Source: Neelides folsomi (Eukaryota; Arthropoda; Collembola; Neelipleona; Neelidae). Taken from it: 64,000 nucleotides of DNA. Below the pieces are notes generated by a model that was not told the DNA's origin, made no database searches, and saw only the letters and a program-made list of their open reading frames with translations. Made by a program: the position numbers and the translations under genes. The stretch lies in contig JAQGBZ010000163.1 in NCBI GenBank assembly GCA_034687125.1, positions 1-64,000 on the forward strand. The letters run 5' to 3'. Shown here piece by piece: positions 1 to 64,000 of this stretch; position 1 is the stretch's first letter, and every line of letters starts with the position of its first letter.

Positions 1-1800
1 GAAATTTGGAAACATCTAATTGGTCTGTGGGTTAGGGGAACGCCCAAGGGGTGGATTTAGCGGATGGCTTGGATAGGATAATATAAAATATTTACTCCTC
101 TCCGTCACGGGAGTTGAGAATTGGTTCGGCTTTTTACCTTCCCTTTCCTTGGATCGGATTTTCTCAACTCCCATGACTGCGAGGAGTACATACCTACATA
201 TACGATAAATATGACATATTACGTATTGCCCGGTATTTTGAAATAGAAATAATACAAAAATAGTTAAATGTTATCTAGTTTTATGTTATTGTAATTTGAC
301 TGACAGATAGAATGTTAATATGTACTTAGGATAATCATTTTAATTGAACAATTTTGATTAATGTATGACATTACTGACAATATGCGATATGTAGGGATAT
401 TTTTAAGATTATTGTATTTGTATATTTGTGTATTTATACATGTTGTATGTAAACCAAAACCACATCATTAGTCACATTACTGAAGGATAATCACACAAAT
501 TCTCAAAAAATAAAATTCCATACTTTACAATTCTGTCGATTATAACCATATTCTAATATGTACTAAAATCTTAATTCTAATGCATAAATATGTTTAGCAT
601 TCTTTAAACTATCAGTACATCGCATTAGTATTAGGCTTAAAGAGTCTATTATTAGAAATTTTACTTCACTTTCTTTAAGATCTTCTAATATTTACTCGAC
701 TACAAGTGCATAATATCTGTATACATATGAAATAGAGAAATGACAAAATAAGCATTTTCAGAGTTTCCCATCAACATCTGCCAAGTATTTTTAGCTTAAG
801 CCGATTCATTAATCATTAGATTTTACGCGAACGCATTGGGCCAATTCTAAAGTTAGAAATTGGTAAATGGCAATAAGAAATGTTGAAAAGGGTTTCTACA
901 ACGTTACAAGTTAAACATACAGATTGCCATCTTCACACACATTCGCAAAAACGGGTTTAAATAAAAGTATGTATATGAATGCATCTATAGATGAAATGTC
1001 TCCCATTGATCCCAACTTTAAAATTTAAAAATATGCACACGTTCGGAGAGATTGGACCAGAAGAGACATTCGCTTTCTCCTCACTCTTCTCTCACATTGA
1101 GAAAATTTCGATCCATCTTAATTTGTTGTGTTAAAGTACATAGAAGTTAAAAAGTAGTTGGACCATTAAAATAATAAATGTAAAATTATTTACATAATTT
1201 ATATATTCATTGCCGACATCGTTCATTATCATTTTAAATCCCATAATTGCATTGTGATTAGTGCGGTTCAATGAATAAATCAAAATTAGTAACAAGATTA
1301 ATAACATTATTCAGTGTTTCATGCATTGTATGTGTAAATTCCCAACGTCGTGTTATTGAACCAGGGATTGCTGATACAATTCGAATAGGTAATAAAGTTT
1401 GTATACCTATTAAATTTACAATCATATGAATATCAATGAATATCAAAGTAATGTACACTATTATAGTTAAACTAATTGTAAGTAGGTACAATTCCATATT
1501 TTATGTTTTTATTTATTATATTCTATTCAGTTTAATAAAATCTTCATATTATTAAGTTTATCTTTGTATGTGTGTGAAGTGTGTCAATTATTTATTTGAT
1601 TCAAATTGTTCATAATGATGTACCTTAAGGTTTACAAATTAACTTTAACAGTTTCGCACCGAAAGTTTTTTGACGAAAGTTTTGGCTTAGGAGCCAAAAG
1701 GCTTTTATTAAAAAAGTTTATGAAGCGGCTACGGTATATCATATATATGATATGATAAGGAAAAATGATACGACAAGTATCATATTTTCATGTCTGACAG
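1..1800. other. AT-rich flank upstream of the kainate receptor
   Basis: I see no coding exon with convincing composition or similarity. The signal-peptide exon of the glutamate receptor should lie here or further left, but I could not identify it. A short inverted repeat at 93-188 is listed separately. A small hairpin (TTTTGGCT/AGCCAAAA) lies near 1681-1701. The short open frames in this stretch look like chance frames in AT-rich DNA. Confidence 0.5.
93..188. repeat. Short imperfect inverted repeat
   Basis: The left arm at 93-120 and the right arm at 161-188 are reverse complements over about 28 bases with roughly four mismatches. The arms begin TACTCCTC and carry GGGAGTTGAGAA. They enclose about 40 bp. 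It could be a tiny foldback element or a chance hairpin remnant; no target duplication is evident. Confidence 0.5.
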
Positions 1801-4800
1801 GTGGACTGTTTGAAAGGGAAGACTCCGAGACGGCTTTCAAGTTCGCCGTCGAACGTGTGAATGGAGATGGAAACCTTGGGCCAAAACTCCGACTTAGCAC
1901 GCACATTGAAAGACTCCCGAAAGAAAATTCTTTCCAAATACCACCCAAAGGTTTTCATACCTCTTTAACTAATGTGTAGAAAAATGGATCTTTAATATAT
2001 TGTTATTATTTATTATAAATAGTTCTTAATTACGCATTATTAGTCTTATTATTTAGAATTAAAATCCTAGTTTGAAACATTATTATATTCTTTATTAATA
2101 TGATTGTGATGATGATTCTCAGTATGTCGAATAATGCGAGAAGGAGTTGCGGCGATTATTGGACCAGAAACGGAAGAACCCGCATCCCACGTCCAAGCCA
2201 TGGCCGACGCTTTTGATATACCACACATAGAAACGAAATGGGATTTCGTATTGAGAAAGGATAACTATCTCATTAACTTGGCTCCGCATCCTTCAGTTCT
2301 TGGAAAAGTAAACCTCGAACCCCAAACAAAGATTATTTTGAAGGATGAACATTAAGAAAGTCTGATAGTGCTAGACGTGATTTTGATACCCAGGTTTGTG
2401 ACATTTGTATGGATTAAACGTATATTTGGTATTGGTTATAGGCTTTCAATGACCTTGTCGAAGCTTTCGCGTGGTCGACTTACATTATTATTTACGATTC
2501 AGAAGAAAGTCTATTTAGACTTCAAATTCTTATCAAAGCATCAATTCCGCCAAAAAGATTCGCTCTACTGCGGAAAATCCCTTTGGGGGACAAATACAGG
2601 TAAATTGAATTTTTATGGATGTTTAATGTAACTTACTAAATAATCAATTTCCTATTTATACATACCTACATGTATGTACATGCTTAATTATTTATGCGCT
2701 TACATTAATGACATTTTCTGATTTTTTACCTAAAGGGATTTTTTGAGACAAATCATGATGGACAATTCAGACATAACACAATTCATCATTGATTGTAAAC
2801 AAGACAAGTTAGTTGATCTGTTAAAACAAGCTCAGCAAGTTGGAATGCTCAATTTTCGCTACAGCTTCATAGTCACTTCTTTGGTTAAAATTAAATAAAA
2901 AATTATTTAATCATTAATTTATAATGTGGAAATGAACAGTTATTTAATATTAATGTGCCATACTATAATAACTGTACTATCGTTATTGTTCGAAAGAGAG
3001 CCGTGGCTCTCTTTAAAAAATTGGACTTTAAGGACTTTCTTTCGAACTTCCTTCTTTTCCCGAAATGAGAATTTTTTCTCATTGCCGGCTTGTATTTTGG
3101 TATAAAACTGCAGATTGAGTTAAAACGTTGATTAAATATTAATACTAGAAATTTGACGGATCAAATTTTAATCAGCGTTTTAACTCAATACCAAAATACA
3201 AGCCGGCAATGAGAAAAAATTCTCATTTCGGGAAAAGAAGGAGGGACCAATGGAAGAAAGAGCCAATGAGAATTCTAGTTGGCCTAATCTCTGATTAGTT
3301 TAATCTCTACTTAAAAAGTTTGGTAACGTTGAGCATTAATTAAATTAATTGGTCTTATTGAATAGGATCTTCATACTTTGGATCTTGAAGATTTCAAATA
3401 TACAGATATGAATTTTACTGCGCTCCGAATGATTGATCCAGACAAACCAGACGTTCAAAGGGTTATGAGAAAATGGACGCAGCAAATGAGCTCACCTTTG
3501 TTTCCCGAACCAAGGAGAAGTTTCATGAACCAAACCTCCAAGAATAATATTAAAATGATATCAGTTAATAATAATTACCAAAAACAAATACTTTATAAAG
3601 AACCTACCTATATTCTATTCGAGAAATCGGTGCACTTGAGTTTGAAAAAGTCGCAAATAATTTCCAGAGATACGATTTTTAATTTTATTGTTACTATTAA
3701 TTGTAGTAATGCAAAATTACATTAAAATATACTCCTTTATTAACTTTGGTTCTGATGTATCAAGCAGCGATGACTCTGATGTTGATTAAACTGTCTTTAT
3801 ACAATAGTTTATTTAAATAAAGCAACTTATGGCCAACCCTATATATTGTAGATGAGTAATGAATTGGTTTAAATATAGAATATGCTATACTACAAATAGT
3901 AACGATGAAATTAAAAATCTTATCTGTGGAAATTATTTGCGGCTTTTTCAAACTCAAGTACACCAATTACCCGAATAGAATATAGTGTTATAATACATGT
4001 TGGTGATGATATAGTTTTACTATTAGTAATTGTTTAAAACTAATTTCAATATTAACATGTAGCACGTGTATTCTTTGTATAGACTGAAATCGCTTTGATT
4101 TATGATGCTGTACAGCTGCTTGTCAAAGCGCTTCAACACTTGGATGGAAAAAACAATAAGATGGAAACGAAGTCTATCAATTGTGAATCCACTGATACAT
4201 GGCAGCATGGATATTCGATTATTAATCAAATGAAAATGGTTGGTATACAATTCTACATACATAAATGATATTTTTAAACTTTACCACCATTTCATAGTGA
4301 AAAATAATTAAATATATAATATTTGTAACAGATTCAATTACATGGATTAACAGGAATGATTCAATTTAATACTTCAGGATTTCGTACTGATCTTAACTTA
4401 GATGTGATTCAATTGAATAAAAAGGTCTATTATTCTTTAAATGTTTTTGTTACATCAATTCTTATAATTCCATTGTTATTAATTTCATCAGAGTAATTGA
4501 ATTTTACAGGGTTTACAGAAAATTGGAACATGGGATTCAAAATACGTCACTAAATTCAATTGGAGTAAAATTGAACATGTTGATATATTTTCGAAAAATG
4601 ATTTTGTGAGTCTTGCGAATAAAACTCTCATTGTCACCACAATCGTTGTAAGTGCTATTGAATCACAATAAATAAATCTGCATTTTGGATAAAATGGCAA
4701 GTTCTACATACTCGTATTAAAATCGAATGTGGTAATACAATTTTTTGTATGCAATTTTTCAGAACTCTCCATTCTGTATGTTAACGAGATCAGAAGCTCC

Positions 4801-7800
4801 ATTGAAGGGGAACGCTAGATACGAAGGTTATTCCATTGAAGTTCTTCAAAAGTTGAGCGAGAAACTCGGGTTTAAGTATATAATTAAAATTGTGGATGAC
4901 AACAATTATGGGAGCTTCAATAATAAAACCAAGCAATGGAACGGAATGATCAGAGAAATATTAGACGGGGTAAAATAAATATTAAATTAATTTTTATACA
5001 TGTGTATTTATACAATAGATTTACTCTTTATGGATTTAAATACATAAATATTTACTTTTACACTGAATGCCCGAAAGAGAGTTTCGTGTGGTTCTTGAGA
5101 AGTTACCTTGTATAATGTTAAATCAATAAAAATGGAATGAATCCTTTAGGTTGCGGATATTGCCGTGGCCGATGTCACTATAAACAAGGATAGACAACAA
5201 GCCGTTGCGTTTACGATGCCGTTCATGAATTTGGGGATTTCCATTCTTTTTACTGTGCCAAAGGTGAAAGGAGTCCTTTTTACATTTTTATTCCTATAAA
5301 TATTTTCACTTCCACCTCTCGCGTTGAGGAGATAAGTAATTAATTTTTAGAGTGAAATCGGATGAGTTTTGAAGGAATAGGAAAGGGAGTTAAAAGAGTA
5401 TAAATATGGATGAATTTAATTAGGTCAAGCCACCGTCTCTGTTTTCTTTTATGTCTCCGTTCTCTCTTGACGTGTGGATTTATATGGCATTCTCCTTCTT
5501 CGGAGTTTCCTTCATTCTGTTCATCCTTGGTCGGATCACTCCGTATGAATGGGATTCTCCACATCCGTAAGCAATGAACTTCTCCTTTTCATAGCCCAAC
5601 GATTTTTGTATAAGAGTAAACAAGTAAAGAAAGTAGGACAACGACGTGTGCATGTTCTGACTTTCTGCACAACCCCCTCGGTATATGTAATGGTTATACA
5701 TGTATGAAGAAGTTTGAGGTTTCATGGTCAAAGTTATACCATTTGTGTGTTAAATTTTAAAGATGCATCGAAGATCCCGACCAACTGCAAAATCAATTTA
5801 CTCTCCACAACGCAATCTGGTCAAGTAATCAATTAACCTTGAATCAAATATGATTTTATTGTCTCGGACCAGATTTCATTTGGGGAAGGAGTTAAATATT
5901 AAAATCTCTGTTCTCTATATAGCCATCGGATCAATAATGCAGCAAGGCTCTGACATTGCTCCAAAGTAAGTGAGGCATAAAGTTAAATTACATTCTTCTA
6001 ATCTCATACTTCCACTCAATTTAAACAATATGCATAATTGACTTGAATTTAAATTATTGCCTTATATTATATAACGCTTGTAAATAAATAAAATTTAAAT
6101 GAGAAAAGTTAACATCGTTTCCGCCGCTTTCACCTTTTACCTATAACACTCTATACCCATATAAAGTAATATACTGTAGGTATGTACATACAGTATAATA
6201 CCGAATTAATATAAATATGGCTGTTATGTAAGGTCCTTATTTAAGATGGTTTTTTTACACAAGTCCGAATTGCTAGATGTTCATTTAAATAACAAAATTC
6301 CTTAGTCCATGTCCCACAATTGGGACCTAACACGAATTGACTAAACCAAATCTAACAATCAGTAGTTAGCTTACCAACTTACATTAAGGGGAATTTTATA
6401 TAGAATTTCATAATTTTTCGCAGAGCCGTTTCTACCCGAATGATAGCTGCAATATGGTGGTTCTTTACGCTCATCATGGTTTCTTCTTATACTGCCAATC
6501 TCGCTACGTTTCTCATGTGAAATTCTATTATAAAGATAATTAAATACTTGAGATTTAATAGGATTTTAAAGTAATGATAAAACACAGCGTGGAAGATCTC
6601 GACGAGAGCATTAAGAGTTTGGAAGACTTGACAAGACAGACGAAGGTTCAATATGGGTGTTTGGGTTCTGGATCGACTGCGAGTTTCTTTAGGGTAAATC
6701 GATTATATTTTTTTATCAATCCTCTGAATCTCTGAAAGAATTTCATTCCTTTCAGTACATTTATAAATCTATATGAAATGATGTAATTGCCAACATTGAT
6801 GCTATTAATGCTAGTATTCTTACAATGAAGATTATTTTATTAACAGGATAGCCCATTTGAGAGCAAAAGGGAGATTTGGGGTAAAATGATGAAAATGAAA
6901 CCTTCACCGTTGATGGCCACGAATAAGGAAGGAGTAGAGAGGGTCAAAAACTCAAATGGCCTCTACGCATTTTTTATGGAGTCAACGGTAGGAGTGTCGG
7001 ATTAAAAAAAATCGGACAAATTCACATTTGGGTTTTAATCTTTAAAGGTTATTGAGTATAACATTGAGAGAATCTGCGGATTGGCTCAAGTTGGAGGTCT
7101 TTTAGACAGCAAAGGTTACGGAATTGCTCTCAGAAAAGGTTACACATTCGGTTTAAGCCGGATATTACCTCTTTACTTTACCACAACTCACGACACATAA
7201 TGAAATTCCATTTATTATTTACCATTTTCTACCTTTATTATGTAGATTCCAAATACCGGCAGGCCTTTAGCAGCGGCATTTTGAGTCTCCAAGAAGCAGG
7301 AGTTTTGGATGATTTAAAAAGGAAATGGTGGAAGGAAGAAAGACGTGGAGATCAATGTTCTGTAAATATGAAATTCTTCATTTTCTCATATTACATATTA
7401 ATTTTAATAAAATCATTAATTATAGGATAATTATATTTTTTATACTTTGTTAGCAATATATTATATTTTATTAGGGAAGTGCTGATGGCGAAGTTAAACC
7501 TTTGGAATTAGCAAATGTTGGCGGAGTTTTTGTAGTGTTGGTTGGTGGGTGTGTTTCTGCTACGCTTCTTGCATTTATAGAGTTTTTCTACAAATATCTG
7601 ACTGAATTGCCCAATGAAGAGGTGTTTAATTTAATATACTTCCTTCTGCATTGAGAGATAATGAATAATTTATGGTTGGGAAATGCAGATCTGTCTTTAT
7701 TTATTTACTTCCCTTTAGGAATCCAAATGGGAGACAATGAGGAAGGAATTAAGTTTTGCTTTCACTCTACGAGGAGACACAAAGCCTGTGCTGAGAAGAG

Positions 7801-7868
7801 GAGCGACAAGAGGAGGAAGCAGAACCAAAAGTCTTGATACTTTTTCTAATAATATTCAGTATTCATAA
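1801..7868 (+). CDS. Kainate-type ionotropic glutamate receptor (5' exon missing)
   Basis: Glutamate-gated cation channel of neuronal or muscle synapses, kainate clade (Grik / insect KaiR type). Exons: 1801-1950, 2123-2307, 2442-2599, 2736-2883, 3366-3563, 4083-4238, 4332-4424, 4510-4647, 4763-4969, 5150-5263, 5424-5566, 5763-5824, 5923-5965, 6424-6516, 6588-6693, 6847-6987, 7048-7138, 7246-7361, 7475-7621, 7719-7868; all phases agree and give about 878 aa. Order: amino-terminal domain (GLFERED, AAIIGPE), S1 ligand lobe ([10 protein letters not shown]), TM1, pore with MQQGSDIAP (Q at the Q/R site), [11 protein letters not shown] gate helix, S2 with GCLGSGST and FMEST, last TM, short basic tail. 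Binding residues usual for the family (R in NKDR, SGST, E of MEST) are present, so it should bind glutamate. The splice acceptor at 1799-1800 implies an upstream signal-peptide exon that I could not find; ATG 1752 is an alternative start. Confidence 0.93.
3049..3242. mobile_element. Foldback/MITE-like element in receptor intron
   Basis: Near-perfect inverted repeat inside the intron between 2883 and 3366. The outer about 54 bases of each arm (from 3049, and ending at 3242) are exact reverse complements, beginning TCCTTCTTTTCCCGAAATG. The inner arms also pair, except for a roughly 12-base insertion in the left arm. Total 194 bp with a loop of about 16 bp and no coding capacity. I see no clear target-site duplication, so the superfamily is unknown. 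Confidence 0.8.
3611..3982. mobile_element. Inverted-repeat element, family A copy 1 (hAT-like MITE)
   Basis: Termini TATTCTATTC and GAATAGAATA with imperfect inverted arms of about 115 bases (3611-3725 against about 3870-3982). 372 bp, in the kainate receptor intron 3564-4082. A second copy with the same arms lies at 36068-36446 in an ionotropic-receptor intron. The 8-base flanks here (CCTACCTA and TAGTGTTA) do not match, so the target duplication is lost or never existed. No protein is encoded. Confidence 0.8.
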
Positions 7869-8142
7869 ATTATTCATACTAGGTAACTACAATTTATAAC
7901 GCGGTATGTCATATCTGTAATGTCTGTAGTTAATATCGATCATTACAGTTTTACATAGTACTTAAATATTATTAGTATTTGTACGTAATAATAGTCATGT
8001 CATTATGCATGGTAAAGTAATGTAAAATAAATATCGGATCGCTAAGAATTTATTTGTTGTTGAATGACATAAAATTTACAATTTGATAATACTCAAAAGA
8101 CTATTAATTTTACAATGTTGATTTAAATGTAAAGTTTGAATA

Positions 8143-9073
8143 CTGAGGGTGAGTTTTTATGATTTTGACGGATTTCAAGTAATTTTAATTCGAATACAAA
8201 TGATGCTAAAAATTAAACTAAAATATATTTCAATGAGAGATGTATTGTGCACATTCCCTGTAAATTTGGAGGGATTTCCTCCAAAAATGCCAAAGTTATT
8301 AAGTCAAGAAGTTGAAACCCTTGCCAAAGCATTTTCCAAGATTGGTTTCTCCATGAGAGCTCGTCAACTCACATTGCAGGAGAAAAGAACGAATAGATAT
8401 ACTTTTTTTTAGACGAGGCTTTGTTTAGAGTTTCTGATTGCAATGGACATCGAAAAATTTGTTGTTAAGTAAATGGGATATAGGGCCCGAAAATTTGGCT
8501 TGTGAAAAAAAGGAACGATTCGAAAAGCAGATGATGGTGGTTGTAGTGATAGAATGGTGCCGCCCAATTGACCTTTGTGTGTTCCGCCGATGACGAAAAT
8601 CAACGCCGCTGGTTAGTTTTAAGAGGTTTTGACAAATAATGTTTAAGAGAAAGGCGACAATATTGGATGGTTTGTCAAAAGCTCTGCGAGACGAGTGGGA
8701 CAATGTTTCACCTGAAAAGGTAGCTAGTGTTCCAAGTTGGAAAAGTACGAGTATACTCGTATATTCCGAGCAGTTTTAAAGGACAATGGTAAACAGATTG
8801 AACAGAACTACCATTATAAAAAATTATATTGTAATTAAAAAATAGAATTAATGGCCAAACTTTGTCGTAAATTGATTTGGAAAACTCTTTCAGAGAATAT
8901 TAACTTTAAAAATCAATAACTTTTTTTGTTTTTATAGTTAAACTCACCAAATTTACAGGGAATGTGCTCAATGCATCTCTTATTGAAATATATTTTAGCT
9001 TAATTTTTAGCATCATTTGTACTCGAATTAAAATTACTTGAAATCCGTGAAAATAATATAAACTCACCCTCAG
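8143..9073. mobile_element. Tc1/mariner-type TIR element, apparently non-autonomous
   Basis: 931 bp bounded by TA dinucleotides (8141-8142 and 9074-9075), with termini CTGAGGGTGAGTTT and AAACTCACCCTCAG. The terminal inverted repeats are long, about 125 bases, and only lightly diverged. The TA target and long TIRs fit the Tc1/mariner/pogo group. The interior has only short open frames; a + strand stretch near 8640-8740 reads SKALRDEWDNVSPEKVASV, which loosely recalls the C-terminal end of Tc1-type transposases, but no DDE/D catalytic core is visible. It may be a decayed or internally deleted copy. Confidence 0.75.
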
Positions 9074-9142
9074 TATTTATAATAAAAACAGCTTGTGAAA
9101 ATAAACGGAAATTTTGTAAATAAAAGCTCATTAAACTTTGGT

Positions 9143-11473
9143 CTAATCAACATCATCAGAGTCGACAGGGTCATTGGTCCAAATGTCTTCATAATTCTCA
9201 TAGAAAAGTGTACTCGGGTTTGTTGGATTTTTTGAGGAATTCATTGGCACTCCCATGATATCAATTGAAAACGCATCATTCACTGATTTCTGGCTCTTTG
9301 TCAGTCTGAAAGGATCTTCTTCACATTTAGAGACGTGAACGTATTTGTGTGTCACGGATGACAATTTCATCATAACGTGTCGTTTGGGATGGGACCAAAC
9401 TGTAAGGACGTCCATCATCTCCTCGGGTTTCCCATCTGTTACAAGTTTTTCCCAACTCGGCCAATTTATTCCATCTTTGACTGTGAAAACTTTGATATTC
9501 CGATCTTTGAGAACTTGCAGGAAAATTTCCACTTCGAGACCGAAATCCGCCACTTCGCCGATTCCTTCCATGTAAAGTTGGGAGAGGTTTGGGAAAAAAT
9601 TCCGTGAGCAGAATCTCCGAACATCGTATTTGTCGAGGAGAACCTTCCGCAGCACAATCTTTTCAAGAGTGGTTGGAAGGTCATACACATCATTGAGAAC
9701 GAGTTGACCTCGTTCATCAAAGGGGACTTTCGAGGCGTCGATAATGAGAACGCGGAGAACTGAGCATCGACTCAAATGACTGATATTGAGAAAATGCTTT
9801 TGATCAATCACGCGCCGGATTTGTCGCAGGTAGTGTCTGTACCGTTGGCTGTTTTTAGGAACTTTCCGCCAAAAGTCCTCGTCTTTGTATTTGACCCGTA
9901 GCTTGGTGGGAAATTCGTTGAGTCGATGGCTCACATTGAGCTGTTGAAGAATTTCTCTGTTCACGGAGATGAGATCGGTCAATGCTGACTTGAGGACTCG
10001 TGTTGGGTAAGGGTAAATATATTCAATTTTTCTAAATTTCACCTGAAATAAAAAAATTGCTTACACTTTACTGAAAATATAAATATTTGTATTATTTTGT
10101 ATGGGATAGGGTGTAAAATATTAAAATAAGCAACAAATTCTAATATTTACTCAACAACTTAACATTAGCTAAATAAGTACATTATATTGATTTATGATGA
10201 GAGAGAAGTGTTTTATGATTTATATTTTTCTATGTACTTGTGAGGATTTCATATGCTTAAAAGCATATAAAAACTCGTATATAAGGAAGTATATAATGTA
10301 TGGGAAAGAATTATTAGACGTGGTAGTTATAATAAACTAAAATAGTAAAACCATATCATAATACATAAAATAATAGCTTTATGGTTTATGGGTCATAAAA
10401 ATATCTGTAATTGGTCCTTTTTCTATTTTTTGCTCCGTGTGATATGTCATGATACAATAAATAAATATAAAGAGAGAGATAAGAAACATTACGCCATGAA
10501 TAAAGAACTGCCACCAGTTTTTGAGAAGTTCAGGCATTCCATCAAAGGACATCGTAATCGACTCACATTGTTCCATAATAAAGATGGCAATCTGCGGGGA
10601 TTTATCGGATTTCTTTTCTCCAATCATTTCATCCCTGAATTTGAGGGCCGAAAGTGTCAGTCGTCTCAACGTGGTGTGATGACTGAAGAAGAAATAAACG
10701 ATGGCTAAGAAAATCCGGTGATTCTGAAATATCCTATTCTTGAAGTAGGGAAAGTTAACGTTTAATGTTTCAAGCCGAGGAAAGGAATTTTCTAAAAGAA
10801 CTTCGAACAGAGTAACTTTGTGATCCAAAATATTCTCTCTGAAGGGATCCGAACTCGAGTAGCTGTTGCAAGTGAAAGAAAACAGTTGGAGATTGGGCAT
10901 TTTGAGTCTTCTCAAGTCTTCAACCTGGAGGTCATAGAAGTTGGCAATGTCAAAGAAAATATTTGTTAGGTTGGGCAAACGCTTTCCAACAAGACTTTTA
11001 AAATTGTCACTTTTGATCCGCCCAGTGAACCCGAGATGAATGAGGGCAGCCGGGTACTTGCATGGCATGATTTTTAAATTGAAACTTAAGTCTCCCACAA
11101 CACATTTCCAAACCTAGGCAAAGATTGCATTACAAACCACTCAATTACAGAATGTTGAAATTATGAATGCGGTCCATTAAAAGCTAGGAATAATCAAATC
11201 TCTGTATCAATCCACATAAGTATTTTAAAAAGTAGGGCAATTTGGTTTATAGTAAAGTAATGAGATTTAGTAAATTACAGCTTTATTTCCCAAAATTCTC
11301 CCTTCGGTGAAGAGACCGAATTTATTGGCATCAGGGAAATTAAAATGAGGCTTCTCCCCAATAAAAGCTTCAAACTTGAAGAAATTGGAAATTATTTTGT
11401 CCCACGCTGAGTAAATGCCGACCAGCCGTTTCAGTTCCCTTTGACCAAGTTGGTAAAGTATGCGACTCAATAC
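9143..11473 (-). CDS. F-box protein with leucine-rich-like repeats (5' exon missing)
   Basis: Probable substrate adaptor of an SCF ubiquitin ligase. Exons, all phase 0: 11473-11279, 11113-10493, 10042-9143; at least 571 aa. The first visible exon begins inside an F-box (VLSRILYQLGQRELKRLVG then YSAWDKII), matching the L..IL..L...L..L......W..II pattern; the usual LP.E start should be on an unseen upstream exon. Then comes VWKCVVGDLSFNLKIMP and several degenerate leucine-rich repeats (LPNLTNIFF, MPNLQLFSF, FPRLETLNV, TLRRLTLSA, FPNLSQLYM). The tail is acidic (DPVDSDDVD). The stop codon is only about 70 bp from the transposon on its downstream side. Substrate unknown; the family expands fast in arthropods, so I give no ortholog. 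Confidence 0.7.
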
Positions 11474-14022
11474 CTTTAATATTCAGACGTATAAATTTTA
11501 GTGAGAGACAAAGCACCATTGAAAATAAATTAAATAAAGATATATAATGCTTATTATTTTATTTGTCTGTCTGTATGTCTGGTTATTTATTTTAGTTTTT
11601 CAATTTCCAATTTTAATTAATTCTTGGCTTAATTAATTTATTCATACCGATTCTGGGAGTTTATCCATCGTTTTCAAAATTTAACCAATTATATTTTTGT
11701 TCTATATTTAAAATTACATTGGATGTATTAGAACTTTAAAATTTTGATGCTAAATATATAATTAAAATTTTAATAATCACAATTGAATTATTGAGGGAAA
11801 TCGAAGTGCATTTTAGGTTTTCATTTTAGTTGCTGGGTTTACTCCATTTTCGCATTTGAGTTGGAGTTCAAAGGAATGTTCTTAAGAGTTTGGGAGGATT
11901 TGCGAAGAGCCGACTGGAACGAGTGCATATCTGCATCTGCACCTGCTACACTCGAACATCGATATCCGCTATCCCTATATCAGGATCGGTTAGGTCGAAA
12001 ATGCGCTTTCTTCACAAAATATATCAATTGAGCATTCAAGAGTTCCACTTGGAATATTTATTATCAGATCCCCTAGTTTTTAGTCAAAGAATATATACAT
12101 CTTGATCTTCAGCTAATCCACCGGATAAAAGCGTAACTAAAAATGAAAAGGTAGATAAAACCCGTTCCATTTATTCCGCAATTATCCGGGTTTTTATTTC
12201 AGTGCATTATGACCGGGTTTATTCAAATTTCATTTTAAATCGAAGAAAATGTTAAGTAATCGGAGTTTAATGACTCTGAATTAATGTACTTGCCTATGGT
12301 CCCATAGAAGAAAAATGGGGCATAAGGGCGGAGGAACGCGAGGAAAATATGTAGAAATAAGAAAATCTCGTGTGGAACCATTAATAGTTGAGGTCCTCTC
12401 TCTCCACATTATCCTAAAAGGCATTCGATTGTGAGTCGAATCTCCTTCCGTTTCAATATCCGCCGAGGCCGCATGAACTCAAAGCGAACCTCCAAGAACA
12501 CAAAGGGGAAAATAAATGGAGGCTGCGAGGTAGGGGTTTAAATGCGTTAGCTAATAGATTTTGAGATGAGAGGCTTTGCAGGTTAAAATCATAAGGAGAG
12601 GTGAGCTCCGACTCAGTCTTGTCCCGAGTTCCCTTACGAGTGGGTGGGTGAGGAGTTGTTGGTGAGAGAGAAGGGAGCCGGTGAACAAGAACACTCATTT
12701 ACATTCGACTCCATATACAGTTAAGCCCGAGTCGATAAGGTATTTCTAAAATGTGAACATTAATTAAACGATTAACCTACAAAGAGACCCAAAGGCCCCG
12801 ATTTCCCTTACTCAATGGAGAAAAAGGGGAGAGAGAGAGAATAACAGGGAAAGGATGGGGGAGATGACGACGAGTCAGTCAAAACGACCACGCTAATCGT
12901 GCCGCATAGAGCAAAAGGAAATTATTTAGGGGAAACTTATTACAGGTAGACCGAATAACCCCGTTGAGATATGACTCCCGAATTACACATGATCTCGTTT
13001 TGAGTTGGAATATGCATATTAATTGCATATTAACTCCCATTGCAGTCCTTTTTAAATAAATTACATTGCGGCATAGGAATCGAAACTTGGATTTATCCTC
13101 CTATATGCTTTCACCATTCTTTCCACTTCTTGCTTTTCTTTCAAGATCAGATAATTTTTCAATTATAAAACTAAATCTTTCAATGAACATTCCAATTCTT
13201 AGTTTTTGTCCAATTTAATTAAACAGTAATTGTTAAAATTTATTTTAATTCTACAAGCCATTAGTAGAAGAAAGTCTGTAAAGTGAAAGGACTATAAATA
13301 CTAATAAAAGTATAACTAAATTAGACATCATTTCAAAAGAAGCGAGTTTAAGTTTAAAGATTTCCATTTTTGGTCAGTTCATAATGTGTCTATTGTTTTG
13401 ATACAAAGGAGATTACAAGTTTAATCTCATAAGAGAAAATTTATCCTTTGCGCAGTTTTGTCTTTTGTACATGAGACCTCATGAGAGAGAGTGTGTGTGA
13501 AAGTTTGTTTTGTATTAGAAAACTTGGGGATAGTTCCAGTTTGTTAAAGTATTTATCCACCCAGTTATATTAGTCCCTGCATAATATAAACCAAGTCGAT
13601 GCATATAGAGAGGACCAAAGTAGCGTAAACTGGCCAAACGGCAGTGCCCCCGAAAACCAAACCCAGAGACATGGTTTAAATTCTCCTCCTCTTCTGTGTC
13701 ATAGCCATTGGGGAAAAATGAATACAAAGAAGGAATCGACCGTGGAGGTTCTCTGGACGTAATAATAATGGTAATGTGGAATGCCCAGCTTCCTCCTTCC
13801 CCGCATCTCTAAGTACATTCATACATTTGTTGTAAACATTCCCCTATGAATTTATATATATTTGAAGGAATCCCTATACGAAGGAAATTGTGGGTCCTTT
13901 TCAGTCTTTTGGCTCTGGCTGGGCGAGTGAGTCCGGGTAGCAGTAGCGCGTTGGTTCCTTCTCCGCTCCTTCATCACAAAATGTGTTCGCGTGTTCGCTA
14001 GCGGCCTTCACAGTTCCCTGCC
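11474..14022. other. Divergent intergenic region / probable Cav2 5' leader
   Basis: Lies between the F-box gene (leftward) and the calcium channel (rightward), so it should carry both promoters and non-coding first exons. Composition becomes less AT-rich towards the right: 12300-12900 and 13500-14022 contain purine-rich and GC-richer tracts, including a GA run near 12830. The 100 bp before the channel ATG are the most GC-rich and are probably 5' untranslated leader. I find no supported coding exon; the missing F-box first exon may be at the left side. Confidence 0.45.
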
Positions 14023-17000
14023 ATGGGTCGGCGGCGGAAGAAGCAGAAGAAGGGAGATCCACCGCCGCCGCTCCCCTCGTCCCTCTTCATATTCACCGAA
14101 GATACGAAAGTAAGGCGGTTGATGCGCTTCATCTCAGAATGGCCATGGTTTGAAGCAGCGATTCTCATTACAATCGTCGCAAACTGCATCGTCCTTGCCC
14201 TCGAGGAGCATCTGCCGAATGGGGATAAAGCACGTTTGGCAAAGAAGCTTGTAAGTTGATCATATCTCACCCCATATCTTTAATGTATTACCCAAGTATT
14301 ACCTATACTAACAAGAGCTAAGAAAGTTTGAACTGCTAAATGTGAGTTTAATATGTATTTAGGATAGGAATTATATAATAGGAATTATATTTACTTAGGT
14401 GGTTGGTGGGATTTGTCTATGTGCGATTTCTTAGATATTATGTCGATTACTTTATATTTATTATGACATAGCTAAGAATCTATGTACGAACACGTCTATT
14501 TTCGCCCTTTTTTGGAGCGATAAAAAGGTCCACTTCCTCCACGCGACTTAATTCTTACATAATCATTCTATCTCACTTCCTTGAATAAAAATGGGCTGAC
14601 GAGTCTGGGAGATATAGTTTGAGATTTGTAATATGTATTTATGTATACCTAGGTTCATATTTTGTTCGACATAGGAATATGGAACGGAGATGTTTGATTG
14701 TATTAATAATATATTTTGTTTGTTTTCGGTGTGTATAGGAAGCGACAGAGCCATACTTCCTCGCCATATTTACAGTCGAATGCCTTGTGAAGGTTAGTAA
14801 AAATGAAAAATTCAAGTATTATCGATTCCGTCTTTAAAAGGTTTTGAGATTCCATAACTGATAACATTCTTACACAATGATCTTGGTCCATTTTCCTCTT
14901 TTACTGTTTCCCTATTCATTTCATGTAATCATTTGTGAAAATGTTTTGTGAGGGGGCGAAAAGATCTAAATTATTTATTCCCTTTTCCCCGATTGGATTT
15001 CACAAAAGTATTTTAAGTAGCCGGTGTAGTTTGAGTATGAATGTCATCACGTTGAACTTCTCCACAAGTTTTCCCAATTTTCCTTTTAAACCCCCAATTT
15101 CCCCCAACTATGGGAGATGATCCTATAAAAGGGAAGTGAAAGGAAAATGAAGTTGGACTTTTCATTGCAGATATTAGCCCAAGGATTTTTTGCTCATCAC
15201 GGGAGCTACTTGCAGGTACGCTAACTCACTTTCTCGACTAGATTTATACGCCTTTTAATATGTAGAGGCTCCATACCATTTATTTTTGCAATGAACTACG
15301 TTTTCTGAGTGGGTAAGTAGTCCTGGTACAAGAATGTATTTGAGTACAACCTCCAGCTCATCCCTACATCTTCATATATATAGAATAATTTATTTATGTA
15401 TTTGGTATATCTCTCAGCCAAGTGGGATATTATTTATATAAAGTAGACCGAGGTGTAACAGTCAAGTGCACGTTTGGGCATTCGATACAACTATATAGTT
15501 TAACCCCTAGTTTAACTACCTCTATATTATAAATATAAAATCTATATTAATACATTGAAGATATTTGATATTAAAACTTGGATTCTTTTGGTATATCTGT
15601 ACAGAACATATGGAATTTCATGGACTTCGTCGTCGTCTGTGTTGGGTAAGGGAGCTTTGGGTTCTTCTTTCCTCTCGAACATAAAAGGCCGCCGTTGCGT
15701 AAATGAGTATTGCCACTGCAACATATTGCAGTCATCCAAAATTTCTTTTCTCAACCCGAGTCGACACGGACACAAAAGCCGAGCTACACATTTCACTCCA
15801 CTAACTTACATTTCTCCCCGGTCTCGCGGATGCTCATTTCCTCCCTCATTTGTATGTATTTAGGTACGTTTCCCTCTTTGCGTCGGGGGATCTCGGGGTA
15901 AAGCTGAAGAACTTGAAGGCCATCCGTGTCCTTCGTCCTCTCAAGCTCGTCTCCAAGAGTCCAAGTACGAATTTGTCTCTTAAATAAAACCCTCCAGCCA
16001 CATGGTTGAAAATCCGCATTACTTTCCCTCGCTTTCCTCCCTTCCTCTGGCCGGGATGGGGTGTGAAATGGATGAGAGGATTAAGAGATTTCCTCCTTGT
16101 CTTCTTTGGCAAATGTAGGTCTGAATGTGGTGCTGGGATCAATTCTCAAAGCGATGGCTCCTCTGCTTCAAATAGGTCTTCTCGTTCTCTTCGCCGTCGT
16201 TATTTTCGCCATCATTGGGCTCGAGTTCTACTGCGGAATTTTTCATAGGACTTGCTATAGCCTCGACAACTTGGGTTCGTGATTTTCCTTCTTATGGACT
16301 TTTCTCATAATTTCCTAAGTGAGGAAACAAAGGAAGACTGGAGTATGATTTTATAGATGAGATCGTAAATGATGGAGAATATCCCGTCCCGTGCACTCCA
16401 GATTCCAAAGAAGAGGCGTCAATGGGTTCTTATGTCTGCGATCCGGAAGTTTCCATTTGTCTGAACAAATGGGTTGGCCCAACCTATGGGATCACTTCTT
16501 TTGACAACATTGGATTTGCTATGCTCACTGTCTTTCAATGCATTACGATGGAAGGATGGACCGCTGTCATGTACTGGGTACATTACAATCATATTTTTTA
16601 ATATTTAACTACCATATATGTATTACAGCATAAGCTTTTATATCATTATATGAGTATTTTGTACAAATTCTACACTTTTGTACTTTTACGTAATTGGTAG
16701 TTTGTCTTGTACTGAAATCTGCAATAATTTAGTAAGGGCGTGTGGCATTTATTAAATCTTTATAAAAATATAAATTTTATGCTTGAGCTTTAAATATTTC
16801 ACACTTTCCTTCCAATAAGTCTCTTTTTACGTTTGCAGACGAATGATGCTCTGGGGAATGCGTTTAATTGGCTGTACTTCATTCCTCTTATTATCATCGG
16901 CTCATTTTTTATGCTCAATCTCGTCCTGGGAGTATTATCAGGGTAAGTGGGGAATAAACTTTTATTGTCTTCACCCTCCCTTGGTCTTATACATAGTTTA

Positions 17001-20000
17001 GAAGATAGATATTATCTCTAAATGAACAATTACTTGGTGAAAGCGGATGAAATCTCGCTCCCATTTATTCTTATTAACAAAAGGCTCAAATTTATTGTAA
17101 TTTACTTTATAATATAAAGATATTATCTTATAGAAATATTCAATTGAATTATTGAATTTATTGAATTAACTAATTTGGCCAACCACTTGATAAATAATTT
17201 CTATGTGTGGATAAGACACCATCGGGAGTCTCTTATTGATTTAGTTATTAAAGCCGGGCCATATTATAAGTTTGAACATCCTTTAGCAGATAGTGGGATG
17301 TCGATGGCAATATGATTAATATTTTATGGCCCTCAATTAAGGGCAATGAATTGTTATGCGATATAATGATAGTTGGCGTCAATTTGGAACTCACTAGGGA
17401 ATTTGGGAGGGAGCGGTTGAAAGTGGAGAATCGGCAGGCATTCATCAAATTGCGGAATAAAGAGAAATTGGAGCGCGACATGAATGGCTATCTAGAATGG
17501 ATTTGCCAAGCCGAAGATGTAATTCTCGCCGAGGAGAAGACAACGGAGGAGGAGAAGGAAAGGATTGCAAAAATAAGGAAGAAAGTAATTGCCAAAGGAC
17601 TCCTCATTCCAGGAAAGAGCTTAGAACCCGAAAAAGAGGTTGAGGCAGAGCCGGAGAAAGCCGAATTAAGCGCCTTTTGGAAGGCCGAGAGAACTCTCCG
17701 ATTCGGTATACGGCATATGGTCAAAACTCAATGGTTCTATTGGCTCGTCATTATCCTCGTCTTCCTCAACACTGCCTGTGTCTCCATTGAACACTACAAC
17801 CAACCAGAGTGGCTCACTAATTTTAATCGTAATTTTAAAAAATCCATTTTATTCATCACTTAAAAACAGTTAAACTTTATTTAATCTACATATATTCGAT
17901 ATCTATTCATCTATCAGTATTCGCATTATCTTAAATGGATCTTTAAATTGTTATTTTCCAGATTACGCAGAAATGTTCTTCCTTGGCCTATTTATTTTCG
18001 AAGGAAGCATCAAAGTGTATGCTATGGGACCAAGTGTCTATTTCTCATCGACCTTCAACCGCTTCGACACGATCGTGATCTCGGGGTCAATATTCGAAAT
18101 TGTTTATTCCCGGTACAAACCTGGGGCTTCTTTTGGTCTCTCCGTCCTTCGCGCTCTCCGACTCCTGAGGATCTTCAAAGTGACGAAGTACTGGTGCTCC
18201 CTCCGGAACCTCGTCGTTTCCATTTTGGACTCCATGAAGCCGATCGTTTCTCTCCTGGTCCTCATCTTCCTCTTTTCCCTCACTTTCGCACTCCTGGGGA
18301 TGCAGCTTTTTGGCGGGTCGTTCAATTTGCCTGAAGGACGAGCTCCGACTCATTTCGACAACTTCCCAATTGCCCTCATCACAGTCTTCCAAATTTTGAC
18401 TGGGGAGGATTGGAACGAGATCATGTACCAAGGGATTGGGGCCAAAGGTGGAATCGAGCAAGGGATGATCTACTCCGGCTATTTCATATTCCTCACTTTA
18501 TTTGGAAACTACACGCTTCTCAATGTTTTCTTGGCTATCGCTTGTGACAATTTGGCCAATGCCCAAGAACTCACAGCTGCCGAAGAAGCGGAAAAAGCAG
18601 CAGAAGAAGAGGTTTCATTTACAATATTACAAATTATATTGTACAATTTTTTATTAGTCAGATCACACTTGAAGAGAGATGTATAATAAGAGAAGTATGG
18701 TACATCTTCTTTTATAAGATGTACCATACATATTTATACATTTATAAGAGAAGAAATGAAAAAAGTCTTTGTTTGATATAGAGGAAACAAAAAGAGTTGG
18801 AAGCTCTTACGGGTGTCAAGGAAGAACCGAAGGAAGAGCATAAAAAAGAAGCAACGCCACCACCAGAAGAAGAAGAAGCCGGGCCACCGGCCATTCTCCC
18901 ATACTCTTCCATGTTTTGTCTTGCTCCCGATAATTGCATTAGGGTTGGGGCGCATTGGCTCGTAAACAGTCCTTACTTCGACCCGTTCATTACTTGTGTG
19001 ATTGCTTTGAGCAGTGCAGCTCTCGCCTCCGAAGATCCAATTGTTGAGCATTCAGACTGGAACACGTTTTTGAACAAAATTGATTATGCTTTTACTGCCG
19101 TTTTCGCCACTGAGATGTTTCTCAAAGTAAGATCTCATCTTTATTTGATATATCCAAAAGGTAAATGATTCATGGTGAGAATTTGAAAATTCCTCCTCCT
19201 TTGAGTTATCAGATATTCAATTAATATTTTACAATTTTCATTTAAGATGTTTTAAATAACAACATACAACACGACCATGCAACCTACATTATGGAGTGAT
19301 AATTTAATGATTTTATACATTTTAGATAATTGACCTTGGAGTTGTTTTTCATCCTGGAGCATATTGCAGAGACTTTTGGAACATTTTGGATACTGTTGTC
19401 GTTGTTTGTGCCATTGTTGCTCCCATTTTAACTTCGTAAGAACTTAATAATGGAACAAATTATAAAGCAATGTTTTATTGAACAGTTGAGCTAAAACTTT
19501 ATTAAAACTTTAACGACCTTGCATTTTTTATAGGATTCTTACTGGAGAGGATGGAAAGGCGACGAATAAGAACGCCATGAATATAATAAATAATATCAAA
19601 TCTCTCAAGGTTCTTCGAGTTCTCCGCCCATTGAAGACGATAAAGAGAGTGCCAAAACTAAAGGCCGTCTTCGACTGTGTGATCATTTCTTTGAAGAACG
19701 TTGGGAACATCATGGTCGTTTACATTCTGTTCCAGTTCATCTTTGCCGTAGTGGGAGTCCAGCTCTACAATGGGAAATTTTGGTATTGCACTGATGATGG
19801 TAAGAACACTCAAGAGGACTGTCAAGGCTTCTACTTTCGCGGTGGTGCTAATGGACCCCCTGAAGTCATTGAAAGAGAATGGCTCAAACAAGACTTTCAC
19901 TATGATAACGTCATGGCCGCTATGCTCACCTTATTTGTTGTTCAAACTGGTGAACTTTGGCCATTGTGAGAAACTTACATTATTTATACACAAATTAAAT

Positions 20001-23000
20001 ACATAATACTTAATTATTAACATTATATAAATATTAAATAATATGAATATAATGTTATTATATCATGTTCATTAGTTTAAAGTTGTAAAATATTAAAGCC
20101 TTTGTTTTGTAAAGGATTCTACAAAATTCAATGGCGACCACGGAAGAAAATCTCGGGCCTATAATGCACAATCGGATCGACATGGCCATTTTCTACGTTG
20201 TGTATTTTATCGTTTTCCCTTTCTTTTTCGTCAACATTTTCGTGGCTCTGGTGATCACGACGTTCCAGGAGCAAGGAGACGCCGAGCTTGGTGATGGAGA
20301 ATTGGATAAAAATCAGGTAGAGCAGAGCCCTTTTTAAACGAGCCACTCAGGGTCAATGGCAAATTCAATATTACCAATATAAATAACATAAAAAATGAGG
20401 AAGAGGATTGAAGGAGCCATCCTTTTAGAAATCCTGCATTGACTTTGCAATCGCCGCCAAGCCTATACACCTCTACCGACCAAAGAATAAGAACTCGTTG
20501 AAATTCAAGCTTTGGAAGTTAATTACATGGCCGGTTTATGAGAATTTCATTCTGGCGCTCATCGTCTTCAACACTGTTCTCCTCATGGCTAAATATTATC
20601 AGCGTAATTACTTAAATTACAAGAAATCTTAACCAAATTACATTATAATTAGAAATTTATACTCGAACGTATATAAGTATTACAGTGTTCTATAATAGTT
20701 CTATCTTAATTGTATGTAGCTGCTGATGATTTAATAATTATTGTAGTGTGTGATTTCTTATTTAGTGTTAAATTACATTTAGTATAAATAAAATACAATT
20801 TTAGACAATATTGTACATAGCAATAATGTAGTGGTAAAATTGCATGATGATATAAATTTATAAATCTATTTCATTGTGTATACAACTCATGCACAGATTG
20901 GATGTGTAGCTAATATATCATTGGACTTCTTTTAGCTCTAGGGATAAAAGCATAATCTTATCGACTCGGTTTTTCTTTCATTTTTTCTCTTTTTTAGATC
21001 CCTTAGCTTATGAAAATGTCCTTTCTACATTCAACCTCGTCTTGACTTCTCTATTCACTGTTGAGTGCATCCTCAAAATAAATGGACTCGGGCCAAAAGT
21101 GAGTAAAGTGATATGCAGAAATATATAATATATATCTAAAAACCATTTAGAATATTTACATATACGACTAACTTCATGGTTGGTTCAACTTCCTCTCTAC
21201 TTTCTCTCATCCTTTTTACTCTATATCTTTCTCTCACAGCAATTTTTCAAAGACTCGTGGAACGTTTTTGACCTTATTACCGTTCTTGGAAGCATCATTG
21301 ATGTCTTTGTTACTAAATATGAAGTATGGGAATTTATCAATAAAATCTTTTACGCTCAGTAAAACATTCAGAAAAAGGAGTCGTTAAATGGAACTTTTAC
21401 TTCTTTGATTTATTAGATTAAATTCGTCAATTTGGCCTTTCTTCGTTTGTTCCGAGCCGCTCGGCTCATAAAGTTGCTGAGGAGGGGGAGGAACATACGA
21501 ACTTTGTTATATACTTTTGTACAATCTTTTAAAGCTCTACCTTACGTCTGCCTTCTCATCTCATTACTTTTCTTCATTTATGCAATTATTGGGATGCAAG
21601 TAAGGAAAATTATTAAATAATTGTATAATACTATTTTATTCATTTTTGGAATGTAGAGGAAATTAGTGAACTATTAATTTCCAATTAAAAATCTTATTAT
21701 ATTTAATTTTATTTTAGTTATTCGGAAGTTTGGAAATTGACATTCCTGGTTCATCCATGACGCGCCACAACAATTTTCGTCATATCCTCCAAGGACTTAT
21801 GCTTCTTTTTAGGTAAATCGACCCAATATGGTCATTTCATGTAGAAAATTAAAAAGTTGTATTTTGGAATTTACTAATATGAAATGGAATGACTAACCAA
21901 AACTTTATTTCTTTATGAAATAAGGTGCATCTTCTACTAAACATTATTAATTTTCATTCCGCTTGCTCGTTACTCAAAAGCTCAACCTCTTGCAGTGAGT
22001 TAATGCTGTCAATAAATGCTTTCATTGCACAATTACTTATAAATAATATAATTGATATATTTATACCATTTTAAAATTATTTTTAATTATAAGATTTATC
22101 CAACTCACTTGAAATTAAAAATTTACACCATTATGTAATTAGACAACTGTGTATGCATAAACCATATACAGATATATTAACTCACCGATTGTTGAACGAC
22201 TTTAAATCATTACTTTCCCTTATGTATTGATATTATGTAGTTAGATTAAAATATTTAATATCTAACAATACTAATAATTTTAGATTCATTTGTAAAATTT
22301 CAGATTTAGTTAAATCTATTTATTTATAAGTGCTTTTGCTAGAACTAAATAAAAAACCTTTGTATATTAAATTGGTATAATAATTTGAGTCGGGATGTTA
22401 AAAAGGTGCGCGACAGGAGAGTCATGGCCTTCCATTATGCTTTCCTGTCTTAAAGGCCAACCCTGTGACCCAAAGTCAGTTCTCGATAAAGATGGAACAG
22501 TCACAGATAAAGTTTGCGGCTCAAATGCTGCAATTGGATATTTTGTCTCGTTCGTCTTTTTCTGCTCATTTCTCGTAAGTCTCACAATTCAAACATTCCA
22601 ATTTTCCAATACATTATTCAATATGAAATATTTATGTGTATTTAATATTAAGTTATAATATCCTCTTAAATCAAAGGAAAATGAATTGATTTAATGTTTA
22701 TGTAAAATAATCTTTATTTTAGATGCTCAATTTGTTCGTCGCTGTCATTATGGACAATTTTGATTATTTGACTCGAGATTCATCAATTCTCGGAGCCCAT
22801 CATTTACAAGAATTTGCTCCTGCATGGGCTGAATATGATCCAGGAGCGACGTATGATAACATAAAAAATATTGCTTTTAAATTGTACGAGTTGTAGGTAA
22901 TTGATAAAATTAGTACGAATGCAAATAGCGATTCGAATCTTTGATCCATAGTCAGTAGTGTGAAATATTTAATGAAATTTTTCAAACAATTGATTTGGAT

Positions 23001-24717
23001 TGAGTGTTAATAACGGTTTCGTGACGCAGGGGCTTAATGCACCATACAGATATGTGTAATATGCTGAGGAACATTGAGCCGCCGTTAGGTTTCGGGAATA
23101 AATGCCCCACTCGATTAGCCTACCACCGACTCATCCGAATGAACATGCCGGTGAATGCGGAAGGACAAGTGGAATTCACCTGCACGCTCTTTGCCCTCAT
23201 TCGAGACAATTTGGGGATCAAATATCGGGCATCGGAAGAGATGAATCAGGCCGATAAAGAACTGAGAGAAATGATCTGCACCGTTTGGCCCTATCAGGCC
23301 GAAAAGCTTTTGGACGTCCTTGTGCCAATGGCCAACACCAAAGACGACATGTCTGTCGGTAAAATATACGCAGGGCTCTTGATTCTAGAGAGCTGGCGCA
23401 ACACGCGGTTCCATACCACGGAGCCGAAAGGGCTGGCCATCCTCATGGACATCATCAAGCAGGAAGATGAGACCAAGGCGTTGTTGGATGAGGAAGAGGC
23501 CAAGTTGCTTGAGCTGTTGGAAGACGAAGAGAAACCCCCAATCCCATCCCATGTAACCACGATCGAGAAGATTAAAATAGGAATTAATGGCCATTCAAAC
23601 CGACAAGGTAAATCTAACTTAATCAGCTTCAAGGTAATTTGAAACCTACTAAAACACAATTAAAATTTATATACAACTAATATTATACATATCAATATTC
23701 GCATTAATCATTTTGGGTATTTTTCCGCTAAAACGGCATAATAATAATACAATATGTATGGTATTAACTCCATTGATTTCCAAGTAGAGAGAGACCGTAG
23801 TGTGACTCACGTTACTAAAATGATTAATGAATGTCTCTATATTTAATATGAAGTATGACAATTATGATCAAGAAATATTATACTGTGGAATTAATGTGTG
23901 TAATATGTGTGGAAGTAATAATGCAATTTACATGCTATTATCTTTGTAAATAATAATGTAAGTTGTTAACTTAAATTGGAATTTTCCGACGTAGTTTTGT
24001 GGTAGTAGTAGCTCCGATTCTTAATCTCTCTATACTTATGTTCTCTCCCTCCGACGTCCTTTTGTCTTTTGTCTATTAGCCTCTCCCCTCTCTTTGGTTT
24101 TGATTGTGTTTGGGCCAGTGGACAAAGTACTTGTAATGAGGGTTCACCTTTTTGTAGTTGGGTTCGAGGAGAGGATCAAAGAAGAGTATTTTGGTCCGAG
24201 CTCCTCGGCCGAAGAGGCTGTCCCGCTCCTCAACTACCAAGACGAAAACTACAATAATGAGAGAGAGGAGATGAGAGAAAAGGAGTATCTCCGAATGCTG
24301 AAAAGGAGAGGAGTAGACCGGGGTGAATCGAACGAGGAGGTTCCTCCGATTTTCCGAACCCCGGTGAGTGGGCAGATGACGATGTTGCCAACGCGGAGGT
24401 CCGGAGGACGGATTCTACCTCCGACCCCGCCCCACCCTTCCACACTCCCTGACATCCTGACCCAGGAGGGGAGGGCGAGCAGAAGCCGGAACAGCCGACT
24501 CCTCCCGCTCGCGCCACGGTTCCAAGACGCCACCCGCTTCGCTCCGCCACCGACCATCTTCCCCCATGTGAGATCGGCCGCACCGGGATACTCGTCGGAC
24601 TCGACCTACGGGGACCCGCTCCATCCCTCGCTCGACCGATGGAAGGCGAGGACGGCCGTGTTTCGCAACGCGTCCCGTCTCCACTTCAACCACTCAGACG
24701 ACGACGACTGGTGCTGA
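14023..24717 (+). CDS. cac: Voltage-gated calcium channel alpha-1, Cav2 (cacophony) type
   Basis: Presynaptic Cav2 pore subunit. Exons: 14023-14250, 14739-14792, 15171-15215, 15605-15645, 15864-15964, 16119-16274, 16357-16577, 16839-16942, 17398-17828, 17962-18611, 18782-19126, 19326-19435, 19534-19965, 20115-20316, 20429-20603, 20998-21098, 21240-21323, 21417-21599, 21718-21812, 22406-22574, 22723-22850, 23030-23607, 24158-24717; one continuous frame, about 1730 aa. Four 6-TM domains with S4 motifs ([55 protein letters not shown]) and four filter glutamates: TMEGW, TGEDW, TGELW, TGESW. The I-II linker has the beta-binding motif NGYLEWI; after domain IV come an EF-like region, [11 protein letters not shown] (IQ-like), [14 protein letters not shown] and a C-terminal DDDDWC. 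The II-III loop is short, without synprint, as in invertebrates. Start is in good context (gccATGg). Odd: Leu in the domain III filter and a degenerate beta-binding motif (see findings). Confidence 0.96.
18695..18729. repeat. Perfect 14-bp hairpin in the Cav2 intron
   Basis: Left arm 18695-18708 (GTATGGTACATCTT) and right arm 18716-18729 are exact reverse complements around a 7-base loop. It lies in the 170-bp intron between the domain II and II-III loop exons and occupies a fifth of that intron. It could affect splicing or be a chance palindrome. Confidence 0.6.
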
Positions 24718-26583
24718 CGACACGACTCCAATCCAGACAATAACATTTACATTGTGAACCCCTGCATTCCGGACGCAGTATTCCAATATCCACTGCCAAT
24801 TGCCAATTGTAATCATGCCTCATTCAGATGTTCAACTGACTCTCAAAGATACTAATCATATTTTATCAATAAATTATATTAAACTCATCTTATCCAAATA
24901 TGCTCTAATTGCAAAAACCGTTGAAAACTAAAGCGATTGGCTAAAATATTATATAAAAGTACTGCTGTATCTGAATGTGCGACAAATACGACTATATTTA
25001 TACAAAAACACAATTATGATGATGATGTGAAATTGTTGTGTGCCTGATAAATGATATTAATTATATGCATAAGACCCATGTAAAATATTATAAAAAATTA
25101 ACATTTTATTTCCAACCATATGTCATGCAATAAAAATATATTAATTACTTTATTTCAAAGTGTATATCCTAACTGTGTAACTAAATATTTAGACTTAAAG
25201 CAAAAAATGTTTATATATGTCGTGTATTGAACGATTTGACCTTTTTTATGGAAAAATAATACTGTTGAAAAGTAGGGACTCAAATATTGAAAACGATGCC
25301 TTAAAATTAGCTTTTATATTCCTCAAAAAATAATGACATTTATCAGTAATTATCAGTATATGTTTGGTAGTTGTAGATTTGTGAAGTGTTTTCGATTATA
25401 CAAAGATTATATCTTATCTATTCAATAATTCTCTAATAACAAAATTGAATTTTTATGATATTAATTGAATTTATCAATGACCCGATGATTCTTAACGCAA
25501 TATAAAATTTATACTAATGTCGCCATTTGCAATAAATCAATGTATGAGAATGATACATCAGATGCATGCAATAATTCAAATACAGTGCTCCTATAAATTT
25601 ATATTAATTTTATTTATATAAATATAAAGTTATATATTCTTGATTCCATATACAGTATAATTAAAAGTAGTTTTATTGTTGTTTTATCCATTTTAACTCA
25701 ACCCCTTATGCACATGATGCACACAAAAATAAAATAACTATAATTTTTTATTTTGTTAAAAGTTAAGTTATCCTTATCTTTATAATGTAGTGGTAATACC
25801 TATTGTTTGTATAATTTTTTATGAATTACGAATAATTTTAAACTTGAATTATCCGATCGAACTTAATTGCCCAACACAATGTAAATGGAGAGGGCCAATT
25901 GATCGTTCCATGTTTGTTATTGTACTGGTAGTTATATAACTAGATATATTAATTTTAAACATGTAGATAGTTCTTGTTTAATAATTATAATTAATCACAA
26001 CAATGCCCTTGATAAAACATTGACATTTTACAATTGGTTAAATAATCTATTCAGATGGATGTTATGAATGCTCTCACTATACATTTTATTCTATTTATGA
26101 AGGGAACATCCTACAATTTACTCTTAAATCATGAAGATTTATACTTGTAAGACAAATACGGTTATAAATATTAATTGAATAAAAATACGAGAATGCTACC
26201 TTTAATTACTGTTAAAACTTAAGAATTTTCATTTTTCACAGACACAATTTTATGTGTATTGTTATATAACTCAAGAGCGTTTGTCATTGTAAGTGATTTT
26301 ATATGCAATTTGCACTACTGCCCAAATTTTGTACAAAGATGTTCATTCTAATATTATCATGTGTATTATATAAAATCTAAGAATGTTTGTGTATTTACAT
26401 TCAATATTATTTTAATTTTGTATTTCAGAAACCTGGAGAAAAATCACTGTTTTATCGTATGTGAATAAAGAAGTCCATTTAAACAAACGGGCAATTTCAT
26501 TTGAATAGTCTTTTAATATAAATCTATATTAATCAACAATCCCAATAAGGTAAATCACATTTGTGGATAATTTGAATTAAAAG
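24718..26583. other. Cav2 3' UTR and AT-rich intergenic DNA
   Basis: Starts with the channel's 3' untranslated region; the first AATAAA polyadenylation signal is at 24868-24873, about 150 bp after the stop. Beyond that the DNA is very AT-rich with no supported coding exon. A short first exon of the downstream amidohydrolase must be near the right end or upstream, but I could not place its ATG. Confidence 0.5.
24868..24873 (+). terminator. Candidate polyadenylation signal of Cav2
   Basis: Canonical AATAAA hexamer about 150 bp after the channel's TGA. In AT-rich DNA such hexamers are common, so this is only the nearest plausible site; longer 3' ends are possible. Confidence 0.4.
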
Positions 26584-28045
26584 GTCCCGTGCTGTATGAC
26601 ACAGTAATAAAGAATGGAACTATTTGTGATACCGAAGGAAAATCTTTATACGTCGCTGACATTGGAATATCAAATGGAATCATTATTGAGATTAATGCAA
26701 ACATCCCTCCGGAGCAAGGCATTGAAGTAATTGTAGCGAATGATCTCTACGTAACACCAGGATTAATTGATCTTCACACTCATGCTTACTGGGGTTCAAC
26801 TTATTGGGGAATTAACCCTGACCCTGTGGCTGCCATCACTGGAGTCACTGTAATTAAACTAATTTGCTTTATTTTATTTTAATTTAATTTCTCTGAAATT
26901 AAAAAATGAAATATTGAAAAGACTTGGGTGGATGCTGGGAGTGCTGGAGCGTACAATTTCCCAGCTTTTAGAAAAAACGTCATTGAGAAAAGCCAAGTTA
27001 GAATTTTTTCTTTTCTCCACATCTCTGGGATCGGACTGACAGCGAGAACATTTGAGTCGGCTATTGATGAATTTTTAGATGAAGAAATGGCCAATGTAAC
27101 GATCTTCAACAATAGAGATGTAATTAAAGGAATTAAAGTCAGAGTAGATCGGGATGCGACAAATGGAACTGGGACTCTTGGGCTTATGAGAGCAAGAAGC
27201 GTGTCAAAGGCCACTGGGCTTCCTCTTATGATACATATAGGGATTTCTCCTCCAAGCCTTGAAGATATTTTGCCGTTACTTGAAGAAGGAGACATTCTCA
27301 CTCATTCATTTACTGGACATTCGAATAAATTGGTGGATGATGAAGGAAATCCTTTGCCAATTGTGAATAGTTTAATGGAAAAGGGAATCTTCCTTGATAT
27401 TGGGCATGGTTCTGGGAGTTTTAGTTATAAATCTGCAGAAGGATTGATAAATAATGGAATTCTACCTGATGTAATTAGCAGTGATATTCATCAAGGTAAA
27501 TTTAAAAAATGATCATTAATTTTTAGATTTTTGAGAAAATATGATTGAATTTATATATTTAGTTTCAAGACTGGGTCCAATGTATGACCTACCAACAACA
27601 ATTTCTAAAATGATTAATCTTGGTGTTCGACTAATTGATGCAATTTCAATGGCTACAATTGTTCCTGCAAGAATTATCGGAGAAGAAAATTTAGGAGCAT
27701 TGAAAATTGGCGGACCAGCCGACATTGCGATTTTCAATCTTGAAATTGGAAATTTCACTTTTGAAGACTCTTCAGGAATTGAGAGAAATGGAAACTTTCG
27801 ATTAGTAAATAAATGTAAGCTTATTTTGCAGCATATAATACCATAATTTTATTTTAAAATACTACAAAATATGATTAAGTAAATATATAACAAAATTGTT
27901 AAATTAAACACAATTCTTAAATCTGTTCTTTTTATATCATGCCTTAGTGACAATGGTAAAAGGTAAAATACTGGCTAAAGAAAAAGAAGATCCACCTCAT
28001 CCATGGGTTATAAGAGATTTAGAAGATATCATTGGACCTGATTGA
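26584..28045 (+). CDS. Amidohydrolase/deacetylase-family metal-dependent hydrolase
   Basis: Amidohydrolase-superfamily enzyme close to the bacterial Atu3266/EF_0837 deacetylase group (predicted amidohydrolases related to dihydroorotase). Exons 26584-26849, 26922-27495, 27563-27814, 27948-28045; about 396 aa plus an unseen 5' exon with the ATG. Metal ligands are in place: the HxH in DLHTHAYWG, a candidate metal-bridging lysine in IKGIKVRV, MIHIG, LTHSFTGHSNK, and SSDIHQ with the catalytic aspartate. Other family blocks: VIKNGTICD, TPGLID, TWVDAGSAGAYNFPAF, DIGHGSGSFS, MATIVPARIIG, GGPADIAIFNLE. Relatives deacetylate small amides or esters in vitro; the substrate here is unknown. Its 3' end converges on the RING gene on the other strand (283 bp apart). 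Introns and host-like base composition show it is a settled nuclear gene; a bacterial origin is possible but not shown. Confidence 0.85.
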
Positions 28046-28327
28046 TATATTAATTTTTAATTATAAAAATCATTATTTTGTTATGTTAAATTATTTTACA
28101 TATTATAATATAATGGAAACTTTACGTAAAAAATTAATTATTAAACCTGCTTGCTAATTATTACACATTATAAGAATAATAAATATACTTATGCTAATAT
28201 ATTGTATGTATCTTATTACATATTAAATTGATTATTCTTTTTAGAATTGAATAAATTAAATTATAGCCAGCTGGTTTGGAATTAAAATTACTTTAACAGT
28301 CAACATAACTTTGAATTGTTTGGAACC

Positions 28328-29771
28328 TCAAAAATCAATATCAGGCAAATAACCAGAATAAAAATCAGGACCATAATCTGCAACATTATCGATGTCATTA
28401 TCATCCGAATCCGACTTAATAGGGTTTTCTTGAGATATTTGAATGCTTTTCTCAAGAGCATCGCAAGTTTGTGTTGAGCATTCTTTAGTTTCCAATCCAG
28501 AATTGCCCAGCGTATTTTTGTCCACTGTCCCGTTCGCGACAATTTGCAAGCGGACGATCTGATGAGCCGCTTGGCTATTTTAAAAATGTTACATTCAATG
28601 AGATTAATCCACCATTCAATCATCGAAAAGTCTTTGTAAGTGCATAATATGTCAATAAGAATTATTTAAATACCGCAACTCTTCGTTCAAAGCCCATTTT
28701 GCTAGGTTGCGCTTTTCAAAATTTTCAATCTCTCCTTCTTTTTCCTTTTCGTTATTAGCTTTTTGGACCATTTGTTTTTTCAAATCCTCGTTTTCTTTAT
28801 TGGCTTCTCGCAGCTCCTTATCCTTCAAAATTGCGATTTCAGTGAGCTTTGACTTCTGGTGCTTCAAATCCTTTATTACATTTGTTTTGTCTTTTTCGAA
28901 GGACTCATTTGCCTTTTTTTGTGAAGAAACTCTTAATTCTTTATATTTAATCGACAGTTGTGAGAACTCGTATCTAATAGTCAGATAAACAATTAAGTGA
29001 ATATATTAAAGATATTAATGACTAGTGTCACCCACACCCACTACACTGGTGATGTACATTATTTTGATGCATTCATCAGTATTTAGATATTCACAACTAC
29101 ATAACCAAACGAAGTTGGTTGCATTTTTAATAGAATACCTGAGAATTTCAATATAAAGCGATTTTTCTTCAATCAAATCATCATTCTTTTGTGCATCCAC
29201 GGAAAGTTGATCAAAATCTCTTTGCTTCTTCTCCAATTCAATTTGAGTGTTTTTAGCTGCTTGGAGTTTATCGTCAATATTTTCCGCATCATCATCTCCA
29301 CAAAAGAAAATTATCCGATTTTGGAGCAAGGCTATATCCCGTGCGCATTTTGGGCACTTTGGACTTAAAAGGGTCTTAATTAGGTAATTTCATCAATAAA
29401 AAATATTTAAATTCAATAATTGAATTATCTTAGTATTCAAATATTTAATGCATTCTACCATACATATGATTGAGTTGTTGAATGATCGACTCATTAAGAC
29501 ACGCATCATGATACACGTGTCCACATTCAGATGCAACAATTTTAGAATCTTGGCCATCAGTTCCTTGAACTAGACAAATACAAAAAATGTTATATTACTG
29601 AACCTTGACTTTACATGATAGAAGGTTGGATTTGTCAATATTCACAATGATGCTTACCTAAACAAATAATCTCTAAATATACATAATATATTCAAAATTG
29701 AAAAATATTTAGCCGATACCTTTTACAGGTGTGGAGAGTAAGTCCAAACACACACTGCATACGAATGCCAT
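28328..29771 (-). CDS. RING-finger coiled-coil protein (TRAIP/NOPO-like), copy A
   Basis: Probable E3 ubiquitin ligase, 309 aa. Exons: 29771-29720, 29569-29464, 29363-29139, 28973-28674, 28574-28328; phases agree. N-terminal RING: MAFVCSVCLDLLSTPV, then ECGHVYHDACL, then CPKCARDIA, giving C-C, C-H-H-C, C-C ligands. After it comes NRIIFFCGDD and a long Lys/Glu-rich coiled coil (exons 3-4), then a conserved block (QIVANGTVDKNTLG, CSTQTCDALEKS) and an acidic tail ending YLPDIDF. RING followed directly by coiled coil resembles TRAIP and Drosophila NOPO, but the rest is too diverged for orthology. It faces the amidohydrolase tail to tail; both were partly duplicated at 30190-33990. Confidence 0.75.
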
Positions 29772-30189
29772 AACTGTGTTGAATGTCTGAAGGTCTGAAC
29801 ACGATCACAAGTGCCTTTATGAAACTGTAATTATTCGCAATTTCAAGAAATAATCTAAATATCTTTACCTGTGAAGTGTGTGGAGTGGAGTTGTAGTAGT
29901 AGAATTTCTGAAATTCTGCATGAACCGAAAGACGCCGTCCAATGACTAATAGAGTCATAGCATGTGATACATTTCAATTCTCAATTCATCACATGAAAAA
30001 GTTATATTTTGAAGTTAGTATATAATATATATACTATATGCTTATATATGCCTTTATGTTATAACTCTATACCACATGCATATTAATAATAAAGATCAAA
30101 CGTTTTGAAATGAAATGAATTTAAACCTATAATATTTTACTTTTACTACATGGCTTTGTTCAGTCTTTGTTTGGCGCTCCTTGCTCTAG

Positions 30190-30640
30190 AACAAAGGTAT
30201 CAATTTCAACGGCTACAAGCTACAACTACAAAGATACAATGGTTACACAACATTTTTCGGAGAGAAAATATAAGGAGAATAAGGACATTAAAAATTTGCT
30301 GACTAACCAACATTGCGATTTTCAATCTTGTAAATAGTAATTTCACGTTTAAAGACGACTCTTCGGGAATTGAGAGAAATGGAAACTTTCGATTATGTAG
30401 TAAATAAATATTGAGCTTATTTTGCATTATATAATACCATGATAGGCTATTTTATTTAAATTATAGATACTTACATTTACAATTAGATATGATTACTTAT
30501 TGTTAAATTAAACACAATCTTAAGTCTGTTCTTTATATCTAAATCTTTAGTGACAAGATGGTTATAGGCAAAATATTGGCTAAGGATAAAGATCCACATC
30601 ATCCATGTGATTTAAGAAGTATAGATATTTTTAATTATAA
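30190..30640 (+). pseudogene. Pseudogene fragment of the amidohydrolase 3' end
   Basis: Matches the last two coding exons and their intron of the amidohydrolase (about 27640-28030). Recognisable pieces are ATTGCGATTTTCAATCTTG, the stretch encoding GIERNGNFRL, and the terminal exon stretch ending near GATCCACATCATCCATG. It has frame-disrupting indels and a stop, and lacks the catalytic N-terminal two thirds. Because the intron is kept, it arose by DNA duplication and not by retroposition. Confidence 0.8.
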
Positions 30641-30732
30641 AAATCATTATTTTGCCTTATTGTATTTAGTACTAAAAGAATGGAAACTTTATATATTATG
30701 TATTTATATAGTATAATAAACATGCTTGATTA

Positions 30733-31118
30733 CCGCTTTGGCTTGAAAGATAGCCGGGCTCGAAAGATAGTCAGGGGTTCATTGTGAGATCTTAAATGAT
30801 AGCCGGGTCTCAAAAGTTAGCCGGGTCAAATAAACATTTTCCTATACAACGTAGGTATAAATACTTGTAGTATATGAAAATGTTTGTTTGACTCTAATTT
30901 TTAAACTATCACAAGTGTATTGAATGTTTTAGCTGTGAATACAGATCTAAAACATTCAATATTTATCCGAAACAAGTATGAAAACGGAAGAAACACTATA
31001 TTAGTTAATATAAAATCTTAAAAGTTTTCTACAAAAGTAGAATGGTTTTAAGATAGCCTGTGCTTAAAAGATAGCCGGGCTTGATAGATAGCCCGGGCTA
31101 TCTTTCGAGCCAAAGCGG
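30733..31118. mobile_element. TA-flanked TIR element with internal AGATAGCC repeats
   Basis: 386 bp flanked by TA (30731-30732 and 31119-31120), with termini CCGCTTTGGCTTGAAAGAT and ATCTTTCGAGCCAAAGCGG. Near both ends the motif (A)GATAGCC(G)GG recurs several times, often as AAAGATAGCCGGG. An inner inverted pair (AAACATTTTC / GAAAATGTTT) also exists. No coding capacity. TA target plus subterminal repeats fits a Tc1/mariner- or pogo-derived MITE. It sits between the two halves of the duplicated block. Confidence 0.75.
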
Positions 31119-31566
31119 TACAAATTATTACTTAACGCTATAATTAAAATTGTATAGATATTTAAAATTGATTATTCGTTTGAGAATTGAATAAATTAAT
31201 TTATAACCGGCTGGTTTGGATTTAAAAATATTTTGTCTTGTTTAGAGCATCATCAATCATCACTTACATCACCATCACTTCTATCATCATGTCAGATCAG
31301 TCTTGGAGTTTTCTAAAAAATTTTGAGATATTTGAATGCTTTTCTCAAGAGCATCGCAAGTTTGTGTTGAGCATTCTTTAGTTTTGAATCCATAATAGCC
31401 AAGCGTATTTTTGTCGACAGTCCCATTCGCGACAATTTGCAAGCGAACGATCTTGAGAGCAGCTTGTCTAATTAAAAAACAGTAATGAGATAATTCCTTC
31501 CATTCAATGAGACAATTCTACCAGTCAATGAATGAAAGATGTTTATAAGAAATATATATATTTCTT

Positions 31567-31596
31567 GGTCGAGTGTAATATATATTACACTCGACC
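31567..31596. repeat. 30-bp perfect palindrome at transposon edge
   Basis: The 15-base half GGTCGAGTGTAATAT is followed directly by its reverse complement. The right half contains the left terminus (CACTCGACC) of the 31588-32324 element, so the left half looks like the end of a second, otherwise missing copy in the opposite orientation. It is probably a footprint of nested or aborted transposition. Confidence 0.7.
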
Positions 31597-32324
31597 TCGG
31601 TTAAGATCACCTTTTTCTATGTTCCCGGCATAGGTATAGGAATTGTAATGCTTTTAAACCTCGGATAGTGTCACTACGGTTAATGTCAACTTCGGTTAAG
31701 ATCACCAAATTTTTTGTTCCCGTCAACTACTCATAAGATCAACTTTTTGTTTCTACCGCCTTAATATTTTGTTCGACTTTATAAATTAAAGGTGAAATGA
31801 AATGATAAACAGTTATTGTTCATCCAAGAATACATATTGGTGTGATTTTAGAGTTATAATACATGTAAAATACCTATCAAAATTGAAAAATCGCTATTTT
31901 AGGTAAAATTACGTCTCGTTCAATGATTTTTATTATCCTATTTTTTTATCAAATATGATAAATGGATTAATTTTCTTCTAATTAAAATTGTATATTATTC
32001 TATTTTATCCGACAATGCCTAAAATGCAAAAATTTCACTTTTTATACTACAAATAGAATAGATCAACCTATTTAAATATTTCTCAAAATGATCAAAAGAT
32101 TCAAGATCAATCTATTTTTCAATGGCATTAGACTAAAATTCAACATTCGTATATACGTATGCTATAATTTGCACAATGTGTGAATTAAATTATTTAATTT
32201 TCAATAATATAAATACCTACATGTGTAATTATATGACATATATCAACCTCGGTTAGTGTCAACCTCGGTTAAGATCACCAAAATTGGTGTATCCCGTGAA
32301 GTTGATCTTATCCGAGGTCCAGTG
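31588..32324. mobile_element. TA-flanked pogo/Tigger-like MITE in RING copy B intron
   Basis: 737 bp with TA on both sides (31586-31587, 32325-32326). Termini CACTCGACCTCGGTTAAGATC and the inverted GATCTTATCCGAGGTCCAGTG share the CTCGGTTA core typical of pogo/Tigger-type ends (recalled family knowledge). The subterminal motif TCGGTTAAGATCACC recurs near 31600, 31697 and 32265. No transposase frame is present, so it is non-autonomous. It lies in the last intron of RING copy B and is absent from copy A, so it inserted after the duplication. Confidence 0.75.
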
Positions 32325-33531
32325 TATGTTGGTAGTATAATTTATGTCAATAAAAATTATTTAAATACCTCAACTCTTCGTTCAAACCGGACAAGGCTCG
32401 GTTATGCCTTTTTTCCAATTTTTCAATCTCTTCTTCCTGTTCCTTTGCATTGTTATCCTTTTTGGCAATTTGTTTTTTCAAATCCTCATTTTCTTTTTTA
32501 GTTTCTCTGAGCTCTTTTTTCTTCAAAATTACCATTTCAGTGAGATTTGCCTTCTGGTGCTTCAAATCATTTATCAGTTCTGACTCCTTTTTGTCTTTTT
32601 CCAAGGACTGATTTCCCTTTTCTTTTGAAGAAACCCTTAACTTTTCATGTTCGATAGTAAGTTGTGTCAACTCGTATCTTAAATTCAGATAAAAAATATG
32701 TTGAATATGCTCGATTTTGGCCACCCACATTCACTGTAGATGTATTGTGATGCATTCAGTATTTTAAAATTCATAATTATATAATTAAATGTATAAACAT
32801 AAAATAAAAAGTTACCAATTATGAATTCTTTGTAATATGCTAAATTATTACCTGAGAATTTCAATATAAAGAGATTTTTCTTCAATTAAATCATCCTTGT
32901 TTTGTACATTCGCGAAAAGTTGAGCCATATCCCTTTGCACCATATCCAATTCATTTTGAGTGTTTTTAGCTTCTTTGAGTTTCTCGTCAATATTTTCAGT
33001 CTCATTATCTCCACAAAAGAAAATTATCCGATTTTTGTTCACGGCTATATCTCGAGCGCACTTTGGACACCTTGGACTAAAATAAAAATAGTCTTTATTA
33101 GGTAATTTCACTGATTTGATAGAGAAATTAATAAAACATGTATTTTAATTTTATCATTGAATAAATTATCATAAATAATAATATAATACATGAGATTGTG
33201 TTGTTGATTGATAGACTGGTTGAGACAAGCATCATGATACACATGTCCACATTCAGCTGCAACTATTTTAGAATCTTGGCCATCAGTTCCTTGAACTAGA
33301 CAAATTTATAATTAAATTCTATTATCAGATCATTAAGCATGTATTATTAATTTTAATAGGATACGATGTAATAAAGCTAACAATACAGGTAAGTACACAA
33401 TTAGGCATAAATAAATAATGACATTTAACTTTATTAAACATAGTATATTTTACAACATCGAAAAAAAGAGATATTACTTTTTACAGGTGTAGAAAGAAAG
33501 TCCAGACATACACTGCATACGAATGCCATAA

Positions 33532-34631
33532 CTTCGTTGAATGTCAGAACACGATCACAAGAATGATATTGTAATTATTCACCTGATGAACTTAAAACTT
33601 AAGAACTTCTGGTGCTAATAGGGAACTGAGGTTTAATTGTAATGACACTGACTAGAGATTTATATAAAAACACAAAAAATCTATTCTCTCCCGGAGCTTG
33701 GAAATATTCATACTTGCCTTTTGCAAGTCACATTGGGAAGAATGTGAATGTCTTTTACATACCCTCGTCGAGCGTCAAAAGACAAATGAAAGGTCTATTA
33801 CCTCTCCGATTTACCTAAACATAAATTACTCGAATTCTCAACTCACTTCCTAGAATAAGTGTTCTCCGACAATATCTTTACCAGCGAACCTGAGGAGTTG
33901 TGGTTGTAGAATATTAATTATGAATGAACCGAAAGACGCCATCCAATGAGTCATAGAGTCATAGGATGTAAACATTCCATTCTCCCACATGTGATACTTA
34001 ATAAGTTAAGAGATAAGATTATCCCATCAATTAAGAGCTCCTCATCCTCCCTTTAAATTATATAAGCCTAACCTCCTCATGATTGACCCCACTTTAGCGC
34101 CAATTTCATATTTACATGAATTTTAATCTTAATTATAATAATAATAAATATCGTTCGGAACGGAACATCATCTTATTTTGTATATTATGAAACCAAAATT
34201 GATTTTTTGAGGAATCATTAAACAAATAATTATTTAATGTGTATAAAAATAAAATCAGACGTTTAACACGTGGACAATATAATATACATGTTTTTGCCAA
34301 TCTTTGTTCAATTAATTGTAAATCAACACATTGGCAAAAAAAGTCCACGTGAAATGAATGAGCATAATAGTGATTGAAAAATGAGAAAAATATGTACGAA
34401 AGAGAAAAAAAATTATTACAAATGTGTGCGTGTGTTTAAATTGCGTGTATTGTATATTATATAGGTATTTGCTTATTAACCATTATAAGCCTTGAGCAAA
34501 AGATGACCAAAGCGCAAAGAGTCACTTTCAAAGAGTTTGTCAACAAATAAATAATGACGCATAGGTACATACTTATGGCCAATAATACAAAATATTTTTT
34601 ACAATTCGTTTATTCTGTAAATACATTCCAC
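33532..34631. other. 5' flank of RING copy B and intergenic DNA
   Basis: The stretch up to about 33990 is homologous to the flank of copy A (29772-29990), including a shared ACCGAAAGACGCC block, but has about 280 extra bp near 33600-33880. From 33990 to 34631 I see only AT-rich DNA up to the promoter of the secreted peptide gene. Confidence 0.5.
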
Positions 34632-34666
34632 TATAAATAGTTGGAGATTCCGGATTAACAATCACT
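34632..34666 (+). promoter_or_regulatory. TATA box plus initiator of the secreted peptide gene
   Basis: TATAAATAG at 34632-34640, and the arthropod initiator TCACT at 34662-34666; the distance from the first T to the initiator A is 32 bp, the canonical spacing. The start codon follows 118 bp downstream. This is the clearest core promoter in the window and suggests a strongly or inducibly transcribed gene. Confidence 0.6.
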
Positions 34667-34781
34667 AAAAATTTTATCCTTAGAATTAATCTATCCAAGA
34701 GTCAAAATACAAATTAAAGTTTTATACAATTTAAATTCAATTTCATAGTTGAAAGGGAAAAGGAGATTTTAACAAAGCATT

Positions 34782-35267
34782 ATGAAGAACTACGTAAGTT
34801 TGAATAAACATTTAATTTGACTAAGAATCACAAATGAAGAAAAATCAAATCTAATTATCAATTAATTACACTAATTACTTACCCTATGTAATAATAATGC
34901 GTATAAATAATGTGCATTTAGACATTTTTGGCGCTGCTAATTGTTGCTTTTATAGCAATAATTGCTACTGCAGAAGAAATTGAAAATGAGAATCTTCAAC
35001 TCGGTAAATCAATTTTTATTTAACTTTTTTAAATAATAAAATAGTTGTAGTCAATAATAAAATAACTGGACTGTTTTTATTAAATGTTAAGCGGAACAAC
35101 GTGGTTATGGCGGAGGTTATGGAGCTCCCGGCTATGGCTATGGAGGTGGATGGACAAATAGAAGATACGAGCGCCGTCGAAATGATAGACCCCGACCACG
35201 ACCACTTAAGCCCGGTTCTCGCCGTGGTCGAAGATATGACCAAGAAGCAAAGTTCTTTTACGTTTAA
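34782..35267 (+). CDS. Small secreted Gly/Tyr-rich, Pro/Arg-rich peptide
   Basis: Three exons, 34782-34793, 34922-35003 and 35092-35267, give 89 aa. Order: signal peptide, residues 1-21 (MKNYTFLALLIVAFIAIIATA); acidic spacer 22-34 (EEIENENLQLAEQ); Gly/Tyr segment 36-51 (GYGGGYGAPGYGYGGG); strongly basic Pro/Arg segment 54-80 (NRRYERRRNDRPRPRPLKP then GSRRGRRY); tail DQEAKFFYV. No cysteine. An acidic propiece masking a cationic mature part is the layout of many arthropod antimicrobial peptides, and crustacean families mix Gly-rich and Pro/Arg-rich parts; a cuticle or secretion component is the alternative. I recognise no named family. The TATA/Inr promoter supports a real gene. It converges on the ionotropic receptor gene 108 bp downstream. 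Confidence 0.8.
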
Positions 35268-35375
35268 CGTTTTACTTGGGAAATTTTATATTGATAAATT
35301 TTGATATCCATTTTTAATAATGACCAATTGTAAAACTGTTTGTTTATCATAATATAAACTTTATTAATTCAATTT

Positions 35376-38300
35376 TTAAAACACTGTGAGTGGTGGTTTC
35401 ACATTATTTTTCTTGGAAAAGAATGAAAAAAATTTTTCTGTAAAAACTAAAATTAATGATGCAACAACTCCTATAAACACAATATAAAAGGCTGTTAAGA
35501 GATCGGTCATTGATAGTCCTTTGTTTGTCACTATTCTGTCATTCGCAAAACATTGAATAGGTTGATTACTCTCGTAGATTCGATCATATCTGTTATTCAA
35601 TCCTCTTTCTTTCAGCACTGCTATCCTGTTTAAACACTCAATAATTTATAAATTGGAAATGAACATGATAAATTATTTTGATATTAGAAATCAATTACTA
35701 ACTTGTAATTAAACATCTTCTTGTATGGAGAATTTTTCCTAACAAACATTCCAAGCTTCTGTGGAACTCGATCAACATTAATTGACGAAATTTCATTGCA
35801 GATTGCAAATTCTGTATAGTTTAAATTAATAGCAGTCAAATAAAACTTGTCAGAGTAAGAAAGAAATGCATTGGGTTTTCCATAAAGATGTCGAAGTTCA
35901 TTTTCTGTGTTAGTTGTAACAATGTCTTGTTTAAGATGGAAGAAAGGAATCAACGCCTGTTATGAAAATTAAGAATGCAACAATTAATAAAAATCTACTT
36001 TGAATAACTTTTTATACTAATTTTATTAATCTATGGTATTCTTTATAACATTTGTTAATTAGTATTATATTCTATTCAGAAAATCCGTGCAGGTGAGTTT
36101 GAAAAACCCGCACATAATTTCCAGAGATACGAATGTCAATTTCACTGTTACTATTAATTGTAGTATTGCATATGCAATATTTAAACCAATTTCATTACCC
36201 ATCTACAAAATACATAATTTAACTATTTCAATAACATCTCATTGCATTTGAATTTTATTGATGTTTTAATGAAACAATAAAATAATGAAATTGAGACCAA
36301 AATATAAAATAAACATTAAACTTTTTCAAAAACAATATAAATTAGCATTACTACAATTAATAGTAACAGTGAAATTGAAATTCGTATCTCTGGAAATTAT
36401 GTGCGGGTTTTTCAAACTCACCTACACGGATTTTCTGAATAGAATATAGTATTAGTATTCTTTACTTGAAAATAAAATTTCATCGTTCCGCTCAATTCAT
36501 GAAAAGTAATTGTGTATTTGTATTTGATCAAATCTTCAAATCTTTTAACTAAAACCAATTCCACTGATAAAGTAGAAACAACAGTGGCTGAATAAGCAAC
36601 GAAGCAAACGAGAGATGTCAAATATCCAGTTGCAAAGAGGACATACAGAGACGTTGATTTCGGTGTATGGGGCCAAGCTGTTTATAAATATGCTGTACTT
36701 ATGTATTTGAAATTAAATATACTAACTAAAAGATATTTAATAAGTATTACATTGAATGCTAATAAATAAATAATTATTTTTTACATTTTTGAGTAATTGC
36801 ATAAATTGCCCATATCCCGACACTTTTGACAAAAATTTCTTCATGTAGATAATCCATATTGATTCCCCATGCAAAATCATTGGATTCGAACCGCCCTTTT
36901 ATATAATAAACCAACTTAACGAGTCCAATAAGGATGAGCCAAAATAGGAAATAAGTGATCCATAAATCAATTTTGAATGGCGAAGTAACGATATTTCTCA
37001 CGTCATTGGCATTCGGTTGTTGAAAAAATGCCTTGATCCTATAAAATCATTTATGCTTTATAAATGAAATTTCATATGGATAATTATAAGTTCAACTTTA
37101 TATATATTTATACAGTTTTATGGCATATCATGCAAAATGGTAAAAACTCACACTCCAATATGATTTGGCTGGAGATAAGTAAGCTCTATAAATCTACTCA
37201 TAATTAAGGTATTTTCATAAATAGAAATGTCAGCTTGTCCGGATTTCAGCAAATCAAAGGTGACTCCCTTTAAAGAGCCATTGCTGGAGTTTGTGACGCT
37301 ATCTCCTAACTTTAAACTCATCCTATTCATTAAAACAATCTCTAATTTAACATTAATCTCCATTTGCAATCATCCAATATTATTTTGTATTGAACATGAA
37401 TTCCTTACGTAAAGTTGAGTGCAAGTGAAAAGTCTTGATAAATTGAAGCTGAACTTCCGCTAACAAGTTGAATGGTCATATCCTTTCGAATGCGTATTTG
37501 TAACGCTATTTCATATTTATCATCCTAAAAATGATTTCATGGAATATCAAGACCCATGTAAATGAACTTACTTTATAAATAAGTTGTACATTACATTTAG
37601 ATTAAATACTGTCTAATACTAAAAATAAACAAGATTTCATTAATTTAATATTAGTAGATGCAATATGTATATAGGTATATTATCAAAAGTATTTATAATA
37701 TATTTAGTAGATATAAGGACTACACGAGTATAAGGTAAAAGTTAAATGTTATAAATCTTTTACTTACAATGACAACTCCAACAATTGGTATACCATGAAG
37801 GTTCGACCTTCGCGACACTTTGTTGGCAAGTGGTATAAGCGAAAAGTCAATTTTCTCAACATTCAGGATCTCTAGTTTCAATTCTTTTGTCTTGATTTCA
37901 AATATTTCATAAAGTTTAAACAATGAAATGTCGTCTACTATAATATAAACTTCACTATCTATTTCAAATCTAAAATTCCCAAGTTGAGTTTCATCTTCAA
38001 AATTAGTTGATTTATTCTCAAGAGATTCGTTCAATTGGACGTTCGACTTTGGCCAAACTAAAATATACTTTGGATTCCAAATGGTTGCAGAAATTCTTGA
38101 ATCATTTAAATTACTTTCTATCTAATTAAAAAATATAATTATTAATTAAAAATGTTATAAAGTTATATAGAGTATACTTGTGCAGCTGCTTCATAAAAGG
38201 ATTCAAGTGAGGATGGAAGAATAAGAAAAGCACTTTTCCCTCGTTCTACTTTCTTATCAAATCTTGTAGTGTAAAATGTAGAAATTGGTAAAAACAAAAT

Positions 38301-38654
38301 GGGAAATGTCGACAGAAAACCTTCTTCATTTTTCAGATTCACCAGATCTATATTTATTTAGTTAATATTTTGATATACTCCCACAATACCTATTAAACAT
38401 TTTCTAATAAAATACTATACTGATAAAATGAAAATCTTACCTTTTTCATCACCAAATATAATGAGACTTGATGCTAAATCATTTGATTTAAAGTAGTTGT
38501 AACAATTTGAATGTAAGTCAATATTTTCAGTTTCATTTATGAAGCTCTGAAGTGATACAAACTTTAAATGAAAAATTATAATGAGTTGTATAAAAATATT
38601 AGAAAATTTTAGATGTCCGGACTTCATTGGTCGGTTTGACGTTTGAACGTTCAT
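35376..38654 (-). CDS. Divergent ionotropic receptor (IR), chemosensory type
   Basis: Ion channel of the iGluR-derived IR family. Exons: 38654-38441, 38347-38178, 38121-37768, 37524-37409, 37322-37152, 37038-36785, 36677-36466, 35956-35703, 35625-35376; continuous frame of 664 aa. The N-terminus has a hydrophobic signal-like stretch (FIQLIIIFHLKFVSLQ) and a short extracellular domain. The ligand-domain S1 half contains GVTFDLLKSGQADISIYEN; TM1 is IDLWITYFLFWLILIGLVKL; the gate helix reads CFVAYSATVVSTLSVE where iGluRs have SYTANLAAF. The S2 half (VPQKLGMFVRKNSPYKKMF) and last TM (LTAFYIVFIGVVASLILVF) follow. The glutamate-contact threonine/serine cluster of S2 is not recognisable, so the ligand is unlikely to be glutamate. 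An arthropod-typical divergent IR; no ortholog can be named. Confidence 0.85.
36068..36446. mobile_element. Inverted-repeat element, family A copy 2, with 8-bp TSD
   Basis: 379 bp, termini TATTCTATTC / GAATAGAATA, arms of about 115 bases matching copy 1 at 3611-3982. The flanks are a perfect 8-base direct duplication, TAGTATTA (36060-36067 and 36447-36454), which points to the hAT superfamily. No coding capacity. It lies in the intron between IR exons 36677-36466 and 35956-35703. Better-preserved arms than copy 1 suggest a younger insertion. Confidence 0.85.
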
Positions 38655-41409
38655 TCATGAATCCATTTCTCAAGATCATTGAATGTGAGTTTAGATTTTT
38701 AGCAACAAAACAGAAATCAAGCCTAAATACTTTATAATAAACACTTTTTAAATAAATAGTTAAATACTTATAATTATTTTGTCCACACTTTGTTGACTCT
38801 TCTGCACTTTCTCACTTGTTTGACAATTTTGTTAGCGAAGCCTTTAAATAAATAATATGGAAATGAGAACGCATTTAAAAACCCTTGTTCTTAAGCTTAA
38901 GATTCTATCTTTATTTGACCAGGACCAGTCTGTAATTTTCGGTTGGGTATTAAGAGTATGTAATATTGTACGAGTAAAATTGAGTTTTTTCAGAGAATAA
39001 AGTGAATACACACACAATCCGACTCGGAAACGCAATTTGAGGCCAATAGTTAGCCAAATCAAACTAATGATCACTACATTGTAAAAAAATCGCTGTAATA
39101 ATTTAGAAGCAAAATTTGACACTTTCATATTATTATTTTTCGTTTATAAGTTAGGATTATGATGTAGGTATCTGCAATTTTGCATATTATATCCGACATA
39201 TCATATGAATGTATTATTTATTGATTCAATTAGTAGTCTATGTATATACCTAATCATATTTGTAAGTAAATTAGATGTATGTATGTACATAATATGAATA
39301 AGTGAAATTATTGTAGGTAAATTTTATTTGGGATGAATTTGATGAATAAAGAGTACTAACTATTATAATAATGTAAGAAATGTACTATAATATGAATGTC
39401 ATTTATTTATTTGAAATAATTGCGAACCAATTTATTACAAGGTTATATTTAGTAACTTACAATGCTTACGCAGATAGGGTCGAAGTGCTTCTTATTTATT
39501 ACTTAATAATATAATAACATATACGATCAAATGCGTTATATGCGAATAAATATGTCATGTATCGTGTGTAATATTCCAAGCTGAGCAAGTTCTATCTATT
39601 AAATAAATACATTTATTAATTTATTATAGTTATATTATTATCTTATTTCATTCTAAGATTACAAGGTTAATACTGCTTCAAGGAAAATGATCGACTCCGA
39701 TTGACTATAATTGAAATATGGATACATATGGAATTATGGAATAATCAGTTAATAGAAAGTTTTATTTGGGTAAGTGCAAAAAGAATTTATATAGGTAATA
39801 AACAAAGGACTCGACTTAGAGATGATATCAAAGGTTAAAAATCATATTAGATTGAAAAAAAATCTCAAGATTTCATCATAATTGTTCCTTAAATCGACTG
39901 TTCAAATATTGATTTCAAAATGACCATCCAAATTGAACATTCCCATCTCAAGATTGTTTGCTTTATCATGATCTGTCTATACTTAAACTTACAGATTGGC
40001 AAACAAATGTATTAAATCCTTTAAAGTTATGGATAATGTTTAATATAGTTATAGATAGTTTTTATTAAACAACAAATAAAATTGCAGGAAAAACCTTGAT
40101 CGCAAAATGACAAATACACGAGTGCAAAGAAATGAATGAAAACAATTCATGTTGCATCATATTTACAGTTTATTTCCACAAGAAAGGAATCATATCTTTA
40201 GAGAACTTCAGCACAGCTGAAAGAATCATCTAATTTGGCATTTGGATGAGATTTCTACTACATATGCTGCATTTTTAAGTACAATTGCAAGAGTCATTGT
40301 GAGGAGTAATGTCCGACCACAAATTATATAAGTATTGTAATATTATATGAATCTACTGTTTATAACTACGATTACAACTACACCACTATTTTGTAAACAT
40401 CTGACAATAATTGCATTTTGGATCATTAAGGAAATAATTCGTTGATTCGTTTCACTGACTAAATTTTCTTCTACTTGGGAGGAGAGTGAGGTCAAGAAGT
40501 AGATAAAAAGAATCTGGGCCAGCAGATCATCCAAAACCAACACGTCACGATCTCCATACGAAATGGAAATTAAAGAGAAATGCTGTGAATTATTCTTCGA
40601 ACAAACTCATCACCAATCACTTTAAAGTACTTTAAAAGTCAAATTCCTAATGATGTCCTCATAAATAAATTTTAAATATTTATAACCTAATATTTTATAC
40701 TGTTTAAACTAAACGAAACTAAACGAGTGAAAACGGGTGCGAACTAGAAATTATAAATACTTTCCAGAATATATTTCTGACTATGTAATAATATCGTGTC
40801 TAAAGCTAGAATGATTAACGATTGTTATTTAAATAAATTAATCTACAATATTAAATGTATTCTGATTAAAATAATTTGAAATTGAAGGGAAATTAATGGG
40901 AAAATTATATAACTTGTGTAGATAATATATCTATACAATATTAGATATAATTATTATAAGTACAAATAGAAAATTAACAAAATTAGATATTAATTAGATC
41001 TGTACAAACCGTCAATTCATTCTTTATATACAATATCACTCTCTTATTATTAAGTTAGGCTTATTTATTGTGTGTATTATTTTGGAAAGATAAGAGGAAT
41101 AATGATGATGTATAACAAGTAAATAACGTTTCCTAATAATGAAAAGGGTATAGTATTATACAATTAAATCATTAGCCACAACATCGAGCTTCATTTGAGA
41201 CAATGATATCTAATTATCTACAATAATTTGCTAACACATTAATATATAATTTAACTGTCTAATATTTAACTTCAAATTCTACTAATTAAAGAATGATTAA
41301 CAATGCTAGCACAATTGTTTAATAAAGTATATCAAAGGGAAAAAGGGAAACACGATTTTATAATATTCCAAAAACATGGAGGAACTAGCGAGAACGAGAA
41401 AAAAACATG
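38655..41409. other. AT-rich intergenic DNA
   Basis: Lies between the start of the IR gene and the stop of the mitochondrial carrier gene. The right part must contain the carrier's 3' UTR. I find no coding exon, RNA gene or repeat family that I can support; open frames here have the composition of random AT-rich DNA. Confidence 0.45.
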
Positions 41410-44192
41410 TCATGTCATTTGAACTCCGAGACTTTGCCTGACATGTTCATAAACAGCGTAAGATATTGACACAGCTGGGGCTACTTTTAAGAAATTGGGA
41501 AGAATCCCACGGTAGAGACCTCGAAGTCCTTCGCTCCTCACGATCTCTTTGAAAATCCACAACATTCGTTGATCTCTTCTTTGAGTATCGGCTTGGAGCT
41601 TTGTCCTAACAAGGGCAAGGGGATAAGACGCAATCTGACCGCAACTTGAGCTGATCGTCCCGCACGACAGGAGGATAAGGGTATTTGGCTCTGAATATCG
41701 CTTCGTGTAAAATTTCTTCAAAGTCTCATATATTGCAAGATCGATCCCGGCATAAGGAAGGATCCCTAATAGATTTGGGACATATCCTCGGTAGAACACT
41801 CGGTAGCCTTCATTGAGGTACATTGTTTTTATCATATGGACGATCGAAGCAAATTCCCCTAAAATTACAAAAATTAAAATTAAATTAAATTAAATACATT
41901 TTCTTAATTAATACTCTATTATAAAAATGACATTATTAAGTTCTTTTACTAATATATTTAATTTTTGGATCTAACAATTCTGCTTTCCACTTGTAATTAA
42001 AATATTTCTAATATTTCTAATATTATAAATATTATAATTAGATCTTACCAGTTTTCCTTAATGCTAATCTTGTCTTGATTACTTCCATAGGATAAATTAA
42101 ACTTTGACTAAAGGCCCCAGCGAAACTTCCAGCTAAGAATCTTTCAGACATTCTCAGTTCTTTTTCTTTAGAATTCCGTTTTAAAAATCTCTTTCCGTAT
42201 TCATAAGCCATGAATTTTAGGGCGGATTCAGGGGCAATTTTAAGGACATTCATGCCATTTCCTCTCCAAAGTGAAGGAACACCTCCTTCCCGTAACAAAT
42301 GTTGAAGGCAACTCTTGATTGACAATGGTGTCTTTTTACTTGAATGAACCTATACAAATGTCAAAATTAAACACATTTTTAAATATAACAAGGAAGAGTA
42401 TAATTGAATGACAATTTAATTAATTTTTTATAATTTTATGCTAAATACATAATTAACATATTTTATAAACAAACCTGTAGAAAAACTTTAATTCTATCCA
42501 ATGGTGCTGTCGAAGTTCTTGAAACTGCTCCAGCCACACCACCAGCTACTAAATGTCTCCACCAAGCTCCAGAGTCAAATTCCTTACTTGTGAAATCGTC
42601 AGGAACCGAAATGTCTTCTCCCATATCCAAATACTAAATAAAAAATATATCCAGTATTGTAAAAATATTTTAATTATAGAATTTAAATTAATCAATTAGT
42701 TAAAATTAATTAAATACCGTGGCGTGTCTCCAAAATAGAACAACATCGGGAAGTTCGATGGAAGGACTTAAAATTAAGTAATCTCGCCAATCTTCCCATG
42801 ATATTTCCAAAGAGTTCCCATCTGACATCCTGAAAAAAATAACAATAATTATTAAACATCTTTAATAAAATAGTATTGTAACAATATTTTACAAAATAAT
42901 AATAGGAAAACAGATATGACAAAAATACCCGTCATGTAATAAAATGAATGGAAACTGGTATTTTGTAAATAAATAATATTTTGGTTAAAAATTACAGTAG
43001 CGATAAAGTTGGAGTTAAACAGATGACCGAGCCTCTTGGAAGTTCAAACTAGTATGTTCCAAGGATAAATCATTTTCCAATAAGGTTTGGTCAAAGAAAG
43101 TATTATGATAATGCCATAATTCAATAATTATCCACTTGTTATTTATCTCAATATTAAACTATATAATAAATCCTGAATCGCTGCATATGGCAGAACTAAT
43201 AGATTCTAAGCTGCATTATGCCGACTTCCCATTTAATTAATATTACCACGCGCACAAAAATTGCATGTAATTTAAATCTCCTATCGATTCTACTTACTTC
43301 TTACATCCCTGAGCTAATGTCTGCAAAATTGCGAATTTGAATTGTCAGGATCAAGAACAAGCTTGCGAGATTTAACAATTTATATCCATATACTAATACA
43401 ACTATTACTCCACTTGTTCGATGTTAACTTTATATGGGTTATGAACCGTGAAATGATACACGCCTTCTCTATTTATAGTAAAAGACCTTTTAGATAATGG
43501 AGAGGAACTTAAAGTACAAGGTCAATAGCTCGTTTCTAAAAGATTTCCATTTAAGCACATACTGCATATTAATTATACAACTACAGTAGTTAGTACATAA
43601 TGAACTGCTGTCTATATGATAAGTAGTAATTTATGTATAAATGGAGATATCCAATAAAATAAAAGATAAAAATCCAAAATAAAAGGGAAATAAATAATAA
43701 TGTAAATTATGTAAATTTAATTTGAATACTTTTCAATGAGACTTAAAATTTCTTTCTCCGAGAGCCGAAAACCGGATTTGTCGAGGGCGTCTTTGAGTTC
43801 CTCCCGGTCGAGCTTCCCGTCCTTGTTCCGGTCAAGTCTGTTAAAAACGTGGCGAAGCCGCTCGACCCTCGTGTGAGCAAAGTGGAGGAACTCGTCGAAG
43901 GTGATTTCCCCATTTGAATTCGCGTCGACCCTTTCCATCAGCCGCTGAATTAAATTTAGTCCCATGGTTAGACTTATTTTTAGCCCTTGGCATATTGTGT
44001 GCCGAAAAGTTTATTTAATTCGGATTATGTAAGAAAATCCCTTACTTTAGCCACACAATTCTCGTTGGATGGATCGAAGCCCTTGGCTGCAACCTCGTCG
44101 TTGAGGTCGGAAAGGTTGATGACACCGGAGTTTGACTTGTCAAGTTTGTTAAAAAGATCTTCGAGGATCGTAATTGTGTTGTCCTCTGTCAT
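41410..44192 (-). CDS. SCaMC: Calcium-binding mitochondrial carrier SCaMC (SLC25A23/24/25 type)
   Basis: Inner-membrane ATP-Mg/phosphate exchanger controlled by cytosolic/intermembrane calcium. Exons: 44192-44046, 43944-43730, 42829-42718, 42633-42475, 42349-42049, 41858-41410; phases agree, 460 aa, the usual family length. N-terminal EF-hands: loop 1 [12 protein letters not shown], loop 2 [12 protein letters not shown], loop 3 [12 protein letters not shown] are complete; loop 4 ([14 protein letters not shown]) is degenerate, as commonly seen. Three carrier repeats follow with signatures PLDRIK, PMEVIK and PLALVR, plus [20 protein letters not shown], the family hallmark in repeat 1. The start ATG opens the first EF-hand exon ([14 protein letters not shown]); no targeting peptide is needed in this family. 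A well-conserved housekeeping gene with nothing odd seen. Confidence 0.96.
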
Positions 44193-47100
44193 GACTGAGG
44201 TGGTCCGTGTTTATTCCCTTCCTTTTATTAACAGCTCCACGACGAGAGAAGTCTCCGAAATCGGAGTGGAATGCCGGACTCTCTCAACAATAAACCCTTT
44301 CTTTGATATCATGTCCAGGGATTGACCCGGATATTTGATTTTCGCGGATAATACTCACTGCAATGCGGTTGCGAATTCCTTTTAGCCTTCCAATTTCATT
44401 CCGTCCCTCTCTCGACCTCAACTCCCGATACGCCGACCACTCCCAAACCCCTCTCCTTTTTCATTCATTCATTCTCCTTACTTTCCTCGACTTCCCAGAA
44501 TGAGTTCACCTCTTTAATGGATGGAATAAAAACTCAATGTCAGAAATAGGAATAACGGTGTGGGAGGCATCGGTGTTGGCTCAAATCGGATCATTGGGAA
44601 CATGACATCAGGACACACATTGCTCTTACGTACGAACCTGTAGAATCGATTGGATTGGACGTAATGAATGGTCTGGATAGATACAAACACGCGTCACCAT
44701 TGAGGTAAGAAGAGTTGATCAAGTGATGAAGGCTCTCAAAATATATTAATCAGAAAAGAAAATCTTATTCAATGAATCTGCTTACGACTTATGTCAATTT
44801 CCAAAGTTCTTTTTAAGGAATGAATCAATGAATGGAATGGGTGGATGGAAATAGAAAGAAGATGAATGAAACCTAGCCGAATATGAATAAAAATAAGACA
44901 TTTGACTTGAAATAAAATTATTAAAATTTGAAGTTATTTTCTTATAAACATAATTTAGTACAGTATACTTTAACATAAAACGCGTTTTAAACTTAGCCAC
45001 ACTTTATAACCTTTCCCCTTTATGTGGGATAATTTTTTTTCATGTGCTATCCCGTAATGTTAATGGTATTCAAACTCATTAAATACCTTACACATAATAC
45101 CTATACTACCCATGTCTAATTGCAGCAAGTGGTAATTAACATGACAGTGTTGGTTTTAATAAAAATTAAAAGACAAGACCCTATGTAAAATAAAGGCCAT
45201 ATAGTCGTTCGCGTTCTATTGAATATTATTTGATCAGTATTCATGTATTTAATATTATTTGTATTTATTGCTTCATAATTTGAAAGAGTTATGTGACTTT
45301 CTTTCCTCATTGGAAAGTTGTCATTCGCAAGAGTAAATTAATTTTTGATTAATTTGATAAAAAAATAATTGAATAATTGTCCGAATACATGTGTTTCATT
45401 TGGCTCAATTAGCTTAATTTGAGGCCTTCAGTGAAGTTTTTGATATCTCGACCATAAATTAATTCTGTGCAAACGGAATACCTCGAACTCAATTCTCTTG
45501 GTTTATAATCTAATCAAAATCAAACATCTTTAACCTTCTTACTTTCAATTTCGTTCACTCTTGAGAAACTATGATTCCCTTTATCCCTTTTCCAAACATC
45601 CTGTCAAAGAATTTAATCTCAATTTTCTTTTTATCTTCCTTCAAGTTCATATGTCGAAAAACGAATTTTATTTAGTTTACTAACAAAACACCTATAATAA
45701 TGGTACATTCTACCTTATACCTGAATTCTTATGCGTGAAAACATTCAATATAACAACTTTGTAGATGTAAAGTTTTAAACTTGATAAAAAATAAGGCGAA
45801 AAAATGTTTTTCATTGTCAATTCTTCAAGCTTCAAAATGGTTTTCTAATTGAAAACCAAATAAAATGTACTCAAAAAGAGACAATGAAGGGTGGAGGGCA
45901 AGAACGCTAATTTACGTGAATTTGAATAGATAAATAAAAACGTTAAAAACAATGATACACTTGATCTTGATGTTCAATCCTTGATTCTCAATCAATTTCT
46001 CAATCGTCTCATCTCTGTGTGTATCTAACAATTTGATTATCAACTCATATTAATCTTAAAAATAATATCTCATTTAAAATTTCATTCTTAATCTTCAAGT
46101 AATGAGGTCGAACTGTAATGTTTAACTCAACCAGTTTAAATGTGTCTGTGTAGAACAATGTACTTTGGACTTGATACATGGTCTTTATATGGTATACAAT
46201 ATTTGTTATAATATCATTATATTCATAAAAAGATAATCCGATTATTATACAATTAGACAAAATTGTATTTTTCCAGATGAACTAACAATAAGCAGTATGT
46301 GTTATTGGCTAAGGAGATTTTTGTGTTAACGTGCCAAGTCCAGGTTGCGTTATTTGACTTATTTAGTTATGTAAAATCACATCATTATAAATCACATACC
46401 TACTACCTACATTATTTGAATATTAGTAGGATCATGATTACAAACGTCAATTTTACACGCTGGCTTTCTAATTCTAAATCTATATTATATATTATACACT
46501 GTAATACATATTAACTGCATAAAAACCACCCCAACTTTTTCTGATTGAGCGTTGCAGGTGAACGTGGAAGGTTCGCAAAGTAAACACGGTAGTTAGTGCA
46601 GTAGTTAGCGGGTAGTTCATGGTTCATTGAAGCTTGTAATATGAACTGTGCTGTTGTAAATCATAAGAGCAATTCCGCTTCTTCCCACTTTCAATGGAGC
46701 AAGAAAGTGGAAGTGAGTCAATTCCTATTCTCTATACCATACATGTATGATACACAATTTTTAATGGGACAAAACAATGTTTTATAACACCACTGGGCAA
46801 TTGTCCCTTATAATCACTTAATCACATCACGCTCTTTTGTCCACATATGCATATAAGATGGTATATCAAAATAAGTAGGATAATATTAGTGAAATATAGG
46901 AGTAAATAAAGGAAGTCAATGGGACTACACATTTTATTTCTGCTGGTGTTTGTGGAGTAGGAAATGATCCTCGTGGGCCATTTATAAAATAATAACATCT
47001 TTTGGAAGGCGTGATGCGGCGAGAGGTGTGTGACGGGGGCGACAGTTCTTTTTTACTTCATGGCCTCTGTGTCATTTGGATCCATTCGACACTCAAATTT

Positions 47101-49239
47101 TCATATGAGGAAATGAAGGAAGTAAAAAGAGAATGACAGATAAGAATTCATTACTGTTATTTTTACACACAAATTTCACTTAACCCTTCTTGCTGAGAGA
47201 GTTTTTGGGATAATATAATATTATAGTCCCTATTTAGTTAATTACCTTTTTGATATACATTCATAAACATATTATACCTTCAGAAGATTCAGAACTAACT
47301 TTTCTACCTAACTATTATATTTCAATTAAACTTATTTTTCACTTACAAGTGATAAATTCAATATAATACTTAAGAAATAAGATTTATGGGATTTACATAT
47401 TATATTACATACCTAAGTAAATAGCAGCTATATGGGCTCATCTTTTTCTAAATAAATATTCATGGTGGGAAGAGAAATTTTTATAACATTGAGTCAGTAC
47501 TTATCATACATGTTAGATAAATGTAACATAACTAATAAATATAATTTAGGTATGGGATGTTTTGATATTTCAGATTAATGCAACGGAAGGAAACGATTAA
47601 CGATAATGGTTATTTTTTAATCAATCTTGGATCTACTTAATAAGAACATTAATAAGTTTTTATGAAGTCAAATTCATTAAACTTGATGCTGCATTTGTTG
47701 TTGGAGCATAAAATATTGTACAATAAAGTTTGTCAGACCAATAATTTAACGATTTTGTTAAGAGGTAGATTTTGTTTAATCCATGTAATATAAAAAGATT
47801 AAGTTCGTAAAATGAGTGATACTGACTGATACATTATAAACTTCATGTGTATTCTTTTACAACTTTCAAGTTTTGTACATTTCCTAACCTTAAAAGAAGA
47901 GGAAGTGAATTTTGATGTGTACTGGCATTTTAATCATGAAATGTAATGCATTTGTAAATATGAAGCAGATATGATCAAAACAAAACCTTATCATAATTAA
48001 TTTCCCCCCCACAAGAATCTCGTATATTCTGCTCATTATTTTACTACACATATTAAATTATCATCATTGCTTTGTAACAAGTTTGGTTCTAGACGTATCT
48101 TCGTGTCAGACAGCAATAAAGTTTATTCATTTTTATGCAAAAATGTTGACTAATAAATAGTAATACACTTTATAGTGACGAGTCCCTTTCTTGCTCCTCT
48201 TGAATTACTAAATGTAACTTATCTTTTTCACTATCCATGTTATGTAAAAAAAACTTTATTTATCAAATTATCATTTTCTGTAGCTTTTATTTTCAAACAT
48301 TATGTCACAAGAGACTTTTTCCTTTTTCAGATCTGATAATATATCTTGAACATTAGTTATATTTATAGTTATAGTCATATTTATAATTACAAAGTCGTTG
48401 TACTAATAAAGCCTAATCTCCCTCTTAATCAAAAATACAGCAATTATTACATTCCTTAACGATCGCTAATTATTAGTTAAAACAAAATTGCACTGCTTTA
48501 CATTTTACATTTTCTCCCTCTCTCGTAATTCTCCTCTTAACTCATTTGTTTATAGAGGTATTCTCTTTTTGTGAGAAAAGGAAAGAGTTTCTTATTCCAT
48601 CAACTAACAATCTAACTTTAAATGAGAATAACAATGAGAATCAAAGAGGGTAGTTGGGCAGGGGCGTATAACTACACCAGACAAATGTTGGCACATTCTC
48701 ATTTCTCTTTCAATTCCTTCGTCGGATTGTTTTCCAACTCTTTTCGAGAGAATCATTGAGAAGACTTGTGGTGGTGGTTGGTGAAGTGATCTGCATCATT
48801 TAGTTACTCACTCCCAAACAAACCAATTAAAATAGAAACTCATTTGCAAGGGGATTTTTACCTTCTACTCTTTGATTCTCTTAAGCCTCTACAGTGACTC
48901 TTGAAATCAACGTCAATCATTAATTATCATCGCAAAGGTTAATCCAGTTCAAAAACAAATCCCCATTTGTGCAAAAGTCAACGGGACATTTTTGTCAAAA
49001 GTGCATTTTATTCAACCGACGCTTTTGCTACTTGTTTCTTCATTATCAAATAAACGTTAATTTTAAATAACAGTCCACACTAAACCAATCATGTCTCACA
49101 TAAGATTGAATTCAACTGTTTGTGTAATTTCACATATTATTTACTCATAATTATGCAGAATTAATTTATTTGTAATTTTATATTAGATAGATCCATAAGT
49201 CTCTATTGATTGTTTTTAATGTTTTGATTTTTATTTACA
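44193..49239. other. Large intergenic region, mixed composition
   Basis: 44193-44700 is less AT-rich and should hold the carrier's promoter and 5' UTR. The rest is mostly AT-rich. One possible first coding exon at 46641-46711 (MNCAVVNHKSNSASSHFQW then SKKVE, followed by GTGAGT) has good exon-like composition, but I find no partner exon. GC-richer tracts at 46920-47130 and 48520-48960 could be leader exons or regulatory DNA of the secreted-precursor gene that follows. No RNA gene or repeat family is supported. Confidence 0.4.
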
Positions 49240-50078
49240 ATGAAGGTAGGGGTTGTTGGGAAATGTTTAACAGTCTGTTTGGTCCTATTCATTTGCCTAT
49301 CTGGCCTATCCCTCGTTATGGGAAGTGAGAAGGCAGCAGAACGGAAAAATCCTCACACGTTCTTTTTTCCATCAGCAAAGGAAAATGCACGAGACAAAAG
49401 AGGAATTCATTTGATAAGAGTCAAGAGACAACACACAGGGGGATGTGAGTTCAATTCATTTAACTTTAATACAATTTTAACATTTTTCCTAATACAATTT
49501 TTGCTATTTGTCTTGCTTAGTCGATGAATACAATGGAGAAGATCTTGGCTACGGGTATGGATATGGAGGAGCCTCTGGACATGGATATGACGATTACTGT
49601 TTTAATTGGTATTTTCACTAAATAAAGCATAACTAATATAAGACAATTAAGAATATGTGAAAATAATATGTATAAGAGTGGTTTTATACAAGTTTGGTAT
49701 TTTTACAGCGCTCATTGCAACGGATGCGGACATTTGCGTAAGTGATTTTACAAACTCAATTTTCAGTAAAGTGTCGAGTTAAATTGGTTTTCTGTACTAA
49801 CCGTGTGTGGTCATAACGGATGCAAAAAAACTATCTTTATGCGCTGCATAAATTGGTAGACAATTTCACAATTTATTGCCGATATACTGATACAATATTA
49901 ATGAAACAAAAATGCTTTTTATCTCCTAATCCTTCAGTACCTGTTGCTAATTTTTTAACATAGTTTTTAATGTTTTAATCAAAAAAATTGTCTAGTTTTT
50001 TTGGACTTAACAATTTTAAAAATTGAATTTTCAGCAAATGGACATAATGGACATTCCAGAGTTTCCGGTTATTATTAA
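49240..50078 (+). CDS. Secreted prepropeptide with dibasic sites and CX2CX2CX2C block
   Basis: Exons 49240-49444, 49521-49608, 49709-49737, 50035-50078; phases agree, 121 aa. Residues 1-28 form a strong signal peptide (LTVCLVLFICLSGLSLVMG). A pro-segment runs to Lys-Arg 53-54, followed by heptapeptide GIHLIRV (55-61) and a second Lys-Arg 62-63. The mature C-terminal part starts with Gln64 (could become pyroglutamate): QHTGGFDEYNGEDLG, then YGYGYGG, then YDDYCFNCAHCNGCGHL with Cys at 95, 98, 101, 104, and a tail NGHNGHSRVSGYY. Five His surround the cysteines, so metal binding or two disulphides are possible. It could be a neuropeptide, antimicrobial or cuticular precursor. I recognise no family. 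The 29-base third exon makes it easy to miss in automatic annotation. Confidence 0.75.
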
Positions 50079-51422
50079 ATTTTCTATCAAAAATATGTGA
50101 TTGTGACTAATGTAAATACTAGTTTAAATCTTTATAATGTAGTATAAATAAATACTAGTAATTTACCTATGTATATACCTAATATACCATAATATAGGTA
50201 TGTATTAGGTAAAACCAATGAAGTTTTGTTAAAATTGGATTTCTCATATTATAAATATATCAGATAAATATCATAAATGGAAACAAATATGCAATTTTAT
50301 GTACCATGTTTGATTTTTAATGAATAAAATGACGTGTTCATGAATCTTTTTGTTTTAAATCCATATTTTAAATATTAAGGTATTTCAGTTAATTAAAACT
50401 GATTTATTAATCTTTTTGCTTTTAAGGAGAAGGACATTCTTCTTATATATGTAATAATACATAGCATTCTTTAACAATCTTTAACAAGAGTTTTTTTTTA
50501 AAAAATTACTCGTTGCTTAAAATCTAAATCACTAGTATACATAAGTAAGTGTATATAGTAGAACTGAATTGCAGGAATGAGTTTTGAGAATGTGATTTTA
50601 TAACAATAATAACGTCTAATACTTAAGATAATAACAATGAACATGAACGCTGAACATTAAACAAATATACTATAATAGATTATCACTTATTGATTATAAC
50701 AATCTGTATTATAAGAAGATATATTGGAAACCATCTTGATTTGCATTTAAATATTACGTACATCACTTTTACATTGTACAATAATTATAATTAACAATTT
50801 AAGAAAATAAGGTTTCTTTCGTAAAACCATTTGATTAGATTTAATGAAGGGTTTTAGGTATATGTATTAATATTGAACTTGACCAATCCCTATTATCGAA
50901 ATAACGCATTATAACTTAAGATTCAAATTCTAATTGTATTAAATAATTAAATCACAAAGAATTTCATTGAGTCAATTAAAAAAGAAATAACACAATAATT
51001 TAAGTTTATAATTACATAATTTGGATTGGAATCATGAAAGAAAACAAACAATACAATAATATTATAAAATATATAATTCTGCTACGACAGTGTAACATTT
51101 TATTTAATCGAATTTAAATAAATACAATGGGAAGTGAATAATTTTTAGACGCTTTGAAATATCACTTTCACGAAAAATTAAAACTAGTATTTTTACAATC
51201 TAGTAGGTACAAGGGGAAAAGAAAATAATATTTAAGTTAAATTACAAGTAGTTGGGTTAAAGATTCATCTGGATTGTAAGGTTTTAACTGTATGATGAGT
51301 CATTTGTTTAAATACATATTAAAATATAGTAAAATATACAAGTAATATTAAAGGATTAAAAATATAATAGTAAACGATTGTAATAATGATAGTAAAGTTA
51401 ATTGAATACTGAAATCAAATTA
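50079..51422. other. AT-rich intergenic DNA between convergent genes
   Basis: Contains the 3' UTRs of the secreted precursor (+) and of the SR-rich protein gene (-). The sequence is strongly AT-rich and low in complexity. I see no coding exon, RNA gene or repeat family. Confidence 0.5.
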
Positions 51423-54400
51423 TTACTGAGCAAAGTCGTGGTGATTGTAGTCGATCACCGTACTTCCATCTTCATCTTCATAAACCTTGTTGGTACTCGG
51501 GAATTGGAAAAGCCGAGAGGTCTCCAAATTTAAATCCTGAGAATCATCGTCAGATGAAGATGACATGTCAATGCCAACATAATCTCCATTCTCCTTTGGA
51601 GGTATTAAAGGATCAGCCTTAAAACAATTATTAATTTCTACCCTCAAATTGTGCAAAACACTATTTGAAAAAAAATCAACCTTTCTTTCCGAATAGTTGG
51701 TCATGATTGTACGAAGGGTCTCATTTTCACAATGACGTTCCACTTTTGCTTGTCCATTTTTCCTTGGTTTAACTCTCTCTGAGTGATTGCTATTAGATGA
51801 TGCAATTCCGGCAAAACTCAACGACTGCAAAGAATTTACATCGAAATTTGCTATTTGAGTGAGATTCGGTAGAGTTTTCACAAATCCATTGGAATTCATT
51901 TCTTTCATTTTCTGCTTATGGTCAATCCATTTATCTTGGAAATCAATTGGCTTCTCGGGGACGATTGGAAGCTCGGAAAACAATTCTTGTTCATCATTAT
52001 AGTGCAAATCATCATTTAAGGGAGATGGTGTTAATTGCGGTGTTTGCCATCGTCCTTCGCTATTATTCTGAAGCTGCCCTTCACTACTGTAACTTTCATT
52101 CAACTGACGAGAATGAGAAGTTTCGGCCCTGCGGTGTTGATCATTTTCATTTCTTCTTTCGTACAGGTTTGAATTTTCAATTTCTGAGTGTCCGTCATGG
52201 AATTTGCTCCTTTCTAATTTTCGTTGTTCGATCAATCTCCGCGCATCGTGATATGAATTGCTGGAATGAACAGTTATTTGTCCTGGTTCCTTCCAATGAG
52301 GGTCCTTGAAACGACTAGAGGACTTTTCTCGTTTACTTGATCTCCTTGAATAATGTGGCGATTCAGCGTTGGAATGAGATGGAGATCGAGTCCAATTGTC
52401 CCTTGCTCGGTAGCGAGCCCAAGTATTTCGGGAGCTTCTTCGATACATTAGTCTTTCAAAAGAAGATGACCGAGATCGTGAACGACGATGATGCGACCGA
52501 GATCGCGAACGATCATGATGTGACCGCGATCGGGATCGAGATTGAGAACGGCTAATATCACGAGACCTATGATTACGTGAATGAGATCTTGAGAAACGGT
52601 TCTTATTTCTTGGATGGCGCAATGTACTGACCACATTTTCATTTTCAGGGGAACAAGAACGACTATGGCTAGAGCTTGCATATCCTCTCTTTCGCCTTAA
52701 GGCCGATCCTGGGAATATTGGGCGTCCTCGTCCTGGCAAGCTTGGTTTATTATTATGGGGAAATAATCTTCGACTTCTGTTATGCCAAAAAGTGTTGATG
52801 AAACCCCGCAATCGAACAAAAAAGGGAGGTCTTCCTGGTCTTTGTGCACTTGGTTTTTCATATAAATTGCATTTGTCGAAAAGTCCCTTGAAATCATAAT
52901 AACGTTTATCTTTAGCTGCTGTGAAGATCCACAAAAATGAACGAGGGGTGGAATTCACGAAAGAATTTCGTCCTCTATTAGGATCAAAAATCGAATGGTT
53001 CTTGTTAACAAATAAAATTCCGGAAGGTTGGACTTGGATTCCTCCACAAGGAAGGTCGTAAACCATCTCGTTATCAGACACCACTTTAAGCCTAACAATC
53101 AAATATCAAAATAAAATTTGTCTTTACATGACGAGTTATAAATTACATAGGTACATGTTTTACATTATTTTAATAAATATTTCTTACTCTTTGAGTATTT
53201 TTTCTGGGACCTTTTCAACTGGGACAGGTTCATTAATTCGAATCTGCTCTGGAGGTAATAAGTCGGAATTAAATTGTTTAAAAAAGTTTCTCATTTTCAT
53301 TTGTCTAAAAATTATAATATGTAAATGTATTAAATTATATAACATGTTACATTATGTTATCACAAGAAACATAAATATTTGAGAAATGTTGACAATTTCA
53401 AACTTACAACCTAATTAATTAAAACACTCAAATGATTATTAATGTTAATGAATAATCAACGAAAACATTATTTTCACCTTGTGTCAAAGTCAAGTTCGAA
53501 CATTGAAATTTTTTCTAAGAAGATAACATCGATCAAATAGAGTGTAGTTCGATGAGAAGGAAATTCTCTTCGAAGTTCTGCCAAAAATATTGATTCATTA
53601 GGAAGCCGAATGGAAGCTTTATCCACATTCTTCCAAACAGGTCCAAACTTGTGTGTCAATGTAAGCAACTGACATGGCAGATCCATTCCATTTCCTAAAG
53701 AGACAAAAATTGGAAAATTAAACATTAAATTAAATTCATAATCATTAATCGTGATTAAATAATGTATGGGTTATTTACCAACAATATAACAAGGAGATAA
53801 CACGTCAAAGAAACCTCGTTCGCAGATCATAAACGCAACCCAATTATCATCGGTTATTGGAAGTATAAGCTTATTCTCATGAAGACATTCATAGGCCTTC
53901 GCCTTCGCCTCCACCATTCTGATCAATCTCTTAAAGTTCAAATCCATCGTCTGTTTTATCTTTGTTGTGGACTCTTTTGAGTCAATCTTCTTTGCTTTTT
54001 TGTCCTCTAATTCTCCTTCTTCTCTTTTTGAAGTTTCTGGTTTTTCATTCGAGGATGAAGAAACATTGGGATTCATTATTGGTGGAATTTCGGTGTTGTT
54101 TATATTCTCGGGAAGTTGAGGAACAGGAGAGAAAATGTTTTTAAATTTTGATTGCGATAAACTAAGAGGAGCTTTCTGAGCTGGAGATTCAATTAAAACT
54201 TCGTTGGTCGTTTTTTCAGTGTTTGAGGTTTTGCTCAATTTGTCGTCTGCATCGTTTTCGGACTGCTCCTCATTTTCCTCTATGTTGTTTTCTTCAGATT
54301 CGGATAAATTTCCTTCTCCCTCAATTTGAGATTTCTCTTGGTCAATGTCGCACATATGAGAAGGAAGCGAAACATCATCATATAGGAAGTTTTCATTTCC

Positions 54401-55129
54401 AGACTCTTCTGTATCAAGGATTTCGCCCTCTTCAGCTGATGGAAAATTTTCATCGTCTGTATTTATAAAGTCACCATCATAATATTCTTCTTGTTCTCCT
54501 TCTCCCTCATCTCCTTCATTTTCCTCCTGTTCATTATTATCTTTATTTTGAGCCTCTTCTTCAGGACAATCTTGAGATTTGCAATCTTCCCTTTTAACAT
54601 CAAGATGCTGCATAAAGTAATCTGTAGATAGTTCTATTTGGTATTCATCATACTCTTCTCTTTCCTCTCTGATCTTTACATATTCGGGAGAGTTGGCAGA
54701 CCCTACATTGACAACGTTTGGGTTCATTTCTAAAAAATACAGGTAATTTTAGAGTTAATTGAGAAAAAACATTTAAAACGTTTAGAAAATCAAATGTATT
54801 AGATATTATACAAAACGGTCTATTATAGTTATATAATATAATTTTTGTTAAAAAATATATAAGTATTTTACAGGACCTTTAAATAGTTAATGACACTTTG
54901 AAATCTCAAAACATTAGATAATTATAACTAATAAATAAGTCATAATGAATAATGATTAGTATTTTATACTTCATTCCATTTGAGAAGACGATTGAGTTTA
55001 AAATAATAGTATTTCAATTTTTGATTTCCTTAACCAATGGGGACTTATGACTCATAATAATTATAAATATTTTAATCTCCTACTGGAATCAGATTACTTA
55101 CTTGGCAAGGTCGTTTCCTTTCCTTTCAT
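51423..55129 (-). CDS. Large acidic/SR-rich protein, probably nuclear
   Basis: Exons 55129-55102, 54729-53779, 53694-53478, 53304-53188, 53091-51423 join in frame to 993 aa. The first exon (MKGKETTLP) may be optional, because Met at 54727 is also a good start (MNPNVVNVGS). Order: highly acidic Glu/Asp region about 30-200, then a globular region about 270-560 (LILPITDDNWVAFMICER, FFDVLSPCYIVG, TTLYLIDVIFLEKISMFEL, DLPCGGIQVQPSGILFVN, PRSFLWIFTAAKDKRYYDF), then an RS domain about 580-660 dense in Arg-Ser/Ser-Arg, then a low-complexity C-terminus with SSSSDDDSQDLN. RS repeats with acidic tracts suggest a nuclear RNA-processing or chromatin factor. I do not recognise the globular region; a Tudor-like fold is a weak thought only. 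Confidence 0.75.
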
Positions 55130-58100
55130 TTTAATAAAGAAAGGTTCGAATTTCAATTTTTTCTACGTGGAATGTTTTGAAACTATAAATAAGAAATGAG
55201 TCTACATTCTAATATATTATATAATTTGCATAAAAGAAATTATTACTGAATTGCGGTTAAATAATACTGTTAAATAGTATGAAATAAGGTGAAAACGTGT
55301 TCAGATGTGTCAAAGTCAGATTGACTATCGGAATCGTAGACAAAACAAAAGTGAGAGGAAGAAACTTCATTTTAATTTCTACTTTGACTTTCATGCAAGA
55401 ACAAGAGTAAATGTACGAAAAAACGAAAGTAAACATTTCTTATTGGTTTTCTCTTCCTACTACAAAATTTAAATTTGTAGCAATTTTTAAACTCACATGA
55501 TATAACATGGGAAATAAGAGAAATTAGGAAAGCCTTTAACAATCCTAATCCTGACCTACTGTATTTGTCTTTTATTGAAAATTGTAAAAAATAAGATAAT
55601 AAGAAGCATTTCTTATTATCTATAAGAAATGAAATATATATTATATATTATACGTATAAAGATTGCTGCCCGTTATAAATTTAAATACATATTTTATTTT
55701 GTTTAAATGAAATATAAATGTATGAAAACGAACAAAAATTATGATTCTCTTATGACTAAACATTAAAAAAGTACTTACCATACCTATAAAATATGTGTAA
55801 TTTATTTTCAGACAAGTTAAAAGTGATGGAGAATTCAAATGCGATATCTTACTTTTTTAAAGTTCGCTTTACAATTTGTAAAGGGCACAATGCAAATTGA
55901 TTTAGTAAATTAATAGCTAATTAATATTATCTAGCATAAATCGCACGCTGATCGCAAAAGAAAAAATCAAATGAGACAGCGATAGATTATCACTAGTTCA
56001 GCACTATTTATAAGGTCTGAGTTTTAATTATAACTTGCACTTATTGTGGTGCTTCCATATAAGTAAATATGGTACTTCAATATATTACATATTACCATAT
56101 AAGTAAATATTATTTGAGTATACATATACCTATGTATATAAAAATGCATAATATAAGGTTTGTATACTTCTCAAGCAAAACGTACTAAAATTATCAATCT
56201 TTTCTCCAACATTCATTCATTAAATCATAAAGTGAGTAGAGTTCTCCATATCCGCCCTAAATCGTTGGCATCTTACTTCTACTGCATGATAACGCTGACA
56301 TTGAGTATTTGCATTTCAGTCCTTAATGTGCCTGAAAGAAGCTGAATAAGTAGATGCAGCAAATTGTCTTTAAACTGATAACAAACCGATATGCAAAATC
56401 TCACACGAATCGAAACGCAAACAAAATTTATGCATAAAGTCTTTCCATTATGCATTACTCAAAAACATTCTCACGCTAATTTTTATCTGTGTAAAGAGCA
56501 AAATAGTCATTTTAATGTGTTCGCTTCAACTTGGCTAAATAAATATTTACACTGACAATGTTGAATGTGACAAGAATGCATAAATATATAATAATTACAT
56601 AAACAATTCAAACTCAAATCTTCCCGAATCTTCAATTTTTAAACACTTGATAAAAACTGCTAACTTTGCATACCGTCTTCTTATTTAATTTGGCATCTAT
56701 AATTCACTCAGACCTTGTTATAGATATGTTAGTAATTCCAAAGGGATGTCTACAATTGATTGAATTTGCTCCTTCTTACTAATGTACATACTTTTGGTTA
56801 GTTGTGTACACAACCCAAGACAGGGGATAACATGATTCGTTTAGATCAGACATAATGTAATCAAATACGCAGAACGGGTGAGTTCCTTATATTCATGAGA
56901 CAAGTTGGAGAGTTAATTAGGCTTAAAGTCATTGAAACAAAGAATCAATAGACATGTTGTGATACGCTGAGGAGGAGCAGAGATGCAAAAAAGTAAAAGT
57001 GGGTAGTGGAGGCGGAGGGCGCAAAAAGGGAGAATTAAAAACAAGAATCTCGTTAGAAGAAGAATGAAAGGATCTCCCGTCTTGTTTGCACAAGAGATTA
57101 TTACGGGAGAGGAGGGCGAGGAGGCTCTTGATAATTATAGACTCTGGTCTCCATCTCAAACTCACATGTCTCATCTCTCCAGCTATAACCATAATAAGAG
57201 GAACTTCACAACTCACCTGGAAGGAGCTCCCAAACCAAAGACGCTTCCAAATTAGAGACCATTAATATTCTCCCTACAACTTCCTTCACCAGTTCTCTTT
57301 CATATCAATCATTCGTCAACCAATAATCATTCCATCTACCGAACTCCAAACTTGGGAAAAAACCCCAAATCATCTTCCATATGCATATTAAGAATTCCGG
57401 TTCATTTCGTTTTTATTTTACCAAGCCCCTTGCTTGCATACTCACCCTCAATGATTTTATCTCTATTTTCTCATCCGTAATTTGATATGTAGCAAACTCG
57501 TTTTAATACTGTAATTGGAATTTCAATTGGTCTGATTGACAAATAGTTGTGAAAAATCTCAATTATCAAAGACCTATTAATCTTAAATTGTAGATTTAAA
57601 ACATGTATCGATATTATGTTAAATATGTACCAAGTAATTCAATACCTATCTTCGTAATATCACAATTGTCTATATGCAAGTAATAAGTATGTTAGTAGTA
57701 AAAGGAGTAATGTTCATTTACTTTATTAAATAAGATAATACTAAAGATAAAAACAATAATAGAAATAATCGTCATCAAATATAAATACATATTTTATTTA
57801 TAAATACATAACATACTACAGCAGATAGTAAACTACAGATATCTACAGTGTAAAATATAACAAAAGTATTTATAAGTATGTGTGTAAATACGCATATGAA
57901 GATACATAAAGTTGTAAGTTTATTTAATAAGTAGATGTTTAAAAATGTTGTTTGGTCAGATTGGAGTTGAAAGTACAAAATTGAAACCAAAAATGGTTAA
58001 GGAAATGAAGATATTTGGAATTCAAGTATGAACTCATTTGGTCTTCAAATCATGGGAATAAACAATAAACCAATCATTTGTGAAAGGTAAAAAGCCGAAC

Positions 58101-60439
58101 GCTCTCCGGCAACTCCTTTTTTGTCCAGAGCAATTGTGTGAGAAAGGCTCATTCCTTCATGGTCATTATCGGACAGTTCTTGAAAAAATAAATCCACATC
58201 ATCACACACTCAAAATCTATCCGGCTGCATCTTTGTAAAACTTTAGTTCTTTATACAAATACACCTTAATAGTCCTTGTAGCATTAGTAGTAGCTTGTTG
58301 AGGAATTCCTATAGCATAAACGTAGAAAGAACGTAGTGTTCTTTATAAAATACTTGCGCCTTTATAAAAACGAGTATAATTCAAATAAATGTTAAACTCA
58401 ATTGAATTTCATCGTTCTTAACGTCTCGTCTTATTACCTCAATTACATGAATTAATTTTTATAAAATGAAATTAGAAAATTCAATATTGGAAATTCACGT
58501 TATGAAATGAGTAAAAATTGATCATTTTACATGTATAACTTGCTTGTCGGGAAATGCCATCAAGTTTGATGAGAATACCAAAGCGTCAAAGCGGTTGGAA
58601 TTCTCACTTGAAAAAACAAATTGACAGAGAATTGAGTCGCAGGTTCCGACTAGACTCTCCAGAACGGCATGCAACAGGTTGCACAAAAAGAAGAAGAATG
58701 TCAAAGCACCATCGCATGTTAATTTAATGATCGTAATGAAATTTAAATGCAAATTTACAAAGCCACTTCGTCCCTTCAACGCAAATAAATTAAGGGGATA
58801 AAAGTTAGAAGGTAAAAGTAAAATTCAATAGTGAATCAAAGTTCTCTTATTTTACAAATAATAATAAATATTTAAAATATTCACCTTCTCTTTTGAACGC
58901 AAAGATGGGACAATCTTTAAAATATGTATATCCAGGAACACTTCGAAAGATTTCAAGTTTTCAAGAGACCCTTTCCTTATCACGAAGAGAGTAAGATTAA
59001 ACTAACCCTAAATGTAAGGACAGAATTTTGTTACATTGTTTGAAAAATACTCACTAATGCGCATTTTAAAAGAAAAGCATTACGCATCTTTATTACGTTT
59101 CCGGAGAGTGAAACTATTCAAACTGCGAAGTCCCTTGAAGGGTCTTTTAAAGGTCTGTAGTTAAAGTCATTAAAGTTAGGGGAAGGGAGTACTTTGTTCA
59201 TTTTCTTTATTAACAGGCTAATTCAATTAGCCAGAAATTCTTAGTAAAATCTTTAGTTTCTTGTTTCTTGATTTTCTGAAGCTAAAATATTGTATATTTA
59301 ATGAAACGTGCTGGGCCGTGTGAAACTTTTCAAATGTTAACTTGAGGTTAATGGTGTGTTAAGCTCCTTTGAGGATCATATGCATGTAAAATGAACTTGA
59401 CATTTAACTTCGTCAAAAATTCAATATATACCCAAGCTTTGAATCTGTCCTCAGTTCTCACCATACATAAAATATTTATGATTGTTTTTCAACTATGATT
59501 TTGCTTAGAGTGACAACTGGTAATATTGTGAATTCATAAATAATAGTCAAATAAAGAAAAGCATATCTGAACTGACAGATTAATTTATAAAGTACACATA
59601 GGTATACATGTACAGATAAATATACTACATGACTACATTATAGGTAGTTACATAAGTAGGTAGTACATAGTAGTTGCATATCTCCATACTCTTAAAATCA
59701 TATTGTAATAATTGCTGTATTGTTTTAGCACTTTTTGCTAATTTCTTTGTTTTAAGAATGAGGAGTTAAGAATGTATATAGTTTGTGTAAGAGATAATTT
59801 GCTGTTGGAAGTATTAATTAAAAAACTTAACATATAGAGTGAACATTTGGAGGAGAGAAAGAAGTGAAGTTATGGAGAGAGTGGATCTATAAATTCGACT
59901 AGTTTTTCTCTCTGTAAAGAAGTTTTGAAAAGTGTTTGTCCCTCCTTGTACTTCCACGTCTGTTTGGTTGTGTATTTATTTACACACTTGCTTAGCAAGT
60001 TACATAAAGGGACTTGGAAGGTCCGAGAGAGTCAACAGTTGGAAAGGCACAACACCTGAGGAAGAGGTGCGCGTCTTCTCCGTTCCTTCGAGTGTGGCTC
60101 CGGACACGTTGCGATGCCCCTTTTTACTAGCCTTGAGGGAAGGCCAACTTATCTCGTTTACCAAATGATTTATGAGAACAAAAAACAAGGGATCAGACTC
60201 CACAACTCTCACTCCTCTCATCCTCTCTCACAGTCGAGAGGAAAAAGGATTCAAATCTCACCACTGCTTTTTAGATTCCCTTCTTCTAAATCCAACTGTC
60301 TCTCCCCCATTTAACCACATTTTGGCCCTCCAGAATTGGAAAAATGCTAAAGATAAACATACAGTATGTGACCATACAAGGCCATATATTATATGACGAT
60401 ATAATGTTATTAACGGTGAACCAATGATACTATTTTGGA

Positions 60440-60480
60440 AATGCATACTTTGTGTTATGCATATACACAAAGTATGCATT
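60440..60480. repeat. Perfect 16-bp hairpin
   Basis: Left arm 60440-60455 (AATGCATACTTTGTGT) and right arm 60465-60480 are exact reverse complements with a 9-base loop. Too short a stem for a typical microRNA precursor. It could be a protein-binding palindrome, a remnant element end, or chance. Confidence 0.6.
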
Positions 60481-61255
60481 ACGACTATATTTATAAGTAA
60501 CTTTTTGGAATTGAAATTTTATGGTGAATTGATATATAAAAGTGTTTTGTTGTCAGTCGGATGATATAAATTGAAGTACAATTGAAACATTTTTAGTTTT
60601 CAGATAGAGTTTGAAAGCTTTTGTACATGAGAGAGAAAGGAATTTAAAAAATTTCTTTAATTTACTCCATAAATTAAATAGGGGAAGTCAAAGCTGATTA
60701 GTTTTGAAGTCTTAAGGACGGTTAAACCTTCGGCTATTCACTTCGCCTCGACTCATATCCATAATTTCTTTCCAAATCCATAACCAAAAAATTCCCCCCA
60801 ATCAAAGTCGTAACTTTCACATATTACATTTTTGTTATTTCAAGTAGGTTCCTCCGTGAGTTGGCCATTGAATCAACATGCAGGGTTTCCTAATTAGGAG
60901 ACTGGAATAAGTACAAACAGCACAGATTTATGCATTCCTTTTTCATCTGTTAGCTCTTCTTCATCTTTCCTTTCTAATTAGTCAGCTCATCCCACTCAAC
61001 ATGATTATTATTATTTGGGAGTCTCTTAATAAGAACCAAATGGCTCGTGGAATCGTTCATGAACGTTATATATTACGGGCTGTGTACCTCTATTTGAGCG
61101 TCTTTAATTATTACAGAAACCTTTAGTCAGCAAGTTAAGAAGAAAATGAGGGTCAAAACTGGAGGAAATTTATGGCCATTTCGCTTCCTTCGGCCAATAA
61201 ACTGATTTACAGCAACTTGGACAGTCAAGATGTCAACCATAATTCACTCGCTCAT

Positions 61256-61319
61256 GTTCCCTTAAGGTTCCCTTAAAGTTCCCTTAAAATTCTCTTAAGG
61301 TTCCCTCAGTTCTCTTAAA
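61256..61319. repeat. Small tandem repeat, 11-bp unit
   Basis: About six tandem units of consensus GTTCCCTTAAA; three are nearly identical and the later ones diverge or are shortened (for example GTTCCCTCA). It lies within a GC-richer non-coding patch. Confidence 0.8.
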
Positions 61320-62439
61320 GATTCCTTCGTTTCCCTCTTTTCAGATTCCTTGAAGGGTACGATGTGTATCTACATTTTGTACATAGATATATTGAATGTG
61401 CTCAAGTGGTGAAATGGTATAAGAAGTTGAAGGAGAGAAACGAAGGGTCACAGAGAGAAAAACACACAAGGGGAGTTTTAAGTCTCCTTCCATTTAAAAG
61501 TTATCGTCCCTTCCCCCAATTCATTTCGTGTTGGGTCCGGAGAAGTTTCTCAAACTCCTTCAACTCACAGAAAAGTAGAATGAGAAAAGGAGGGGGGAAA
61601 TGTGACAGGAGAGGATTTTCCTATTTATTTTACAGACCTTGAGTCCTCCCCCTCCACAGCGGGGTCCAAGGGACTCTTGAGCAATGATCGAAGCTCCTGG
61701 AAGTGAAATGTAGGGAGAATTCCTTTTCTCTAATCTAATCCCACTTATCTTTACGGGCAACCCCTTTTACTCTTCGGGAAAGGATTAAAGGTTGACTGGG
61801 ATTGGAATTCTTGCACCGAGTCACCCCTTGCACTTAAACTCCCAAATTGAATTTTTAATTGGTCCCAGCTAGAACACTTTTCGCTCATGGATATAAATTA
61901 CATTTTACTGATACTTATCTTACGACATTTGTAAATTATGACCTCTTTCCTTTCACTTAACTTCTCGTCACTTCAATGAACATGTGAATTATTTTAAGCA
62001 GTAAATTGAAAAATTGAAAAATATTTTTATTATCTCGTTTTAGTCATTATTCAACAACTTGCAATTGTAAAGTTAATGTATTTATAAGGTCTTTTTACAA
62101 AATTATTTAAATAAGCTAATGTTTACAATAATAAATATTAAAGTTTAGAGAGTTTATTATGATCATGTTTGATATAAACATGTAGATTTTATCGAACTTA
62201 ATTAAAATGAACAATATTTAACAATATTTAAGAAAAATGAAATAAATAGATAATTAACATTTTTAGTAAAAAATAAAATTAAGCAGTTAATTAAGTCTCG
62301 GTTCTCTTTGGCTTATCAGTCAAGGATGAGTAAAAACATTAAATTAATAAAAGTAGGTATTTGAGTTGTATTAAAATTGAACTTTTTGGGTGAATTTTGA
62401 ATCTAAGCATTTAAAACACAAGGGATGATTGATGTAAAT

Positions 62440-63920
62440 TTAAACGATGGTTTCTCCACGTCGCCAGGCATCTGTCCTAATTTGCTGCATTGTTGGAGGC
62501 GGATTTGGATTTCTCGGAGGGAGCGGAGGTTGAGGAAATCCTCTCGAGTTGACTGATACCCGCGGATTCCTTGGGACAGGATTGACAAGGTGAGCCGAGT
62601 TCAAATGCGGCTTTACTTCACTTTGACAGCAGAACCAGAAACAGCAACAGACTCTTTTGGCCAGCGATGTGAAGGAGCGAAAGGAAAACGTTGACAACAC
62701 CCAGACACCTGAAAGAATGAGGGCGTTGAGGAATGAAGGCATTGAGGATGAATAATCTTGTTTGGATTATCCAAGGGACGCTTACCGGTAGTCAGCCCTG
62801 CAATGAGATTCATGTTCAACCGAAGGAGAAAGATCTGAAGATTCGGACGATCTGCTCCTGACTCCCATGCTTCTCTGCCAGCAAGCTCATAGATCAACGT
62901 CCCGATCTGTCAACAACGACACATTGCTTATTAACATTGCACATTCCACGACTCCACCAGATTTTTAATCTAAAAATACTAAACTAACTTTTAACTATTG
63001 GATTGCCTATATGTAAAATATAAAGGGGAAAACTTCTTAATTGTAGCTCATTCAATAAAACATAAACTAAAAGATCTAAACATTTTTTATCAAAGACATT
63101 TTTTGCCCAATAAAATGAAAAATGAGGAGACGAAAGAAAATACCATGAAAGGCATCTTCATCCTAAAATGATTAAGCTTTCGAAAATACTTAATAACTAT
63201 TCATGTAATGTAATTCTTTTAACTTTTCGATTATATTATGTTTTTTAGAATGACTTAAACACTTAAAAGTGTTTGAATCTTCCATTTAATTCTGAATATA
63301 AAATAGATGCATGCTAAAACACAATTACTGATTGCCTAGATTTGAGATTCTATTCGTGTTATGAAAAAGATAAGGATAGATTGCTCAAGGTATGTACATG
63401 GAACAACTGTTTGAAATGTTTAACTGTTCCAGAGGAGAAGAAAGAAACCCAGTGTACATATTTGGCTATACAAGTATGGAAATGTATAAAAACGTCTTTT
63501 GTGTTCTCCTTCTCACATAAATCTCTGGTTAAGTGGACGAGTGTCTTTAAGAGCTGAAGGGGCTCGAAGAGGTTCAAACAGACTCAAATGAGGAATGGTT
63601 ACTTGGCAGGCGATGGGCAGAGAATGGACCAGAGCGAAGATCTCGACTCGCATCCAAAGGCGGGAGCTTTCAAGAGCCTTCAACCGACTCGAAGGACTCA
63701 TCGAGTTGAGAATTGTCGAGGAGTGGAGGAGCACAGGAGCGTAGCCATTATTCCCATGGCTCATGCAGCCCGGGTCGCCGCTGGACGTTGACTTGCATCG
63801 GGAGAAAATGGGCTGGCGGGAAACAAGCCGCTGGATTAATCCCAAACTCACGAAGAAAACACCGAGGATGAGAGAGACGGAGAGGGGAACTAAATTGTAG
63901 AGTTTCAAGGCTTCCACATC
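62440..63920 (-). CDS. Atypical Frizzled receptor, C-terminal part (5' end off window)
   Basis: Wnt-receptor-type 7-TM protein; only TM5 to the C-terminus is in the window. Exons 63920-63603, 62906-62786, 62708-62440, phases agree, 236 aa. TM5: LVPLSVSLILGVFFVSLGLI; third intracellular loop longer than usual (about 55 residues, Gly/Ser-rich); TM6: SRLWMRVEIFALVHSLPIA; short third extracellular loop (YELAGREAWESGADRPN) without the usual cysteines; TM7: IFLLRLNMNLIAGLTTGVWV. The cytoplasmic tail is Cys- then Pro-rich (VCCCFWFCC, PPLPPRNPNPPP) and ends GETIV, the PDZ-binding end typical of Frizzleds. The Dishevelled-binding KTxxxW motif after TM7 is replaced (STFSFRSF). Upstream exons with the cysteine-rich domain should lie beyond 64000. 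Smoothened is less likely because of the ETIV end. Confidence 0.7.
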
Positions 63921-64000
63921 CTATGTAAAGACAAGAACAAGTTAATTATTGATATTGATTGATATAACTTAAAAGCAGGGAGATTCTGAAAAACATGTTA

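Follow-up and report, generated by a model that had tools for sequence, protein, structure and literature searches.

The locus and a four-exon gene model

The window analysed here is the whole 64-kb stretch, which is taken from contig C163 (positions 1-64000); the assembly comprises 840 contigs and 75,104,828 bases. Read from the DNA, four exons of 205, 88, 29 and 44 nt (the last including the stop codon) would encode a product of 121 aa that ends at position 50078; the introns between them, 76, 100 and 297 nt long, all have GT-AG borders. An earlier sequence-only reading had proposed four phase-matched exons with a 29-base microexon, and these do join in frame to 121 aa; the elements it had listed, a signal-like start, Lys-Arg sites, GIHLIRV, a C-terminal peptide starting with Gln (Gln64) and four cysteines, are likewise present in the DNA. 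The translation of the joined exons combines a signal-like start (MKVGVVGKCLTVCLVLFICLSGLSLVMG, in the frame open from 49240) with two Lys-Arg sites and CFNCAHCNGCGH, and its C-terminal end is YCFNCAHCNGCGHLPNGHNGHSRVSGYY. The features of the locus are as follows.

49240-49444 (+): exon 1, which opens with the signal-like start (about residues 1-28) and continues with a basic propeptide and then RDKR, GIHLIRV, RVKR and the start of the predicted mature peptide, QHTGG
49390-49401 (+): R-X-K-R site 1, RDKR, residues 51-54 (from the sequence; coordinates derived from the exon 1 start)
49417-49428 (+): R-X-K-R site 2, RVKR, residues 60-63, followed by Gln64 (from the sequence; coordinates derived from the exon 1 start)
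49521-49608 (+): exon 2, with the end of codon 69, DEYNGEDLGYGYGYGGASGHGYDDYCFN and the Cys98 codon up to its second base
49709-49737 (+): exon 3, a 29-nt microexon, completing Cys98 and continuing with AHCNGCGHL and one base
50035-50078 (+): exon 4, with PNGHNGHSRVSGYY and the stop codon TAA
50147-50152 (+): AATAAA, a possible polyadenylation signal 69 bases 3' of the stop

By a simple criterion, a basic start followed by a hydrophobic core (maximum hydropathy over 12-mers, 3.14), the N-terminus has the feature of a signal peptide, and the cleavage site near residue 28 was placed by eye. The cysteines of the precursor stand at residues 95, 98, 101 and 104, forming CX2CX2CX2C.

Elsewhere in the window, frames resembling an ionotropic glutamate receptor were recognized by eye at 1674-7427 (+), and a multi-exon voltage-gated calcium channel alpha-1 gene, recognized partly by eye and with 13 introns placed, occupies 14002-23639 (+); Pfam finds IQ and GPHH domains in its frame at 23025-23639 and an Ion_trans match below the cut-off in 17294-17860. 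The reverse strand carries a tandem gene pair (28655-29389 and 32350-33144) in which a zinc-finger-like start, CPKCARDI, and a coiled-coil part were seen by eye; the one frame scanned, 32851-33144, gave weak Pfam matches below the cut-off. A mitochondrial carrier gene, possibly calcium-dependent, lies at 41413-44010 (-), with Mito_carr in 41413-41889 and, by eye, an EF-hand-like frame beside it at 43720-44010 (-). At 51426-54748 (-), an RS-rich frame of 560 aa overlaps a 27-base tandem repeat (52468-52539) and is adjoined by an acidic frame, and Pfam, searched to E 1, gave nothing for either frame. A tRNA scan with the bacterial code and an Rfam search at gathering scores gave 0 matches each in the 64 kb.

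In the wider genome, the odorant-receptor family PF02949 has at least three matches above the cut-off. The mitochondrial contig, C742 (15,157 bases, first 10,000 read), has the order I-Q-M-ND2-W-C-Y-COX1-L-COX2-K-D-ATP6-COX3-G-ND3, where COX1 was named by PF00115 and the other protein genes by eye, and where ARAGORN reported 18 tRNAs, one of them unnamed. This arthropod layout places a tRNA-Leu(taa) between COX1 and COX2, an order that we take to be the pancrustacean ground pattern and that suggests a pancrustacean. A chelicerate origin, which genome size and GC had brought up, was dropped on account of this tRNA.

Coding signal and competing splice forms

Codon use was scored with a table trained on 3143 codons from other frames of the window, some of these frames being long ORFs that match no family. 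The log-odds is +22.8 for the frame of the model, and -1.6 and -25.2 for the two others (5 stops each, with a penalty of 6 per stop); the model frame reaches z = 3.8 against 121-codon non-coding segments with stops ignored; the 28 codons of exon 2 score +12.0 in frame, and exon 3 is too short for the test. The window contains 362 stop-to-stop ORFs of 50 aa or more; of these, at least one RX[KR]R site occurs in 24 and at least two in 7, and the combination of a signal-like start with two such sites is found once, in the frame of the GIHLIRV precursor. That the locus is no gene at all, being chance open frames in AT-rich DNA, would agree with the homologue and paralogue searches described below, which were empty within the scope covered. 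However, the codon z, the uniqueness of the frame among the 362 ORFs and the AATAAA downstream of the stop argue against this, and we consider it very improbable. On sequence grounds a small arthropod gene for a secreted precursor looks real, while its exact splicing and its role are predicted.

The local yardstick for splicing consisted of the 13 introns of the calcium-channel gene, placed to keep the reading of the conserved protein unbroken; at 5 of these junctions more than one site qualified and one was chosen, and the donors show a loose consensus past GT. All three donors and all three acceptors of the model fall inside the leave-one-out range of these introns. For introns 1-3, fractions of 0.944, 0.781 and 0.996 of background GTs score no higher than the model donors, and 0.953, 0.965 and 0.799 of background AGs score no higher than the acceptors. 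Expressed as percentiles, the exon 1 donor (GAT/GTGAGT) is at the 94th, the exon 3 donor (GTAAGT) at the 99.6th, the exon 3 acceptor at the 97th (0.965) and the exon 4 acceptor at the 80th. The codon use and splice sites of the four-exon model are consistent with this genome.

The four-exon model is one reading of several: rival splice sites weigh against it, and the codon test speaks for it. The in-frame donor at 49325 scores 6.18 as compared to 5.74 for the model donor, and its use would remove residues 29-68 together with both Lys-Arg sites. The in-frame donor at 49555 scores 8.33 as compared to 3.73 for 49609, and its use would remove YGYGGASGHGYDDYCFNC and two cysteines; the acceptor ending at 50059 scores 5.47 as compared to 2.69 for the model site and would swap out the His-rich end. 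With each of the three rivals, translation stays in frame, either into the following exon or into an open end. The alternative donors thus form two in-frame pairs, 49325/49445, 120 bases apart, and 49555/49609, 54 bases apart, and alternative splicing of the intervening stretches (49325-49444 and 49555-49608, +) is possible, by which the cleavage sites, or the Tyr/Gly run and two cysteines, would be kept or lost.

These scores are also what would be expected if the gene were real and mostly spliced in another way, with the Lys-Arg sites, the four-cysteine array or the His-rich end absent from most of the product. Among the 338 splice paths enumerated, 88 contain both Lys-Arg sites and 35 contain CX2CX2CX2C; on splice score alone the model ranks 42nd, the top path lacks the Lys-Arg sites and the best path retaining them is second, and read-through of exon 2 to a stop after NWYFH is a further possibility. 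However, the splice matrix was built on 13 introns, and the stretches at stake resemble coding DNA, the codon scores of residues 29-68 and 81-98 being equalled or beaten by 182 and 179 of 20000 non-coding segments, respectively. With the codon score added, the model rises to 2nd of the 338 paths, and the path in 1st place differs from it in exon 4 only, keeping both Lys-Arg sites and the four cysteines. The array is also rare in null tails, in which exon 2 was fixed and the rest was swapped for DNA taken as non-coding, some of which may contain exons: any CX2CX2CX2C could be spliced in 13 of 4000 tails, CX2CX2C in 366 of 4000, and CX2CX2CX2C followed by at least four His in 0 of 4000. The ten null-tail examples shown trace to two places, one of them probably coding and zinc-finger-like. 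Splicing of this other kind appears quite improbable to us. Because the contested pieces are coding-like and the first-ranked path keeps both, the Lys-Arg sites and the four-cysteine array are likely to be part of the predicted product, whereas the His-rich C-terminal end is less sure.

Searches for relatives and predicted processing

With the 121-aa product or its C-terminal 58 aa as query, the 75-Mb genome yielded no paralogue; the sensitivity of this search is limited by the short, split exons. A match on contig C79 (E 0.25) was rejected as a paralogue; judged by eye, it lies in a frame with stops, in TTG-repeat DNA that resembles an antisense Gln-rich gene. Pfam gave nothing above the cut-off for the 121-aa product, the only match being DUF5056 (residues 9-27, E 0.2), and NCBIfam gave 0 families for the 121-mer and nothing significant for the 58-mer (best E 0.24). 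PHROGs gave no significant match (best E 0.32), PDB chains gave none at E up to 10, and among viral contigs 7 stretches fit a pattern, with no relative among them. Literature searches found no mention of GIHLIRV in 5.39 million papers, which carries little weight, and none of a secreted CX2CX2CX2C or CXXCXXCXXC. Judged against Pfam, NCBIfam, PHROGs, PDB and its own genome, the precursor is an orphan, and this status is provisional because these collections do not cover arthropod proteomes.

With donor 49445, and not 49325, the product keeps the two Lys-Arg sites; each of them has an Arg in the P4 position, and R-X-K-R is the furin-type consensus. The precursor thus has, at residues 51-54 and 60-63, the R-X-K/R-R cleavage sites of furin-processed secreted precursors, a term for a kind and not for a homologous family. 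Four contigs of the genome carry P_proprotein domains, at 5 places in all, which suggests that convertases of the furin class are probably encoded. Residues 29-63 have a computed pI of 11.0, and the predicted 58-aa peptide from Gln64 has a pI of 5.44, with 15 Gly, 8 Tyr, 6 His and 4 Cys and a computed mass of about 6209 Da (reduced, before pyroGlu). GIHLIRV is present in a single copy and ends in V before KR, with no C-terminal Gly for amidation. The proposal of a dibasic precursor holds up in that the sequence gives good support to the prediction of a secreted precursor that is processed. GIHLIRV, which had been singled out in that proposal, reads best as a linker, and the acidic Gly/Tyr/His/Cys peptide of 58 aa is the likelier main product.

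Possible roles of the 58-aa peptide

The explanation we favour, tentatively, is that the gene encodes an extracellular peptide, matured by furin and rich in Gly, Tyr, His and Cys, that acts in cross-linking or metal binding within a secreted matrix. The frame, the sites, the composition and the convertase-type domains encoded in the genome are its observed basis. From this gene, found once in the genome, a secreted pre-pro-peptide would be made; after removal of the signal, a furin-type convertase would cut after RDKR and RVKR, freeing a 26-aa propeptide, GIHLIRV(KR) as a short linker, and the mature peptide of 58 aa. The Gln that starts the mature peptide may cyclise. The basic propeptide would hold the peptide inactive until cleavage. 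Outside the cell, the 8 Tyr, the 6 His and the compact group of 4 Cys would then serve for cross-linking or metal binding, and a cuticle-like matrix or one secreted by a gland is the most likely site. Expression, splicing, cleavage, location and cross-linking are predicted steps. The gene model, the coding bias, the splice fit, an array beyond chance and the Arg at P4 speak for this explanation. Against the matrix peptide stand the lack of a significant Pfam match, a Gly run that is short for a cuticle protein, and the higher-scoring rival splice site that each of the Lys-Arg sites, the four-cysteine array and the His-rich end faces.

Comparison with cuticular proteins gives likeness of composition, not homology. 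His-rich cuticular proteins were cross-linked in vitro via catechol derivatives and laccase (PMC8062583), and His adducts of hard cuticle, Gly-rich CPG proteins with GXGX or GGXG repeats and CPCFC proteins with a repeated C-X5-C are described (PMC12426002). Like the CPG and His-rich proteins so described, the product is Gly- and His-rich and, by prediction, secreted, with His open to quinone cross-links (PMC8062583, PMC12426002). Unlike them, the precursor has furin-type sites; as to the Gly repeats of CPG, a single short GYGYGYGG run is seen by eye. Its cysteines, at CX2C steps (95, 98, 101, 104), differ from the C-X5-C reported for CPCFC. Pfam found no chitin-binding domain in the product, and since it gave no significant match, the R&R chitin-binding consensus of CPR proteins is not seen either.

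The composition would also suit a host-defence peptide, matured by a furin-type enzyme, that starves or poisons microbes through binding of Cu or Zn by Cys and His, and we regard this as a possible, lesser alternative. PMC6509419 describes microplusin as a tick copper chelator with six conserved Cys and a His-rich C-terminus. Like microplusin and hebraein as presented there, the precursor would give a small secreted peptide that contains Cys and has His in its C-terminal region, and it shares the signal peptide, the cysteines and the His-rich C-terminal portion (PMC6509419). Unlike the six-Cys peptides, it has 4 Cys within 10 residues in one CX2C array, 6 dispersed His, two furin-type sites and no family, Pfam or PDB match. 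A precedent for furin-cut effector precursors in insects is Drosophila Baramicin A, which is split at RXRR furin sites into several peptides (PMC8423362). The precursor here resembles it in its furin-type sites, where cleavage is predicted, but has no repeats, in contrast to the tandem IM10-like peptides of Baramicin, and has a Cys array. With a pI of 5.44 the 58-mer is acidic, unlike a typical cationic antimicrobial.

A precursor of a peptide hormone or neuropeptide, the ligand being either GIHLIRV or the pyroGlu 58-mer, would also account for the signal-like start, the 7-mer between two Lys-Arg sites and the C-terminal peptide starting with Gln. Arthropod neuropeptide and Gly/Tyr-rich NPLP-type precursors have a signal peptide, dibasic sites and a Gly/Tyr-rich stretch, all of which recur here. 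Unlike them, the precursor has no repeated peptide, no amidation Gly before a dibasic site and a Cys array; repetition and amidation are not universal among neuropeptides. Pfam gave no neuropeptide family match. Because the 7-mer occurs once, without an amidation Gly and with R-X-K-R on both flanks, a hormone is weakly supported, and we consider it unlikely. Where the sequence-only reading had offered a hormone, an antimicrobial or a metal-binding peptide, metal-binding or antimicrobial action is possible and the hormone has receded; in comparison with it, a role in cross-linking or metal binding seems more likely.

As the defining features tested are absent, the precursor is placed in none of the CPR, CPCFC, microplusin or amidated or repeated neuropeptide groups; nor, on one short GYGYGYGG run, is it assigned to CPG. 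A bolder idea, which we hold to be improbable, is that the product may be a secreted peptide confined to its lineage, whose compact CX2CX2CX2C/His block would form a new type of extracellular metal- or cross-link-forming module, freed by furin-type cleavage and switched by the alternative donors 49325/49445 and 49555/49609. If the gene is expressed as modelled, an orphan secreted peptide with an unusual four-cysteine/histidine block would join the furin-matured peptides of arthropods; otherwise, it would be one more of many lineage-restricted small secreted proteins. Such genes are easily overlooked because of their microexons and short frames.
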